This document shows positions 1 through 64,000 of a DNA stretch of 64,000 bases, in pieces. Every line of letters begins with the position of its first letter. The first letter of the stretch is position 1. The DNA comes from Deferribacterales bacterium Deferri_01. Its GTDB lineage: Bacteria; Chrysiogenota; Deferribacteres; Deferribacterales; Geovibrionaceae. The notes beneath the pieces were generated by a model, which was not told the origin of the DNA, made no database searches, and was given only the letters and a program-made list of their open reading frames with translations. The stretch covers positions 1-64,000 of the forward strand of contig LUZY01000013.1 in NCBI GenBank assembly GCA_001603805.1. The letters are read 5' to 3'. The position numbers and the translations under genes were made by a program.

Positions 1-2772
1 GGAAAAACATACATGGAAGAGGATGAAGAAAACCGTCCCTCCGCACCTGCGATAACAGAAACAGTGGTAGCGGGCGCTGCACCTCATAATTGCGGCGGCA
101 GATGCGTTACAAAAGTATATGTTCAGGATGGAGTAATAAAAAGGATTGTTACTGACGAAACACCCGATTTGAATATAGTTAGCGGTGAAAGCGAAGACTT
201 ACCGCAAATGAGAGCATGTATACGCTGCCGTGCAAATACTCAGAGATTTTATCGTAATGACCGTGTGCTTTACCCCCTGAAACAGACTGGGGAAAGGGGA
301 GATGCTAATGGTTTCGTAAGAATTTCATGGGACCAGGCCGCATCTGAAATTGCAGCTAAACTTACCAGCCTTAAAGCTCAGTATGGAGCAAAATCATTTC
401 TCAGCCAGTATGCTTCCGGAGATGGAACAGAGGTTGCAGGCTCTGCTTCCTGTGCATCACGTCTGCTTAATCTTCTTGGCGGACAGATGGTATACCGTAA
501 TGACTACAGCTGGCCTTCACTTGAACATACAAGTTGGTTCTTTTTCGGGCAAAATTTTTATTTTCCTCCGGGAAAATCCAGACAAGATGCTTTTAACTCG
601 GATGTACTGTTTATTTGGAGCGGAAATTTTGCAGAAAGTATATGGGGGACAAATACAGCTTGGTATATGCAGCAAATTAAAGAAATGGGCACAGAGGTTA
701 TCGTTGTTGACAGTCGTGTTTCTCAGACAGTTGTTTCTCATGCCAGTTCTCATGCCGCAGTTGTCCCGGGAACTGACGCCGCTTTAGCGCAGGCTATTAT
801 GCACGAATTAATTGTAAACACATGGAATAGCGATGGTTCGTTGAAAACAGATCCATGGTTGGATGCGGAATTTATTCTGAAATACACCCATGGTTTTTTT
901 GACGACACTGCTTTCTCATTATATCCTGCAATAGCAAAAACCTACCATGCAGATGTTGATAGAAATACTGAATACATTGTCCCTGACGGTTCTTCCTTAA
1001 GTGCTTATATAATGGGAACGGACAACAGACTTGTTTTGGCCGGACTTAACGGAGATATCTCTGTTTATCCCTCACAGATAGGCTATAACAACTACAACGC
1101 ATATGACCCCAATGACAACCTGAAAAATGCACTTGTTTCAGCATATGGTAAAGTTGCCAAAACCCCTGAATGGGCGGAGTCCATTTGTGGAGTTCCTGCA
1201 GCTAAAATAAGAGAGTTTGCTGAAATTTTTGCAAAAAAGAAAGTAACAATATGGCTTGGCGGTGGTTTTCAGAGGCAGTCAGAAGGTGAGCAAGGACCTT
1301 TGAATTGCTATACTCTTGGAGTTATAACCAAAAACTTCGGTTTGCCCGGAAGACATGTCGGTGTGTTTGGCGACAGACAGCCGTTATCTTTCGGTGTTAC
1401 ATTCCCTACCGGAACAAATAACGCATATGCGGATTTTACAGGTATATATGATTTAACCAAGCTCACAGCCCCTGCATATACTCCTGCTGTAACCAGAACA
1501 TCTTATCCTGTATTTATCTGGCCGGATATAGCCAAATACGGTGGAACTGGGAAGTCAATGTGGAATGATGGACAGGTTAAAAATTTTCCCACAGCAATAA
1601 AGGCAATGCTTAATTTTGGCGGAAATGTGCTTGTTAATCAATGCGGTGACTACAATATGGCTGCTGAAATCGTTAAAGACAAAAACGCTGTGGAATTAAT
1701 TGTATCCGCCGACCAATTCATGACAGGATCAGCAAAATTTTCTGATTATGTTCTTCCCGCAGCTACTGCCTTTGAGAAAGAAGGTGCATGTTCAGGTTGG
1801 CTTGCAGGAGATTCGTTAATATGTATGAATAAAGCTGTTGAGCCTTTGGGTGAAGCATTGCCTGATTATGACATAGTTGCGAAAATCGCTGATAAGCTAG
1901 GTGTTCTTAGTGAATATACTGAGGGAAAAACTGTTGATGACTGGAGAAAAGAAGCAATAGAACCGTTGCTTACTGCTTATAATGCAGGGATGACTTACGA
2001 ACAGTGGAAAGAGAAAGGTCTTTTCCATATGGATTCATCATACGGTACGACCGACCCTCTTGCTGCGTTCAGAGCGAACCCTGAGGTTAATGCTCTTTAT
2101 ACCCCGACCGGAAAACTTGAGATTTATTCTCAGGCGATGGTTGAGGATTATGAAGCAAGGTTTTACGATAACGACGATGCAAGAGTTACTCTTGATGGTC
2201 AGCTTCATGATGGAAAAACAACAGGGAAATTTGTTTATGCTATTCCTATGTTTATTCCTATGCTTGAGGGTTGTTTTGCAAATGGCGAGGCTGCAGACCC
2301 ATTAGGTTACAAAACTAATTATCCATACTGCCTTAATGGATGGCACATCTATTACCGTTCTCACTCTACACACTGCAATAATGCATATATTAATGAAGTT
2401 TTCAAAAAAGATTCAGACGGTAATAGTGCGTATCTTGATCCTGACCGTGAGCTTGGAGAAGTTTGGGACAATAATGTTTATGAGCCTATATGGATTAACC
2501 CTGCAGATGCTGTTGCTGAAGGTATTCTTACCGGTGACAGGGTAATTGTTGAAAGTCCGAGAGGCAGTATATATGCAACCGCAGTTGTGACTCAGAGAGT
2601 AAGAGCAGGCTGGCCTGCAATGGGACAAGGCGGATGGGCTAATGGTGATAATGCTGACGGCAAACCTGATATAGGAGGAGCTATCAATGTTCTCACAAAA
2701 CTTCGTCCTGCGAGGATATGTCAGGGTATGACTTTAGGTGCCGACACTCGCATTAATATAAGAAAAGGATAG
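1..2772 (+). CDS. DmsA-like molybdopterin oxidoreductase, catalytic subunit (5' partial)
   Basis: Catalytic subunit of a DMSO-reductase-family enzyme reducing an S-oxide, N-oxide or similar acceptor in the periplasm. The reading frame is open to the left edge; the first ATG at 13 has no convincing ribosome site and no Tat signal follows it, so the true start and signal peptide probably lie outside the window. Counting from that ATG: HNCGGRC (Cys27, Cys31) and RACIRC (Cys69) are the Fe-S ligand region, NDYSWPS places Ser166 where DmsA has its Mo-binding serine, and the last 130 residues are a typical molybdopterin-dinucleotide-binding domain. The first Fe-S ligand position, four residues before Cys27, is Ala rather than Cys. 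It ends 13 bp before a DmsB-like gene. The substrate cannot be read from sequence. Confidence 0.88.
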   Translation, partial: GKTYMEEDEENRPSAPAITETVVAGAAPHNCGGRCVTKVYVQDGVIKRIVTDETPDLNIVSGESEDLPQMRACIRCRANTQRFYRNDRVLYPLKQTGERGDANGFVRISWDQAASEIAAKLTSLKAQYGAKSFLSQYASGDGTEVAGSASCASRLLNLLGGQMVYRNDYSWPSLEHTSWFFFGQNFYFPPGKSRQDAFNSDVLFIWSGNFAESIWGTNTAWYMQQIKEMGTEVIVVDSRVSQTVVSHASSHAAVVPGTDAALAQAIMHELIVNTWNSDGSLKTDPWLDAEFILKYTHGFFDDTAFSLYPAIAKTYHADVDRNTEYIVPDGSSLSAYIMGTDNRLVLAGLNGDISVYPSQIGYNNYNAYDPNDNLKNALVSAYGKVAKTPEWAESICGVPAAKIREFAEIFAKKKVTIWLGGGFQRQSEGEQGPLNCYTLGVITKNFGLPGRHVGVFGDRQPLSFGVTFPTGTNNAYADFTGIYDLTKLTAPAYTPAVTRTSYPVFIWPDIAKYGGTGKSMWNDGQVKNFPTAIKAMLNFGGNVLVNQCGDYNMAAEIVKDKNAVELIVSADQFMTGSAKFSDYVLPAATAFEKEGACSGWLAGDSLICMNKAVEPLGEALPDYDIVAKIADKLGVLSEYTEGKTVDDWRKEAIEPLLTAYNAGMTYEQWKEKGLFHMDSSYGTTDPLAAFRANPEVNALYTPTGKLEIYSQAMVEDYEARFYDNDDARVTLDGQLHDGKTTGKFVYAIPMFIPMLEGCFANGEAADPLGYKTNYPYCLNGWHIYYRSHSTHCNNAYINEVFKKDSDGNSAYLDPDRELGEVWDNNVYEPIWINPADAVAEGILTGDRVIVESPRGSIYATAVVTQRVRAGWPAMGQGGWANGDNADGKPDIGGAINVLTKLRPARICQGMTLGADTRINIRKG

Positions 2773-2785
2773 GCGGAGGGATACC

Positions 2786-3403
2786 ATGGCTAAACAGATG
2801 GCATTTTATTTTGATCAGAATAGATGTATGGGCTGCAATACGTGTGTTGTAGCCTGTAAGGACTGGAACGGAGTTAAACCCGGCAAAGCAAGCTGGAGAA
2901 AACTCAGTGTAACAGAAAGCGGGTCTTTCCCTGATGTAGAGATTTTCAACCTTGTGCTTTCCTGCAACCATTGCGCAAACCCTGCCTGCACGGCGGCTTG
3001 CCCCGTGGGTGCAATTTATAAGAGAAAAGAGGACGGTATAGTCATAGTAGACCGTGACAAATGCCAGAACATCCGCTCCTGCGCTGTAGCGTGCCCTTAC
3101 GGTGCTCCTCAGTTCGGAGACGATGAGTCCGAACCAGTTAAGAAAGCAAGCTGGGCGGCAGCTCACCCTATGCAGAAATGTACTTTCTGCTGGGACAGGC
3201 TTGACGATGGTCTCGTACCTGCCTGTGTGGCATCCTGCCCTCAGAGAGCGCTTGACTTCGGCACAGTGGAAGAGATCAGTGCAAAATATCCCACTGCGAT
3301 AAGAACCGCTGTAGGTATGCCCGATTCTTCAAGAGATATCAACGGTAATACCCTTACTTCAGGAGATACAGTACCCTCCATCTTCTTTAAACCAAAGAAC
3401 TAG
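2786..3403 (+). CDS. DmsB-like four-cluster ferredoxin subunit
   Basis: Electron-transfer partner of the preceding catalytic subunit, 205 residues. It carries the usual four cysteine sets of DmsB/NrfC/PsrB proteins, starting with CMGCNTCVVAC at residues 14-24, then CNHCANPACTAACPVG, CQNIRSCAVACPYG and CTFCWDRLDDGLVPACVASCP. The start is supported by a GGCGGAGGG ribosome site just after the dmsA-like stop. A strong terminator follows directly, so no DmsC/NrfD-type membrane anchor belongs to this operon; an anchor may be encoded elsewhere (one NrfD-like gene is at 62700-63845) or upstream of the window. Confidence 0.9.
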   Translation: MAKQMAFYFDQNRCMGCNTCVVACKDWNGVKPGKASWRKLSVTESGSFPDVEIFNLVLSCNHCANPACTAACPVGAIYKRKEDGIVIVDRDKCQNIRSCAVACPYGAPQFGDDESEPVKKASWAAAHPMQKCTFCWDRLDDGLVPACVASCPQRALDFGTVEEISAKYPTAIRTAVGMPDSSRDINGNTLTSGDTVPSIFFKPKN

Positions 3404-3417
3404 AAACCATAATAGCC

Positions 3418-3461
3418 AAAGAGCAGTCGCTTACATATATAAGCGACTGCTCTTTAAAAAA
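3418..3461 (+). terminator. Rho-independent terminator after the dmsAB-like operon
   Basis: Perfect 16-bp inverted repeat (arms 3418-3433 and 3440-3455) with a 6-nt loop. The arm starts with AAA and ends with TTT, so it can work in both directions. Confidence 0.85.
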
Positions 3462-3586
3462 CTCGAAAAATACATAAAAAGAATTAAATTAGTTAATACA
3501 ACGACTGCTGCGTATTTGGTGTAAGCTGGATATGCCGCTGTACCAAGTCTTATATCATTTATTATATTTTATTCTGGAGGTTCCAG

Positions 3587-5299
3587 ATGAGCAAAACAAT
3601 ACGGAAATTTATTATGTCAAATTTAAATAAGTTTTATTCTTCACTTATTGATGATTTAGACAAAGAAAGCTATTCATCTCTCTCAACTGCAAGGAAAAAG
3701 GATGCTGACAAGGCGGTATCCATAATACTTGATTTTCTTGAATCAGACTTGGATTTAAAAACTAATTACAATTACAGTGAGTGTATAAATAAAAATCAAG
3801 CATTGTTTGAATTTGTTGATATGGCCCGAAGACACCACATGCGAGGGGTCAATCTGAGTATGTATATGAGTGCTTTCAAGAAAATGTATAACTTATTAAT
3901 AAAACTAATAATTGAAAGTAATGAGCAGGACAGTTTTAAGTTTGAAATATTAAAAACTGTGATTGATAAGTTTAATTTCGGGGAAACTGTAATTATTTCT
4001 GAGTGGGATGATAATATCAAGAATGATATATCATGTAAATTGCTGGAAAATGCTGCGGAACTTTCCGTCGCAAAATGTAAAATTCAGAATATTCTTGATT
4101 CTGTACACAATATTGTACTCACGTTTAATGCAGATGGCTATATTACACAGCATAATCTAAAGGGGAAAGCATTCTTTGGCGAAAAAATTACATCATTAAA
4201 AATTACTGAACTTCTAAATCTTGAAAACTGTTCTGTGAATCAATTTATTGATAATTATAACGATACTGAAATTGATTTAGGCAATAATAAATATTTTGAG
4301 TTAAAGATCAAGTTTTTAGGGGATGATTATTTTGGTCAGCGAGAATATCTCTTTTCTATGACAAATATCACTTCTACAGTTGAGTACAGAAATAATCTTG
4401 AATGTGAAGTTTATGAGAAAACTCAGGATCTTTTTGATGAAAAATTATTCTTTGAATCAGTTTTCTTTACAACAGGCGAAGCTCTGATTGTATTTGAAAA
4501 CGGAGAAAAGCTTAACAAAATCAACCACAGTGCTTGTGAATTATTTAAAATAAATAAAGGGTGCGACAACGAAAGCTTGCAGAATATTATTCATGAGTTT
4601 TTATGTCTAAACAAACATTTAGTGCAGACATTTAATAGGCTAAAAAATGGTGATAAGTGGGCTGGTGAGTGCAAGCTAATGCTTCCACAGAGAGAGATTC
4701 ATGCTTATATCTCATTAAATAAATTTTTATTGAGAGATGTAAATTATTGCTGTTTATCAGTTAAGGATATAAGCGAATTAAAGAAAGTCGAACAGGCTCT
4801 TGTATGGGAGAAAAGGGTTGTTGAAGAAAAGAATATAGCGTTAAAAAATATTATTGAGACTATAAAACAGCAAAACGAAGACTTTCGGGTAACTTTTCTT
4901 TCAGACTTTGAAAAAGAATTTATTCCTTTGTTAAAAAGAATGTATACAACTGATTTTGAAAATGAAAAATATGAATGTTATCACAAAATATGCAAAAAAC
5001 TGAGAGTGTTATCTGATATTTCAAGTGATAATGAATATTCAGATGCATATATAGAGATTCTCAGCAAGCTTTCACAGGCTGAAGAAAGGGTTCTTAAAAT
5101 GGTTGTTAAAGGGCAGACTACTAAGGAGATAGCCGCTTTTTTGTGTATAAGCGAATACACTGTTCAGACACATCGTAGAAATATAAGAAAAAAACTTGAT
5201 TTAAATAAAAAACAAATGGGGATTACTGCATATATACGACATATTCAGAATATGGAGAAAGTATTTTATGTAAAAAACAAATATTTTGAAAATTTATAA
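3587..5299 (+). CDS. PAS-domain LuxR-type transcriptional regulator
   Basis: A 570-residue cytoplasmic regulator. The first ~130 residues are a helical domain resembling the N-terminal domains of RsbR-like or globin-fold sensors (weak recognition). Two PAS-like regions follow at about 165-265 and 290-395, then a coiled coil around 395-430, and a LuxR/FixJ helix-turn-helix at the C-terminus (LSQAEERVLKMVVKGQTTKE to the KKLDL helix, ~505-555). It has no receiver domain, so the PAS region is the likely sensor. The start has a good CTGGAGG site. Coding DNA is clearly more AT-rich than the genes on either side. It lies upstream of a two-component pair and may control the dmsAB-like or flavoprotein genes; that link is inference. 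Confidence 0.8.
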   Translation: MSKTIRKFIMSNLNKFYSSLIDDLDKESYSSLSTARKKDADKAVSIILDFLESDLDLKTNYNYSECINKNQALFEFVDMARRHHMRGVNLSMYMSAFKKMYNLLIKLIIESNEQDSFKFEILKTVIDKFNFGETVIISEWDDNIKNDISCKLLENAAELSVAKCKIQNILDSVHNIVLTFNADGYITQHNLKGKAFFGEKITSLKITELLNLENCSVNQFIDNYNDTEIDLGNNKYFELKIKFLGDDYFGQREYLFSMTNITSTVEYRNNLECEVYEKTQDLFDEKLFFESVFFTTGEALIVFENGEKLNKINHSACELFKINKGCDNESLQNIIHEFLCLNKHLVQTFNRLKNGDKWAGECKLMLPQREIHAYISLNKFLLRDVNYCCLSVKDISELKKVEQALVWEKRVVEEKNIALKNIIETIKQQNEDFRVTFLSDFEKEFIPLLKRMYTTDFENEKYECYHKICKKLRVLSDISSDNEYSDAYIEILSKLSQAEERVLKMVVKGQTTKEIAAFLCISEYTVQTHRRNIRKKLDLNKKQMGITAYIRHIQNMEKVFYVKNKYFENL

Positions 5300-5491
5300 G
5301 TTTTTTTCTCTTACGGACAAAAGAACATAATGCTAAATCTATAAAGCTTGCTTTAAGGCAGCTTGATTTTTGTACTTAACAGGATTATTAATTAGATAAC
5401 ATATTTCTTACAATACATATCAATCAAACAGCCGGTACTCTCAACCGCTGCTGGTCACTGTTAATTTATTTTATATACTGCTGAGGTTTAT

Positions 5492-6937
5492 ATGCAGAAA
5501 GTTCATGATGAACTGCGACGGTCAAGGGAAACAATAGCCAGACTTGAGCAGGAGCTGGAAGCTCTCAAGGCAACCCACAAAGATCTTGTCAAATCAGAGA
5601 TAAGCAAAAGGATGATTTTTAGTGATCTGCCTCTTTGCGAATTCTATCTTGATGAAAACAATATAATTGAAGATGTCAACAGCGGAATTGAAACCTGCCT
5701 TGGATACAGCCGTGAAGAGCTTCTGGGGCAAAGCTTTGCTGATATCCTTGTGGATGGTATGGCTCAGTACAAACGCATTTTTCCTGAATTCAAGAAAAAG
5801 GGATATGCGAAGGATGAAATAGTAGAAATATATAAAAAAGATGGTTCAATTATCTCTATGCTGATCAATGCAAGGGCTGTCTATGATGATAACGGAAAGT
5901 ATCAACACGGTGTCGGTCTTGGTCTGGATATCACTGAAAAGCTTAAAATGATGGAGTCATTGCGGAAGACTGAGCGGGAGAAAGCAATTATTCTTGATGT
6001 TATGAACGAGTGCATAGTCTACTTTTCAGTTGATATGAATATTATATGGACAAGCAACAACATAAGCAAAATTGAAGGAATGTGTGATTTTGCATCCGGC
6101 AGTTCTGTATGTCATGAAAAAACAGATGAAGGGCGATGCCGTTTATGCCCTGTTTTTGCCACTCTTAAAACTAATAAAAAAGAATCTGCAGAAATTAAAA
6201 TAAGGGATAAATTTTTTCTTTTTATTTCTCATCCTGTATTTGGAAACCTTGGTGAGCTGAACGGGGCTGTTCTGGTAATAATTGATATCACAGAACGGAA
6301 GAATCTTGAAATCAAGCTCATGGATATGGGAAGTGAAGAGAGAAAAAAAATAGGAAATGATATGCACGACAGTCTCGGTCAGGTTCTTACCGGTATAGCT
6401 TTCTTAGCTGCGGCATCGGCTCAGGAGATTAAAGACAGGTTTCAGTACGAATCTGTTTATGCTGCCCGTGTTCTTGAATATTCTAAAAAAGCACAGGAAA
6501 TAATGAGGCGTCTGATAAAAGGTCTGTGTCCGGTTAGCGATGAACCCACTGCCTTAATGGCAGCGTTGGCTTTTCATACCGATAATCTTGCGGACTTATA
6601 TCAAATAAAGTCCGTATTCCGCTGTCCTTCTCCTGTTTGTATTAACGACTACAATGCTGCTATTCATCTCTTTTATATTGCACAGGAAGCAATGTGTAAT
6701 GCTGTAAAGCACAGCAAATGTTCTGAATTGGAAGTCGAACTGAAAATCGTAAACAGTAATATCATATTGTCCGTTGCAGATAATGGTAAGGGGATTGACT
6801 GTATAACAAAAGGATGCAGCGGAATGGGACTGAAGATAATGAGGCACAGAGCATTAATGATAAATGCCGAATTCAACGTTGTTTCCGATAAAACAAAAGG
6901 CACAGCTGTGAAGGTTACGCTGCCGTTAAAGCATTAG
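5492..6937 (+). CDS. PAS sensor histidine kinase, NarX/DegS-type (HisKA_3)
   Basis: Sensor kinase of 481 residues without transmembrane segments, hence cytosolic. A short N-terminal coiled coil (1-35) is followed by PAS 1 (~45-155) and PAS 2 (~165-270). PAS 2 contains a Cys cluster (SSVCHEK..., CRLCP) that could bind a metal or respond to redox state. The HisKA_3 box is NDMHDSLGQ with phospho-acceptor His292; the ATPase domain shows EAMCNAVKHS (N box) and DNGKGI (G box). Its stop is 9 bp before the response-regulator ATG, so the two are co-transcribed. Confidence 0.9.
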   Translation: MQKVHDELRRSRETIARLEQELEALKATHKDLVKSEISKRMIFSDLPLCEFYLDENNIIEDVNSGIETCLGYSREELLGQSFADILVDGMAQYKRIFPEFKKKGYAKDEIVEIYKKDGSIISMLINARAVYDDNGKYQHGVGLGLDITEKLKMMESLRKTEREKAIILDVMNECIVYFSVDMNIIWTSNNISKIEGMCDFASGSSVCHEKTDEGRCRLCPVFATLKTNKKESAEIKIRDKFFLFISHPVFGNLGELNGAVLVIIDITERKNLEIKLMDMGSEERKKIGNDMHDSLGQVLTGIAFLAAASAQEIKDRFQYESVYAARVLEYSKKAQEIMRRLIKGLCPVSDEPTALMAALAFHTDNLADLYQIKSVFRCPSPVCINDYNAAIHLFYIAQEAMCNAVKHSKCSELEVELKIVNSNIILSVADNGKGIDCITKGCSGMGLKIMRHRALMINAEFNVVSDKTKGTAVKVTLPLKH

Positions 6938-6946
6938 GGTGATGAT

Positions 6947-7606
6947 ATGAACAAAGTATACAAAGTTATTGTAATAGATGATCATGCGGTGGTCAGAGAA
7001 GGGCTTTCCGGAATGATTACTCAGGAAAAAGACATGCTTTTATGTGGTGTTGATGATGGAACATCCGCCGTACGTATGGTTAATGAATTTATGCCGGATA
7101 TCGTGATATTGGATCTCTCTTTAAAAAGTATGAACGGCATGGATCTTATTGCCAGTATGAAGTCATGCAAACCGGATATCCTGATCCTTGTTTTTTCTAT
7201 GCACGATGAACTTATATTTGCTGAAAGGTGTATAAAAACCGGGGCATCCGGTTATGTTATGAAGAGTGAAGAACCAGAGGTAATACTCCGGGCTATACGC
7301 AAAATTCTTGAAGGGAAAATATATCTGAGTGAGAAAATGATGGAGTTTTTTCTTCATAAAGCGATGAATTTTAAACCTCAGGAAGAACAGGATTCTGTTG
7401 AACTGCTTAGTGAGAGAGAATTTCAGGTTTTTCATCTCACTGGAAGCGGTATGGGAACACGCCAAATAGCAGATACTTTGAATTTAAGCGTAAAAACCAT
7501 TGAAACATTTAAAGATAACATAAAACATAAGCTGAATCTTAAATCAGCTTCTGAACTCAACCAGTATGCTGTAAAGTGGATGCTTTCCCATAATATTATT
7601 TCATAA
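6947..7606 (+). CDS. NarL/FixJ-family response regulator
   Basis: DNA-binding partner of the kinase just upstream, 219 residues. Receiver domain 1-120 with acidic pair Asp11/Asp12, phospho-acceptor Asp56 (VILDLSLK) and Lys in YVMKSEE; LuxR-type helix-turn-helix at ~148-205 (LSEREFQVFHLTGSGMGTRQ onwards). The start has an AGGGTGATGAT ribosome site. The exported FAD reductase gene follows on the same strand after a hairpin and is the most likely target. Confidence 0.92.
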   Translation: MNKVYKVIVIDDHAVVREGLSGMITQEKDMLLCGVDDGTSAVRMVNEFMPDIVILDLSLKSMNGMDLIASMKSCKPDILILVFSMHDELIFAERCIKTGASGYVMKSEEPEVILRAIRKILEGKIYLSEKMMEFFLHKAMNFKPQEEQDSVELLSEREFQVFHLTGSGMGTRQIADTLNLSVKTIETFKDNIKHKLNLKSASELNQYAVKWMLSHNIIS

Positions 7607-7630
7607 AACGTATCTTTTTTAAATTATCAG

Positions 7631-7659
7631 TAAATCCCCGATGTCCTATCGGGGATTTA
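7631..7659 (+). terminator. Strong hairpin after the two-component operon
   Basis: Perfect 12-bp inverted repeat (7631-7642 and 7648-7659) with a 5-nt loop. No U-tract follows, so it may be a terminator of modest strength or an mRNA 3'-end stabiliser. Confidence 0.6.
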
Positions 7660-7823
7660 CACCATTGACCCACAGCCATAAACATCACTCCTTTTCGTGG
7701 AAAATTTCCCTGATAAACAGCACCCCTCCCGATTCATATAACCGCTGCAGAGCTATAGTTTAGTTTCTGAAGCGGAATATTGCCGCTGTGAGAGATATGA
7801 ATCAAAACAAAAAGGAGGACAAA

Positions 7824-9356
7824 ATGCTGAGTTTATTCAAAAAACTGACATCGGTTTCAGTCATGACCGCGGCTCTGCTGTTTTCGGTATCTGTGTATGC
7901 CAAAGACCGCATGTATGAAACTGATGTAGTGGTTGTTGGAGTGGGTGGAGCGGGTGTTGCTGCCGCAGTTTCCGCAGCCCAGAGCGGAGCAAAGGTTATT
8001 GCTCTGGAAAAACAGGAAATGCCGGGGGGAAGTTCTAACTTTGCTGAAGGTCTGTTTGCTGTGGGGACTCCTGAGCAGAAAAGGCTTTATGTGGATGTTA
8101 CTGCGGAAGAGGCATTCAAGCATGCCATGGACTTTAATCATCGTTTCCGAATTAATGAGAAACTTCTCAGATTTTCTTTGAAAGAATCAACAAAAACAAT
8201 TGAATGGCTTAAAGAGCAGGGAGTTGAGTTTGATGTTTTCAGAGTGTCGCCGGAAGAACCACAGGTTTGGCACCTTGTCAGAAGCAAGGGTAATCTGGAA
8301 CATGGAGCAGCGCTTATTCATACCATGGTAACCAGAGCAAACGAACTCGGAGTAAAGATTATGTATGGTACTCCGGGTCACAAGCTTATTTATGATGGTA
8401 AAAAAGTGAAGGGCATTGAAGCTGTTGATCCCAAAGGTAACAAAGTTATCATCAAGGCAAAAGCAGTTATTATTGCCACAGGCGGATTCCCTAACAGTGA
8501 AGAGAAAATAGCTGAATGGACAAAATTTGACCCTGCAAAAGTTAAAGCTGCTCTTCCTCTCGGAAAAACCGGAGATGGTATATCAATGGCAATGGAAGTT
8601 GGTGCTGATGCCGGCGGATTCGGGCTGATGCTGACTCCCGGAATTCTCGGGCCCGGTATGGCTCCTTTTGGACCTATATTTGCGCTTTCATGGGAGCCCG
8701 GTTTATGGGTGAATAAATACGGCGAAAGATTTACAGATGAAACAGTTATTCATAACTTTTCACTGGCTGGGAATGTTGTTGAAGGGCAGAGAGACAGCTT
8801 TGTATGGTCAATTATTGATGAAGACGCTGTGACCCGTGCAGAAAAAGAAGGAGTAGTAACCGGAGCAGGTGTTCTTACTCCTGTGGGCACTAAACTGAGT
8901 AATATACGTGCGGAACTTCAGACAGCTTTGGATGCAGGTAATCAGGAGATAGCCATTGCTGATACCGTGGAGGAGCTTGCCGTTAAGATCAATGTTGAAC
9001 CGAAAAGGCTGAAAAAGACCATAGATGATTTCAATTATTATAAAGAACACAATTTTGATGAAGAATTCGCAAGAGATCCAAACAGCATGCCTTATGTGAA
9101 AAAAGGGAAGTTTTATGCTTTCAGGATGAAGACTTATCACTTTGTCTCTTACGGGGGAATAAAGGTTAATAATGACATGCAGGCGACTGATAAACAGGAC
9201 AAACCCATTGAGGGACTATATGTAACTGGTATGGATGTCGGCGGACTTCACGGTGATACCTACACCCTTTGGACATCAGGGGCGGCTTATTCATTTGCAG
9301 CAACATCCGGACGGATAGCAGGTGCAAAAGCTGCTGAATATTCAAAAATGAAATAA
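7824..9356 (+). CDS. Exported FAD-dependent reductase, fumarate-reductase-like flavoprotein
   Basis: A 510-residue flavoprotein related to the FAD subunit of soluble periplasmic fumarate/methacrylate/urocanate reductases. I chose ATG 7824 because AAAGGAGG lies just upstream; the GTG at 7788 and ATG at 7797 lack ribosome sites. A Sec signal (residues 1 to ~26, ending VYAKD) is followed by the dinucleotide-binding VVVGVGGAGVAAA, and the C-terminus has the FAD signature GLYVTGMDVGGLHG. KTYHFVSYGG carries a His at the place where fumarate reductases hold a substrate His. Unlike Shewanella FccA it has no haem domain; the seven-haem cytochrome at 10485-11132 may supply electrons. The natural acceptor is unknown. 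Confidence 0.85.
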   Translation: MLSLFKKLTSVSVMTAALLFSVSVYAKDRMYETDVVVVGVGGAGVAAAVSAAQSGAKVIALEKQEMPGGSSNFAEGLFAVGTPEQKRLYVDVTAEEAFKHAMDFNHRFRINEKLLRFSLKESTKTIEWLKEQGVEFDVFRVSPEEPQVWHLVRSKGNLEHGAALIHTMVTRANELGVKIMYGTPGHKLIYDGKKVKGIEAVDPKGNKVIIKAKAVIIATGGFPNSEEKIAEWTKFDPAKVKAALPLGKTGDGISMAMEVGADAGGFGLMLTPGILGPGMAPFGPIFALSWEPGLWVNKYGERFTDETVIHNFSLAGNVVEGQRDSFVWSIIDEDAVTRAEKEGVVTGAGVLTPVGTKLSNIRAELQTALDAGNQEIAIADTVEELAVKINVEPKRLKKTIDDFNYYKEHNFDEEFARDPNSMPYVKKGKFYAFRMKTYHFVSYGGIKVNNDMQATDKQDKPIEGLYVTGMDVGGLHGDTYTLWTSGAAYSFAATSGRIAGAKAAEYSKMK

Positions 9357-9371
9357 TCAGGGAGAGATAAA

Positions 9372-10268
9372 ATGTATGCGTTAAAAAAATTACATATATT
9401 ATTCCTTTGTATGGCAGTGTTTGCTCTTGTGTCACCGCTCTTCAGTGCGTATGCGACAGAAGGGGGCGGTGGGGCTTATCCCAATGGAGCAGAAGGGTTT
9501 ATGTCCGGTGCGGTTCCACCTCCTGGACTGCATTTTGTGGATTACCTTACAACTTACTCTGCTGATAAATTTATGGACAATAACGGTGATGAAATCCCCA
9601 TGGATTTTAAAGTCAGGGCGTCTGTAAACGTTTTCAGACTGGTATACACCACCCAGAAACAGTTTTTTGGCGGCTATTGGGGAATTCAGGGACTTGTGCC
9701 TGTGATGCACATGGAAGTAACAAGTCCGGCGGGAAAAGATGAAAAAACCGGCATAGGTGATATAGATGTTGGTACCTTCCTGTCATGGCATTCTAAAAAT
9801 TTTCATGCGGCGCTCGGGTTGGACTTTATGCTTCCGACAGGTGACTATGACAAAAACGATATAGCTAACCTCGGACGAAACTATATTACAATAGAGCCTG
9901 CCATAGGTCTCACTTACATCAGCGACAGCGGTTTTGAAGTATCCGGAAAATTTATGTACGACTACAACACCGAAAATAAGGATACTGATTACCTGTCAGG
10001 GCAGGAGTTCCATGTTGATTATACGCTGGCATTTCATAAGAACAACTTTGCTCTGGGACTCGGTGGATATTACTACAAGCAAATTACAGATGATGAAGTG
10101 AACGGAGCATCTGTGGAGAATAACAAAGGTCAGGTTCTGGCTGCGGGACCCCAGATAATGTATCAGAAGGATAATCTGATAATGTCTCTGAAATATCAGC
10201 AGGAAATGATGGTTAAAAACCGTCCGGAAGGTGACAAACTCTGGTTTAAGTTCATATATTCCTTCTAG
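9372..10268 (+). CDS. Outer-membrane beta-barrel, MetA/SphA-like (Phenol_MetA_deg family)
   Basis: A 298-residue exported protein, signal peptide ~1-28 (ending AYATEG). The body consists of alternating amphipathic strands and closes with Phe (LWFKFIYSF), as outer-membrane barrels do. The pattern (GLHFVDYLTTY, GIGDIDVGTF, HAALGLDFMLPTGDYDKND) resembles the MetA-pathway/SphA-like transporter family found in aromatic and other small-molecule utilisation loci. It starts 15 bp after the flavoprotein with a GGGAGAGA ribosome site, so it probably brings that enzyme's substrate across the outer membrane (inference). Confidence 0.78.
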   Translation: MYALKKLHILFLCMAVFALVSPLFSAYATEGGGGAYPNGAEGFMSGAVPPPGLHFVDYLTTYSADKFMDNNGDEIPMDFKVRASVNVFRLVYTTQKQFFGGYWGIQGLVPVMHMEVTSPAGKDEKTGIGDIDVGTFLSWHSKNFHAALGLDFMLPTGDYDKNDIANLGRNYITIEPAIGLTYISDSGFEVSGKFMYDYNTENKDTDYLSGQEFHVDYTLAFHKNNFALGLGGYYYKQITDDEVNGASVENNKGQVLAAGPQIMYQKDNLIMSLKYQQEMMVKNRPEGDKLWFKFIYSF

Positions 10269-10285
10269 GTTATCCTCTTATTATG

Positions 10286-10309
10286 GTGCGGACTGAAAAT
10301 AGTCCGCAC
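10286..10309 (+). terminator. Hairpin after the outer-membrane barrel gene
   Basis: 9-bp perfect inverted repeat (10286-10294, 10301-10309) 18 bp after the stop; no U-tract. It is followed by a stronger terminator. Confidence 0.45.
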
Positions 10310-10340
10310 AGTATTCTGAATGCCTCATTGCAGGTATAAA

Positions 10341-10373
10341 AAAAGACCGCATAATTTTATTATGCGGTCTTTT
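10341..10373 (+). terminator. Rho-independent terminator, probably bidirectional
   Basis: 14-bp inverted repeat (10341-10354, 10360-10373) with A-run before and T-run after, between the convergent barrel and cytochrome genes. Confidence 0.85.
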
Positions 10374-10395
10374 AATTATCTATCATTTGTTAAGT

Positions 10396-10427
10396 AAAAA
10401 AATCCGGTCAGCATTTCAGCCGACCGG
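10396..10427 (-). terminator. Terminator of the multihaem cytochrome gene
   Basis: Minus-strand hairpin CCGGTC/GACCGG (10404-10409, 10422-10427) followed, reading leftwards, by seven T residues. Confidence 0.65.
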
Positions 10428-10484
10428 CAAGCAGTTGTTAAAGTTTTGCAAAGGGGAGGAAAATCCCAAGCAAACTTTCTGCAG

Positions 10485-11132
10485 TTATTTATTTACTTTC
10501 TGTTTCCAGCTGTAGTTCCATTGATGGCATTTAGAACAGAAATCCTGAAACTGGCTATGCGCTGAGTGGCATTTTGTACATGCTAGTGTAGGGTAGTGCG
10601 ACTTGTGTGGATTGGCATCGTATTCAGTGTCTTCTGTGATCTTTGCAAGTTCTTCGTAGCTTCCGTGGCAGTTTACACACTTGGATGACATAGAGTCTGC
10701 TTCATCATAATCATATGCTTTATGGCAGGCATCGCAGGATAATCCGGCATTTTTGTGCGAATTTGCAAGTGTTCCTGTCTGGTAAAAGCTTTTAAATGCT
10801 GTCAGCGCTGATTCAGTATCAGCAGTGAAGTTATTCTTTGTATCTACTCTTATAGCTCCATTTTCTTCAATATGGCATGATACACAGGCTGCATTATCAA
10901 TATCCATGTGAGTAAAATGGGCTGAATGCAAGGTATTGCTTAACTTAAATTCCTTGTCTTCAATATGGCATGAAAAGCAGCTGTGAAAGTCTTGTACCTG
11001 AATATGCTTTGACTGCAGCACATCTGATGGTTTTTCATGGCATGATGCGCATTGAAAACCGCTGTCGGCAAATGCTGAAAAAACACTTATAGTAATGAAT
11101 GCAGCAGTTGATAATGTCTTAGTAAATCTCAT
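10485..11132 (-). CDS. Periplasmic seven-haem c-type cytochrome
   Basis: A 215-residue exported cytochrome. Start ATG at 11132 is preferred over the upstream 11162 codon because an AGGAGAG site precedes it and a signal peptide (MRFTKTLSTAAFITISVF...) begins there. Seven CXXCH haem sites are visible: CASCH, CFSCH, CVSCH, CDACH, CVNCH, CTKCH and CSKCH. The C-terminal four resemble the small tetrahaem cytochrome domain of Shewanella fumarate reductases; the N-terminal three are an extra segment. It is the obvious electron donor candidate for the haem-less flavoprotein at 7824. It follows the MFS gene by 20 bp on the same strand. Confidence 0.88.
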   Translation of the reverse strand: MRFTKTLSTAAFITISVFSAFADSGFQCASCHEKPSDVLQSKHIQVQDFHSCFSCHIEDKEFKLSNTLHSAHFTHMDIDNAACVSCHIEENGAIRVDTKNNFTADTESALTAFKSFYQTGTLANSHKNAGLSCDACHKAYDYDEADSMSSKCVNCHGSYEELAKITEDTEYDANPHKSHYPTLACTKCHSAHSQFQDFCSKCHQWNYSWKQKVNK

Positions 11133-11152
11133 TTTTTCTCTCCTGTTCCTAT

Positions 11153-12337
11153 TTATTCGCAAGCCTGAGCTTTAATTGCTTTTTGTATGAATTGTTTTTT
11201 CTCATGCTTTATTCCCGAATAAAAAACATAAACCGATGCGCATATGCTTAAAACGCATGCTGGCGCTACTGTTTTTGCTGCACTGTATTGAGAGGATAAA
11301 ACAGAGCTGAAAAATGCTCCGCAGGCTGCCCCTGCGCCAAGTATGCAGTGGAAGCGTCCAAGCAGACTGCCCAGATATTCAGATTTCGTGCTTTTTATCA
11401 GCTCTGTTGAGCAGGCAGACTGAGATATTGCACCGGATATACCGTAAGCTGCTGCCAGAAATGCGATGGCACTGAACTCGGAGGTCTGGACAAGGACAAA
11501 AAGTAACGAAGCGGATAAAATTCCGCCTGTGCCTATTAGTCCTTTTCTATCTTTTTTATCAGCCAGAGCTCCGGCTAAAGGCAGAGATAGAGCAAAGAAT
11601 AAGGATGATACGCTTATTATCAGACCTGCTGTTATATCGCTGAACCCCGTCTTTTTTAGATACACAGGCAGAAGAACCACAACGGAGGAAATGCACCATC
11701 CCCTCCAAAAAATATAAAATAAAAGAGGAGTACAGTGAGCCAAGGATACTCCGCAGCGGGCTGTGGAGTGTACCTTTCCTTTTATCGCTTTGCTGCCGGA
11801 TACCCCTATAACCAGTGCAGCGAAACTTACGGCAGACATGAGAAGGAACACTGAGCTGTGACCATAAGCATTTCTGAGAATTCCTCCGAAAAAAGGTGCT
11901 GCAGCAAGTGCTGTATAAAAAGACATATCAAATATGCCTAGTGTTTTGCCCTGCGTTTCCTTTCTGCTGTTAATACCTATGGAATAATGGATCACTGGTC
12001 TGAACAAGGCGCATGCCCCGCCTTGAATAATTCTTGTGATAAGGATTACTGTCTGATCAATAAAAAAGAAATATGAGCATGATACTGCAAGATATGCGAG
12101 AAGACCTAAATTCAAAATTTTGTAAAAACCGAATTTATCCAGCATTTTCCCTGAAAACGGGCTAAGGATGATTTTAGAGAGAGAGTAAAATGCAAAAGCT
12201 GCTCCCGTTGCTGCAGCGTTCATATTAATATCTCCCATATAGAGTGAAAATAGAGAATCATTGACGCTGAATGCGAACGTAATTAGAAAATTAATTATAA
12301 AAAGCTGAATAAACATTCCATATTTTTCTGTGCGCAT
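11153..12337 (-). CDS. MFS transporter
   Basis: A 394-residue major facilitator protein with about 12 hydrophobic segments and the loop 2-3 signature in degenerate form (GKMLDKFGFYKI). It resembles drug/metabolite exporters rather than a named sugar or nitrate carrier. It is transcribed away from the TonB-receptor operon across a 254-bp shared promoter region; in PchR-regulated metallophore loci an MFS protein often exports or recycles the ligand, but the substrate here is unknown. Confidence 0.82.
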   Translation of the reverse strand: MRTEKYGMFIQLFIINFLITFAFSVNDSLFSLYMGDINMNAAATGAAFAFYSLSKIILSPFSGKMLDKFGFYKILNLGLLAYLAVSCSYFFFIDQTVILITRIIQGGACALFRPVIHYSIGINSRKETQGKTLGIFDMSFYTALAAAPFFGGILRNAYGHSSVFLLMSAVSFAALVIGVSGSKAIKGKVHSTARCGVSLAHCTPLLFYIFWRGWCISSVVVLLPVYLKKTGFSDITAGLIISVSSLFFALSLPLAGALADKKDRKGLIGTGGILSASLLFVLVQTSEFSAIAFLAAAYGISGAISQSACSTELIKSTKSEYLGSLLGRFHCILGAGAACGAFFSSVLSSQYSAAKTVAPACVLSICASVYVFYSGIKHEKKQFIQKAIKAQACE

Positions 12338-12443
12338 AAAGCTTCCTCTTTATGCTTATGATAAGCGGTGGTAGTCATAGTTAGAATCAGTGAAAGCACT
12401 TAAAAATATGGGGGAATTTACTTAGGCGACACAGTTGAAAATC

Positions 12444-12547
12444 TTCATATGTCCTTATTTTTATTAAATACTGTTACCGGAAACTGAAACTTATGAAATT
12501 TATGGAAATGATATAAAAATTTACACATTTGATATTTTTCATATGTC
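12444..12547. promoter_or_regulatory. Direct repeats TTCATATGTC in the divergent promoter region
   Basis: TTCATATGTC occurs at 12444-12453 and again at 12538-12547, 94 bp apart, between the MFS gene and the TonB-receptor gene; the second copy is 45 bp before the receptor start. Spaced direct repeats are typical of AraC-family targets, and a PchR-like regulator closes this locus. No experimental support. Confidence 0.4.
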
Positions 12548-12591
12548 TAAATTAGTTTAATGCGTCTTCATCAATTTTGTGAGGATGTATA

Positions 12592-14646
12592 ATGAAAAAA
12601 ATACTTTTTCTTTGTTCTTTTTTTCTTTTGTCGGCGCAGTTGTACGCAGCTGAACAATTAGTTCTTGAGACTGTGACTGTTACCGCTCAGAAATTTGAGC
12701 AGGATGAAAATGAGGTTCCTGTAACAATGGATGTTTTCACCCGTTTGGATTTTGAGGAAAAGAATATAAGTGATCTCAAAGACATTTCCCGCTTTTCCCC
12801 TAATTTTTTTCTGAAATCCGACAATATAGGCAATCTTCCGGTTATAAGGGGTGTTGCTCCTGTTGTGACAACACTTACAGGCTCCGCTGGAATATTTGTT
12901 GATGGTGTGGCTATGCCGACTCTTTTTATGCAGCAGCCGGAACTAATAGACGCTGAAAGAGTTGAGGTTTTGAAAGGCCCACAGGGGACGCTCTACGGCC
13001 GTAATACAGAATCGGGGGCAATAAGTATTATCACCAGAAAACCTGATAATGATATGCGTTTCAGTGCCGGGGGAGAATACTATATATACGATAAAAGCAG
13101 CAGCCCGTATGGGATTAAGTACAGAGCTTCCGCATCTGCTCCTGTTATTGAAAACCGATTATTTTTGAGTGTTTCAGCTAAAGGCGAAAAAACTGACGGA
13201 TACTTCAAAAATCTTTATAATAATGACGAAAAAGCAGGTGAGCTGGACAGAAAGGATTTTGCTCTGAAGCTTCGTTTCACTCCTTCTGCTGCATCTGAAA
13301 TTTATTTTTCGTCATACTATTTTGATGCGGATGACGCAAAAGGGAAATTCAGAATAAAAGAAGGGCTGAACTCAACCCCTGCTTATACAATTAACTATAA
13401 TGATAAATACACTCAGGACTACAGCGGCTTAGTCAACAGCCTTCAGATGAAGTATGATTTCGGCGGAGTTGAGCTTGTATCAATCACCGGGTACACTGAT
13501 TATTCCAGACATTTTGAAAAAGATTTTGAGGGTTCTCCTCTTGCGCAGGGTCTGAGTGTTCTTGATATTGATGATAATGCTTTTAGCGAAGAGATCAGGC
13601 TTTCATCCGACCAAATTGGCTTGAGATGGATAGGCGGTGTTTATGCCTATACCCAGAAAACAGATGCTCTTTTTGATAAGACAGGCATACAGGACAGAAG
13701 AAAAACAGATATTAAAAACAAAAATCTGGCAGTTTTCGGTCAGGTTTCACCTGAAATTACGGAAAAGTTTTTCATGGATCTTGGCTTAAGGCTTGAGCAG
13801 ACATGGCTTGATGCGGATATGAAGAGGAAATTTAAAACAGTTTCCTCTAAATATTCCGATGAGCATGACTCCTTTCAAGTTCTTCCGAAAGCCTCATTAA
13901 ACTATCTCACAGAGAAAGGTATTCTTTATGCCTCATTCAGTAAAGGTTATCAGTCAGGCGGCGCAAGCTACAACTTTGCGTTTTCTGATGAGAGCCTTCT
14001 CTATGACGATGAGGAGACATACAACTACGAACTGGGTTTCAAACGTTCATTTCAAAGTGGAAAATACAAGCTTTCCGGTGCGCTGTTTTATGTGGACATG
14101 AAAGACAAACAGGTGAGTCAGGTTGTTCCGGGTGAAATGGGAAACATGAAGATAGATAATGCGGCAAAGGCCCACTCATACGGGGCGGAGCTTTCATTTG
14201 ATGCTGTAGTAACATCCGAACTTCGTCTTTTTGCATCAGCCGGGGTTACAAAAGCTGAAACCGACGACTGGATGTACACCGAATACAGCATGATAACAGG
14301 TCAGGAAACTACATATGACTATAGCGGAAAAGAGCTTCCCTATGTTCCTGAATACAGCATTTCCGCAGGTTTTGCCTACCACAGCAGATATGGCATTTTT
14401 TGGAACAGCGATGTCGTATTTAACGGAGCTTACTACCACGACGGAGCAAATATGCTGAAAGAAGATGCTTACAGCATTGTTAATTCAAAAATAGGCTACG
14501 AATCAGACCGATATACGGTTTCACTGTGGTGTGATAACCTGTTTAACGAAAGATACTACGAGGGCAGCTCAATGATGCGTGCTGTTGCCGTTGTTGAAGA
14601 CTCCGCACCGAGAACTTACGGTATCAGTCTGGATTACAGGTTTTGA
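12592..14646 (+). CDS. TonB-dependent outer-membrane receptor
   Basis: A 684-residue receptor: signal peptide (1-20), TonB-box-like LETVTVTAQ shortly after, plug domain (~40-150, with VEVLKGPQGTLYGRNTESGA) and a 22-strand-type barrel ending in Phe (YGISLDYRF). The plug lacks features tying it to a specific ligand; the IRGVAP and GRNTESGAI patterns are those of iron-siderophore and related receptors. It heads an operon in which all five genes touch or overlap (12592-17841), so uptake, ligand modification by a methyltransferase and inner-membrane import appear coupled. Confidence 0.9.
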   Translation: MKKILFLCSFFLLSAQLYAAEQLVLETVTVTAQKFEQDENEVPVTMDVFTRLDFEEKNISDLKDISRFSPNFFLKSDNIGNLPVIRGVAPVVTTLTGSAGIFVDGVAMPTLFMQQPELIDAERVEVLKGPQGTLYGRNTESGAISIITRKPDNDMRFSAGGEYYIYDKSSSPYGIKYRASASAPVIENRLFLSVSAKGEKTDGYFKNLYNNDEKAGELDRKDFALKLRFTPSAASEIYFSSYYFDADDAKGKFRIKEGLNSTPAYTINYNDKYTQDYSGLVNSLQMKYDFGGVELVSITGYTDYSRHFEKDFEGSPLAQGLSVLDIDDNAFSEEIRLSSDQIGLRWIGGVYAYTQKTDALFDKTGIQDRRKTDIKNKNLAVFGQVSPEITEKFFMDLGLRLEQTWLDADMKRKFKTVSSKYSDEHDSFQVLPKASLNYLTEKGILYASFSKGYQSGGASYNFAFSDESLLYDDEETYNYELGFKRSFQSGKYKLSGALFYVDMKDKQVSQVVPGEMGNMKIDNAAKAHSYGAELSFDAVVTSELRLFASAGVTKAETDDWMYTEYSMITGQETTYDYSGKELPYVPEYSISAGFAYHSRYGIFWNSDVVFNGAYYHDGANMLKEDAYSIVNSKIGYESDRYTVSLWCDNLFNERYYEGSSMMRAVAVVEDSAPRTYGISLDYRF

Positions 14647-14647
14647 C

Positions 14648-15619
14648 ATGGCAGATGCTTACAGCAATCTGATAAACGAAATGAACGGGTGCATAAGGTG
14701 GCTTCTTCTGGAAGCCGCCGTGCGTATGAAACTGTTTGATGTTACAGAAAAATGGGTAACAGATGAAGATATCTCACACTGTCTTGGCACAAATATTTCA
14801 AAGACTGCTTTGTATCTTGATGCCCTTGTTTCATGCGGTTATCTCAGGAAACTCTGCGGTCAATACAGGAACAGTGACTTATCGGAAAAATACTTAAAAA
14901 GCGGACAGGAGCTTTATCAGGGCAGTCTTTTGCTTTCTCTTGGGGATCGAAGGCTTAAAAACCTTGATAACATACCGCTTTTCTTAAAAGAAAACGGCGG
15001 AAAAAAACTTAATCTGGCTGATGAAAACATATGGAAAAACTCTATAGATACACTCATTCCTTTTCAAAGAGCTGTTTCAGAAAATGTTGCCGACATTCTG
15101 GACTCTCTCAATGGGGCAGAAAGTTTTCGTGATGTTCTGGATCTTGGAGGAGGACCTTGCCTTATCCTTGAAGAATTTCTGAAAAGACACGAGGGGATAA
15201 GACTGACGCTGCTCGATCTGCCTCCTGTTGCGGATTTGGCAGAAGGGTTTTCTCCTGCGTGCAAATATATTAAAGGGAGCTATTCTCACATAGATTTCGG
15301 AGGAGAATACGACCTTATATGGGCGAGCAGATCACTCTATTATGCGGATGATATTAATAATATTGCTTCAAAGGCGTTTTCTGCCCTGAAAAAAGGAGGA
15401 TATTTTATCTCCCTGCATGAAGGGCTCTATAACGAGAGAACAGAGCCATATGAGGTCGTTTTGGGCAGAGTTGGGGTGGCTATGAACGGCTCGGATGTTT
15501 CTTTTAGCAGAGGTGAAATAGAAAATGCACTTACCGGCGCCGGCTTTAAGCTGCTTTCGGTACAGACTGTAACCTCAATAGGCGGGGTGGCGGATATGAT
15601 AACGGCGGTGAAAATATGA
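14648..15619 (+). CDS. SAM-dependent O-methyltransferase-like protein
   Basis: A 323-residue protein of the plant/caffeate-type O-methyltransferase family 2 fold. I chose ATG 14648, one base after the receptor stop, over a longer upstream in-frame ATG that would lie inside the receptor gene. Residues 1-85 form the winged-helix dimerisation domain (NEMNGCIRWLLLEAAVRMKL...), and 150-200 the SAM site (DVLDLGGGPCLILEEFL, LTLLDLPPV). The usual catalytic His area reads IWASRSLYYADD. Its position between a receptor and an ABC importer is unusual; it may methylate the imported ligand, or a precursor of it. Confidence 0.82.
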   Translation: MADAYSNLINEMNGCIRWLLLEAAVRMKLFDVTEKWVTDEDISHCLGTNISKTALYLDALVSCGYLRKLCGQYRNSDLSEKYLKSGQELYQGSLLLSLGDRRLKNLDNIPLFLKENGGKKLNLADENIWKNSIDTLIPFQRAVSENVADILDSLNGAESFRDVLDLGGGPCLILEEFLKRHEGIRLTLLDLPPVADLAEGFSPACKYIKGSYSHIDFGGEYDLIWASRSLYYADDINNIASKAFSALKKGGYFISLHEGLYNERTEPYEVVLGRVGVAMNGSDVSFSRGEIENALTGAGFKLLSVQTVTSIGGVADMITAVKI

Positions 15620-16524
15620 GGCTTCTTATAGCATTTTTAATACTTATTTCAGCAGCATCAGGCGAATGCAGAGATAAAATAATACTCACCGGTACTGCTG
15701 TTTTCGGTACATGTCCAATGATTATGATGGCAGAAGATAAACTGTTTGAAGCGAACGGCTTTGATGCGGAGTTTATACCATGGAATACACCGGATCAGTA
15801 CAGAGCGCTTATTTCATCCGGAAAACAGGTTTACGCACTTATCAGCACTCTGGAATATGTCCGTCTGAATAAGTCTGTCAGAGATATGTCCTCCATGTTC
15901 ACAGTGGAGGGAAGCCAGCTTTGGTTTATGGGCAGAAAAGAGAAAATGAGTCTGGACGATTTGAGAGAGGAAACTGTTGCTCTGCCTTTTCGTGGTGATA
16001 TGCCTGAAATAATGCTTGGGATGCTGCTTGCCAAAAGAGGTTTAAGCACTGAAGATGTAAAAATAGTCTCTGCCGGGGGTGCTGTAAACTCTGCGCAGCT
16101 TGTTATGACCGGAAAGGCAGGCTCCGTTATGCTTCCTGAGCCTGTGGCCGGCACAGTCAAAGACATCTCTTCATCCAGAAAAGGGCTTGTGCCTCTTTAT
16201 TACTCATTATCCGTTGAGGATGAATGGAACAGACAGTATAACGGCAATCCTCCTCTTGTGCTGAATGTAATTTCCAGTTTCTCCACCGGGAAAGAAACTG
16301 ATGAAATTTTCATGAAATATTACGGAAGCTATTTTGAACAGTGCAAGAAGAGCGATGAGGCGGCAGTCAACGCTTTCATCCGTTATTTTCCTTCGCTGGA
16401 CAAGAAAAGTACCGGCAGGCTCCTCAGCAGCAACACAGACAGGCTTAAAACACTTGAAGACGGTTCCGGCAATCTTAATAAATTTATCAGTCTGATGGGG
16501 AAACATGCTGTCAAGGCTTACTGA
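15616..16524 (+). CDS. ABC transporter periplasmic binding protein, NMT1/TauA-SsuA-like
   Basis: A 302-residue solute-binding protein with Sec signal (1 to ~18) and the NMT1/ThiY-type pattern (MIMMAEDKLFEANGFDAEF near residue 35; two alpha/beta lobes). It overlaps the methyltransferase by 4 bp (ATGA) and the permease by 20 bp. Family members bind sulfonates, thiamine precursors, nitrate or cofactor-like molecules. Ligand contacts cannot be assigned here. Confidence 0.82.
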   Translation: MRLLIAFLILISAASGECRDKIILTGTAVFGTCPMIMMAEDKLFEANGFDAEFIPWNTPDQYRALISSGKQVYALISTLEYVRLNKSVRDMSSMFTVEGSQLWFMGRKEKMSLDDLREETVALPFRGDMPEIMLGMLLAKRGLSTEDVKIVSAGGAVNSAQLVMTGKAGSVMLPEPVAGTVKDISSSRKGLVPLYYSLSVEDEWNRQYNGNPPLVLNVISSFSTGKETDEIFMKYYGSYFEQCKKSDEAAVNAFIRYFPSLDKKSTGRLLSSNTDRLKTLEDGSGNLNKFISLMGKHAVKAY

Positions 16525-17278
16525 CAAACCATACAGGCTCATAGGCGGAGCTGCCCTCATCGGGCTGTGGCAGACAGCATCAGTATTTATGAGCGACATC
16601 ACTATGGCATCTCCCGTTGAAGCATTTGGGGCTGCGTGGCGTATGATATGTGATCCGGTTTTTCTTAAGGAGCATATGAGTATAAGCATAATGCGGACTG
16701 TTCTTGCCCTTATGCTCGAGTCCTTATGCGGCTTTTTTCTGGGAGTCCTAGCCGGAAGATTTGAACCTGTTATGGATTTTCTGGAGCCTTCACGCAGGCT
16801 GATGACAAGTATTCCTGCTGTGGTTGCCACTGTTCTTGCAATGCTTTGGTTTGGAATGGGCAGTGTTATGGTCATTGTTTTAAGCACGGTCTTTATCGTG
16901 CCTACGGTTTATGTGAATATTGCTGAAAGCATGGTGAAGTGCGACAAAACATATACGGAGATGGCATTTGTTTACAGGTTTTCTTCTCTTATGCGCCTGA
17001 AGTATGTATACCTGCCTGCCGTTTATGCTGCGCTGACAGCTTCGCTTGTTGTTACGACCGGCAACAGCATGCGCCTTGTGATACTCGCAGAGGTTATGGG
17101 AGCCGGTGAAGGGCTCGGCTATGTGCTTGGGATTTCCAGAGCAAGGCTCGACATGCCGACATTATACGGATGTGTGCTTATCTCATTCGGTTTCGTGTGG
17201 CTTGGTGAAAATATAATAAGGAGAATTCTTAGGAGACGTACGGGGTGGAAAAAAACATCTGCAAACTCTGCGGCATAA
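16505..17278 (+). CDS. ABC transporter permease, SsuC/TauC-like
   Basis: A 257-residue inner-membrane permease with about six hydrophobic segments and the EAA loop typical of the family (YTEMAFVYRFSSLMRLKYVY, around residues 155-175). It overlaps the binding-protein gene by 20 bp and the ATPase gene by 34 bp, so the importer is translationally coupled. Confidence 0.86.
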   Translation: MLSRLTDKPYRLIGGAALIGLWQTASVFMSDITMASPVEAFGAAWRMICDPVFLKEHMSISIMRTVLALMLESLCGFFLGVLAGRFEPVMDFLEPSRRLMTSIPAVVATVLAMLWFGMGSVMVIVLSTVFIVPTVYVNIAESMVKCDKTYTEMAFVYRFSSLMRLKYVYLPAVYAALTASLVVTTGNSMRLVILAEVMGAGEGLGYVLGISRARLDMPTLYGCVLISFGFVWLGENIIRRILRRRTGWKKTSANSAA

Positions 17279-17841
17279 CAGTACGCATGGGAGAAAAGAA
17301 TATACTGGAAAATTTCAGTATTGAGATCAAAAGAGGATTTGTAACCGGTATCGCTGGCAAAAGCGGTAAAGGGAAGACCACTTTGCTGCGTACTATTGCG
17401 GGACTGGAAAAGCATACTGAGGGGACAGCCGAATTCTCATACAAGAAATTAGGGTATGTTTTTCAGGAGCATAGGCTTTTACCGTGGGTTACTCTTCTTG
17501 AGAATACTGCGCTGCCTCTTATTCGTTATATGAGAAAGAAAGATGCGGAAAAGAAAGCTTACGGGGCGCTTGAGTCTGTTTTGCTTGATAAATGCGCCGA
17601 TATGTATCCTGAAAACCTTTCCGGCGGTATGGCACGCAGAGCTGCAATTGCCAGAGCCCTAGCATACGAGCCGGATTTGCTGCTGCTTGATGAACCCTTC
17701 AGCGGTCAGGACTCCGCAACTAAAAAACACCTGATTGATGTCTTGAAGGCGTATATGCAGAACACGGAGTCTTCTGTGGTTCTTGTGAGTCACCATGATG
17801 AAGATTTTGAGATGCTTTCTGCAGAAGTCGTTTCTTTATAG
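17245..17841 (+). CDS. ABC transporter ATP-binding protein, SsuB/TauB-like (short)
   Basis: ATPase of the importer, 198 residues. GTG start at 17245 with AGGAG 9 nt upstream, inside the permease gene. Walker A GKSGKGKTTLL (~35-45), Q-loop in YVFQEHRLLPW, signature LSGGMARRAAIARAL, Walker B LLLLDEPF and switch His in LVSHHDED are all present. It is about 50 residues shorter than SsuB because it stops soon after the switch region; all catalytic elements are kept, so it should be active. Its 3' end overlaps the convergent AraC gene by 6 bp. Confidence 0.87.
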   Translation: MEKNICKLCGITVRMGEKNILENFSIEIKRGFVTGIAGKSGKGKTTLLRTIAGLEKHTEGTAEFSYKKLGYVFQEHRLLPWVTLLENTALPLIRYMRKKDAEKKAYGALESVLLDKCADMYPENLSGGMARRAAIARALAYEPDLLLLDEPFSGQDSATKKHLIDVLKAYMQNTESSVVLVSHHDEDFEMLSAEVVSL

Positions 17842-18732
17842 CTTTTTCCGGTATTCTCTGGGCGGTACTCCTTTTTCCTTGCAGAAGCAGGCACAAAAGT
17901 GGCTTGACGAGCTGAACCCTGTCGAGTAGGCAATTTCTGTTATGTTCATATCTGTATCTGTTAGATATTTTTCCGCCAGATTAAGTTTTTCCTTCCGTAT
18001 GAAGGTAAAAACACTTATTCCGAAAACTTCCTTAAAAATCCTGCACAGCTTTGTATGACTCATGCCAGCGCTTTTTGCAAGTTCATGCAGGCTGTAGCCT
18101 GTTTCCGGGGTCGCTTTTATAAATGCGGCTATCTCTTCTGCCGTTCTTTTGTCTTTTGAATTAACTGTTATGCCATCAGCCATAAACGTTTCCATCAGGA
18201 GTTCAAGAATCCAGGCATGAATCATTGTTTTACCTGTCAGACCTCGGTATCCGGATGAAATGATTTTGCTGCACATATATTTTGTATAAGGTGAAAAACA
18301 TTTAAACTGCTCTATATTGTTTGGGTCAGATTTTTTAACGGACTTTCCGGTATCATTAAGTAGTCCGTCCAAGGCTGTCTCAGAAAGTTTAATTATGACA
18401 GCTTCTGCCTTGCAGCCGGAATAAAGCTTTCTGTGTATTTCTGAATCCTTTGTGTAAAAAAGGTAGGATGACCCTCCTGAAAGCTCCTTCCAGCGGCTTG
18501 TTCTGCCTGCTTTGAGACCAAAGGCACCTTCAAGGATAAACACAAAGTTAGCTATGCTTCCTTCCTCCTCAAAGACAGACTCAGCAGAAGAGGACGCAAA
18601 AGCTGTGCTGTGTGTATAGCTTACACCTTCGGCAACAGTGCTGCGGAGAATTTTGCCACTGGTATCAGCACCGTTTAAAAGAAGCCACTTCCTACTGTTA
18701 TCCAGTGAATATTCATTTGCCAGATTCAGCAT
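17836..18732 (-). CDS. AraC-family regulator, PchR-like
   Basis: A 298-residue regulator. The N-terminal half (about 1-190) resembles the ligand-binding region of PchR/siderophore-responsive AraC proteins; the C-terminal ~100 residues hold two helix-turn-helix units (SLHELAKSAGMSHTKLCRIF and ITEIAYSTGFSSSSHFCACF). PchR-type proteins sense the ferri-siderophore carried by their cognate TonB receptor and activate that operon. The convergent placement at the end of the TonB-methyltransferase-ABC operon suggests the same here, with the direct repeats before the receptor as candidate sites. Confidence 0.82.
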   Translation of the reverse strand: MLNLANEYSLDNSRKWLLLNGADTSGKILRSTVAEGVSYTHSTAFASSSAESVFEEEGSIANFVFILEGAFGLKAGRTSRWKELSGGSSYLFYTKDSEIHRKLYSGCKAEAVIIKLSETALDGLLNDTGKSVKKSDPNNIEQFKCFSPYTKYMCSKIISSGYRGLTGKTMIHAWILELLMETFMADGITVNSKDKRTAEEIAAFIKATPETGYSLHELAKSAGMSHTKLCRIFKEVFGISVFTFIRKEKLNLAEKYLTDTDMNITEIAYSTGFSSSSHFCACFCKEKGVPPREYRKKL

Positions 18733-18812
18733 GTTTTTTCTTCATCCTTATGTAACTTTTGTGTAATTATCGGCTTGGAGATTGTTTTGTCAATCTAATA
18801 AAGTAAGATAAT

Positions 18813-18840
18813 AAAAAAAAGCGGGCATAAAGCCCGCTTT
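18813..18840 (-). terminator. Terminator of the CISM-II operon
   Basis: Minus-strand hairpin with 9-bp arms (18818-18826, 18832-18840) followed leftwards by a run of T, placed 30 bp after the porin stop. Confidence 0.85.
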
Positions 18841-18869
18841 CAGGTGGAAGTGTGTGTTGACTTGTTAGT

Positions 18870-20108
18870 TTACTTTTTGCCGAGGGCAAATTTGTAAACA
18901 GCATAGAAGCGGGTATCTTCGTAGTCTTCGCCGCCTTCTTTAACATTTATGTTTGCATATCTTGCTCTGAGGCTGAGACCGTCAAGAGCGCCTGAAAAAG
19001 CATACTGAATACTGTAGTCTGTTTCAGCCTGATCTTTTCCTGTGGAGGAGGGGACATCGTATTCTGCATGATATACATATGCGCTGAGTCCCTTCAGCCC
19101 AATTTGTGAAAAATCATAAGCTATTTTTGCAGCATAGGCTTTTTCATCTGCTCTGCCTGAAGCAAGTATCTGCTGAATTATAACCTTCTCGTCACCCCAT
19201 GGTAAAACAAGACCGTCGTCTCCGGTTTTAGCATAGAATCCCGTTACATTGAGTCCCCTGAATATAAACCCAGTGTTGAAGCCGTACTGATCTGTATCGG
19301 CTTCTCCGTTAAGCTCGTCTCCCTGAGATTTCTGGGTGAAATATGAAGGGCTGAAGTAAACTGTTGTTTCTCCAAGTTTTTTGCTCAGTCTGGCTTTAAG
19401 GAATATTTCATTGTAAATATCATCCATTGAATAGTACCAGGCCTGAACATTGGCTTTTACTGCTTCAACGGGGATATTATATGATGCTCCGAAGATCATC
19501 ATATCTTTGTCTTCATCAATTACAGAAGCACCGCCGGGTTCATCAGCTACCGACTTTGAAAGGGGAATGAATTCATCATCGGTCCATCCCATTGCATCTG
19601 TGAGGTAATAAGCAGACAGTGTAAGGTTTTCAAAAGAGTTATTAACGATTGAAAACCCTTTATATGTTCTCGGCAGCATGCGGAGATCATGGGTTTCAAG
19701 CATAGGAGTTCTTACTTCCTGCGCACCGTATTTGATTACAGTATCAAACCATTCACCCTGAATAAAGTATTCCTGAAGACGTGTAACGTTTTTGTGGTTG
19801 CCGTCTTCATCTTTGGCGAGGATGCTGTAAACTGCATCATTGTCATCATTAAAAATACCGTTTACAGTTGCGAAAGCCGCACCGAAAGATATTCCTTTAA
19901 AAGGTGCTGTGCGGTAGTAGAGAAGTCCGCCGGCAGCAGTATCTTTTCTGTCGGGTGTTGTTTTATCGAAATCTCTTTCAAAGCTGAGGATTCTGATTTC
20001 TCCTCTGAGTGAGCCGTCGGCGAACATATCTTTTATATTGTCCGCAGCGAATACCGTTGCAGACGCACATATCATAACTGATAAAATTATCAGGGCTTTA
20101 AGTCTCAT
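18870..20108 (-). CDS. OprD-like outer-membrane porin
   Basis: A 412-residue exported barrel. ATG 20108 is preferred because CAGGAGATAG precedes it and a signal peptide (MRLKALIILSVMICASATVFA) starts there. The order of strands and the EVRTPMLETHDLRMLPRTYKG segment resemble OprD-family or epsilonproteobacterial-type specific porins. As the last gene of the CISM-II operon it likely admits that enzyme's substrate, but this is inferred from position only. Confidence 0.8.
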   Translation of the reverse strand: MRLKALIILSVMICASATVFAADNIKDMFADGSLRGEIRILSFERDFDKTTPDRKDTAAGGLLYYRTAPFKGISFGAAFATVNGIFNDDNDAVYSILAKDEDGNHKNVTRLQEYFIQGEWFDTVIKYGAQEVRTPMLETHDLRMLPRTYKGFSIVNNSFENLTLSAYYLTDAMGWTDDEFIPLSKSVADEPGGASVIDEDKDMMIFGASYNIPVEAVKANVQAWYYSMDDIYNEIFLKARLSKKLGETTVYFSPSYFTQKSQGDELNGEADTDQYGFNTGFIFRGLNVTGFYAKTGDDGLVLPWGDEKVIIQQILASGRADEKAYAAKIAYDFSQIGLKGLSAYVYHAEYDVPSSTGKDQAETDYSIQYAFSGALDGLSLRARYANINVKEGGEDYEDTRFYAVYKFALGKK

Positions 20109-20142
20109 ATCTATCTCCTGTAATAAAAAATTAAGTATGCTC

Positions 20143-20814
20143 TTATGCCACTGTTTCGTAATATGAAGATGGCAGTTTACTGCTGTCAAAGAGTGCAAGG
20201 TAGGTCAGACCAAGCACACCCCTGTAAAAATCTGTGCGGACGTGTTTAAAAGCCTCGGTACAGAACTTGGGAAACCACGAGGCAATATGATTTACAGTGA
20301 AATCTTCAAACAGATCCGTAAGTTTATTGTAGTTTTCAAGGTCATTGTTATTCAGTGCGTTTGCCCGCTGAAAAGAGAGGAAAGCGGCGAAATCAAGCTG
20401 AACGCCTATGTAGTCATGGCGGTTATTCAGCTCGGCATATCTTGTGTAATCCGCATCAAGATAAAGCGCCGCAAGCTCTTTTATAAGTCCGGGGTTTTTC
20501 ACCGCAAGGTAAACTTCCTCATAAGGCGCTTTTGGTCCGTAGTCAGGCGAAACCGCTCTGAAAAGCTTTGTCCAGTCCCTTTTGAGGTTCAGTAGTTTTT
20601 CTTCGTCGCTGTGAGGAAAAGTGGAAGCTGCATAGTTTTTTATTTTCAGCACAGCCTGTTTAACATCCTCATCAGCTATTTCATCTGTATTAAGACTGCG
20701 TGTGCCGTCGATAATATCCTGCTCCGGGTTGCAGTTGTAGAAAGCCGCAAGCAGAGAAAAGATTTCGGCATCGTTAGCAGCACTTTCAAACAGTACACTT
20801 GTTGATTTGTCCAT
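20143..20814 (-). CDS. TorD/DmsD-family molybdoenzyme chaperone
   Basis: A 223-residue all-helical cytoplasmic protein that escorts the Tat-exported catalytic subunit during cofactor insertion. Start ATG 20814 is set by a strong TAAGGAGG site. Recognisable features are the N-terminal FSLLAAFYNCNPEQD helix and the mid-protein LFRAVSPDYGPKAPYEEVYL, matching the TorD pattern of acidic/Tyr residues after a 'P-Y-E' turn. It lies 66 bp after the ferredoxin gene of the same operon. Confidence 0.87.
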   Translation of the reverse strand: MDKSTSVLFESAANDAEIFSLLAAFYNCNPEQDIIDGTRSLNTDEIADEDVKQAVLKIKNYAASTFPHSDEEKLLNLKRDWTKLFRAVSPDYGPKAPYEEVYLAVKNPGLIKELAALYLDADYTRYAELNNRHDYIGVQLDFAAFLSFQRANALNNNDLENYNKLTDLFEDFTVNHIASWFPKFCTEAFKHVRTDFYRGVLGLTYLALFDSSKLPSSYYETVA

Positions 20815-20880
20815 TACAGACCTCCTTAGAAAATGACCTTCCGGCGGAGGAAGAAAAGCACGGAAGGTCATTAGAAGTGT

Positions 20881-21489
20881 TTAGTCTATGTAAAATACTC
20901 TTGGTGATGTTCCCTTTTCAGGGTAAAGCGGTTTTGGTTTGTACTGCTTAAACATTTTAGAGATTTCGCTGTTGGGGTCGTCAAGATCTCCAAAAGTTCT
21001 TGCGACACCTGCGCATGTGGCAACACATGCAGGCGGAAGTCCTTTTGATCTTCTGGGGGCGCAGAAGGTACATTTATCTACTGTTCCCGCAGGGTGATCT
21101 TTGTAGCGAGCCTGCTCAAAAATATCCTGCTTGCCTACTTCAGACCAATAGGTTGGTGTATCCTTTTCATTGAAGTAGCGTGCGCCGTAAGGGCATGCTT
21201 CCATACAAAGCTGGCAGCCTACACATTCAGATGTTGTAATCTGAACTGTTCCGTCTTCCATTTTTTTGGATGCTCCTGTGGGACACACTTCCACACAGGG
21301 GGCTTTATCGCAGTGGTTGCATATAAGCGGGCGGTATTCCATATGGGCTTTGGGAAAACTGCCCACTTCTTCAGTTATGGTTTTTGTCCAGAATGTACCC
21401 GGAGGAGTAGCATTGGCAACTTTGCACGCAACTGCACAGCCGTGGCACGCATAACATCTTCTTCTATCAATTATCATTGCCAGTTTCAT
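20881..21489 (-). CDS. Four-cluster ferredoxin subunit of CISM-II (PsrB/ArrB-like)
   Basis: A 202-residue electron-transfer subunit. Cys sets: CYACHGCAVAC (12-22), CNHCDKAPCVEVCPTG, CVGCQLCMEACPYG and CTFCAPRRSKGLPPACVATC, enough for four [4Fe-4S] clusters. The C-terminus (KPLYPEKGTSPRVFYID) resembles ArrB/PsrB proteins. It starts 10 bp after the catalytic subunit, with a GGAGAAAG site. It lacks its own signal, so it would be carried out by the Tat signal of the catalytic subunit. Confidence 0.9.
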   Translation of the reverse strand: MKLAMIIDRRRCYACHGCAVACKVANATPPGTFWTKTITEEVGSFPKAHMEYRPLICNHCDKAPCVEVCPTGASKKMEDGTVQITTSECVGCQLCMEACPYGARYFNEKDTPTYWSEVGKQDIFEQARYKDHPAGTVDKCTFCAPRRSKGLPPACVATCAGVARTFGDLDDPNSEISKMFKQYKPKPLYPEKGTSPRVFYID

Positions 21490-21499
21490 TTCTTTCTCC

Positions 21500-24217
21500 T
21501 TAGGCTTTGTAAATACGAACGGGCACAGAGTTAGACACGCCTATCGCAACAGCACAGCAGGTGGATATTTTCGCATTCGTCAGTTTGTTATACATGGGGT
21601 ATGAGGAAGCTTTCTTGCCGAGCGAATCCACAAGACGTCCGAGCGCACCCGCAAAACCTACAACATCAGGGAAAATAAGCTCTGTAACGTGAACCTGACC
21701 GGAGACTTTTCCGTTGGCTGATTCAACCCAGATTGTGTCGCCTTCTTTGATGCCTTTTTCTGCCGCTGTTTTGGTATTGAGGCATATTTTTCCGTAAGTG
21801 GGGTCAAATGTCTCACTCACTTCATTCAGGTACGGAAGCTGGTCGTTACCCGCTATTCTCATGGGAGAAGTGGGGGCTTTCCAGTTGATTGAGATCATAT
21901 CGTACTTGTTGCCTTTTTTAACTTCTGTAAGGTCTTTCGGTCTCCATTTTATTACAGGTTCGTAATACTGGAGCTGATCTTCCATATCAAAGTCGGGCAG
22001 GTATATTTTGTCTTTGTATTCGGTAAAGAACTTACGAAGCTCATCACCGCTGCGTTTCAGACGTTCAAAGTAAATGGGGTGTCTGGTTTCGCCTTTTTTG
22101 AAGAAGGATGAGTTGTAAGCATCGGCAGGAGCCATCTGCTGAACAATGATTCCTTCTTTTTTCATATCATCAAGAGGTCTGTTGAAGTAAGCTTTTACCC
22201 CTTTATCCCAGATTTCGGCTATGGTGTAGCGTTTGCCGGGCTGAAGGTAATCTTTGGGGTCAAGCTTGGCGAATGTAACCTCACCGAGAATTACACCTGT
22301 TTTATTTATGTTTGCGTTGAAGTCATCAATCATACCGATGCGTTCGCAAAGTTCGATGATAATGTCCTGAGGCTGTTTTGTGTTATACAGAGGAGGCATG
22401 GGGTCTCTGTACATCATGACCCTTGTGGAGATTGTCTCTTTTGTATAAACGTCAAAAGCGCCTTCGTATGAGTTTACGGACTCTTTTTCAAGCAGAGCGT
22501 GTGAGGGCAGGAGTATGTCTGCCATGTGCGCCATTTCATCATAATGGTATGCCACAGTGGCGGAGAAAGGTATCTTTGCCACAGAGTCAGCAACCATATA
22601 AGGTTCTGTTGTGCTTGCTATGGGGTTTGAGCCGACTGAAAGGAGGGCATCAATCTCATAGTTAAGACCGTATTTATGAGGATCAGCCGCAACTCTGAAC
22701 GCAAGGGTGGGCAGAGTGTGTTTGTGCGGGAAATACTCAGAAAGGTTAACATGCTGAGGCGGATAAACAGGTTTTTTGAACCTTGCTTCGCCTTTGGGAG
22801 CCACAACACCGTCTTCATCAGGTTTGAGGAACGGTCCTCTCTGTGTTCCAAGCATACCGCCAGGTACATCAAGCGAACCGACAAGCATGTTGAGCAGCTT
22901 TGTCATAAGGTCGGCAGGAACGCCGTCACGCATGTTTTTGATACCGCGTTTACCTTCACATACGGATGTACGTTTGGGCATGAGGAGTTTTTCACCTTTG
23001 CCGTTAACCATCTCGATGCTTTCGCCGATGCTTGCGTTTTCAATGAAGTCTCTTGCGACTTCTCTTATTTTGGAAGCAGGGATACCGGATATTTTTGCAG
23101 CCCATTCAGGAGTATTCTTTTTGAGTCCTTCTTTAACAAGGACAAAGCCTGCCTTTGTCTTTTCGCCGTTAACTTTGATGTTTTCAGCATAAATATCAGG
23201 GTCAGACAGTGTTTTGTCGTCAAATGATTTAACTTTTTTATCTTTAAGGTCATAGATCTGCGGTTTGCCGTCTTTGCCTCTGGCGTAGTATCCGTCTGAA
23301 GCTATAAGGTAAGGTGCGTTGGTTTTCCATTTAAGGAAATCAACGTCCATTTTCTTAACTTCAAAAATGATGCTGTTCGCAACTCCCATAAGGAAAGCAA
23401 GCTCTCCGCCGGGTTTAACGGGAACCCACTCCATTTTAGAAGCATCCGGTCCGCAGTGAGGATCGACACAGACAATTTTAATATCTTTTTCATTGTAAAT
23501 TCTGTTCAGAAGCCCTCTGACACCGCCGTCAGAAGATGCGATACCCATACCGAGGTTCATACCCATAGCGAGTATGTATTTTGCGTATGTTGCATCAGGC
23601 TTAACGCCGGGGAAAACACCCTGAACAAGGTCAGATGCGTAGTGAAGAACACAGAGTGTACCGTTGCTTTTTACATAGTTTGGTGTTCCGTAAGCGCCTG
23701 CGAAGTAGAAAAGGAATGTACAGAAGAAATCCATATCGCCGAAACCGACAGAATACATGAATCTTCTGGGATCTTTTTCTCTTATTTCTTTCAATACACC
23801 TGCTGTTGTGTTCAGTGCTTCGTCCCATGATATTTCAACCCACTGAGGATCTTCCTGAAGACCTTTCTTGGGGTTGGTTCTTTTCATAGGTGCTTTAACT
23901 CTGTAGGGGTTATAAAGGTTCTGGATTATTGATTGTCCCTTAGCGCAGAGAGCGCCTTTGCTGGTGGGAGTCTTAGGGTTACCCATAACTTCCACTGCCA
24001 CGCCGTTTTCCACACGGTACATATTAGGACATGTCCCCCTCATGCACATGCGGCAGTGCCCGTAATGCCAGTTGTCTTTGGACATTATGCCTTTCTTGGC
24101 GTCGGCTGCAGCAAGAGCGGAGTTTGTGCTGCCAAGGTTAATACCCATGACCGCGGCAGCTCCCGCTATACCGGCCGCTTTTAAAACCGATCTCCTGCTT
24201 ACTTGAACTGTTTTCAT
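21500..24217 (-). CDS. Tat-exported molybdopterin oxidoreductase, catalytic subunit (PsrA/PhsA/ArrA-like)
   Basis: A 905-residue catalytic subunit. Tat signal SRRSVLKAAG (7-16); [4Fe-4S] ligands Cys55, Cys58, Cys63 and Cys91 (HCRMCMRGTC, GALCAKG); SNGTLCVLHYASD puts Cys189 at the Mo-ligand position, as in polysulfide, thiosulfate and arsenate reductases and unlike the Ser of the enzyme at the left edge. C-terminal pterin-binding domain ~770-900. The family includes polysulfide, thiosulfate, selenate and arsenate respiratory reductases; I cannot tell which. No NrfD-type membrane subunit is in the operon, an ArrAB-like arrangement. Confidence 0.9.
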   Translation of the reverse strand: MKTVQVSRRSVLKAAGIAGAAAVMGINLGSTNSALAAADAKKGIMSKDNWHYGHCRMCMRGTCPNMYRVENGVAVEVMGNPKTPTSKGALCAKGQSIIQNLYNPYRVKAPMKRTNPKKGLQEDPQWVEISWDEALNTTAGVLKEIREKDPRRFMYSVGFGDMDFFCTFLFYFAGAYGTPNYVKSNGTLCVLHYASDLVQGVFPGVKPDATYAKYILAMGMNLGMGIASSDGGVRGLLNRIYNEKDIKIVCVDPHCGPDASKMEWVPVKPGGELAFLMGVANSIIFEVKKMDVDFLKWKTNAPYLIASDGYYARGKDGKPQIYDLKDKKVKSFDDKTLSDPDIYAENIKVNGEKTKAGFVLVKEGLKKNTPEWAAKISGIPASKIREVARDFIENASIGESIEMVNGKGEKLLMPKRTSVCEGKRGIKNMRDGVPADLMTKLLNMLVGSLDVPGGMLGTQRGPFLKPDEDGVVAPKGEARFKKPVYPPQHVNLSEYFPHKHTLPTLAFRVAADPHKYGLNYEIDALLSVGSNPIASTTEPYMVADSVAKIPFSATVAYHYDEMAHMADILLPSHALLEKESVNSYEGAFDVYTKETISTRVMMYRDPMPPLYNTKQPQDIIIELCERIGMIDDFNANINKTGVILGEVTFAKLDPKDYLQPGKRYTIAEIWDKGVKAYFNRPLDDMKKEGIIVQQMAPADAYNSSFFKKGETRHPIYFERLKRSGDELRKFFTEYKDKIYLPDFDMEDQLQYYEPVIKWRPKDLTEVKKGNKYDMISINWKAPTSPMRIAGNDQLPYLNEVSETFDPTYGKICLNTKTAAEKGIKEGDTIWVESANGKVSGQVHVTELIFPDVVGFAGALGRLVDSLGKKASSYPMYNKLTNAKISTCCAVAIGVSNSVPVRIYKA

Positions 24218-24241
24218 GTTCTACCTCAATGAAAGCGTACT

Positions 24242-24255
24242 GAATTAGCTAATTC
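24242..24255. promoter_or_regulatory. Palindrome GAATTAGCTAATTC before the CISM-II operon
   Basis: Perfect 14-bp palindrome 25 bp upstream of the catalytic-subunit ATG, a plausible operator. The rest of 24218-24652 is AT-rich with no credible gene; 9-bp inverted copies of AGAGACAAG lie at 24314-24322 and around 24490-24498 and could serve the divergent MocR gene. Confidence 0.4.
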
Positions 24256-24652
24256 GTGAGTTTATATTAGGGTTTAATGCATGATAAAAAAGGTCTAGTT
24301 ACGCTGATAATAGAGAGACAAGTTTGAGAGAAATATGAATTTGGATACAGATGTTTTTAATGTTAATTAATTTTACTTATTAATGATATAGCTACAAATA
24401 AGCAGTTGTCTGCCAGTTTCTGTTTTTTATATGAAACAGCGCAGGATATAAAATATAAATTTCTTTATTTGACTGATATATTCTGCATCTTGTCTCTATG
24501 TTTGTGCATGATCTAGGTCTTTTTCTCTGACGGTTTTATGTTTATGTTAAGAAAAAACAGTTTACTGTTTAGTTTTGCCGCTTATTTTAAACAAATTATA
24601 TGCGGCGGTCAGTGAAAAACGGTATTATTGATTACACAGACAGGAGTTTCAA

Positions 24653-26068
24653 ATGTTATACGAATGGAAGGCAGACAGCTCTTCCGGGCGCTCAATGTAT
24701 ATGCAGCTTGCTGACTTTTTCAGAGAAAAAATCAGAAACGGTGAGCTGAAGAACGGGACAAAAATGCCCGGGAGAGAGTACCTTATGACACATTTGGGAG
24801 TGAGTAAAACCACTCTGATCTCCGCTTTCAGCCAGCTCCAGCACGAAGGACTTCTGGTTTCCTACCCAAAATCCGGTTACGTGGTAACTAATAACCCAGA
24901 CGGCAGGCAGGTAAACTGGCACGAATACATAAGAAAAGCCAGACACAAAACCAGCTTTGATGAATACAGATTTTGGGGAAACTCAGGCGGAGTGACAAAT
25001 TTCAGCCTGAGCAGCAGTTTCAACACCGCTGAATATCTTCAGGATGCAATGAAAACTTCCGCTGCCAGAATAAATGATAATAATAATCTTGAACTCACTA
25101 AATATGGTCTGACATCATTGCGTGAGTCCGTCGTCCGTCATGTTGCAAGGCTGGGGATAAAAACAAACGTGGAAAATGTACTCATTTCCTCCGAGACGAT
25201 TCAGAGGCTTTATTATGTTTATGAATCTCTTCTGAATGTGAATTCCAGCTTTTTATATGAGCAGACAAATATAATTAATACCATCTCAAACATACACTCC
25301 CTCGGCATGAATATGACCCCGGTTAAGATGGATAAGCATGGTATCTCCGCTGCAGATCTAGAGAAGAAGATTGTAAAGCACCGATGTTGCCCGATTCTGC
25401 ATATTGATCCCACTGATCAGGGACCTACAGGTATTGTTATGAGCAGAAAAAGGAGACAGGAAATCATCGAATTGATAAATAAATACAGCATTCCTGCCGT
25501 GGAGATCGACCATTCTGCTAATATATGGCACTCAAGGACTTCTCTTAACCCTCTGAAATCTCTGGATACTCAGGGAAATGTAATATACATGGGCAGTCTT
25601 TTGAAATGTTATCCGTTCGATTTTCAGTTGTCATGGATTATTGCAGACAGATATCTGATTGAACATTTCAGCAATGTTTTCATACAAAACGGTGTAAAGG
25701 CAAACTTCTTTATGCAGGTGGTAGCAGATGAAATGTTCAGAAGCGGAATGATGTATGTGATGATGAAAGACATTAAGTCATTTGTTCAAAAAAGGCGTGA
25801 AGATGCACTCAGGCTTTGCGAAAAGTATCTCAGTCCCAAAGCGGAGTGGGATGAACGTAACTGTCATTTCCATTTCTGGCTTAATTTTCCCGGAATTAAT
25901 ATTAAAAATATTTTCACCCAGCCTGGGGGGCTGACTGACATATACCCCGGTTATTTCTTTGACATGAACGATACAAACCATATTCTCCTTTGTCCCGCTT
26001 CGATAGAGGAAGAGAAGCTGGAGGATACAATAAGCAGAATAGCTTATGCGGTAGAAAAGGGCTGCTGA
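24653..26068 (+). CDS. MocR-type GntR regulator with aminotransferase-like domain
   Basis: A 471-residue fusion: GntR winged helix at ~1-80 (LADFFREKIRNGELKNGTKM, then the SKTTLISAFSQLQHEGLL recognition region) and a class-I-aminotransferase fold at ~110-465. The PLP-binding Lys is probably that of YMGSLLKCYPF, so PLP binding is plausible. Divergent from the CISM-II operon and convergent with the rhodanese-like gene (3 bp between stops), it could regulate either. MocR proteins usually respond to an amine or amino acid bound to PLP. Confidence 0.85.
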   Translation: MLYEWKADSSSGRSMYMQLADFFREKIRNGELKNGTKMPGREYLMTHLGVSKTTLISAFSQLQHEGLLVSYPKSGYVVTNNPDGRQVNWHEYIRKARHKTSFDEYRFWGNSGGVTNFSLSSSFNTAEYLQDAMKTSAARINDNNNLELTKYGLTSLRESVVRHVARLGIKTNVENVLISSETIQRLYYVYESLLNVNSSFLYEQTNIINTISNIHSLGMNMTPVKMDKHGISAADLEKKIVKHRCCPILHIDPTDQGPTGIVMSRKRRQEIIELINKYSIPAVEIDHSANIWHSRTSLNPLKSLDTQGNVIYMGSLLKCYPFDFQLSWIIADRYLIEHFSNVFIQNGVKANFFMQVVADEMFRSGMMYVMMKDIKSFVQKRREDALRLCEKYLSPKAEWDERNCHFHFWLNFPGINIKNIFTQPGGLTDIYPGYFFDMNDTNHILLCPASIEEEKLEDTISRIAYAVEKGC

Positions 26069-26070
26069 TG

Positions 26071-26517
26071 TCAGCAGCCGGCAGGTATGTGATCCTCGAT
26101 GGGATAGCCCTTTTTTGACCATTCCTCAATATTTTCATCAAATATCTTTATATCGTTTTGTCTATATCCGTTGGTGATAAATATATTCCATCCTTGTTCA
26201 GCATCTGTGTCATTCTCAAATATAAGAACTATTTCCTTGTCTTTAGGTACTTCACTCAGACGTTTTTCCAACATATTAAGAGGCAGACTTCTGGCTGTGG
26301 GAAGGTGTGAATATATGTATTCGATATATTTACGGGTATCATATACATACCAGATGTCCTTTCTTATGCCTTCGTATAGAGCATCTGACGATAGTCTGGC
26401 AGAATAGGGGATTGATGAGCCGCTGCTCCGGCTTGTTTTTGTGACTTGTAAATTATAAAATGCCCATGAGGCGGCAACAATAGCTGTGATAACAATTAAG
26501 AAAATACACTTTTTCAT
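26071..26517 (-). CDS. Membrane-anchored rhodanese-like protein lacking the catalytic Cys
   Basis: A 148-residue protein with an N-terminal hydrophobic anchor (3-20, IFLIVITAIVAASWAFY) and a rhodanese fold: VYDTRKYIEYIYSHLPTARSLPL matches the 'D-x-R-...-E-Y-x-x-x-H-I-p-G-A' signature. Where active rhodaneses have a Cys-led loop, this one reads LIFENDTDAEQG with no Cys, so sulfurtransfer by the classic mechanism is unlikely. It overlaps the YeeE-like gene upstream by 4 bp, and would sit in the periplasm or outer face of the inner membrane next to those channels. Confidence 0.75.
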   Translation of the reverse strand: MKKCIFLIVITAIVAASWAFYNLQVTKTSRSSGSSIPYSARLSSDALYEGIRKDIWYVYDTRKYIEYIYSHLPTARSLPLNMLEKRLSEVPKDKEIVLIFENDTDAEQGWNIFITNGYRQNDIKIFDENIEEWSKKGYPIEDHIPAGC

Positions 26518-27056
26518 ACTTTATCCTCTTTTGTTTTCCATGAAGTAAGAATGTAGAAAGTTATTACAAAGCCGCATATCAGGTCAGTGAAGAGCCACGG
26601 GTTGATGCCTGTGATTGTGCTTAGGGTCATCTCGCCGAGAAAACCAGTCATTATTATTCCCAGAAAAAATTTAAATAAAAATCCGAAAAACAGCCCTCCG
26701 GTTATAAATCCTGCCAGCCCTGCTGTCAGGTAATCCATATTTCCCTGACCTATGCCTGCTATGAGTGTTCCGGGACATGTTCCGGCAATTGCCATGCCTG
26801 CTCCGAATATCGCTCCTCCCAGAAGGTTACCCGCTATGGAAACGGGCGGTACAGTCTCTGTCATTCCTACAGTTTCCGGCTGAAAAAGGAGATAAATAAC
26901 ACTTCCTGTTGCTATGGCGGTACACATGAACTTCATCATTGTCCAGTCTTTTAACCTGAATTGGTTTATAACTATGCTGTAATTAGTTAACCCGACCTTC
27001 TGCAAAGCAAAGCCGAAGAGAATGCCCAATGCGGCTGTAACGAAAGCTTCATCCAT
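26514..27056 (-). CDS. YeeE/YedE-family membrane protein (half-size, second copy)
   Basis: A 180-residue membrane protein. The start is ATG 27056, which overlaps the preceding stop (TAATG) and has GGGAGA upstream; a longer upstream frame would run through the neighbouring gene. Several hydrophobic segments and the motif AGTCPGTLIAGIGQGN, close to the conserved Cys motif of YeeE/TsuA thiosulfate channels. Together with the half-size partner upstream it likely forms the two-lobed channel that is one polypeptide in YeeE. Confidence 0.83.
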   Translation of the reverse strand: MDEAFVTAALGILFGFALQKVGLTNYSIVINQFRLKDWTMMKFMCTAIATGSVIYLLFQPETVGMTETVPPVSIAGNLLGGAIFGAGMAIAGTCPGTLIAGIGQGNMDYLTAGLAGFITGGLFFGFLFKFFLGIIMTGFLGEMTLSTITGINPWLFTDLICGFVITFYILTSWKTKEDKV

Positions 27057-27583
27057 TATTTTCTCCCGTATATTAACAATATTGTGATTATTCCTGATGC
27101 AAACACTCCGGCGATGAAGAGAAATCCAGCAGGGGAGAGGAGCATAGTAGCTGAAATCCCCAGCCCGCTTGTGCATCCGCCAGCTATTCCAGCGCCTGTT
27201 GCCATTAAAAAACACCCTGTAAAAAGAATGGCGGCTCTCTTGAATTTGCTGACCCCAAATCGTTTTTTCCACTCATTGTCAGGCAGAGTGCGAACCTTAA
27301 AGTCGCCTGAAAAGAGGCTAGCCAGCAGAGCGCCGGCGAATATGCCTACGAGCAGGATTAGCTGTGAGTCAAACACCGGAGGCTTAACACGGTTGAAAAA
27401 AGCATTTGAAGGAGGAACAAACCCCGCTGAATTAGCGATCATGCTTGCTATAGTTTCAAATCCGCCGGATACGCCAAGGGTTTTTTCTGTAAGAACTATG
27501 CTTAGAGAAGCTGCAACTCCCGCTGCGATTCCCGCTGTCCATGGCGACCATCGTTTCATTTTAAAAAATTTTGTAATGTTCAT
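27056..27583 (-). CDS. YeeE/YedE-family membrane protein (half-size, first copy)
   Basis: A 175-residue membrane protein with the paired motif GGCTSGLGISATMLLSPAG, the counterpart of the Cys motif in the second half. It overlaps the cysteine-desulfurase gene by 23 bp, and the second half by 1 bp. YeeE/YedE proteins import thiosulfate or are linked to selenium metabolism; with a desulfurase and rhodanese-like protein in one operon, sulfur (or selenium) supply is the best inference. Confidence 0.83.
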   Translation of the reverse strand: MNITKFFKMKRWSPWTAGIAAGVAASLSIVLTEKTLGVSGGFETIASMIANSAGFVPPSNAFFNRVKPPVFDSQLILLVGIFAGALLASLFSGDFKVRTLPDNEWKKRFGVSKFKRAAILFTGCFLMATGAGIAGGCTSGLGISATMLLSPAGFLFIAGVFASGIITILLIYGRK

Positions 27584-28862
27584 GATTTTTCCTTATTTCC
27601 TTTATATTGCTGTGAGTAAGGGTGCTTAGAAAATCTGACATACGGTCTATTTCCTGTATTGTGTTGTATAGCCCGAAACTTATACGCACCATGCCGGGGC
27701 GGGCAGCATCAGGATAATTCTGATAATATTTTATCGTGTGGTCATCCATACCCAGAAGTTTCTGGACATACGGCTGGGCGCAAAAACAACCGCTGCGCAC
27801 TGCTACTCCTGCCTCTTGCGAAAGTGCCGCTGCAAGATCCTGATGAGGGATTTTTCTTATATTAAAAGGTATTACTCCAATTCGGCTTGTTTCTTTCCCA
27901 TCGCAGTACAGGCGTAATCCGGATATATTGCTCATTTTTTTCAAGGCATATTTCAAAAGCTCTGCCTCGTATGCAGCAATATTATTCATTCCCACGTCAC
28001 AAATAGTTTTTAAAGCCGATGCCATTGCCACAGCTCCCATTAAGTTCGGTGTCCCGGCTTCATCTTTATGTGGTGTTTCTTCCCAGATTACATTATTACG
28101 GGTCACCAGATTAACTGTCCCGCCGCCGGAATGTTCCGGTGAAGTTTTCTGGAAAACAGCCTTCGGGGCAATCAGAACCCCTGTGCCGAAAGGGGCATAC
28201 ATTTTGTGAGAAGAGAATGCGAGATAGTCTATGTGCCCTGGTGTATCGGGCTTTTTGATATCTATTTCACTATGCGGAGCAAGCTGGGCGGCATCGACTA
28301 AAATTTCTGCGCCGTATTTGTGAGCCATCTCCGCAATAGTGTGTATATCGTTTATATATCCGGTTACGTTGGATGCTCCGGTTACAGTAACCAGTCTGAC
28401 TTTGCTTTTGTGCTGTTTCAGCTTATCTTCAAGATCATTCAGGCAGAGGCGTCCTGCTTTGTCTGTTTCTGCGTAAAAGGTTTTAAAATGTTTTCTCCAC
28501 GGCAGGTCGTTGGAGTGATGCTCCATTTCTGTGGCAATAACAATATTCCTGCTTTCACACGCCAGTGCTGCGGCAAGCTTGTTTATTGATTCTGTGGTAT
28601 TTTTGGTGAATATCAGTACATCATGAACGGGATCTCCGTTCACAAAGCTCAGTATCTCTTTACGGCACTGTTCAAAGAGCTTTGATGCTGCTTCGGATTT
28701 TTTGCCGCTTCCTCTGTGTACGGATGAGTAGAACGGTGCAAAACCGCAAACAGCCGCCATTACCGACTTGAAAGGAGGTGTTGTGGCTGCATTATCGAAG
28801 CATATTTCTGTATCTGTCTGTTCCGCACCGATTATAAGGTTCTCATAGTTGCGATTATTCAT
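27561..28862 (-). CDS. Cysteine desulfurase-like PLP enzyme (class V aminotransferase)
   Basis: A 433-residue enzyme that takes sulfur (or selenium) from cysteine (or selenocysteine). PLP-binding Lys in LAFSSHKMYAPFGTG (~residue 220), EMEHHSNDLPW and VDAAQLAPHSEIDI are typical of SufS/CsdA proteins. The substrate Cys loop reads AVRSGCFCAQPYV. Heads the YeeE-rhodanese operon; two small hairpins precede it. The C-terminal ~15 residues are charged and extend over the next gene's start. It could equally serve selenium metabolism. Confidence 0.82.
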   Translation of the reverse strand: MNNRNYENLIIGAEQTDTEICFDNAATTPPFKSVMAAVCGFAPFYSSVHRGSGKKSEAASKLFEQCRKEILSFVNGDPVHDVLIFTKNTTESINKLAAALACESRNIVIATEMEHHSNDLPWRKHFKTFYAETDKAGRLCLNDLEDKLKQHKSKVRLVTVTGASNVTGYINDIHTIAEMAHKYGAEILVDAAQLAPHSEIDIKKPDTPGHIDYLAFSSHKMYAPFGTGVLIAPKAVFQKTSPEHSGGGTVNLVTRNNVIWEETPHKDEAGTPNLMGAVAMASALKTICDVGMNNIAAYEAELLKYALKKMSNISGLRLYCDGKETSRIGVIPFNIRKIPHQDLAAALSQEAGVAVRSGCFCAQPYVQKLLGMDDHTIKYYQNYPDAARPGMVRISFGLYNTIQEIDRMSDFLSTLTHSNIKEIRKNHEHYKIF

Positions 28863-28933
28863 TTTTTTACCTGTTTTGATTAAATAAACATATTAAAATA
28901 CTGGGAATTGAGTTTAAGATAGCTTTGAGTCTG

Positions 28934-28973
28934 TGGACAGGAAAGGTCCAGAAAGTCCTTTTTTTTAGGGACT
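28934..28973 (-). promoter_or_regulatory. Tandem hairpins in the leader of the desulfurase-YeeE operon
   Basis: TGGAC/GTCCA (28934-28938, 28946-28950) and AGTCC/GGGACT (28954-28958, 28968-28973) form two short stem-loops 70-110 bp upstream of the desulfurase start. They could act in the 5' leader of its mRNA; no known riboswitch is recognised. Confidence 0.3.
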
Positions 28974-29111
28974 AATCCAAAACGGCTCACAGACAGGAAC
29001 GGAGCTGATGCAGTATCTTCCGGTTCTATTGTATGAAGATTAGTTATGTGGTATAAGATTAACTTTTAACAAAAGTATATCCATGCTTTTAGTTTTATTT
29101 CTGAGGAAAAT

Positions 29112-30257
29112 ATGCGGAACAGCCGTTATTTAATTTTAGTTATAGTATTTTTTGCGGGTGTTGCAGCTCCCCTCAATCAGTTTAAAGTACCGCCGATGAT
29201 GAACCAGCTTATGTCTGCGCTTGGAGTAAACCTTGCTGTTTCAGGCTGGTTTATGTCCGTGTTTGCTCTTGTGGGAGTGCTATTTGCCCTGCCTTCAGGA
29301 TATCTGATACGCAAAATAGGTATGAAATTTTCCGGAATTATTGCACTTTCCGCTTTGCTCGCAGGATCTGTTACAGGCGGCTTGTCCCATTCTGCTGGTA
29401 TACTTATTTTCAGCCGTGTTATCGAAGGAGTAGGGCTGTGTCTTATTTCTGTTACCGGTCCTGCCTCTATTTCTGCTTGGTTTCCTGACGATAAAAGGGG
29501 AATGGCTATGGGGATCTGGGCAACATGGGTTCCTACAGGGACAATAATTATGTATCTTCTAGCACCATTACTTGGTGAATGGCGCTCTGCGTGGCTTTTC
29601 ACCTCTGTTTACACTGCTGCGGTTCTTGTTCTGTTTGCTTTGTTTTTCCATATGCCTGCGGGATACACTCAAACCAGAGCGCAGGATGAAGAGAGACGAT
29701 GTCCTTATAAAGAAAAAAACATTTGGTTTCTTGCCGCTGTTTTTATGACCAGCACCATTGTTCTTGTTGCTGTTAAAACTTATGCACCTGTCTTTCTGGA
29801 ACAGAAACATGGACTCTCCGCCGCTAAGGCATCCGGGCTGACTGTTCTTATAATGCTTTTTTCTCTTATTACTGCTCCTTTGTCCGGCTGGCTGTCTGAT
29901 GTTTTCAAATCAAGGAAGGTTCTTCTTATAAGCGGCATTCTGCTTGCCTGTTTCTCCATGGTTTTTCTCTTTAGCTCAAGTACGTCATATTTTGCTGTCC
30001 TGCTTATCCTGCTGGGTATAACAGGCGGAATAGTGCCGACTGCAACCTTTTCATCTGTTCCTGAGATAATGAAGCTTCCACGCCTCACAGGGCAAGGGAT
30101 GTCCGTTATAGCTCTGGGGCAGAATGTGGGAATGTTTGCGGGTCCGGTTATGTTCAGCTTTCTGGCGGATTATTATTCATGGCAAACGGCAGGTGTTTTT
30201 ATGGTTCCTTTGCTTATCTGTGCCTGTATAACGGCCTTTTTTATAAAAGTCAGGTAG
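29112..30257 (+). CDS. MFS transporter
   Basis: A 381-residue carrier with about 12 membrane segments. Loop 2-3 has GYLIRKIGMKF, and the fifth-segment region WFPDDKRGMAMGIWATWVP resembles the CynX/NarK-like or ACS-type MFS subfamilies. The start has a TGAGGAA ribosome site. It precedes an EamA-type exporter on the same strand, 68 bp away. Substrate unknown. Confidence 0.82.
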   Translation: MRNSRYLILVIVFFAGVAAPLNQFKVPPMMNQLMSALGVNLAVSGWFMSVFALVGVLFALPSGYLIRKIGMKFSGIIALSALLAGSVTGGLSHSAGILIFSRVIEGVGLCLISVTGPASISAWFPDDKRGMAMGIWATWVPTGTIIMYLLAPLLGEWRSAWLFTSVYTAAVLVLFALFFHMPAGYTQTRAQDEERRCPYKEKNIWFLAAVFMTSTIVLVAVKTYAPVFLEQKHGLSAAKASGLTVLIMLFSLITAPLSGWLSDVFKSRKVLLISGILLACFSMVFLFSSSTSYFAVLLILLGITGGIVPTATFSSVPEIMKLPRLTGQGMSVIALGQNVGMFAGPVMFSFLADYYSWQTAGVFMVPLLICACITAFFIKVR

Positions 30258-30325
30258 TTGTTGATTTTACTTCTTAAAGAGCTTATTCTCAAATTTCATT
30301 AATTATTTAAACTTACAGGTATTTT

Positions 30326-31186
30326 ATGGGGAAAGGCGTTTTTTTTATCATAGCTGCTGCTGTTCTTTGGGGTACAACAGGAACAGCACAGTTTTTTGCT
30401 CCTGAGGGAGCATCTCCGATGACTGTCGGGGCTTTCAGACTTCTTGTGGGCGGAACGGGACTTCTTCTGCTTGCTGTTGTATCCGGCTGCTTCAGGAATG
30501 GAAAGCCGTGGAATAAGCTTCATGTGCTTATGGGCGCTCTGGCAGTGGCTGCTTATCAGGTTACTTTTTTTACAGGTGTTAAACTTACCGGTGTCGCTGT
30601 GGGGACAATAGTTGCCATCGGTTCTGCTCCGGTCAGCGCCGGTGTTCTGGGATACTTCATTCTTCATGAAAAAATAAGGATGAGGTGGTATATCTCCTCC
30701 GCTTTGGCTATTCTGGGCTGCACACTTCTTGCTCTTTCCGGCGGCGGCGACATTACAATAAGTTTACCGGGAATTATATGTGCTTTTGGTGCAGGCTTTT
30801 CATACGCCCTGTACGCTCTGCTTACAAAAGTGCTTATCAAAGACCATAACGGAACAGCATCTGTGGGGCTTATATTCTTTTTCGGTGCTGTTCTTCTTTC
30901 TCCCGTACTGCTTTTTAGTGATACTTCATGGATAATGAGTTTACAAGGTGTGGGTGTTGCTGTCCATCTGGGGCTGATTACTACAACCCTGTCGTATATA
31001 CTTTTTGCAAAAGGACTTCAGACTGTCTCTGTTTCCAGCACAGCAACGCTTTCCCTCGTTGAACCGCTGACAGCGACTATTCTGGGAATATTTCTTGTCG
31101 GTGAGAAAATCAACTTTATGGTTGGAATGGGAATCACCTGCCTGTTTCTCGGTATAGCCATTCTTGTAATAAGAAGCAGGCCATAA
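30326..31186 (+). CDS. EamA/DMT-family transporter
   Basis: A 286-residue drug/metabolite transporter with two EamA repeats (about 5-135 and 150-282) and ten hydrophobic segments; the first begins WGTTGTAQFFAPEGASP. RhaT/YdcZ-like members export amino acids or small metabolites. Nothing specifies the cargo. The ribosome site (ACAGGT) is weak. Confidence 0.85.
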   Translation: MGKGVFFIIAAAVLWGTTGTAQFFAPEGASPMTVGAFRLLVGGTGLLLLAVVSGCFRNGKPWNKLHVLMGALAVAAYQVTFFTGVKLTGVAVGTIVAIGSAPVSAGVLGYFILHEKIRMRWYISSALAILGCTLLALSGGGDITISLPGIICAFGAGFSYALYALLTKVLIKDHNGTASVGLIFFFGAVLLSPVLLFSDTSWIMSLQGVGVAVHLGLITTTLSYILFAKGLQTVSVSSTATLSLVEPLTATILGIFLVGEKINFMVGMGITCLFLGIAILVIRSRP

Positions 31187-31264
31187 CAAGCCTTTGGAGT
31201 TTCCTGAGGCTTTCTTAGAAATTTGTTATAATTCATAAGTGAATACAGGTACAGATTGTTGTTT

Positions 31265-33097
31265 ATGAAAAAAACAGGACGCCGCTCTTTCGGTTGGTTT
31301 ATACTGATTAACTCTTTACTTGCAACGTTAATATCAGCACGTTATTTCTTCTTTTTCCCTGTTTCAGCTTTCACGTCTATGTCCTCTGTTTTTGCTTTCA
31401 CTTCAGCAGTTGGGCATATGCCTGTACTTGTTGCCCTGTTCGGTGTGATATTTATACCTGCTGCATTTATTCCTGATATCCGGTTGAGGCGTTTCATTCT
31501 GGCTTTGGGCGGCTCAGTGGGCTTAAGCCTGCTTTTTATTGATACAATTGTTTTTGCCCAGTACCGTTTTCATATCAACGCAGTGGTGGTCGGGCTGATT
31601 ATGGCCGGGGATATTGTATCTTTCCCTCTTATTACATGGGCTATGAGCATCGGCGGATTTCTGGCGGCTTTAGCACTGGAATTCGCTCTGATAACTGTAC
31701 TGGAAACAAGGATAAACCGCATAAGGGCTGGTTTGGGGCGAAGGGTCACACTTGCCTTTTTTCTTATGCTTCTTACGGCAAATCTGCTGCATATATGGGG
31801 TGTTGCCCATGCAAATCAGCCTGTGTCCATGGTTACACGCTATCTTCCGCTTTATTACCCTGCGACAGCAACCACCATGCTGAAAAGGTGGGGACTTGCG
31901 GATTTAGACGCTGTCAAACGCCTTAAAGAACTAAGAGTTGATGACAGTGATGACCTGAATTATCCTTTGAACCCGTTAAGGGGAAAAGCACCTGAACATC
32001 TGCATGATATTATGCTTATTGTTATTGATTCATGGCGTTATGACACCTTTTCACCGGAGTTTTCACCGAATATTTACAGTTTAGCAGAAAAAGGGATTGC
32101 TTATAACAATCACATTTCTACCGGAAACTCCACACGGACAGGCATTTTCGGCTTATTTTACGGTATACCGGGAACATACTGGCATGCTTTTCTGGCGGGG
32201 CAGCGTTCGGCAGTTTTGATCGACCGCATGCAGGAGCTGAACTACCAGCTTGGCATTTTTACATCCGCACAGCTTATTAAACCGGAGTTCAACCGTACTG
32301 TCTTCCGGAATTTACCTGTTTTGCGTCTTAGATCAGAAGGCGATTCCGCTTCGGAGAAGGATATAAGCCTCACTGACGACTGGCTGAAATGGTATGCAGA
32401 AACAGATAGCTCCAAACCTGTATTTTCGTTTCTGTTTTATGACTCCCCACATGCCTATGACTTCCCCGAAGATTATGAACCGAAATTCAAGCCTATGGTC
32501 GAAGAGCTTAATTATCTGTTATTGAATAAAAATACTGATCCTGCCCCATTGTTCAACCGCTACCGTACAAGCGTACACTTTGCTGACAGCCTTGTTGCAA
32601 AGGTTATCGGTGAATTGAAAACGAAAGGGAAGCTTGATAATACACTGATTATTATCACAGGGGATCATGGTCAGGAAATGAATGATAATAAGCTTAACTA
32701 CTGGGGACATAACAGTAACTTTACTGACGCTCAGGTTAAGGTTCCTTTTATAGTAGTAGGTCCGGGTGTGGAGGAGGGCGCAACACCGGAATATTTGGAC
32801 AGCTTTACGTCACATGAGGATCTGTCACCTACACTGATGAAAAACTACCTCGGAGTGGAAAATGATACGTCTGACTACTCCACTGGTGCAGATTTGTTCG
32901 GCATTTTTACTGATCGGGACTGGGTTATCTCATCTCAATACAGCGGATACGGAATCATCACTCATGACTCTATTCTTGATGTGAACGCTGCGGGGAATTA
33001 TGAAATCCTGGATAAAAGCAACCGCCCTATAAAAAGAAGCCTGAACGTGCAGAATACAAAAGAAGCGCTGGAAAGAATCAGCCGTTATCTTAAATAA
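31265..33097 (+). CDS. YejM/PbgA-like inner-membrane sulfatase-fold protein
   Basis: A 610-residue protein. ATG 31265 is preferred to a TTG nine bases upstream. Five membrane segments fill residues 10-200, followed by an alkaline-phosphatase/sulfatase-fold periplasmic domain (~235-580: MLIVIDSWRYDTFSPE, STGNSTRTGIFGLFYG, IITGDHGQEMNDN, YWGHNSNFTDAQVKVPF). This matches YejM/PbgA (LapC), which in enterobacteria binds LPS and controls LpxC turnover; the Ser/Thr nucleophile site of true sulfatases (STGNSTRTG) contains a Thr that could act catalytically. The role in this phylum is uncertain. Confidence 0.83.
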   Translation: MKKTGRRSFGWFILINSLLATLISARYFFFFPVSAFTSMSSVFAFTSAVGHMPVLVALFGVIFIPAAFIPDIRLRRFILALGGSVGLSLLFIDTIVFAQYRFHINAVVVGLIMAGDIVSFPLITWAMSIGGFLAALALEFALITVLETRINRIRAGLGRRVTLAFFLMLLTANLLHIWGVAHANQPVSMVTRYLPLYYPATATTMLKRWGLADLDAVKRLKELRVDDSDDLNYPLNPLRGKAPEHLHDIMLIVIDSWRYDTFSPEFSPNIYSLAEKGIAYNNHISTGNSTRTGIFGLFYGIPGTYWHAFLAGQRSAVLIDRMQELNYQLGIFTSAQLIKPEFNRTVFRNLPVLRLRSEGDSASEKDISLTDDWLKWYAETDSSKPVFSFLFYDSPHAYDFPEDYEPKFKPMVEELNYLLLNKNTDPAPLFNRYRTSVHFADSLVAKVIGELKTKGKLDNTLIIITGDHGQEMNDNKLNYWGHNSNFTDAQVKVPFIVVGPGVEEGATPEYLDSFTSHEDLSPTLMKNYLGVENDTSDYSTGADLFGIFTDRDWVISSQYSGYGIITHDSILDVNAAGNYEILDKSNRPIKRSLNVQNTKEALERISRYLK

Positions 33098-33112
33098 CTA
33101 TTATAAAAATAG

Positions 33113-33137
33113 AAAACCTCCCTGTGAGGGGAGGTTT
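33113..33137. terminator. Bidirectional terminator between yejM-like and hypD genes
   Basis: 10-bp inverted repeat (33113-33122, 33128-33137) with A-rich and T-rich ends on both strands, between convergent genes. Confidence 0.8.
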
Positions 33138-33175
33138 TGCCGTGTGATTTTATTACTGTTTCCAAGAAATACTTT

Positions 33176-35530
33176 CTAATGCTGGTGTTCAGTTCTGCGG
33201 ATTATCTCTTCCTGTAATTCATCTGTGATATCAACAAAGTAGTCAGAGTAGCCTGCAACTCTTACTATGAGATCTCTATAGTTTTCAGGGTGAACCTGAG
33301 CCTCACGGAGAATCTTTTCATCCACAACATTAAACTGGATATGGTGTCCGTCCATACGGAAGTAAGCCCTAACCAGTCTGCAGACATTGTCTATGCCTTC
33401 ATCAGTGTACATAAATTCTTTGGCGAATCTCTGGTTGAGCAGCGTTCCGCCTGTACGCAGATGGTCGATCTTGGAGGCAGATTTAATAACAGCAGTAGGA
33501 CCGTGTCTGTCTGCGCCCTGAACTGGTGATATGCCTTCAGAAAGGGGAATTCCCTTCTTGCGTCCATCGGGCAGAGCGCCTATAACGCTTCCGAAATACA
33601 CATGAGACGTAGTTGGCAGAAGGTTGATTCTGTGCATACCGCCCCTTGTGTTAGGTCTGCCGTTTACGGATTTGAAGAAGATTTCAAATACTTCTCTCAT
33701 GAGATCATCTGCATAATCATCGTCATTGCCGTATTTCGGTGTATTTTCCAGAAGAAGGGCACGGAGTTCGTCATATCCTTCAAAGTCAGCATCCAGAGCT
33801 TTTTTGAGCCCTTCAAGGCTGATTATCTGCTGGTCATAAACATTATATTTGAGTGACGCCAGTGAATCTGTCACTGAGCCAAGCCCAACACCCTGAACAT
33901 AGGTGGTGTTGTACCTTGCGCCGCCGTCATTGTAGTCTTTGCCGTTTTTGATGCAGTCCTCAGTGAGTATTGAGAGGAAGGGTACGGGAATGTACTCTGC
34001 AAAAAGGCGCTCAATTACAATATTTCCTTTAATTTTGATATCTATAAAGTAGTTGAGCTGTTTTGTGTAGGCTTCCATCAGCTCGTCAAAGCTTTTGAAA
34101 TCAGCAGGTATATCAAGCCCTATCTGTTTCTGGGTATATTTGTCAAAACCGCCGTAGATTGTGATCTCAAGGACTTTTGACAGGTTGAAATAGCCGGAAA
34201 GTATGTATGCTTCTGTTCCGAATGCGCCTGTTTCAACGCAGCCTGAAGCACCGCCGTTTCTGGCATCGACAATATCTTTACCCTGACGCAGAAGTTCCTG
34301 AATGATGGCATCTGTATTAAAGATAGAGGGCTGTCCGAATCCTGTTTTAACTATGTGCAGGGCTCTTTTAAGAAACCTGTCAGGTGTCTTCTTTGAGATC
34401 TGCACCATTGAGCTGGGCTGAAGAAGCCGCATTTCTTCAATGACATCAAGAAGAACGTATGAAAGCTCATTAACTGCATCCGAACCGTCTTCTTTAACTC
34501 CTCCAACGTTTATGAGAGCAAAGTCTGTATAAGTGTTTGACTCTTTGGCTGTTACACCAACTTTTGGAGGCGAAGGGTGGTTGTTAAACTTGATCCAGAA
34601 CGAATAGAGAAGTTCTTTTGCTCCTTCTTCTGTAAGTTTGCCGGATTCGAGATCTGCCTTGTAAAACGGATAGAGGTGCTGGTCAAGCCTTCCGGGGTTA
34701 AAAGCATCCCATGGGTTTGTTTCGGTAATAACGCCTATGTGGAGAAACCAGTAGAGCTGGAGAGCTTCCCAGAAGCTTTCGGGTGCGTTTGCGGGAACCT
34801 TGGAGCAAACTACGCTCATTTCCTGAAGCTCAAGTTTGCGTTTCGGATCTTTTTCCTTATCTGCAAGTTCTTTCAGGGCTTTTGCGTTTCTTTCTGCATA
34901 ATTGATAACAGCATCGGCAGCTATGAGCATGCCTTTAAGTTCTTCATTTTTGCTGAAAGCCTCCGGATCATTGTAAAAATCGAGGTCTTTTATTGCCTGC
35001 TGAACTTCTGCCTTCAATCCGTTAAGCCCGGTTCTGAATACTTTTTTGCCGAGAACAGTATGTCCGGGCGCTCTTTGTTCCTGAAACTCAGTGAAGACAC
35101 CGGCTTCATAAGCTTTAACCCATTCATCTGCCATGTGGCTTATAACTTTCTCCCTGTGAGACTTGCCCTGCCAGAAAGGAAGGACAATTTCTTCGTGGAG
35201 TTTTCTGTTTTTTTCATCCACCTTAAATGAAACCTTCGGTCTGTTATGGAGAATATCAAAATCCTCTTTTGAGTGTATGCAGACTTCGGGGTAGGTGGGG
35301 GTGGCTTTGGGAGAAGGTCCTCTTTCGCCGACGATGAGTTCGCCGTCATTAAACCAAAGTTCTTTATTTGCCATTATATAATAGAAGGCTTTCGCTCGCT
35401 GTACAGGAACGGACATTCCGTCCGCCTCACCGCTCTTAAAGAACTCGGTTAACAAAACGCCCCTTTCGGATGAAATTGTGGGCACAGCGTCGAGGCTCTC
35501 TTTGCGGAGTCTTTTTATCCTGTCTGTCAT
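33176..35530 (-). CDS. hypD: Glycyl-radical enzyme, probable trans-4-hydroxy-L-proline dehydratase
   Basis: A 784-residue glycyl-radical enzyme that would dehydrate trans-4-hydroxy-L-proline to P5C. The radical loop is RVAGYSDYF with Gly760; the thiyl Cys and base are Cys431 and Glu433 in GGASGCVETG. From memory, C. difficile HypD pocket residues F152, H160, D278, S334, D339, F340, C434, E436 and Y450 all map here with a constant offset of three: F149, H157, D275, S331, D336, F337, C431, E433, Y447. That and the neighbouring P5C and proline dehydrogenase genes make HypD far likelier than choline, isethionate or glycerol enzymes. Start has a TAGGAGG site, directly after its activase. Confidence 0.87.
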   Translation of the reverse strand: MTDRIKRLRKESLDAVPTISSERGVLLTEFFKSGEADGMSVPVQRAKAFYYIMANKELWFNDGELIVGERGPSPKATPTYPEVCIHSKEDFDILHNRPKVSFKVDEKNRKLHEEIVLPFWQGKSHREKVISHMADEWVKAYEAGVFTEFQEQRAPGHTVLGKKVFRTGLNGLKAEVQQAIKDLDFYNDPEAFSKNEELKGMLIAADAVINYAERNAKALKELADKEKDPKRKLELQEMSVVCSKVPANAPESFWEALQLYWFLHIGVITETNPWDAFNPGRLDQHLYPFYKADLESGKLTEEGAKELLYSFWIKFNNHPSPPKVGVTAKESNTYTDFALINVGGVKEDGSDAVNELSYVLLDVIEEMRLLQPSSMVQISKKTPDRFLKRALHIVKTGFGQPSIFNTDAIIQELLRQGKDIVDARNGGASGCVETGAFGTEAYILSGYFNLSKVLEITIYGGFDKYTQKQIGLDIPADFKSFDELMEAYTKQLNYFIDIKIKGNIVIERLFAEYIPVPFLSILTEDCIKNGKDYNDGGARYNTTYVQGVGLGSVTDSLASLKYNVYDQQIISLEGLKKALDADFEGYDELRALLLENTPKYGNDDDYADDLMREVFEIFFKSVNGRPNTRGGMHRINLLPTTSHVYFGSVIGALPDGRKKGIPLSEGISPVQGADRHGPTAVIKSASKIDHLRTGGTLLNQRFAKEFMYTDEGIDNVCRLVRAYFRMDGHHIQFNVVDEKILREAQVHPENYRDLIVRVAGYSDYFVDITDELQEEIIRRTEHQH

Positions 35531-35534
35531 ATGC

Positions 35535-36329
35535 TTAACCTCCTATTTTGGTTCTGATGCCGTATCCTGTGAAGAAAGCGGCTATCTTGTTCATGTATTC
35601 GTCAGAAGGCTTCTCAATGCCTTCCATATGGTATTTCATTCCAAGCCTGCGGTATTTGTCTTTACCTATTTTGTGGTAGGGAAGAAGATCTACCGGAACA
35701 TCGGAAAACTGCGCCGCAAATTCCGCAACTTTTTTCAGGTTATCATCCGTATCTGTGATTGTAGGGATAACGGGAAACCTGAATCTGACTTTTGCGCCGC
35801 TTTGGTGTATAGTTCTGAAGTTTTCCAGTATCTGTCCGTTTGGCACACCGCAGTATCTTTTATGCAGTTCCTCGTCCATAAGCTTAATATCGAAGAGGAA
35901 TATGTCAGTTAAAGGAATAGCCTTTTCCAGTATGCTTTTATTTACATAACCGGAGGTATCAACACAGGTGCTTATTCCCTTTGCCTTGCAGCTTTTGAGC
36001 ATAGCTAAGAGAAATTCGTGCTGAACAAAAGCTTCTCCGCCGGAAAATGTAACTCCGCCGCCTGATTCCTCGTAAAAGAGAAGGTCTTTCTCGACCTCTC
36101 TCATCACTTCACTCACACTCATTTCCCTGCCGACGTTTTCCGTGCTTTCAATAACTTTTCCATCGAGTTTGAGTTCTTTTTTTATCTTCCCGATGGAAAA
36201 GTCTATACTTTCCGGATTATGACACCACACGCAGGAGAGCGGACAGCCTTTCATAAAAACAGTTGTTCTTATTCCGGGACCGTCATGAATCGCATACTTT
36301 TTTATGTCAAATACTATACCTTTTATCAT
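35535..36329 (-). CDS. Glycyl-radical enzyme activase (radical SAM), compact form
   Basis: A 264-residue radical SAM enzyme that installs the glycyl radical in the HypD-like protein 4 bp downstream. The cluster motif is CPLSCVWC (CX3CX2C, ~30-37), GGVTFSGGE (~93-101) is the SAM 'GGE' motif, and DIKLMD lies further on. Most activases of this clade carry an inserted ferredoxin domain with two extra [4Fe-4S] clusters just after CVWCHNPES; here the insert is only ~35 residues (SIGKIKKELKLDGKVIESTE...) with no Cys, so it resembles PflA in cluster content. Confidence 0.87.
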   Translation of the reverse strand: MIKGIVFDIKKYAIHDGPGIRTTVFMKGCPLSCVWCHNPESIDFSIGKIKKELKLDGKVIESTENVGREMSVSEVMREVEKDLLFYEESGGGVTFSGGEAFVQHEFLLAMLKSCKAKGISTCVDTSGYVNKSILEKAIPLTDIFLFDIKLMDEELHKRYCGVPNGQILENFRTIHQSGAKVRFRFPVIPTITDTDDNLKKVAEFAAQFSDVPVDLLPYHKIGKDKYRRLGMKYHMEGIEKPSDEYMNKIAAFFTGYGIRTKIGG

Positions 36330-36369
36330 ACACCTAAAATAAGACTAAAACAATCTAAATTACAATATT

Positions 36370-37086
36370 TTATTTCTTTTTCCCCAGATATGCTTCCTGA
36401 ACTTTGGGGTCATTGAGAAGATCAGTGGCAGAGCCGGCAATCGTAACTTTACCTACATCCAGAACATAACCTCTGTCTGCAAGTTTCAGAGCAGCTTTTG
36501 CATTCTGCTCAACAAGAAGAACCGTAACGCCTGTTTTTGAGATCTCCTTAATAGCAGTAAAGATCATCTTAACAAGTATAGGTGCTATGCCGAGGGAAGG
36601 TTCGTCCAGCAGAAGGAGTTGAGGTTTTGCCATAAGCGCCCTTGATATGGCGAGCATCTGCTGCTCACCGCCGGAAAGAGTTCCTGCAAGCTGTTTGCGT
36701 CTTTCCAGAAGTCTGGGGAAAAGGTTGTATATCCAGTCAAGGGTATCCTTATCTACGCTGGGCTTAACAAATGCGCCTATTCTTATGTTTTCCTCAACAG
36801 TAAGAGTGCCGAAAACCTGACGCCCTTCGGGTGAGTGGGACACGCCCTCACGGACTATTTTGTGAGCGGGCATTTTTGCAAGATCCACATCTTTATAAAG
36901 AATCTGACCTGCTTTGGGCTTTATCAGACCGCTTATAGTGCGCAGAGTGGTAGATTTGCCTGCGCCGTTTGCGCCCAGAATCGAGACTATCTCGCCCTTA
37001 TTGACCTCAAAATCTATCCCTTTGATAGCCTGAATGCTTCCGTAGTTGACGAACAGGTCTTTTACTTCCAAAAGTTTTTCTGCCAT
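36370..37086 (-). CDS. livF: Branched-chain-type amino-acid ABC ATPase LivF
   Basis: A 238-residue ATPase of the HAAT importer. ATG 37086 is chosen because GAGGACGAATAG precedes it, 1 bp past the LivG stop; a longer frame would run into livG. Walker A GANGAGKSTTL, signature LSGGEQQMLAISRAL, Walker B LLLLDEPSLGIAP and the Q-loop are intact. The gene order K-H-M-G-F is standard. The cargo is probably proline or hydroxyproline rather than Leu/Ile/Val, because the operon degrades those. Confidence 0.9.
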   Translation of the reverse strand: MAEKLLEVKDLFVNYGSIQAIKGIDFEVNKGEIVSILGANGAGKSTTLRTISGLIKPKAGQILYKDVDLAKMPAHKIVREGVSHSPEGRQVFGTLTVEENIRIGAFVKPSVDKDTLDWIYNLFPRLLERRKQLAGTLSGGEQQMLAISRALMAKPQLLLLDEPSLGIAPILVKMIFTAIKEISKTGVTVLLVEQNAKAALKLADRGYVLDVGKVTIAGSATDLLNDPKVQEAYLGKKK

Positions 37087-37087
37087 G

Positions 37088-37864
37088 CTATTCGTCCTCC
37101 TCATCTTCCGCACTGCCGAGATAAGCCTCAATAACTACGGGGTCGTTTTGTATGAAATCAGGATCACCCTCGCTTATTTTTTTCCCGAAGTTGATCACGG
37201 TAATCTTATTTACAAGCTGCATCACCATGTCCATATCATGTTCTATGAGAAGAATAGTGATGCCTGAATCTTTAATCCTTTTAATGAGTTCCATGAGTTC
37301 AAATGTTTCTTTCTCATTAAGACCTGCGGCGGGCTCATCAAGGATAAGAAGTTCCGGTTCTGTGGCGAGGGCTCTGCCTATCTCCACACGTCTCTGTATG
37401 CCGTATGCAAGAGACTGTGTAGGGATTGTAGCGTATTCCGTAAGCCCCATCAGCTTCATAATATCTTTGACCTTCAGCCAGTTTTCCTTTTCATCTTTTT
37501 TGTAGAAAGGTGTGCTGAAAAGTCCCTGAAACCATGTCTGTTTTGATTTCTGGTGGCGTCCGGAAATAATGTTCTCCGCCACGCTCATTTTACCGAAAAG
37601 ACGAATGTTCTGGAATGTGCGGACAATGCCTTTTCCGGCGATATCACAGGGGTGCATCCCAGCAATATTTTCACCTTTCCAGATTATTTCTCCTTCCTCA
37701 GGTTTATAGATACCGGTTATACAGTTGAAGGCTGTGGTTTTTCCTGCGCCGTTCGGTCCTATAATGCCGTATATGTCACCTTCATCAACCTTGAAGGAAA
37801 GCTTATCCATTGCCACAACGCCGCCGAAAACCTTTGTAACGCCTTTAAGTTCAAGCAGACCCAT
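37088..37864 (-). CDS. livG: Branched-chain-type amino-acid ABC ATPase LivG
   Basis: A 258-residue ATPase, partner of LivF. Walker A GPNGAGKTTAFNC (~35), the LivG-typical GIVRTFQNIRLFGKMSVAEN, signature-region LAYGIQRRVEIGRALATEPE and Walker B LLILDEPAAGLNEKE are all visible. It starts 2 bp after the LivM stop, so it is tightly coupled. Confidence 0.91.
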   Translation of the reverse strand: MGLLELKGVTKVFGGVVAMDKLSFKVDEGDIYGIIGPNGAGKTTAFNCITGIYKPEEGEIIWKGENIAGMHPCDIAGKGIVRTFQNIRLFGKMSVAENIISGRHQKSKQTWFQGLFSTPFYKKDEKENWLKVKDIMKLMGLTEYATIPTQSLAYGIQRRVEIGRALATEPELLILDEPAAGLNEKETFELMELIKRIKDSGITILLIEHDMDMVMQLVNKITVINFGKKISEGDPDFIQNDPVVIEAYLGSAEDEEDE

Positions 37865-37866
37865 GC

Positions 37867-38808
37867 CTAATCCTCCGTCACATATTTCGGCAGTTTGCCG
37901 TATTTAGCGGGCAGCATGCCTTCGGGACGAAGAACCATGGAGACAACCATAGCCAGACCGAAAACAAAGTATCTTGCCGTTGCGAATTCCCTGAATATTT
38001 CAGGAAGAACAAACATGATGAATGTTCCAGCAAGAATTCCGGGGATAGATGCTTTACCGCCCACAAGCACGATGGCAAAGAATATTACCGATGTCATGAA
38101 GTTGAATGCTTCGGGGCTCACTGCGGCGTACTGAATTGAGAATACAAATCCCGCAAGACCTGCAAGGGCTGCACCGAGGGCGAATGAGAATACCCTGTAA
38201 AATCTGGTGCTGATTCCGAGACTTTCCGCTGCTATGGGGTCTTCCTGAACATAATGGAGCGCTCTGCCCACCTTGCTTTTCTCAAGGTTTCTGATAAGCA
38301 GGAGAGTGAGAAGAAGAAGGAAAAACGCTATGTAGTAGATTGTTATGCCGTCATCCAGATAAAAGCCGAACACTGTGGCATCTAAGCCGAATATTCCGTT
38401 GGGACCTCCGGTGAGACCGAGAAGATCGTTTTTAAGCGCCTGTTCAAATACTATATTCATGCCTATTGTTGCAACAAGCAGATAATCTCCTCTCAAATGG
38501 ACAATAGGGGTTGAGAGTACGATAGCGAACAAAGCGGGTATTATGATTACAAGCGGAAGCGCTGTGAGTATGTTCAGACCGAAGTGAACATTCATAATAG
38601 CAGTTATGTATGCACCCATTCCGAAGAAGAGGGCATGACCCATATCAAACATTCCCGCACGTCCGAGAACTATATCAAGACTGAGGGCAACCACAGAATA
38701 GATACAGAAAGTTGTTACAACGGTGAGCCATCTGGGATCGTTTGTTATAGGAAACAGAGCCAGAAAGGCGAAAAGAACCGCATAGCCGATAAATGATTTA
38801 TTTTTCAT
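37867..38808 (-). CDS. livM: Branched-chain-type amino-acid ABC permease LivM
   Basis: A 313-residue permease with eight or more membrane segments. The conserved MFDMGHALFFGMGAYITA and LTGGPNGIFGL segments are diagnostic for LivM, and the EAA-like loop is ESLGISTRFYRVFSFALGAA. It touches livH by one base (38808). Confidence 0.91.
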   Translation of the reverse strand: MKNKSFIGYAVLFAFLALFPITNDPRWLTVVTTFCIYSVVALSLDIVLGRAGMFDMGHALFFGMGAYITAIMNVHFGLNILTALPLVIIIPALFAIVLSTPIVHLRGDYLLVATIGMNIVFEQALKNDLLGLTGGPNGIFGLDATVFGFYLDDGITIYYIAFFLLLLTLLLIRNLEKSKVGRALHYVQEDPIAAESLGISTRFYRVFSFALGAALAGLAGFVFSIQYAAVSPEAFNFMTSVIFFAIVLVGGKASIPGILAGTFIMFVLPEIFREFATARYFVFGLAMVVSMVLRPEGMLPAKYGKLPKYVTED

Positions 38809-39713
38809 TACACTTTCTCCGCAACACGCTCACCGAGAATACCGGTGGGGCGTACAATAAGGATGAGGATAAGCAGGATAAATGTAAACGCTTCCGCCCA
38901 TGAAGAGGAAACGTAGCCTGCTATCAGCGCAGTGAAAAGACCAAGCATATACCCGCCGACCATCGAACCGGGAATATTTCCTATACCGCCCAGTATTGCG
39001 GCTATGAATGCGTTAAGACCGTAAACCCATCCGAGATTAAAAGAGATGCCTCTGTAATACATTCCTATGAAAAGACCACCTACAGAACCGAGAACAGCGC
39101 CTACTATGAAGATGATCATAATTATCATATTAACATTGATTCCCATCAGTTTAGCCACATCCTGATTGATTGCGCTTGCCCTGATGGCCGTTCCCATTTT
39201 GGTATAATTGATAAAGAGAGTAAGGGATATCATGAGAACCAGAGTTATGATTATCATTGCTGCCTGAACAAAAGTTATTGTTATGCCGTATATTGTCCAG
39301 CTCACAGCCGGAAGAATGTCAGAGGGAAAAATTGTTATGTTAGGACCCCAGATAAGCATTATGCCGTTCTGGATCATCATCGAAGCACCAAGTGCAGATA
39401 CCACAGCCGAAAGCCTCGGAGCGTTGCGCAGAGGTCGGTAGGCAACACGCTCCACTAAGAGTGCAACAGCCGCCGCCACAATGGCAGTGAGTACAAACAC
39501 GGACACCACAACCAAAGGCTGAGGAAGAACACCCAGACCTATAAGCTGGGTATAAAACATAAGCCCTATGTATGCGGATAAGGCAACAAGATCCCCATGA
39601 GCGAAGTTAATAAGCTTCATTACTCCGTAAACCATTGTGTAACCTAGGGCTACCAGAGCGTAGATGCTGCCGATGATCAAACCGTTGACTACCTGTTGAA
39701 GAAATATATCCAT
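38808..39713 (-). CDS. livH: Branched-chain-type amino-acid ABC permease LivH
   Basis: A 301-residue permease starting MDIFLQQVVNGLIIGSIYAL at ATG 39713 (AAGGAAAAG upstream; an in-frame ATG 12 codons earlier has no such support). GYTMVYGVMKLINFAHGD is the LivH hallmark. A stem-loop region separates it from the binding-protein gene, a common arrangement that lets the latter be made in excess. Confidence 0.9.
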   Translation of the reverse strand: MDIFLQQVVNGLIIGSIYALVALGYTMVYGVMKLINFAHGDLVALSAYIGLMFYTQLIGLGVLPQPLVVVSVFVLTAIVAAAVALLVERVAYRPLRNAPRLSAVVSALGASMMIQNGIMLIWGPNITIFPSDILPAVSWTIYGITITFVQAAMIIITLVLMISLTLFINYTKMGTAIRASAINQDVAKLMGINVNMIIMIIFIVGAVLGSVGGLFIGMYYRGISFNLGWVYGLNAFIAAILGGIGNIPGSMVGGYMLGLFTALIAGYVSSSWAEAFTFILLILILIVRPTGILGERVAEKV

Positions 39714-39746
39714 ACGCTTTTCCTTAAAATATTTCGTCCTTCTAAG

Positions 39747-39837
39747 CATAGGGAATGAAGTATCTTTCCTTGTGCTTAGAAAGATGAACCCCCTATGGGA
39801 ATAATAAGCAGGAAGGGCGGCGGCATACGCCGCCCTT
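39747..39837 (-). promoter_or_regulatory. Intercistronic hairpins between livK and livH
   Basis: A GC-rich stem (39813-39822, 39828-39837) directly follows livK on the minus strand, and a second, interrupted stem (outer arms 39747-39753/39791-39797, inner 39762-39768/39779-39785) follows. Neither has a U-tract, so they likely protect the livK 3' end or cause partial termination. Confidence 0.5.
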
Positions 39838-39856
39838 TATCTGCTGAAAATGAGTG

Positions 39857-40984
39857 TTATTGTTTGGGGTAAGCAACTTCGTAGGTTCCGTCAGCTTTGA
39901 TGTTGTAAAGCATAAATGTAGAGCCTACACGCTCGCCGTTTTTGTCCCATTTAAGTTTGCCGGAAAATCCGTCAAGCTCATTGTTGTGCAGCCACTCAGA
40001 CATTTTTTTAGTGTCTGTTGACTTAGTTTTTTCAATCGCAGTGAGGAATGCGTACATGCCGTCAGCGTTGAGAAGAGACCATATTGAAGGAATCTCTTTG
40101 CCGTATTTTGCTTTATATGCAGCGAGGAAGTCTTTCGCACTGTCATAGGGAAGCATGTCGGGCGTGGGAACGTTTACTATTTTAGCGTTTGTAGCTGCTG
40201 CACCTGCAAGCTTAACGAAGTCTACGTTATCGTTAGCGTCACCGCCGATGAACTCAGCGTTGATACCAAGCTGTTTCTGCTGAGCGCGGATAAGACCGCC
40301 GTCAGAGTAGTAGCCTGCGAAGTAGATTACATCAGGATTCAGAGCTTTGATGCTTGTGAGAACGGGAGTGTAGTTCTGGCTGTTGGCTTTGATTTTACCC
40401 GCATAAACTATGTTGCCGTTCAGTTTTTTTACTTCTGCCGTAACAGCGTCAGCAAGTCCCTGTGCATAGCTTGAGTGGTCAGAGATTATTGCTATACGTT
40501 TGAATTTTGCAACTTTTACCATGTAGTCGGCAGTGAATGCTGCATTGGCGGAGTTGGGGTTGGAGTTTCTGAAGAAAGTCCAGTAGCCGTTTTTGGTAAG
40601 AGAGTCGCTTGTTCCGTCTGTTGTCTGAAGGACACCGGCACGATAGTAGGTTCTCTGAGCAGCTTCAGCAGCGCTTGATGTATATGAACCGATAATCATG
40701 ATGACGCCTTTTTCAACAAGTTCTTTGGCGCAGATTGCTGCTTTCATTGCCTGAGCTTCATCATCGCAAGTGAAAACTTCAAGTTTTTTGCCAAGAAGTC
40801 CGCCTTTTGCGTTGTACTGCTCTGCAAGAAGTCTCGCAGCATTGTCAATACCTTGTCCTTCGTTTGCGTATTCTCCGGTGATGGGTGCCTGTACTCCGAT
40901 CTTGATAGTGTCGGCAGCGAATGCCGTAACGGCGAAAAGTGCGCCCACCATCAGCATAAGTGACAGACTAAACAGTTTTTTCAT
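39857..40984 (-). CDS. livK: Periplasmic amino-acid-binding protein, LivK-like
   Basis: A 375-residue type-1 periplasmic binding protein: signal peptide 1-23 (AVTAFA/ADTIKIG), then two lobes; IGVQAPITGEYANEGQGIDN and VIMIIGSYTSSAAEAAQ are typical of the family. AGGAGGAAGC precedes the start. Given the operon, it probably delivers proline, hydroxyproline or short collagen-derived compounds to LivHMGF; ligand contacts cannot be verified by eye. Confidence 0.87.
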   Translation of the reverse strand: MKKLFSLSLMLMVGALFAVTAFAADTIKIGVQAPITGEYANEGQGIDNAARLLAEQYNAKGGLLGKKLEVFTCDDEAQAMKAAICAKELVEKGVIMIIGSYTSSAAEAAQRTYYRAGVLQTTDGTSDSLTKNGYWTFFRNSNPNSANAAFTADYMVKVAKFKRIAIISDHSSYAQGLADAVTAEVKKLNGNIVYAGKIKANSQNYTPVLTSIKALNPDVIYFAGYYSDGGLIRAQQKQLGINAEFIGGDANDNVDFVKLAGAAATNAKIVNVPTPDMLPYDSAKDFLAAYKAKYGKEIPSIWSLLNADGMYAFLTAIEKTKSTDTKKMSEWLHNNELDGFSGKLKWDKNGERVGSTFMLYNIKADGTYEVAYPKQ

Positions 40985-41009
40985 AGCTTCCTCCTGCTAG
41001 TGTAGTATT

Positions 41010-41023
41010 CTATCAATTGATAG
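41010..41023. promoter_or_regulatory. Palindrome upstream of livK
   Basis: CTATCAATTGATAG, a perfect 14-bp palindrome 26 bp before the livK ATG, in a 122-bp gap after the P5C dehydrogenase gene. It may be an operator of a separate livK promoter. Confidence 0.4.
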
Positions 41024-41106
41024 CCTTGATCATTGACTAGAATATCATTTCACAAAAACTCCATTTCTCAAAGCCTGACCTGAATAAGTTGCAGAATTTA
41101 ATTCCG

Positions 41107-42741
41107 TTACTCCGCCTCCATATGGGGATAGCCTATGGAAAGAGGGGGAACGAATGTTTCTTTTATTGTACGTGTATTTACCCAGCGGATAAGGTTAAGG
41201 TAGCTTCCTGCCTTATCATTTGTGCCTGATCCTCTGCCGCCGCCGAAAGGCTGCTGACCGACAACCGCACCTGTGGGTTTGTCGTTGATATAGAAGTTGC
41301 CTGCTGCGTCTTCAAGCAGCTCGAAAGCTGTTTCGACTGCTTCTCTGCATCTTGAGAATATTGAGCCTGTGAGGGCATATTCATTGCCGGAGTTGCAGAG
41401 TTTGAGGTATTCTTCATATTTTTCATCTTCATAGAAAGTCACAGTCAGAACAGGTCCGAATATTTCTTCTCTGAAGGTTTTGAAGTCAAGGTTCTGTGTT
41501 GTTATCACAGTGGGTTCGATGAACCAGCCTTTTGAACTGTCGTATCCTCCGCCGATAACGATTTCCGCATCTGAAGCCTGTTTAGCGAAGTCTATGTATT
41601 TTACGATAGATTCATAGGCACGTTTGGAAACAACTGCGGTCATGAAGTTTCTGAAATCAAGGGGTGAGCCCATTTTGATTTCGGCTGTGAGTTCTTTCAT
41701 TTTCTTGAGGTAAGCATCTTTCAGGCTGAAAGGCACGTATGCTCTTGAAGCGGCAGAGCATTTCTGACCCTGATACTCAAAAGCACCCCTTACTGAAGCA
41801 ACAGCAAGTTCATCAACATCAGCAGAGCTGTGAGCAAAGATAAAGTCCTTGCCGCCTGTTTCGCCGACTATTCTTGGGTATGATTTGTAAGAAGAGATGT
41901 TTTTGCCGATTGTTTCCCAGATATTTTTGAAAACGCCTGTGCTGCCTGTGAAGTGGATACCGCCGAAATCGGGGCTGGAGAATGTTACTGCGGATATGTC
42001 TTTTGCATCGGAGGGAACATAGTTTATTACCCCGTCGGGAAGTCCCGCTTCTTTGAATATCTTCATGAGAAGGTTGGGTACATATGCCGCATCTCCTGAC
42101 GGTTTCCATATAACCGTGTTGCCCATTATAGCGGGAGAGGCAGGAAGGTTACCGGAAATAGCTGTAAAGTTAAAAGGAGTAACAGCAAGGATAAATCCTT
42201 CGAGAGGACGGTATTGAATAGCATTCCATACGCCTTTGGAGTTATGGAGAGGCTGTTCGCCGTATATCTGCTGCATGAAGTAAACATTAAAGCGGAGGAA
42301 GTCAATCAGCTCGCAAGCGGAGTCGATCTCAGCCTGAACAGCAGTTTTGCCTATGGAAAGCATTGTTGCCGCATTCATCTGTGCGCGGTATTTAGTGGAG
42401 ATAAGTTCCGCTGCTTTGAGGAATATAGCTGCTCTGTGAAACCAGGGAGTTTTGCCCCATGTTTTTCTGGCTTCCATTGCAGCATCAATAGCCTGCTGAA
42501 TTTCTTTCTGACCGGCTTTGTGGTATTTACCGAGTTTTATGGAATGATCAAAGGGTGCTGTTATTTCAACAGTGTTTCCAGTTTTTACTTCTTTTCCGCC
42601 GATAACAACAGGAACTTCTATGTATTTTTCAGAGAGCTCTTTAAGAGCGGCTTTAAGTTCTTTTTTCTCCTTACTGCCTTCACGGTATTCAAGAACCGGT
42701 TCGTTCAGAGGGAATGGTACGTTAAACATGCTGTTATTCAT
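41107..42741 (-). CDS. pruA: 1-pyrroline-5-carboxylate dehydrogenase
   Basis: A 544-residue aldehyde dehydrogenase that oxidises glutamate semialdehyde (hydrated P5C) to glutamate with NAD(P)+. Catalytic Cys in FEYQGQKCSAASRAYVP and general-base Glu in IVGETGGKDF are present, and the length and the N-terminal FNVPFPLNEPVLEYREGSKE match the group-1 P5CDH (RocA/PruA, ALDH4-like) rather than betaine-type enzymes. It follows the proline dehydrogenase by 32 bp with an AGGAG site; together they equal a split PutA. It also accepts the product of the HypD-like enzyme. Confidence 0.91.
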   Translation of the reverse strand: MNNSMFNVPFPLNEPVLEYREGSKEKKELKAALKELSEKYIEVPVVIGGKEVKTGNTVEITAPFDHSIKLGKYHKAGQKEIQQAIDAAMEARKTWGKTPWFHRAAIFLKAAELISTKYRAQMNAATMLSIGKTAVQAEIDSACELIDFLRFNVYFMQQIYGEQPLHNSKGVWNAIQYRPLEGFILAVTPFNFTAISGNLPASPAIMGNTVIWKPSGDAAYVPNLLMKIFKEAGLPDGVINYVPSDAKDISAVTFSSPDFGGIHFTGSTGVFKNIWETIGKNISSYKSYPRIVGETGGKDFIFAHSSADVDELAVASVRGAFEYQGQKCSAASRAYVPFSLKDAYLKKMKELTAEIKMGSPLDFRNFMTAVVSKRAYESIVKYIDFAKQASDAEIVIGGGYDSSKGWFIEPTVITTQNLDFKTFREEIFGPVLTVTFYEDEKYEEYLKLCNSGNEYALTGSIFSRCREAVETAFELLEDAAGNFYINDKPTGAVVGQQPFGGGRGSGTNDKAGSYLNLIRWVNTRTIKETFVPPLSIGYPHMEAE

Positions 42742-42773
42742 TTGTTACTCCTTTATTATTTGATTAAGGGGGT

Positions 42774-43679
42774 TTATCTGCCGCCGGTGAGGAAGCCCTT
42801 TATAGCCGAGCCGACTATTGCGGGGTTTTCTTGCAGCCTGCGGATACTGTACGGAAGCCAGTCTTCTCCGAAGGGAGTGTAAATGCGAAGCTTATGACCC
42901 TCTGCGAGGAGTCTCTTGCGAAGCTCAGAGCGCACTCCGAGAAGCATCTGGAATTCGTACTCATTTTTTTCGAGTTTGTGTTTTTTGATGAGCTCCATGG
43001 CGCCGTTTATAAGAACGTCATCATGGGTGGCTATACCGACATAGGCTTTTTTCTCAAAAAGCAGGTCAAGGCATTCAAGGTAGTTTTCCTGAACCTTCTT
43101 TCTGTTATTATAAGCTATATCATCCGGTTCCCTGTAAATTCCTTTGCAGAGGCGGATGTTTGCCTTATCAAGTGAAGCGGCGACATGTTTTATATCGTCC
43201 TGTGTGCGTTTAAGGCATGCCTGAAAAACTGTTCCGCAGCTTCCGGGCATTTCCTTATTGAGCGTGATGTAGAGATCAATAGTATAGTCCGTGTACGGAT
43301 GGTTTTCCATATCAATACGGACAAAGATGTTCCTTTCATATGCGTATTTGATCACTTCACGCATATTTGCCGTGCATGTTTCCTCATTCAATAAAATACC
43401 GAACGCCGTGGGTTTTATGGATATGTTGGTGTTCAGATTTTTCGACTTGATATTGTCGAGAACAAGTTTGTACATTTCAACGGTTTGTCTGGCTTTTTCG
43501 ATTTTGTCATTAAACTCGCCAAGCAAATCAATGGTTCCAACCGCCCCTTCACCGTTGAGAGCAAGTGTGGTTTGAAAAGCGTCTTCGGGTGTGGCCCCTG
43601 CAACGTACCTTTTCGCAAAGAAACCGACCAGCGCTTTGGGCATGTAAGGCATGGAATTCGCGATTAATGTGTTAAACAT
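42774..43679 (-). CDS. Proline dehydrogenase (monofunctional)
   Basis: A 301-residue FAD enzyme oxidising proline to P5C and passing electrons to quinone. The TIM-barrel markers RLCKGIYREPDDIAY and, near the end, YSIRRLQENPAIVG (substrate-carboxylate Arg pair) are present. The size matches thermophile/Gram-positive-type PRODH rather than PutA. First enzyme gene after the XRE-cupin regulator, 15 bp away. Confidence 0.9.
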   Translation of the reverse strand: MFNTLIANSMPYMPKALVGFFAKRYVAGATPEDAFQTTLALNGEGAVGTIDLLGEFNDKIEKARQTVEMYKLVLDNIKSKNLNTNISIKPTAFGILLNEETCTANMREVIKYAYERNIFVRIDMENHPYTDYTIDLYITLNKEMPGSCGTVFQACLKRTQDDIKHVAASLDKANIRLCKGIYREPDDIAYNNRKKVQENYLECLDLLFEKKAYVGIATHDDVLINGAMELIKKHKLEKNEYEFQMLLGVRSELRKRLLAEGHKLRIYTPFGEDWLPYSIRRLQENPAIVGSAIKGFLTGGR

Positions 43680-43694
43680 TTCTTTCTCCGATTA

Positions 43695-44243
43695 TTAAAA
43701 AGTCGGCGGCGTATTGACCCATAAAAGTATGGTCTCACCGTCATATGTGTTTTTCCATCTATGAGGTATGTTGGAGTTGTACACTGCACTGTCGCCCGCA
43801 TTAAGAGTCATTGACTTTTTATCGAGCGTGATCTCCACCTGACCGTGAAGCACGTATACAAACTCCTCCCCAACATGCATATTGTAGTCGTTTCCGCTGA
43901 ATGCTCCTTTTTCAAGGATGTGATAAAGAGGCTCAAGAACAGAATTAGCTCCTTTTGGCTTAAGAGACTCATAAACCACTCTGGAAGCCTTGGAAGTTAA
44001 CTTAACCCGTTCATTTTTCCGAACAACAACAGAGTCTCTATCTTCTTGCGGACTGTCAAAAAAAGAGGTTATTGTCACCCCTAGAGCATCGGAAATTTTA
44101 CGAAGACTGGCTACAGTCGGCGAAACAAGGTTACGTTCAACCTGTGAAAGGAAGGATATGCTGCATCCGCTGATCTTAGCTAAGTCACGCAGTGACATTT
44201 TATGCTCGTGACGCAGTTCCTTGACTTTCTTTCCGAAGTCCAA
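43695..44243 (-). CDS. XRE-family regulator with C-terminal cupin domain
   Basis: A 182-residue regulator: helix-turn-helix at ~6-60 (LRDLAKISGCSISFLSQVER), cupin at ~105-178 (HVGEEFVYVLHGQVEITLDK). TTG start at 44243 with GAGG six bases upstream. This architecture (PuuR/SutR-like) senses a small ligand in the cupin. It is the first gene of the proline/hydroxyproline operon and its promoter holds a perfect 28-bp inverted repeat, so it is probably an autoregulated, ligand-responsive repressor of the locus. Confidence 0.85.
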   Translation of the reverse strand: MDFGKKVKELRHEHKMSLRDLAKISGCSISFLSQVERNLVSPTVASLRKISDALGVTITSFFDSPQEDRDSVVVRKNERVKLTSKASRVVYESLKPKGANSVLEPLYHILEKGAFSGNDYNMHVGEEFVYVLHGQVEITLDKKSMTLNAGDSAVYNSNIPHRWKNTYDGETILLWVNTPPTF

Positions 44244-44266
44244 AATATACCTCTTTTTTATTTCAT

Positions 44267-44294
44267 TTTAATGTTCATTATACTGAACATTAAA
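44267..44294. promoter_or_regulatory. Operator of the proline/hydroxyproline operon
   Basis: Perfect inverted repeat with 11-bp arms TTTAATGTTCA and TGAACATTAAA around a 6-bp centre, 23 bp upstream of the XRE-cupin start codon. Likely its autoregulatory site. Confidence 0.7.
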
Positions 44295-44825
44295 TAGATG
44301 TCAATGGGTTTGGAAGGGGCTAAAGTTCACCTAGATAGTGTGAATAACGGTCATTTTTAATTGTTGTTTTTATTACAAAATACATCTTTTACTGTTCGGA
44401 AGATAACAAATGCCTGCGGTAGATATATTTTATATTAGAAAAAAAGGTTTGAATTTTTTGAGTAAATGTGGCTTGTGTCAAAGTTTTTCAAGTTAACTTT
44501 GATAAAAAGTTTTGAGCATTTTATCATTAGTGAAAAAATAAACACATGCTTTTCCAAAACGCTGTTTATTGTTATCTTGGTTACAATGGTCAGAAAACCT
44601 CATTATAAACTCCAATAAAAATAATTTAAAAAAAACGGGTACTTTTTTACGTTTATTTAGCATTGTTCAGTATCCTGAAATTTTCTTTCTTAAGACCCTT
44701 TTTCCGAAGGCTATATCTGAAAGGTGTATTATCAATAGTTTATGACTTTATCAAAAATTTAGGTATTAAACTCCAAAATGATTACTTCTTTTTTAATGTT
44801 AATGTTTTGTGATAGAATATCTACA
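44295..44825 (+). promoter_or_regulatory. Leader of CRISPR array 1
   Basis: AT-rich, gene-free stretch before the first repeat. It contains two perfect matches to the IHF consensus WATCAANNNNTTR at 44730-44742 and 44749-44761, 65-95 bp from the repeat, and an inverted repeat TCAAAGTT/AACTTTGA (44478-44485, 44495-44502). Type I-F adaptation uses IHF, so the region around 44720-44825 is the probable functional leader. Confidence 0.7.
44664..44681. promoter_or_regulatory. Second, weaker copy of the XRE operator inside the CRISPR-1 leader
   Basis: TGTTCA-N6-TGAAAT, sharing the core TTCA-N6-TGAA and spacing with the operator at 44267-44294. It lies 145 bp before the first repeat of array 1. May be chance in AT-rich DNA. 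Confidence 0.3.
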
Positions 44826-47800
44826 GTTCACTGCCGCATAGGCAGCTTAGAAATCCGAAGCAAAAGGTTATAGCGCCAATGATAAGTTCACTGCCGCATA
44901 GGCAGCTTAGAAAATTCCGAGGATAAGCTCGAAATGCTTTCAGTCGTTCACTGCCGCATAGGCAGCTTAGAAATGCTAAAAGTGTAATGTCATCTTTATA
45001 CTTTAGTTCACTGCCGCATAGGCAGCTTAGAAATGCCCCCAGTTCGTTGCGCCACGGTCTATATCGTTCACTGCCGCATAGGCAGCTTAGAAATGCGGAT
45101 GCAGTGAGCATCTCGCCTTCTCCGGGTTCACTGCCGCATAGGCAGCTTAGAAATGCAGCAAGCTGCTCACGCTCTGACTGATATGGTTCACTGCCGCATA
45201 GGCAGCTTAGAAAACGCCCCCGCAGATCCTCACGACCTGCAGCAAGTTCACTGCCGCATAGGCAGCTTAGAAATTATTCTAACAGGGGGGTAGAACTATT
45301 ATTTAGTTCACTGCCGCATAGGCAGCTTAGAAATGACAGGCAATATTTTACTTGCTTTTTTACCCAGTTCACTGCCGCATAGGCAGCTTAGAAAACAGGA
45401 TAAAAGTTATCAATTTCCCTTATACGGTTCACTGCCGCATAGGCAGCTTAGAAAACGCCGGGAAACGGACTGACACGAGTTCGCTTGTTCACTGCCGCAT
45501 AGGCAGCTTAGAAATTCGGTGTTCGGTATGCACAAGATGAAGAAGAGTTCACTGCCGCATAGGCAGCTTAGAAAGATACAAAATGGTTCCATGAGTATGT
45601 GCTTGAGTTCACTGCCGCATAGGCAGCTTAGAAATCAATAATATCGGCAACTTGATACCCAAGAGCGTTCACTGCCGCATAGGCAGCTTAGAAATGCGGC
45701 TCAACCGGGATCAGTCCCGATATTTCTGTTCACTGCCGCATAGGCAGCTTAGAAAGCAGGGTGTTTCCTGCGAGTATGCGGCCGTTTGTTCACTGCCGCA
45801 TAGGCAGCTTAGAAATGCTATGGCCACATAGTCAGCATGAAGTATTTCGTTCACTGCCGCATAGGCAGCTTAGAAAGCCCCATCGTTCTGCGTGCCTCGC
45901 AAGTACAAAGTTCACTGCCGCATAGGCAGCTTAGAAACGGATATGTACGCTGAAAACACAGACGGCTCATGTTCACTGCCGCATAGGCAGCTTAGAAAAT
46001 TTGCCCTTTGTCAATGCTGCGGACGATCCTCGTTCACTGCCGCATAGGCAGCTTAGAAATTAATGTTTTGCTTAACAGTAAGCATGTTAATGTTCACTGC
46101 CGCATAGGCAGCTTAGAAACTGTAGGCATTCGTGAACTTGGAGTAACCTCATGTTCACTGCCGCATAGGCAGCTTAGAAATCATTTACTATTCAAACACA
46201 AAAATAAATAAATGTTCACTGCCGCATAGGCAGCTTAGAAATTCGGCTCTCATGTTTTGCCTTCTGCTGACAACGTTCACTGCCGCATAGGCAGCTTAGA
46301 AATTTCCCCCCATTTTATTACACCAATAAATTTGGTTCACTGCCGCATAGGCAGCTTAGAAAATCAACCTCTGATGTACCCGAACCCTTCAGCCGTTCAC
46401 TGCCGCATAGGCAGCTTAGAAAGTTGCAACCGCTGTTCGGGCGTATTCCGTTGCCGTTCACTGCCGCATAGGCAGCTTAGAAATTGCACATAACCCTGAA
46501 CCGGAGTGTCAATCAGTTCACTGCCGCATAGGCAGCTTAGAAATCAATCATGAAATCGGCGAAAATAGAGCGGATGTTCACTGCCGCATAGGCAGCTTAG
46601 AAAGGATGCGCAGAATAAACATGAAATTTGTATGCAGTTCACTGCCGCATAGGCAGCTTAGAAAATTCACTCAGTTCTGCATTATGCCCGATGATTTGTT
46701 CACTGCCGCATAGGCAGCTTAGAAAGCCATCTTTTTTGCACGTTTCCATAACGCCCTGTTCACTGCCGCATAGGCAGCTTAGAAATAAAAGGTGTTGTCC
46801 TTCTTCTGTCTGTATGAGTTCACTGCCGCATAGGCAGCTTAGAAAAGTGGGCGACATACGTTCAATGCTTTCTGTTAGTTCACTGCCGCATAGGCAGCTT
46901 AGAAATTGTCATATACCCCGTAACGAGAGCATGATGAGTTCACTGCCGCATAGGCAGCTTAGAAAGCCCAGAGCGTTGGAGCCAAAATCATAGAATAGTT
47001 CACTGCCGCATAGGCAGCTTAGAAAAAATACAAGCGCCTCGGTTCTGAACACGGTTTGTTCACTGCCGCATAGGCAGCTTAGAAAATCTGTCAAGGGTCG
47101 TGACCGCTCTGCGGCGGCGTTCACTGCCGCATAGGCAGCTTAGAAAAGATGGGCTACCTGAACTTTGACATGGCCGCAGTTCACTGCCGCATAGGCAGCT
47201 TAGAAAGCTTCCAGCTTTTCTTCTTCCGTCAATTTCGGGTTCACTGCCGCATAGGCAGCTTAGAAAGGTTGTCGAAGCCTTATAATTTACTTTTTCTAGT
47301 TCACTGCCGCATAGGCAGCTTAGAAATTCTGAATCCTTTTAAATCGTTCCGAATGATTGTTCACTGCCGCATAGGCAGCTTAGAAATTTTTGCGGAGCGC
47401 ATGTTCACTATGTTTGCGTAGTTCACTGCCGCATAGGCAGCTTAGAAATTTGTCTGTTTCCCGTTGATGTGAGCCTTTGTGTTCACTGCCGCATAGGCAG
47501 CTTAGAAAGCTGCCTTCTGCAGAACTGTCAAACACTCTGTGTTCACTGCCGCATAGGTAGCTTAGAAACTTAAATTACGGTCGTTTAAAAACTCCTTCGA
47601 GTTCACTGCCGCATAGGTAGCTTAGAAATGTTAGAATTGGGGGGAAAACACTCGCCAGTCAGTTCACTGCCGCATAGGTAGCTTAGAAAGCCAGCACATA
47701 GCGGCGGGAGTGCGTGAGTGTGTTCACTGCCGCATAGGTAGCTTAGAAATATGATTGATTTATTATTCGAGCTAACCAGCCGTTCACTGCCGCATAGGTA

Positions 47801-48947
47801 GCTTAGAAAATCGCCGAGCTTGAGGGATTGAAAGTAGGGGAGTTCACTGCCGCATAGGTAGCTTAGAAAATAAATCACCTACACATATCTTTTAATCGCT
47901 TGTTCACTGCCGCATAGGTAGCTTAGAAAATCAGACACATCCGCAGTCAGACGAGTAACCCGTTCACTGCCGCATAGGTAGCTTAGAAACACAAAAACGC
48001 CTGCCAGAACCAAGCTTTTGCCGTTCACTGCCGCATAGGTAGCTTAGAAAGGCAATCAGAGCCTGATTAGCAACAGTCATCAGTTCACTGCCGCATAGGT
48101 AGCTTAGAAATGACAGGGTTATGAGGCTGTCTGTTCGCTGGCAGTTCACTGCCGCATAGGTAGCTTAGAAATTATCCTCAAAGTTTTTAAGTAGCTGTCT
48201 TATGTTCACTGCCGCATAGGTAGCTTAGAAATGAAAAGATTCGGCTTGCGCATTTTCGGATTATGTTCACTGCCGCATAGGTAGCTTAGAAATATTATAT
48301 TTTTTGGCTTTTTCGCAGGTTCACGTTCACTGCCGCATAGGCAGCTTAGAAATGAATAACATCCTTCAGCCGCCTGTTTTCTTTGTTCACTGCCGCATAG
48401 GCAGCTTAGAAAGCATTGAGATATGTTTCATCATCAGGTTTTGAGTTCACTGCCGCATAGGCAGCTTAGAAAACATTCTGCGGTCGTTCCCTGCTATTGC
48501 TACATGTTCACTGCCGCATAGGCAGCTTAGAAAGTCATTGTGCGGTCACACACAAATTATGGCGTGTTCACTGCCGCATAGGCAGCTTAGAAAGACAAGT
48601 TCCATCAGAAATCCTTTGAGCCTTTAGTTCACTGCCGCGTAGGCAGCTTAGAAAATATGCTCTCCTGAATGCTCATTGATATGAAAGTTCACTGCCGCGT
48701 AGGCAGCTTAGAAAGCTATTGCAACGTAATCAGTGTGAAGCTGTTCCGTTCACTGCCGCGTAGGCAGCTTAGAAATCATTTACTATTCAAACACAAAAAT
48801 AAATAAAGTTCACTGCCGCATAGGTAGCTTAGAAAGTTTAAAACTGAGGAAACCCGCAAGACCACCGGTTCACTGCCGCGTAGGCAGCTTAGAAAAGTAT
48901 TAGCATGATAAACAACGCTTTTTTCATGTTCACTGCCGCACAGGCAG
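44826..48947 (+). CRISPR. CRISPR array 1, type I-F, 69 repeats and 68 spacers
   Basis: 28-bp repeats (GTTCACTGCCGCATAGGCAG followed by CTTAGAAA) alternate with 32-33-nt spacers. The repeat hairpin CTGCC/GGCAG and 8-nt 3' handle orient the array left to right. Repeat variants in order: 45 standard; 13 with GGTAG in the right stem arm (47541 to about 48292); 5 standard; 3 with loop GCGTA; 1 GGTAG; 1 GCGTA; and a final copy cut after 20 bases (48928-48947), where the vapC stop codon begins. Degeneration at the right end confirms that the leader is on the left. Confidence 0.98.
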
Positions 48948-49349
48948 TTATTTCTGCACCCAGTTTTCGAGTTTCAGTTTTTTTATTCTCTCAAATTCCT
49001 TTGTGTTATTTGTTACCAAAGTTGCATTAACTGAAACTGCATGAGCGGCTATGAGCATATCCATTGAACCTATGATGTTTCCTTTTTTTTCAAGTTCTGC
49101 TCGTATTTCTCCATAAACAGCCGCTGCTGAATTGTCAAAATCCAAAATCTCAAGCGGTGCCACAAACAGTGCTAAGGCGTCCCTGTTTTTTTGAATACTC
49201 TGACTTTTGCTTACACCGTATTCAAGTTCAGCGAGGGTTATAACGGAAATGCCGATTGAACCCAGAGGAAATGACTGAAACTTATCAACAATTTCCATAG
49301 GCTTCTGCTTAATGATATAAATGCAGATGTTCGTATCCAGCATGTACAT
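48948..49349 (-). CDS. vapC: VapC-type PIN-domain toxin
   Basis: A 133-residue PIN-domain ribonuclease. Acidic residues: Asp5 (MYMLDTNICIYI), Glu in TLAELEYGVSKS, and Asp in IGSMDMLIAAHA. The DTNICIYI start is typical of VapC proteins of the FitB/MvpT class, whose known members cut initiator tRNA. Its stop codon directly abuts the truncated last repeat of array 1. It overlaps the antitoxin stop by one base (TAATG). Confidence 0.92.
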   Translation of the reverse strand: MYMLDTNICIYIIKQKPMEIVDKFQSFPLGSIGISVITLAELEYGVSKSQSIQKNRDALALFVAPLEILDFDNSAAAVYGEIRAELEKKGNIIGSMDMLIAAHAVSVNATLVTNNTKEFERIKKLKLENWVQK

Positions 49350-49576
49350 TAAAAGACCTCTCTTTCCTGAACTTCAGGCTGGTTTCTCTCACTCATAAAT
49401 GAGCTGTCAAACATATCAAGAGAGAGCCTGAAATTTTCCCAGACATCTCCTTCTGACACTAGAATGATCATGCTGCCTATTTTCTTTATACGAACTTTCT
49501 CAACATCAAAACTGTATTCCTTTGGAAGTCGCACAGCCTGACTGTTTCCACTTTTAAAAACCTTTGCATAGCTCAT
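49349..49576 (-). CDS. vapB: VapB-type AbrB-fold antitoxin
   Basis: A 75-residue antitoxin with the swapped-hairpin AbrB/SpoVT motif KVFKSGNSQAVRLPKEYSF at the N-terminus and an acidic tail (SERNQPEVQEREVF) for toxin binding. The start has AAGAGGTG upstream. The operon is divergent from cas1. Confidence 0.92.
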   Translation of the reverse strand: MSYAKVFKSGNSQAVRLPKEYSFDVEKVRIKKIGSMIILVSEGDVWENFRLSLDMFDSSFMSERNQPEVQEREVF

Positions 49577-49587
49577 GACGCACCTCT

Positions 49588-49611
49588 TGTATATACAATA
49601 TAAGATATACA
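49588..49611. promoter_or_regulatory. VapBC operator candidate
   Basis: TGTATAT-N10-ATATACA, a perfect inverted repeat 12 bp before vapB. AbrB-type antitoxin complexes usually bind such repeats to autoregulate. Confidence 0.6.
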
Positions 49612-49652
49612 GGATTATGCAACCGAATTATGGAATGTTTTTGATCTTTTTT

Positions 49653-49680
49653 GTTCACTGCCCCAAAGACAAATTATGAA
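49653..49680 (+). repeat. Degenerate CRISPR repeat upstream of cas1
   Basis: Aligned without gaps, 21 of 28 bases match the array-1 repeat, including the first ten (GTTCACTGCC). The right stem arm GGCAG has become GACAA, so Cas6f should not recognise it. It lies between vapB and cas1, 60 bp before the cas1 ribosome site. Confidence 0.8.
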
Positions 49681-49709
49681 TAACAAAAAGCAAATTTTAT
49701 CTTAAATAA

Positions 49710-49718
49710 TGCTATAAT
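49710..49718 (+). promoter_or_regulatory. Extended -10 element of the cas promoter
   Basis: TGC-TATAAT (TGN-TATAAT extended -10), 23 bp before the cas1 start. No good -35 hexamer is seen. Confidence 0.5.
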
Positions 49719-49740
49719 TGTTAAAAACTAAGGGTTGCCT

Positions 49741-50715
49741 GTGAATTCTTTTACACCTTCGGAAATGAAAACTATTCTCCACTCAAAACGTGCGAACATA
49801 TATTATTTGGAACATTGCCGTGTACTTGTTAATGGCGGGCGTGTTGAATATGTCACTGAAAAAGGGAAAGACTCACAATATTGGAATATTCCTATTGCTA
49901 ACACAACAGTGGTTCTTCTTGGTTCCGGTACATCCTTGACTCAGGCTGCAGTGAGAGAGCTTTCTAAAGCAGGAGTCATGGTGGGATTTTGTGGAGGCGG
50001 AGGAACACCTTTATTTAGTGCTATGGAAATAAACACGGATATTGTGTGGTTTTCTCCTCAATCAGAATACCGCCCGACTGAATATTTGCAGGCATGGGCT
50101 AAGTTTTGGTTTGACGATGCACTCCGTCTTGAAGCTGCAAAAATGTTCCAAAACACACGAATATCAAGGTTAAGAAAGAACTGGCTGAGTAGCAGATATT
50201 TTGATGAGAACGAATTTTACATTAATGAAAACAGTATCAAGAAAGCTCTTGCTGTTATAGAAAAAGAGATAGAAACGGCAAACAGTACAGAGGAACTTCT
50301 TGTTTCTGAGGCGAAGTTGACCAAACATCTCTACAAGCTTGCGGCAGAAGCATCGGGATACGGTGACTTTACAAGAGCAAAAAGAGGTAATGGAACAGAC
50401 AGCGCCAACAGATTTTTAGATCACGGCAACTACATTGCATATGGTCTTGGCGCCACTGCTGCATGGGTGCTTGGTATTCCCCACGGTTTTGCAGTTCTCC
50501 ACGGCAAAACAAGGCGTGGGGGGCTTGTTTTTGACATCGCAGATCTTATCAAAGATTCAGTAATTCTCCCTCAGGCTTTTATTTCATCAATGAGAGGGGA
50601 CGATGAAAGGTTGTTCCGTCAGGCGTGTGTTGATGTTCTGCTTCAAAACGAAGCCCTTGATTTTATGATAGATACTGTTAAGGCTGTGGCTGCTGAAATG
50701 AAGGGGCGCTGCTGA
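49741..50715 (+). CDS. cas1: Cas1, type I-F spacer integrase
   Basis: A 324-residue integrase; with the Cas2 domain of the next protein it inserts new spacers. GTG 49741 is preferred over TTG 49735 because AAGGG then sits six bases upstream. The Cas1-f pattern is clear: VLLGSGTSLTQAAVRELSKAG, LLVSEAKLTKHLYKLAAEA (metal-site Glu), FLDHGNYIAYGLGATAAWVLG (His) and GGLVFDIADLIKD (Asp). It overlaps cas2-3 by one base (TGATG). Confidence 0.95.
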   Translation: MNSFTPSEMKTILHSKRANIYYLEHCRVLVNGGRVEYVTEKGKDSQYWNIPIANTTVVLLGSGTSLTQAAVRELSKAGVMVGFCGGGGTPLFSAMEINTDIVWFSPQSEYRPTEYLQAWAKFWFDDALRLEAAKMFQNTRISRLRKNWLSSRYFDENEFYINENSIKKALAVIEKEIETANSTEELLVSEAKLTKHLYKLAAEASGYGDFTRAKRGNGTDSANRFLDHGNYIAYGLGATAAWVLGIPHGFAVLHGKTRRGGLVFDIADLIKDSVILPQAFISSMRGDDERLFRQACVDVLLQNEALDFMIDTVKAVAAEMKGRC

Positions 50716-53700
50716 TGAATGTAATCTTTGTTTCGCAGTGTCACAAAAATGCATTAAAGGAAACCCGCAGGATACTTGATCAGTTTGCAGAAAGGATAGG
50801 TGAGCGTACATGGCAGACATCTATTACATCCGCCGGACTTTCGACAGTGAGAACTTTATTAAGAAAAACAGCCCGCAAAAATAGTGCTGTGGCGTGCCAC
50901 TGGGTGCGTGGGAAAAACAGAACAGAACTTGTTTGGATAGTGGGCGATGCACTACAGTTTAATGAAAGCGGAGCTGTTCCCACAAACCGCACAGAAAGAA
51001 AGATTCTCCGTTCCGGCTCTGAAAATGATTGGCTTAGCGGAGAGGTAATCAAGTTGCTTACGTCTCTTGCCGCTTTGTTTCATGATCTAGGCAAAAGCTG
51101 CTTGGCTTTTCAGGATTGTTTGAAGTCGCCAAAACCGACAAGAAGTATCGTACGTCATGAGTGGCTATCTGTTCTTATGCTGTGCAGTTTTATAGGCGTT
51201 GATAGCGATGAAGAGTGGCTTTCCCGTTTAGTTAAAGGTGAAACTGCTTTTCCTGAAGAGCTTGAAATTAAACAAAATATTCTCCCTTTTTCTGATTTGC
51301 CTCCGCTTGCTTCCGCTGTTTGCTGGCTTGTTGTATCCCATCACAGAGTTCCGCTCGATTATAATGCCTATAATGATATGGGCAATCTGCCTGAAGCAAT
51401 AAATGCTGAGTGGTGCAGATCCGGCTTTAAAAATCGAGAGGAGATTGAAAACTACTACAAGTTCCCTTACGGAACTCCGTCTGGTAGCGAAAAATGGAAA
51501 AAGGCAGTTGCAAAGGCAGCCAAGAAGACATTGGAGTACAAAGGTATTCTTACTGCGAACTTATTTGATCCGTATATAATTAATGTCTCCCGCATGGTCA
51601 TAACACTTGGGGATCACATATATTCTTCTCTTAAAGGCAGTATAGACAGGATTCCGGGCGATACGGATTTCCCTCTTTATGCCAATACCGACAGAAAGAC
51701 AGGCAAGGTTTGTCAAAAGCTTGATGAACACCTTCTCGGTGTACACAAATTCTGCGGAAGGATAATGCACGGTTTGCCGCTTCTCCGCACAACACTGCCT
51801 TCCTTGGGCAGACATTCACTGATGGCGGGGAGAAGCAGAACAGCTAAATTCAAATGGCAGGATAAGGCTTTTGATACTGCATCTTCCGTGAGGGCTGTGA
51901 CAGAGCAGGGCGGTTTCTTTGGAATAAACATGGCTTCCACCGGCTGCGGCAAAACAATTGCCAATGCAAAAATAATGTATGCCCTTGCCAATCCTGCTTA
52001 TGGCGCCCGGATAAGTGTGGCGCTTGGTCTTCGTACACTCACGCTTCAGACCAGAGATGAATACGGCAGTATGCTTCAACTGGATGATTCCGCACTCGCA
52101 GTTCTCGTTGGAGGAAAGGCGGTTAAGGAACTTTATCGTCTTAATATGGAGGATGCTTTCAGTTCAAGTGAATCAGCAGACGGACTTTTACCTGAAAATT
52201 CTTACGTATTTTACGAGGGCAGCCGTGATGATTCCCCTGTGGGAGATTGGCTGAAAAACACACACGGCGGAGAGAAGCTGGTTAATGCTCCGGTGCTTAC
52301 ATGCACGATTGACCACCTTATCTCGGCATCTGAAGGTACTGCCGGAGGAAGACAGATTGCTCCTATGCTTCGGCTCATGACAAGTGATTTGGTTTTGGAT
52401 GAACCTGATGATTACAGTATTGATGATATGTACGCATGCTCCCGTCTTATTTATTTTGCAGGGTTGCTCGGAAGCAGGGTGCTTTTATCATCCGCCACTG
52501 TGGCTCCATCCATAGCGGAAGGGTTTTTCAAGGCTTACTCCGCAGGCAGAGAAATTTACAACAGGAACCGTGGTGAAGCCCGCAGCAGAGGTGTTGTTTG
52601 CGGATGGTTTGATGAGTTTGGTTCACAGGTTCATCTTGATGTTACAGCAGGTTCATATGCAGGTCTTCATACTGACTTCGCATCTAAAAGGGCTGGAAGA
52701 CTAAAAAAAGCCGAAGTCAGGCGGCGTGCATCCATACTGCCGCTTCCAGAGGGAAGTTTCAGTTATAGGAACCTTGCAGGAACAATTAAGGATGCTGCAA
52801 AAAAACTGCATGGACTTAACAGCTTCAAAGATGACAAAAGCGAAACGGAAATAAGCATCGGTTTAGTTCGTGTTGCCAATATCAATAATCTTGTAGGGCT
52901 TGTGAAGGCATTCAGCAGTTTAGATGTTGGTGATGATTATGCTGTTCATATCTGCTGTTACCACTCACGCTTTCCACTTGTGCTGCGTTCGGAGATAGAA
53001 AAAAATCTGGATTCTTTGCTGAAAAGAGGAAAAGGGAAAAATATTACCGAAAATCCGGTTCTCCGTAATGCGGTAAACAATCAAAGAGATAAAAAACACC
53101 ATATTTTCATAGTTTTTGCTTCACCTGTTGCAGAAGTAGGCAGAGACCATGACTACGACTGGGCGATAATAGAACCTTCATCCATGAAATCAATCATTCA
53201 GATAGCCGGAAGAGTCCGCAGGCACAGGGACGGTGAATGGAATGAAACCAATATTTATATATTGGATAAAAATATTAATACGATGAAAGGTCGTTTAAAT
53301 GCTTACTGTAAGCCGGGTTTTGAAACATCAAAACACTTTATGGCTAAACAGACGATGCATGAGCTTTTATTTAATGAGCAGATTGAAATTATAAACGCTA
53401 TTCCGAGAATTATCGAAAGCGGACGGGATAATTATGCGGACAATCTCTCAGATTTTGAGCATAAATGCCTGAGAGATGTTCTGGCTGAAGATAAAAGCAA
53501 TAAAGTTTTCACCATCGCAGAGTTCTGGCAGACAAAAGCTTTTCTCTCTGCCTATATGCAGTGGAGAAAGCCTTTCAGGAAGCAAACGGGAGTGAATGAG
53601 GAGTATATCCTTTCTTATGATGGTATAGATTCATTGATTCTTCAATTGCATGATGACGGAAGTTCAGAAAACAGGGATAGAGATTTCATAAGAGAAGATG

Positions 53701-53885
53701 TTGATGAAGAGCGTTATTTTATAAAGCTGAACTATGAAGAGATAATCGAGAAACTGGCAGAGAGAATGGGGATTTCAGAAGAGGAGTGCTCCATGAAATT
53801 CGGCAGTTTTTCGCTGATTAAAAATGACAATGACCTTTCCAGATTTACATTCAATAATTATCTGGGGGTGTACAAGGATGTGTGA
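50715..53885 (+). CDS. cas3: Cas2-3 fusion nuclease-helicase, type I-F
   Basis: A 1056-residue fusion. Cas2 domain ~1-90 (MNVIFVSQCHKNALKETRRI); HD nuclease with FHDLGKS (His123, Asp124) and VSHHRVPLDY; SF2 helicase with Walker A MASTGCGKT (Lys413), motif II VLDEPDDY, motif III LLSSATV and motif VI QIAGRVRRHRDG. The C-terminal ~200 residues are the Cas3 tail domain. In type I-F, it degrades DNA marked by the Csy complex and works with Cas1 in acquisition. All motifs are intact. Followed by csy1 after 26 bp. Confidence 0.96.
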   Translation: MNVIFVSQCHKNALKETRRILDQFAERIGERTWQTSITSAGLSTVRTLLRKTARKNSAVACHWVRGKNRTELVWIVGDALQFNESGAVPTNRTERKILRSGSENDWLSGEVIKLLTSLAALFHDLGKSCLAFQDCLKSPKPTRSIVRHEWLSVLMLCSFIGVDSDEEWLSRLVKGETAFPEELEIKQNILPFSDLPPLASAVCWLVVSHHRVPLDYNAYNDMGNLPEAINAEWCRSGFKNREEIENYYKFPYGTPSGSEKWKKAVAKAAKKTLEYKGILTANLFDPYIINVSRMVITLGDHIYSSLKGSIDRIPGDTDFPLYANTDRKTGKVCQKLDEHLLGVHKFCGRIMHGLPLLRTTLPSLGRHSLMAGRSRTAKFKWQDKAFDTASSVRAVTEQGGFFGINMASTGCGKTIANAKIMYALANPAYGARISVALGLRTLTLQTRDEYGSMLQLDDSALAVLVGGKAVKELYRLNMEDAFSSSESADGLLPENSYVFYEGSRDDSPVGDWLKNTHGGEKLVNAPVLTCTIDHLISASEGTAGGRQIAPMLRLMTSDLVLDEPDDYSIDDMYACSRLIYFAGLLGSRVLLSSATVAPSIAEGFFKAYSAGREIYNRNRGEARSRGVVCGWFDEFGSQVHLDVTAGSYAGLHTDFASKRAGRLKKAEVRRRASILPLPEGSFSYRNLAGTIKDAAKKLHGLNSFKDDKSETEISIGLVRVANINNLVGLVKAFSSLDVGDDYAVHICCYHSRFPLVLRSEIEKNLDSLLKRGKGKNITENPVLRNAVNNQRDKKHHIFIVFASPVAEVGRDHDYDWAIIEPSSMKSIIQIAGRVRRHRDGEWNETNIYILDKNINTMKGRLNAYCKPGFETSKHFMAKQTMHELLFNEQIEIINAIPRIIESGRDNYADNLSDFEHKCLRDVLAEDKSNKVFTIAEFWQTKAFLSAYMQWRKPFRKQTGVNEEYILSYDGIDSLILQLHDDGSSENRDRDFIREDVDEERYFIKLNYEEIIEKLAERMGISEEECSMKFGSFSLIKNDNDLSRFTFNNYLGVYKDV

Positions 53886-53911
53886 GAATTAGTTATTAGG
53901 AGGTGTAGAAC

Positions 53912-55228
53912 ATGTCAGAATCTGAAGATCATAAGATTATACCCCTGCGTGAACTGATTGAACAGTTCATTCAGGAACGCCTCAAACCGAAGATTGAGGA
54001 ACAACAGAAAAAACTGGAAAAAGCTGTTACTCAGGAAGAAAAAGATGTGATTGAGGACAAAATTAGATCTCTGATTATTGAGTATAGCAGGGAAACGTGG
54101 TTGAAAGATGCGGCAAAACGTTCGCAGCAAATCAAGCTCGCAACTCACATTCCAAAATTTACTCACCCTATGGCGAAAGCTTCGCCAGTTTACTTTAAAT
54201 CTGATAAAACTGAACCAAATAACATAATAAACTCATCCTGCATAAAAGAAAGTTACAAGGATGTGACGGGTAATGCCGCAGCCCTTGATGTATTTGCTTT
54301 TCTTAACCAGATGCATGATGGAGAAAAAATCCTTGATATGGTATCCCGCAAGTCTCAGGCACTTGCAAGTGCCATGTCTGATGATGTTGACGAGGCTTAT
54401 GATTGGATTGATATTTTTTCCACTATCAGTGAACTCAAATCTCCTGCTTCACATACGCTTATGAAACAGGTCTATTTTCCGCTTGATAACGGGGAATATC
54501 ATCTTATAAGTCCTGTTTTTCCTACATCTCTGGTTCATGAAGTGCATGAGACGATCAGAGCTGATCGTTTTTCTGATGAAGTTTCAGCAGCCAGAAAAGC
54601 AAAAAGGGATAACAAACATTCAGATGTTGGACTCAGAGATTTTCCTGAACTGGCATTCACTTATTATGGTGGAACAAAACCGCAAAATGTAAGCCAGCTC
54701 AACAGTAACAGAGGTGGTGCGGGAGTGTTGCTTGCATCTCTTCCGCCGAACTGGCGGAGCAAGTCTGTTCGTCCTGCATTAAATGTTTCCACTTTTTCTT
54801 ACCGCTTTGCAGACAGGTATTTTGTTAAAGAGCTTTTTGAAGAGCTTATCAAGCTTTTGAAAACAGATCATGACGATTTCCATATTCGTGGCGGAGTGAA
54901 AAATCTTGTTGAGGCAATGGCATATGAATTAGCGGTTATGGCTGATGAAATGCTGGAACTTCCGGCCGGATGGAGCAAAGCCCCTAAATGCCGTCTTAAT
55001 CAGTATGAAAAACTGTGGCTCGACCCTTTTTCTGATGAAGAAGGAAGCAGAGATGCGTACATCAGCGGAGAATGGTGCAGCGAGGTTGCCGGACATTTTT
55101 CTCGCTGGCTGAAGAACAAGATTAAACAGGCAGACAAGGATATAGTTGTCTTCGGTGAAGATGAGTGGAGAAAAATAGCCGCTTATATTCTGGACGATGT
55201 AAGAAGGGGGAATCTTGATGAGCAGTAA
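53912..55228 (+). CDS. csy1: Csy1 (Cas8f), large subunit of the type I-F Csy complex
   Basis: A 438-residue subunit that with Csy2 caps the 5' handle of crRNA and recognises the PAM. N-terminal charged coiled coil at 20-65 and conserved segments AKRSQQIKLATHIPKFTHP, YYGGTKPQNVSQLNSNRGG and LLASLPPNW match Csy1 proteins. AGGAGGTG ribosome site precedes the start. Overlaps csy2 by 11 bp. Confidence 0.94.
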   Translation: MSESEDHKIIPLRELIEQFIQERLKPKIEEQQKKLEKAVTQEEKDVIEDKIRSLIIEYSRETWLKDAAKRSQQIKLATHIPKFTHPMAKASPVYFKSDKTEPNNIINSSCIKESYKDVTGNAAALDVFAFLNQMHDGEKILDMVSRKSQALASAMSDDVDEAYDWIDIFSTISELKSPASHTLMKQVYFPLDNGEYHLISPVFPTSLVHEVHETIRADRFSDEVSAARKAKRDNKHSDVGLRDFPELAFTYYGGTKPQNVSQLNSNRGGAGVLLASLPPNWRSKSVRPALNVSTFSYRFADRYFVKELFEELIKLLKTDHDDFHIRGGVKNLVEAMAYELAVMADEMLELPAGWSKAPKCRLNQYEKLWLDPFSDEEGSRDAYISGEWCSEVAGHFSRWLKNKIKQADKDIVVFGEDEWRKIAAYILDDVRRGNLDEQ

Positions 55229-56138
55229 ACCTGATTACTTAATTCTTATACCTCGGCTCAGGGTGCAAAACGCCAACTGCATTTCCGGTCCGTTGTCATG
55301 GGGTTTTCCTGCTGTTTCTTCCTTTACCGGATTCGTGCATGCCCTAAGCCGAAATATGAATGGGAAAGCCGGGTTAGACGGTGCCGGAATAATCAGCCAC
55401 AGGTTTGAACCACAGGTTAATAACTCCAGCTATACTAATACTTTTCGCCTTTACCGTGCCCCTGTTTATGATAGGGATGTCACTAAACCTTCGGGGATCA
55501 TAGAAGAAGGCAGGGCGCATATGACAGTTAGCCTCGTTGTGTGCGTCTACGGCAGAATTGAAGATACCGAAGCATTTTGCACTGAAGTTCTGGACTGCAT
55601 TGGAGCTATGAGGCTGGCTGGAGGCAGTATATTTGTTGATGCAGAGAGAAATAAGCCCCAAATGTTTCATTATACCGGAGTAGCAGAAGAGGACGAAAAA
55701 ATATTTCGTAAATTAAGAAGAAAGCTTCTGCCCGGATTTGCATTAATTGACAGAAGCAGTTATCTGGCTGCGCATCTCGAAAAAATGCGTGAGGAAATGC
55801 CGGAATCAAATGCACTGGATGCCCTGCTTGATTGCTCTGCCTTAAAGCACAAAGCAAAAACTAATGACAATGGTAAAACAGAATGGAATACCTTCAGAGA
55901 GGGAACAGGCTGGTTAGTGCCAATTCCGGTTGGTTTCAGCGCAATCTCCCCTCTTTATGAGGCAGGAAAAGTCAAAAATGTACGAGATATGGAAGTTCCT
56001 TTCAGATTTGTAGAATCTGCCTATTCTTTGGGCGAATGGATCAATCCTCTCAAGTTAGATGACGTTTCAGATTTTATATGGTTTCACAAAGCAGAGCCTG
56101 AAAAAGGATACTACCTCTGCGGTCACAAAAAAATATAA
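55218..56138 (+). CDS. csy2: Csy2 (Cas5f) subunit of the Csy complex
   Basis: A 306-residue RAMP-fold subunit (MSSKPDYLILIPRLRVQNANC; ISGPLSWGFPAVSSFTGFVH). ATG 55218 has AAGGGGG seven bases upstream, better than the TTG one codon earlier. It pairs with Csy1 at the crRNA 5' end. Confidence 0.93.
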   Translation: MSSKPDYLILIPRLRVQNANCISGPLSWGFPAVSSFTGFVHALSRNMNGKAGLDGAGIISHRFEPQVNNSSYTNTFRLYRAPVYDRDVTKPSGIIEEGRAHMTVSLVVCVYGRIEDTEAFCTEVLDCIGAMRLAGGSIFVDAERNKPQMFHYTGVAEEDEKIFRKLRRKLLPGFALIDRSSYLAAHLEKMREEMPESNALDALLDCSALKHKAKTNDNGKTEWNTFREGTGWLVPIPVGFSAISPLYEAGKVKNVRDMEVPFRFVESAYSLGEWINPLKLDDVSDFIWFHKAEPEKGYYLCGHKKI

Positions 56139-56154
56139 TTACAGGAGATATAAA

Positions 56155-57186
56155 ATGGCTAAAGAAAAAAAACTCGAAACTGCTTCAGTTCTGGCATTTG
56201 AACGTAAACTTGATGTTTCTGACGCTTTGTTTTATGCAGGAAAATGGGATGATATAAAAAATGGTGAAACATGGAAGGGGCTGACTGTTCAGACTAAGTC
56301 GGTCAGAGGGACAATTTCTAACCGTTTAGGAAGCAAAACTGGCGACAATGCTGATAAAGTCAACGCTATGGTAGACAGCCCCAATCTCCAGACTGTTGAT
56401 GTTGTGACACTGCCTGCTGATGCTGATACGCTTAAAGTTCGTTTTACTATGCGTGTGTTAGGAGGAGCGGGCACGCCTTCAGCATGCAACAAACCAGACT
56501 ATAAGCAAAAACTCACTGAAACTGTAGATGGCTATGTTAAAGAATTCGGTTTCAAAACACTTGCAGATAGGTATGCTGTCAATCTTGCTAATGGGCGTTT
56601 TTTGTGGAGAAACAGAGTGGGTGCAGAGCAGGTCACAGTGTTTGTGAATCATATGGTTAATGGTAAATCAGCAACAGAGTGGAAGTTCAGCTCACTTGAT
56701 TACCGTTTGGATGATTTTGCTGGGGATGCAGAAACTGCAAAGCTTGGTTCACTTATAGCAGACGGGCTAAGCGGAAAAAGCTATGTTTTGCTTGATGTTT
56801 CGGCATATGTACGAATAGGGGACGGACAGGAAGTTTTCCCTTCACAGGAGCTTATTCTTGATAAGTCCAATGCAAAAGGGAAAAAGAGCAGAACTCTTTA
56901 CAGTGTTGACGGAACAGCAGGTATGCATTCACAGAAAATAGGCAACGCAGTGAGGACAATAGATACATGGTATGATGATTTTCCTGAATTCCCTATAGCA
57001 GTTGAACCATATGGTTCTGTCACCTCTCAGGGATGCGCCTACCGCCAGCCAGCTGATAAAATCGACTTTTACAATCTTCTGGATGGATGGATTCTGAAAG
57101 ACAAGAAACCTTCTGTTGAGAATCAGCATTTTGTTATGGCTGTACTTATCAGAGGCGGCGTATTCGGCGATGCCGAGAAGGAGTAG
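56155..57186 (+). CDS. csy3: Csy3 (Cas7f) backbone subunit
   Basis: A 343-residue Cas7-type subunit, present in six copies along the crRNA in known Csy complexes. Start ATG 56155 is fixed by the AGGAGATA site; a longer in-frame ATG lies within csy2. Recognisable family pieces are LAFERKLDVSDALFYAGKW, FLWRNRVGAEQVTVFVN and FPEFPIAVEPYGSVTSQGCA. Confidence 0.94.
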   Translation: MAKEKKLETASVLAFERKLDVSDALFYAGKWDDIKNGETWKGLTVQTKSVRGTISNRLGSKTGDNADKVNAMVDSPNLQTVDVVTLPADADTLKVRFTMRVLGGAGTPSACNKPDYKQKLTETVDGYVKEFGFKTLADRYAVNLANGRFLWRNRVGAEQVTVFVNHMVNGKSATEWKFSSLDYRLDDFAGDAETAKLGSLIADGLSGKSYVLLDVSAYVRIGDGQEVFPSQELILDKSNAKGKKSRTLYSVDGTAGMHSQKIGNAVRTIDTWYDDFPEFPIAVEPYGSVTSQGCAYRQPADKIDFYNLLDGWILKDKKPSVENQHFVMAVLIRGGVFGDAEKE

Positions 57187-57189
57187 CTT

Positions 57190-57753
57190 ATGCTTTTTTA
57201 TGCAGAATTACGTGTTAGAGAAAACCCTGAGATTTCTCCACAGGTTATTCTCAATATGCTCTTTGAAAAACTGCATCTGATCCTTGCCGAACAGGGAAGG
57301 AGCGATGTTGGCATAAGCTTTCCTGATGTGAAAAATGGACAGAAAAACTTAGGAAAGATTATAAGACTGCATGGTGAAAAAAATACTCTTGATGATGTTT
57401 TATCTCATCCTCTTGCAGAAAGAATGGGGGACTATGCTGAAGTTGGGCGTACGAGAAAAACTCCTGACAATACAGATTATTGTGTTGTAAGCAGGGTGCA
57501 GGCGAAAAGTAGTCCGGAGAGGCTTCGCAGGCGCAGTATGAAACGGCATGGAATAAGTATGGAACAGGCTGTTGAAAAAATCCCTGACTCGGCTGCGGAA
57601 ATGCTTGAGCTGCCTTTTATTACGCTTAGTAGTCGTAGTACAGGACAGAAGTTCAGGCTTTATATTCGTCATAAAAAAGCTGATGCCGAATCAGAAAACA
57701 AGGTATTCAGCTCTTATGGGCTAAGTCCGGTTTCAACTGTTCCCTGGTTTTGA
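57190..57753 (+). CDS. csy4: Csy4 (Cas6f) crRNA endonuclease
   Basis: A 187-residue endonuclease that cuts after the repeat hairpin and stays bound to it. His29 occupies the position of the catalytic His29 of P. aeruginosa Csy4, the Arg-rich helix SSPERLRRRSMKRHG contacts the stem, LSSRSTGQKFRLYIRH carries the second catalytic Ser, and the end is the usual VPWF. It starts 3 bp after csy3. Confidence 0.95.
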   Translation: MLFYAELRVRENPEISPQVILNMLFEKLHLILAEQGRSDVGISFPDVKNGQKNLGKIIRLHGEKNTLDDVLSHPLAERMGDYAEVGRTRKTPDNTDYCVVSRVQAKSSPERLRRRSMKRHGISMEQAVEKIPDSAAEMLELPFITLSSRSTGQKFRLYIRHKKADAESENKVFSSYGLSPVSTVPWF

Positions 57754-57775
57754 CCCTTTTTAGAGCCTAAATTGA

Positions 57776-57826
57776 AACCCTTTTATTATCAGTTGTCTAC
57801 GAACACCTGTGATAAAAGGGTTTTTT
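57776..57826 (+). terminator. Terminator of the cas operon
   Basis: Imperfect long stem: AACCCTTTTAT region (57776-57788) pairs with ATAAAAGGGTT (57812-57822), followed by a T run. It separates csy4 from the leader of array 2. Confidence 0.75.
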
Positions 57827-57881
57827 ATCACAGAAATATGTTTATTGTTATTTCACAGTATTTTTTGATATTATTGTATCA
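57827..57881 (+). promoter_or_regulatory. Short leader of CRISPR array 2
   Basis: About 55 bp of AT-rich DNA between the cas terminator and the first repeat. No match to the IHF consensus is seen on either strand, in contrast to array 1. Confidence 0.55.
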
Positions 57882-60800
57882 GTTCACTGCCGCACAGGCA
57901 GCTTAGAAAGACTAAATAATTCCGGTATCTTATTTCAAAAAGTTCACTGCCGCACAGGCAGCTTAGAAACACAGTTGCCAATCTTGCTGAATCCAGCGTA
58001 AGTTCACTGCCGCACAGGCAGCTTAGAAATGCTATGGCCACATAGTCAGCATGAAGTATTTGTTCACTGCCGCACAGGCAGCTTAGAAATTGACTAAAAC
58101 CGAGACGCCTTGAGATATGTTGTTCACTGCCGCACAGGCAGCTTAGAAAGCACTGTGTCTTTTGTTTTCGTGTCTATCTGTGTTCACTGCCGCACAGGCA
58201 GCTTAGAAAGTCTCTCCTGCGCTTTCCTTCTTCCTGCGTTCGTTCACTGCCGCACAGGCAGCTTAGAAAGTAAACACGCTTACGGCGCAGACGTGAAAAA
58301 TGTTCACTGCCGCACAGGCAGCTTAGAAATTATCCTTCTGTTTTCTGTTCACTGCCAAACCGTTCACTGCCGCACAGGCAGCTTAGAAAATTCTCTGGGT
58401 ATTTTGCTCATAGAAGGCATAGTTCACTGCCGCACAGGCAGCTTAGAAAGAAAAAAAACCATGCACTGTCATATCTGTTATGTTCACTGCCGCACAGGCA
58501 GCTTAGAAAGATAAGAGAAAGAACTTTTCTTATTGCGAAAAGTTCACTGCCGCACAGGCAGCTTAGAAACATTACAGGTCCGGTTCCTCCTATTGATGTA
58601 CGTTCACTGCCGCACAGGCAGCTTAGAAATAATAGGTAAATTAATGTTAATTATCAATGATGTTCACTGCCGCACAGGCAGCTTAGAAAGAGACGCATAA
58701 CAGCCAGGCAAACTGACTCTAGTTCACTGCCGCACAGGCAGCTTAGAAAACGAAGGAGTTTTTAAACGACCATAACTTAAAGTTCACTGCCGCACAGGCA
58801 GCTTAGAAAAATAAACTATATTTTTGAAATCATTGCTTCTGAGTTCACTGCCGCACAGGCAGCTTAGAAATGCAAAGGGAATGATAGACGAACTCAAACA
58901 GAGTTCACTGCCGCACAGGCAGCTTAGAAAATCAACCACACAAGAGGCACTTTACCGCAATCGTTCACTGCCGCACAGGCAGCTTAGAAAGTTGGTTGAC
59001 AAAACTCCGGGGACATTTTCCCGTTCACTGCCGCACAGGCAGCTTAGAAAAGCACTCTGTATGCGACGCCATACCCGCATTCGTTCACTGCCGCACAGGC
59101 AGCTTAGAAAATCAGTGTCAATGAAGCCGCTGAACATTGTTCGTTCACTGCCGCACAGGCAGCTTAGAAATGCATCTGTTTACTTATATGCGAATGAGAC
59201 TTGTTCACTGCCGCACAGGCAGCTTAGAAACGATTAAGATTTAAAAAAAAAATAGCCCGCAAGTTCACTGCCGCACAGGCAGCTTAGAAATTATAGCTCA
59301 AATTTTTATTTAACAATATCAGGTTCACTGCCGCACAGGCAGCTTAGAAATCTCTGGCTTCGTCAAATCCTTTACAAACAATGTTCACTGCCGCACAGGC
59401 AGCTTAGAAATTGACATCGGGCAATGGAGCCCCGCTTTTTAAGTTCACTGCCGCACAGGCAGCTTAGAAAATACAGGATGGCATCTACATCAATATCATC
59501 AAGTTCACTGCCGCACAGGCAGCTTAGAAACTTGAGAGCCTTCTCAGTGGGTAAAACAATTCCGTTCACTGCCGCACAGGCAGCTTAGAAAAGCGGGAAA
59601 AAAAACAATAGGAGAGGTAAAAGTTCACTGCCGCACAGGCAGCTTAGAAATTCAGTTTCTTTTTGAGCCGTTTTATCCGGCTGTTCACTGCCGCACAGGC
59701 AGCTTAGAAAAAGGATGCGAAGCCCTGTAAATCCGTGGTCACGTTCACTGCCGCACAGGCAGCTTAGAAACGGCGTGCTGGTTTTGTCACATTCCATGAT
59801 TTTGTTCACTGCCGCACAGGCAGCTTAGAAAGCAACGGCGTAAAACTTGACGGCATGGATAAAGTTCACTGCCGCACAGGCAGCTTAGAAAATTATTTGC
59901 CCCTGAGAGCGAAGGACTACCTAGTTCACTGCCGCACAGGCAGCTTAGAAATCTGAAAATTCCGAGGTTGGAGGGAGGAATTCGTTCACTGCCGCACAGG
60001 CAGCTTAGAAACTCAGAAACATCTTGTATAGAAAGACCCTCTGGTTCACTGCCGCACAGGCAGCTTAGAAAATTCTTAAAAGTAAAATAAACAAAATAAT
60101 TGAGTTCACTGCCGCACAGGCAGCTTAGAAAGATAAGAGAAAGAACTTTTCTGATTGCAAAAAGTTCACTGCCGCACAGGCAGCTTAGAAAGCATATGAC
60201 CCTTACAAAGATATTCCTATTACGTTCACTGCCGCACAGGCAGCTTAGAAATGATAACATTAAAACACAAATCAAAACACCGAGTTCACTGCCGCACAGG
60301 CAGCTTAGAAATATAGCTTACTGCATAAGATAAATTACTGAAAGTTCACTGCCGCACAGGCAGCTTAGAAATTCAAAGCTCTGGTTTATCCGCACAGACT
60401 CTTTGTTCACTGCCGCACAGGCAGCTTAGAAACCACAAGCATCACAGATGAAGAATATGAATATGTTCACTGCCGCACAGGCAGCTTAGAAAAGAAGCCT
60501 TTCAAATTCGGTGTTTTTTCTCATGTTCACTGCCGCACAGGCAGCTTAGAAAAACAGAGAAGGCGAAAAATATCAACGAGAAACGTTCACTGCCGCACAG
60601 GCAGCTTAGAAAAACGCCTGCCGTTGTTTCGCCGGAAGCGTATGGTTCACTGCCGCACAGGCAGCTTAGAAATGAAAATTTTTGGGATGCGGAGCTTTAT
60701 GAAGTGTTCACTGCCGCACAGGCAGCTTAGAAACTTTGTCCCCCGCAGGGGAGAGGGAAACAGTTGTTCACTGCCGCACAGGCAGCTTAGAAAAGCAGCA

Positions 60801-60913
60801 TCAGGTTGCAATGGAACTGTACGACGTTCACTGCCGAATAGGCAGCTTAGAAAAGCAGCATCAGGTTGCAATGGAACTGTACGACGTTCACTGCCGAATA
60901 GGCAGCTTTGGTT
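57882..60913 (+). CRISPR. CRISPR array 2, type I-F, 51 repeats and 50 spacers
   Basis: 28-bp repeats with loop GCACA instead of the GCATA of array 1 (49 copies), spaced almost exactly 60 bp apart. The last two repeats (60826, 60886) have loop GAATA, enclose an identical spacer twice, and the final copy decays after CTT, marking the trailer end on the right. Same orientation as array 1. Confidence 0.98.
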
Positions 60914-61043
60914 ATTAATCTGTCACTATCCATCTGAAAATAAGGCATCGATTCAATTTATTTCACTTCTATATGAATAATAAGTCAGCATTTTTTTTAA
61001 TCAATATGAGTGAATATTTTTTCCCTTAAAATGGATTTTAGGA

Positions 61044-61085
61044 TTGACTAAAAATCAAAATCGTTATATTTGCTAAAATATAACG
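61044..61085 (+). promoter_or_regulatory. Promoter with ModE-box-like operator
   Basis: TTGACT (61044-61049), 17 bp, TATTTG (61067-61072) form a plausible promoter. Over the -10 lies a perfect inverted repeat CGTTATATT-TGCTAA-AATATAACG (61062-61085), very close to the ModE consensus as I recall it (CGNTATATA, six bases, TATATAACG). A ModE-like gene lies 2.8 kb downstream. Confidence 0.7.
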
Positions 61086-61107
61086 GTAGAGATGGAGGTT
61101 TATTGGA

Positions 61108-61995
61108 ATGGATGCAAAATTTTCCAGAAGAGACATTTTAACAAAGGCCGCTGTGTTTGGTGCTGGTGCGGCTATAGGCGGAATAGGCGGTTTCGGCGGA
61201 GGTGCAGCTTATGCAGAGGAAAAAACAGCAGCGGAAGCTGACTATCCTGTTCAGTATGGTCACGGCGGAACACAGGATGATCAGCTTACATCTAACCTTG
61301 AGTGGACATCGGGAGAAGCAAATAAATGGCCTTGGCCTTATACAAAACTTGACCCCGAAATAGTTGCTGAAAAAGCCTATGAAGGCTGGTATGAGCTTGG
61401 TTGCGGCGGAACTGTGATAGCTTCTATTCTCAGTGAGCTTGCAGAAAAAATAGGAGAGCCTTACAAATCTTTCCCGACTGAATCATTTGTAATATTCGAA
61501 GGGGGAGTAGCAGGCTGGGGAACTCTCTGCGGTTCACTCAATGGTGCAGCGGTGGCTATTAGCCTCATTGTTGGCCCTCCTACCATAGATGAAACAACTG
61601 TACTCATAACAACAAACATAATGGATTGGTACTGTCATTCAAACATGCCGATTTATACCCCTAAAAATCCAAGGGCAAACAAAACAAGTATAGTGCATAC
61701 AGTGAGCGAATCGCCGCTTTGTCATGCTTCCGTAGGAAAGTGGGTGAAAGCATCCGGTTTTCCCTCTTCCAGTGCGGAAAGAAAAGACAGATGTGCAAGG
61801 CTTTCTGCAACAGTAGCATACAAAGTGGTCGAGACTTTGAACCAGTGGATAGACGGTGAGTACAATGAGGGTGTTTCATGGTTTGCCCCTCAGATGGTTT
61901 TTATGCCTGCCCAGCAGAACTGTGCGAAGTGCCACGGTGAAAAAGTTCCCAGACCTCCTCTTCCTGAAGGAAAAGAATGGCCTAAAGGGTATTAG
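61108..61995 (+). CDS. Split-Soret-cytochrome-like protein (C_GCAxxG_C_C family), Tat-exported
   Basis: A 295-residue exported redox protein. N-terminal Tat signal SRRDILTKAAVFGAG (6-20). LGCGGTVIASILSELAEKIG and GGVAGWGTLCGSLNGAAVAI are the two halves of the C-GCA-x-x-G-C-C motif, WYCHSNMP and LCHASVGKW add further Cys/His pairs, and a single haem site NCAKCHGEK lies near the C-terminus (~277-281). Split-Soret cytochromes bind c-haem plus other centres; function is mostly unknown. First gene of an operon with a ferredoxin and an NrfD protein, so it probably exchanges electrons with the quinone pool. Confidence 0.8.
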   Translation: MDAKFSRRDILTKAAVFGAGAAIGGIGGFGGGAAYAEEKTAAEADYPVQYGHGGTQDDQLTSNLEWTSGEANKWPWPYTKLDPEIVAEKAYEGWYELGCGGTVIASILSELAEKIGEPYKSFPTESFVIFEGGVAGWGTLCGSLNGAAVAISLIVGPPTIDETTVLITTNIMDWYCHSNMPIYTPKNPRANKTSIVHTVSESPLCHASVGKWVKASGFPSSSAERKDRCARLSATVAYKVVETLNQWIDGEYNEGVSWFAPQMVFMPAQQNCAKCHGEKVPRPPLPEGKEWPKGY

Positions 61996-61997
61996 TT

Positions 61998-62684
61998 ATG
62001 GAAAGAAGACTTTTTATAAAAGGTTTGGGAGCAATAACACTGATTACCGCGCTCCCTTTTACCGATGCATTAGCATTGGACGGATATCACCATGTTGACC
62101 CGGTGAGGGACGGCAGACCAAAGAAAAAGCATAACTATGCTATGGTCATTGTCCAGAACAGATGCATAGGGTGCAAAGCTTGTGAGCTTTCCTGTAAGAA
62201 AACATGGAATCTCTCAGAAAAACCTGAAAATTACCGCACAAAGGTTATGTATATCGGTAAAGCTCAGAGTTTTAATTACAGACGATCTTGGATGCCTGTT
62301 CTTTGTAATCAGTGCGACAATCCGCCATGTGTATCTGTATGCCCCACCAGTGCAAGCTATAAAAGGGAAGAAGACGGAATCATTCTTGTTGACCCGAAAA
62401 AGTGCATAGGCTGTAAAACCTGCATGGCTGGCTGTCCTTATGATGCTAGATACTATGACGAGCGAATACATTCAGTGGATAAATGCACCTTCTGCCAGCC
62501 GAGGTTGGAAAAGGGGCTTGAACCCGCCTGTGTTGAAAATTGCCTTATGGGAGCAAGGGTGTTTGGTGATCTTAATGATCCTGAATCCGATGTATCCAAA
62601 CTTTTGAGAAAGGCTATGTCATACCATGTGTTGAAACCGGAAGAAGGTACTAAATGCAATGTTTTCTACACAACAAGGACTTAA
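61998..62684 (+). CDS. Tat-exported four-cluster ferredoxin (NrfC/DmsB-like)
   Basis: A 228-residue ferredoxin with its own Tat-like signal (MERRLFIKGLGAITLI), which DmsB-type subunits usually lack. Cys sets CIGCKACELSC, CNQCDNPPCVSVCPTS, CIGCKTCMAGCPYD and CTFCQPRLEKGLEPACVENC give four clusters. The separate signal suggests export on its own, as in NrfC or HmcB-like systems. It begins 2 bp after the split-Soret gene and ends 15 bp before nrfD. Confidence 0.9.
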   Translation: MERRLFIKGLGAITLITALPFTDALALDGYHHVDPVRDGRPKKKHNYAMVIVQNRCIGCKACELSCKKTWNLSEKPENYRTKVMYIGKAQSFNYRRSWMPVLCNQCDNPPCVSVCPTSASYKREEDGIILVDPKKCIGCKTCMAGCPYDARYYDERIHSVDKCTFCQPRLEKGLEPACVENCLMGARVFGDLNDPESDVSKLLRKAMSYHVLKPEEGTKCNVFYTTRT

Positions 62685-62699
62685 GCGGGAGATAAGGAT

Positions 62700-63845
62700 A
62701 TGTCAGAATTTATTATGAATAATAAAAATATACCCACTATACCGTTTATACTGCTTGGATTTATTCTCTGTGCTGTGGGTGGGGCGGCGGTTGTGATGAC
62801 GCTTGTGAATGGTCATGAAGCTATGTACGGCGTCACAAGAGATGTTCCATGGGGGCTTTTGATCTCTACATATGCTTACTTTGTAATAATCTCAACTGGT
62901 ATAGCATTCATAGGCGGTTTAGCCCATGCTTTCGGGTTTGAAAAGTATGCTTTGATCAGCAAAAGGATAGTTGTTCTTGCCGTTGTTATACTTCTTGCCG
63001 GTTTCACACAGATTCTTATGGAAGTTGGCAGTCCGCTAAAAATGATCTATATGATGATTTCACCCAATTTTAAAGCACCAATATTCTGGATGGGGCTTTT
63101 TTACGGTATTGAGCTGGTTATTCTTGCTTTTGAGCTTTTTCTTGTATTCAGAAAAAAGAGTTCACATTGGATTGCCGCTCTTACTGGTTTTCTTGCTCTT
63201 TTTGTGGGTGTTCTGGCAACCAGCAACCTTGGCTATGTATTCGGTTCTCTCAGTGCAAAAGCTTGGTATCACGGCATATATTTCTCAGTATTTCTCGTTG
63301 TTTCCGGTGTGACCGCAGGAGCAGGTGTATTGGTGCTTGTTCACTATATCGTCTATAAGGGCAGGGTGCCTGCCGGAATAAGTGATTCACTTACTTCTCT
63401 TGGAAAGCTTATGGGCGGGGGAATAGGCGTTATGTCGTTTCTTTATCTCTGGAAGATGATTTCATCAATTTCAACAAGCCCCGGAGATGCACAGGTTGCG
63501 GCTCAGGCTCTTATCAGCGGTGCTATGAGTATTAATTTTTGGGCAGGTGAAATACTTCTTGCGGTTGTTATTCCGCTTCTCTTGATAATGACGGCTAAGG
63601 GAAGGGTGGGAAACATTGCCCTTGCAGGGTTTGTGTTCCTTATTGGGCTGTTTTTTACAAGATATGATTTTGTAATAGCAGGTCAGCTTCCTCTTGTTAA
63701 AGAAGGCTTTATCGGTTCCGTTCAGCTGGCGTCATACAAACCGTCAATGGCGGAGTGGCTCATATACCTCTTCGGCTTTGGTGTTTTCTTTCTTTTGTAC
63801 TTTTCGGCAGAAAAATTTTTGAATCTGGAGACAGAACACCACTGA
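62700..63845 (+). CDS. NrfD/PsrC-like quinone-interacting membrane subunit
   Basis: A 381-residue membrane protein with about ten hydrophobic segments, NrfD/PsrC/HybB family. VTRDVPWGLLISTYAYFVIISTG is the family's first conserved segment with charged residues near the quinone site. It would link the exported ferredoxin and split-Soret-like protein to the quinone pool. Start by AGATAAGGAT. No molybdopterin subunit follows. Confidence 0.9.
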   Translation: MSEFIMNNKNIPTIPFILLGFILCAVGGAAVVMTLVNGHEAMYGVTRDVPWGLLISTYAYFVIISTGIAFIGGLAHAFGFEKYALISKRIVVLAVVILLAGFTQILMEVGSPLKMIYMMISPNFKAPIFWMGLFYGIELVILAFELFLVFRKKSSHWIAALTGFLALFVGVLATSNLGYVFGSLSAKAWYHGIYFSVFLVVSGVTAGAGVLVLVHYIVYKGRVPAGISDSLTSLGKLMGGGIGVMSFLYLWKMISSISTSPGDAQVAAQALISGAMSINFWAGEILLAVVIPLLLIMTAKGRVGNIALAGFVFLIGLFFTRYDFVIAGQLPLVKEGFIGSVQLASYKPSMAEWLIYLFGFGVFFLLYFSAEKFLNLETEHH

Positions 63846-63858
63846 TAAGCTCAAATGT

Positions 63859-63890
63859 TTCTGCGGCACGACCCGCCGCAGAAGCTTTTT
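63859..63890 (+). terminator. Terminator after the nrfD-like gene
   Basis: 9-bp GC-rich inverted repeat (63859-63867, 63875-63883) and TTTTT at 63886-63890. Confidence 0.85.
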
Positions 63891-64000
63891 CTAAAGCTGC
63901 TCAATAACCTCTCTCTGTTCAAGGAGAAACAGCTCAAAATTGCGGCAGAACTCCCAGTACAGCTCAAGAACTCTTTCGCCTTCTTCTGTGATCTCCGCAC
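63891..64000 (-). CDS. ModE-like molybdate-type regulator (3' end only)
   Basis: The minus strand is open from the right edge to a TAG at 63891-63893 and encodes about 36 residues including AEITEEGERVLELYWEF. That string looks like the end of the winged helix of ModE/LysR-type regulators ('LTEEG..LLELY'). Convergent with the nrfD-like gene. The molybdate-binding domain appears absent after this point, so it would be a short, single-domain ModE. The identification rests on a short stretch and needs the rest of the gene. Confidence 0.6.
   Translation of the reverse strand, partial: AEITEEGERVLELYWEFCRNFELFLLEQREVIEQL

Follow-up and report, generated by a model that had tools for sequence, protein, structure and literature searches.

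The described systems that come closest to the locus analyzed here are the uptake systems for yersiniabactin (FyuA, YbtPQ, YbtX, YbtA) and pyochelin (FptA, FptX, PchR) and the import system for PQQ (PqqU, PqqT), in which we know of no methyltransferase. The methyltransferases DtpM, DsyB, and ASMT belong, to our knowledge, to no uptake operon. Methylation of a siderophore is documented in Staphylococcus aureus, which methylates the carboxylate of pyochelin, and the methyl ester has a lower affinity for Fe(III) (PMC12077171).

The window (i.e., the whole stretch of DNA that was analyzed, 64,000 nucleotides from Deferribacterales bacterium Deferri_01) contains, at 12592-17841, five genes with touching or overlapping ends that encode, in this order, a TonB receptor, a methyltransferase (hereafter, MT), an NMT1-type substrate-binding protein (hereafter, SBP), a permease, and an ATPase. 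The locus comprises the following features:

11153-12337, minus strand: divergent MFS transporter (Pfam MFS_1)
12338-12591, no strand: intergenic region of 254 bp between the divergent MFS and receptor genes, the operon control region
12527-12538, plus strand: candidate regulator or promoter element ATTTGATATTTT, located 65 nt before the start of the receptor gene, with a putative role
12592-14646, plus strand: FyuA-type TonB-dependent outer-membrane receptor, 684 aa (Pfam PF00593/PF07715)
14648-15619, plus strand: MT, a class-I SAM methyltransferase with an O-methyltransferase-2-like fold and an N-terminal dimerization domain, 323 aa (Pfam, AlphaFold2, Foldseek)
15616-16524, plus strand: NMT1/SsuA-type periplasmic SBP, 302 aa (Pfam NMT1)
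16505-17278, plus strand: ABC importer permease, SsuC/TauC-like, 257 aa (Pfam BPD_transp_1)
17245-17841, plus strand: ABC importer ATPase, short, 198 aa (Pfam ABC_tran)
17836-18732, minus strand: convergent AraC-family regulator (Pfam HTH_18; synteny)

The sequence-only reading of this DNA had proposed a five-gene operon with a convergent AraC gene, and all six genes lie at these positions with Pfam domains that agree. A 1-nt gap separates the receptor stop (14646) from the MT ATG (14648), whereas the following genes overlap by 4 nt (MT stop 15619, SBP ATG 15616), 20 nt (SBP stop 16524, permease ATG 16505), and 34 nt (permease stop 17278, ATPase GTG 17245; an in-frame ATG of the ATPase gene lies at 17287). 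The convergent ATPase and AraC genes overlap by 6 nt (stops at 17841 and 17836). The divergent MFS gene of the same reading is present, but conservation gives no support for a part in the system: no MFS gene occupies the divergent position in the two closest relatives (L009 and L010), and the protein matches an Azospirillum MFS with only 38 bits, so it was rejected as a system member.

The best PDB match of the receptor is FyuA (4epa, E 1.1e-29, query residues 27-680). When a profile of 21 receptors was compared to solved structures, FyuA scored 331 bits over the full length, 154 bits above the next structure, PqqU/YncD (177 bits), and the pyochelin receptors (127-134 bits; FptA: 127 bits) and BtuB (ca. 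47 bits) scored lower. Plug and barrel are both present (Pfam scores above the cut-offs), and with FyuA as the closest full-length relative the protein is of the FyuA type. Because the window receptor scores 153.3 bits against the NCBIfam siderophore-receptor model TIGR01783 (cut-off: 223.5), we do not claim strict siderophore-receptor membership. It is further below the cut-off of the BtuB model TIGR01779 (43.7 vs. 599.7 bits), and the PqqU model is absent among its matches (the relative in L101 reaches 85.9 bits against an equivalog cut-off of 1200). Corrinoid import, one of the substrates considered in the sequence-only reading, was rejected given the low BtuB scores (ca. 47 vs. 331 bits for FyuA). 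The window genome encodes nine receptor barrels.

MT matches Methyltransf_2 (PF00891: 24.9, cut-off 22.3), Dimerisation (PF08100: 25.6, cut-off 25.6), and generic methyltransferase domains, and therefore combines the dimerization and SAM-binding domains that define the Methyltransf_2/O-methyltransferase family. Its AlphaFold2 model (pLDDT 90.9) was matched by Foldseek to ASMT, DsyB, RedM, PigF, BchU, and the holomycin methyltransferase DtpM at about 20% identity; DtpM, DsyB, and ASMT thus share the dimerization and Rossmann methyltransferase fold with MT but differ from it at this level of identity. In profile alignments to 2r3s and 3mcz, L-Y-Y/F stands opposite L-H-H/Y, showing that the catalytic His of the classic L-H-x motif is missing in MT and that Tyr occupies its position. 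With this replacement, MT may be an O-, N-, or S-methyltransferase, and O-methylation of a phenol through the usual mechanism is less than certain. MT relatives from archaea and from other bacteria are found without a receptor, so the family as a whole is not specific to uptake. The MT tree groups the sequences of the window and of genomes G005 and G010 in one clade with full support, and the presence of a receptor changes 8 times over the tree (19.7 times in shuffles), implying that the receptor was gained or lost several times in the wider MT family.

The SBP matches Pfam NMT1 with 23.8 bits (cut-off: 20.5), and its model (pLDDT 79) matches the folds of PqqT, Thi5, SsuA, TauA, and ArrX; PqqT heads a group of near-equal generic NMT1 folds, and this ranking yielded no ligand assignment. 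The permease does not reach the NCBIfam cut-offs of SsuC or SaoP (59.2 vs. 295 bits for the SaoP equivalog of the SaoBPA transporter). The ATPase keeps its Walker A, signature (LSGG), and Walker B motifs despite its shortness. With an NMT1-fold SBP, a BPD permease, and an ATPase, the three genes form an NMT1/TauA-type ABC importer. Siderophores are not usually handled by binding proteins of the NMT1 type, which counts against a metallophore as the ligand.

Loci came from three sources: an MT-alignment scan across 84,980 species genomes (33 loci; the scan patterns contained part of the motif YD(L/I)IWAS, the invariance of which is thus partly by construction), genome samples, and annotated plasmids. 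The gene set is real and recurrent across several bacterial phyla. The families co-occur well beyond the window genome, and all five genes stand in the same order at 17 loci (the window, L009, L010, L016, L018, L019, L021, L022, L023, L029, L097-L101, L109, and L111) from three Deferribacterota, Desulfobacterota, and plasmids of Rhodobacter capsulatus (L109: pRCB133; RCAP_RS17780-17755 in strain SB 1003, with RCAP_RS17775 for the receptor and RCAP_RS17770 for MT) and Rhodovulum (L111: Rhodovulum sulfidophilum). Receptor and MT genes without the ABC genes were found in 10 further loci (L017, L041, L045, L047, L087, L088, L090, L110, L112, and L113), and the sequence-only description of a methyltransferase in an uptake operon as unusual has to be qualified in view of this pair, present at 27 of the examined loci in total. 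Annotated records of these loci carry generic names only and no system name. Permease and ATPase are fused in some complete loci, and the SBP and permease genes of L100 are interrupted.

Within the phylum of the window, distribution is patchy: only 3 of 51 sampled genomes, the window's own and G005 and G010 from the same family, contain the SBP at high score, and the latter two keep the receptor-MT-SBP-permease-ATPase order and the convergent AraC gene. All six genomes with this SBP subfamily among the 395 sampled from the phylum of Desulfoluna have the SBP gene directly 3' of receptor-MT. Receptor and MT distances are strongly correlated (27 pairs; Mantel r = 0.94, with none of 2000 permutations as high), as are SBP and MT distances (r = 0.95; 17 loci with the SBP), with shared descent inflating both correlations. 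A short contig of a MAG labeled Bacillota (L024) has the ABC genes and MT together without a receptor, and in L089 and L091 proteobacterial MT relatives lie beside an AraC gene, likewise without a receptor.

The importer that accompanies the receptor-MT pair differs among lineages. In Gammaproteobacteria, the gene after receptor-MT encodes an MFS protein in place of the ABC importer, nearest to the AmpG and RhtX/FptX families but below their cut-offs. In G010, the AraC gene is followed by homologues of YbtP (559 bits to 6p6i_A) and YbtQ (536 bits to 6p6i_B) and by an RhtX/FptX-like MFS gene; a YbtP/YbtQ importer is absent at the window locus, where the NMT1-type ABC importer is found instead. 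YbtPQ homologues are located elsewhere with their own receptor in G005 and in the window genome (G000; about 730 kb away on the same contig), so the adjacency in G010 is suggestive only and may be coincidental. A close YbtP is present in 6 of the 51 phylum genomes, including all three with the operon, and YbtP is found in G006 and G008 although they lack the operon; this distribution and the placement in G000 and G005 make the G010 adjacency less than conclusive for yersiniabactin. The NifHDK-like and FecCD genes that precede the receptor gene in G010 are absent from the window and G005 neighborhoods and were therefore set aside. In several Desulfobacterota copies, flavin and PyrK-like reductase genes follow the operon (cassette members: PRK05802, GidA-like, PRK06851, and DUF6064), and the cassette was rejected as a required part since PRK05802 is missing in G000, G005, and G010.

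Direct repeats before the receptor had also been pointed out in the sequence-only reading. Copies of TTCATATGTC exist at 12444 and 12538; however, 7% of dinucleotide-shuffled versions of the 254-bp region contain a repeat of at least 10 bases (P ~0.07), and TTCATATGTC was rejected as evidence of a regulator site. The 12-mer ATTTGATATTTT is a candidate regulator or promoter element, and the sister loci L009 and L010 have similar 12-mers (at -68 and -60, respectively). This element, common to three Deferribacterota promoters, has 3 mismatches in total and was equaled in none of 200 shuffles (P 0.02 for a 14-mer), the statistics being based on mononucleotide shuffles only. Fur boxes were found in L010 (19/19, 4 nt from the AraC start) and upstream of the AraC gene in L009 (16/19), with further matches in L016 (15/19 and 14/19). 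No site in the window exceeded shuffles (best sites: 10-12/19), and its genome encodes four Fur-family proteins. On the basis of these predicted sites, the uptake system may be iron-regulated, with Fur boxes in two sister copies and a window copy without one. AraC orthologues adjoin the operon in relatives; of the 'PchR-like' label once given to the regulator, the AraC-family part stands on the HTH match, and nothing beyond that match indicates likeness to PchR.

Compared to yersiniabactin uptake, the operon shares a FyuA-type receptor, an AraC regulator by a Fur box (in sister copies), and, in one sister genome (G010), neighboring YbtPQ homologues and an RhtX/FptX-like MFS; unlike it, the window operon has an MT and an NMT1-type ABC importer rather than YbtPQ, in a genome without an NRPS condensation match. 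Pyochelin uptake is similar in its receptor, AraC regulator, and FptX-like MFS (in gammaproteobacterial variants), but the receptor is nearer FyuA than FptA (331 vs. 127 bits), an MT is added, and the window importer is of the ABC type. PQQ import shares the second-closest solved receptor type and an NMT1-type binding protein, whereas the window receptor is much nearer FyuA and sister copies have a Fur box. Because YbtPQ is absent at the window locus and the siderophore-receptor cut-off is missed, we place the operon outside the yersiniabactin and pyochelin systems and treat its ligand class as a prediction. All of its parts are of known kinds, and the receptor-MT unit with interchangeable importers appears to be undescribed: neither a description nor a characterized homologous system was found in the open-access literature searched, in line with the novelty expected from the sequence-only reading.

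NRPS condensation and IucA/IucC (NIS synthetase) domains, representing the two biosynthetic routes searched, had no match in G000, G005, or G010, so the ligand is probably foreign. Import of a foreign metallophore, as suggested from the sequence alone, is fairly well supported by the FyuA affinity, the predicted Fur boxes of sister copies, the lack of NRPS/NIS matches, and the RhtX/FptX-type permease in variants. Gene order suggests that MT may methylate the imported ligand. The operon probably imports an iron-carrying molecule of other microbes and methylates it in the cell. We consider it slightly better than an even chance that it serves iron-regulated uptake of a foreign phenolate/thiazoline (yersiniabactin/pyochelin-like) metallophore that is methylated after import for release or neutralization. 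The receptor would take the metal complex through the outer membrane, and the NMT1-type SBP and ABC importer (or the FptX-like MFS in other lineages) would bring the complex or ligand into the cytoplasm. There MT may methylate the ligand and weaken its donor set, so that the metal would be released and the chelator would be unable to re-bind iron, and the AraC protein would switch the operon on when the ligand is present. Ligand class, cytoplasmic methylation, its purpose, and AraC activation are parts of this model that we infer. The absence of a Fur box in the window copy, the receptor-free MT relatives, and the replaced catalytic His speak against the model. Its closest documented logic is the pyochelin methylation of S. 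aureus, in which a foreign siderophore is likewise methylated and its iron affinity lowered; that case is a proposed defense in Gram-positive coculture with no receptor operon, likened here by logic and not by sequence (PMC12077171).

The same chemistry could serve detoxification or competition, with a foreign chelator or antibiotic taken up and inactivated by MT, as in pyochelin or holomycin thiol methylation, and nutrition being secondary. The match to DtpM, the weaker Fe(III) binding of methylated pyochelin (PMC12077171), and the receptor-free MT relatives beside AraC genes (L089 and L091) fit this explanation, which differs from the uptake model in purpose and is inseparable from it by sequence. 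We nevertheless regard it as unlikely, because a dedicated receptor and importer spend energy on intake and sister-copy Fur boxes point to nutrition. Salvage of a PQQ-like, tetrapyrrole, or other redox cofactor that MT converts to a usable form draws on the rank of PqqU/YncD (177 bits), the PqqT top match of the SBP, the BchU-like fold of MT, and the reductase genes after several Desulfobacterota copies. The receptor ranking (FyuA 154 bits above PqqU; BtuB at ca. 47 bits) and the Fur boxes of sister copies weaken this explanation, and PqqT leads a group of near-equal generic NMT1 folds; we consider salvage quite improbable.

MT could instead serve to make an endogenous methylated metabolite, its operon position reflecting shared regulation. 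In favor of this role, the superfamily of MT is characteristic of secondary metabolism, and archaeal relatives occur in other contexts. However, MT distances track those of the receptor and SBP across phyla, MT persists with a changed importer type and even without the receptor (L024), and the window locus has no conserved biosynthetic partner; we judge this the most improbable of the explanations considered.

Known routes of iron release inside cells are reduction of the metal and hydrolysis of the ligand. Extending the foreign-metallophore uptake model, methylation might be a third intracellular route that frees metal, with the receptor-MT unit used across phyla with whichever importer is at hand and, in some Desulfobacterota, with a flavin/NAD reductase cassette by which the metal would first be reduced; we offer this as a tentative and rather doubtful proposal. 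Little is known about the way anaerobes strip iron from foreign siderophores, and the parallel divergence of MT and an outer-membrane receptor suggests that methylation of the ligand may be a means of release or neutralization. The copy in the genetically tractable Rhodobacter capsulatus SB 1003 opens this idea to a direct test.

Beside the receptor-methyltransferase-importer operon, the window holds two loci for DMSO-reductase-family molybdoenzymes, one with a DmsA/YnfE-like subunit and the other with a PhsA/ArrA-like subunit, an iron-sulfur subunit, an OprD-type porin and a further gene for what we take to be a TorD-like protein. A dehydratase gene and a dehydrogenase gene lie near each other, and two large CRISPR arrays flank a type I-F cas cluster.

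13-2772 and 18870-24217: molybdoenzyme loci
33176-35530: trans-4-hydroxy-L-proline dehydratase (glycyl radical enzyme; NCBIfam cut-off exceeded)
41107-42741: L-glutamate gamma-semialdehyde dehydrogenase
44826-48895: CRISPR array, CRISPR-DR4 repeat
49735-57753: cas genes (Cas1f, Cas3f, Csy3)
57882-60853: CRISPR array, CRISPR-DR4 repeat

Elsewhere, the window genome has a second metallophore locus (L131:6738-14931, G000:C13), comprising a receptor, YbtP, YbtQ, an RhtX/FptX-like MFS permease and a second MFS gene. The stretch immediately 5' of the receptor in the sister genome G010 (L010:1-5988) encodes a FecCD importer, a protein resembling CfbC/NifH and a pair of nitrogenase-like subunits (Oxidored_nitro). 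Archaeal relatives of the methyltransferase (ANME-1, Methanosaeta and others; loci L027-L044) share 28-30% identity; their loci have no receptor, and in some of them two half-size ABC exporter-type genes adjoin the methyltransferase relative. The L100 copy is probably a decaying operon, its binding-protein and permease genes being split by intervening or frame-shifted sequence (L100:7373-10415).

A cassette recurs next to the operon, encoding a DUF6064 membrane protein, a PRK05802 FAD/NAD-binding protein with a Cys-rich N-terminus, a GidA-like flavoprotein and a PRK06851 ATPase with two P-loops.

L016:13320-17459: cassette
L098:2493-6556: cassette
L100:11023-15076: cassette
L021 and L029: cassette, 5' of the receptor in both
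L024:3993-8926: cassette (Bacillota-labelled MAG)

The window genome lacks the cassette's PRK05802 member. The cassette is possibly a reductive partner.
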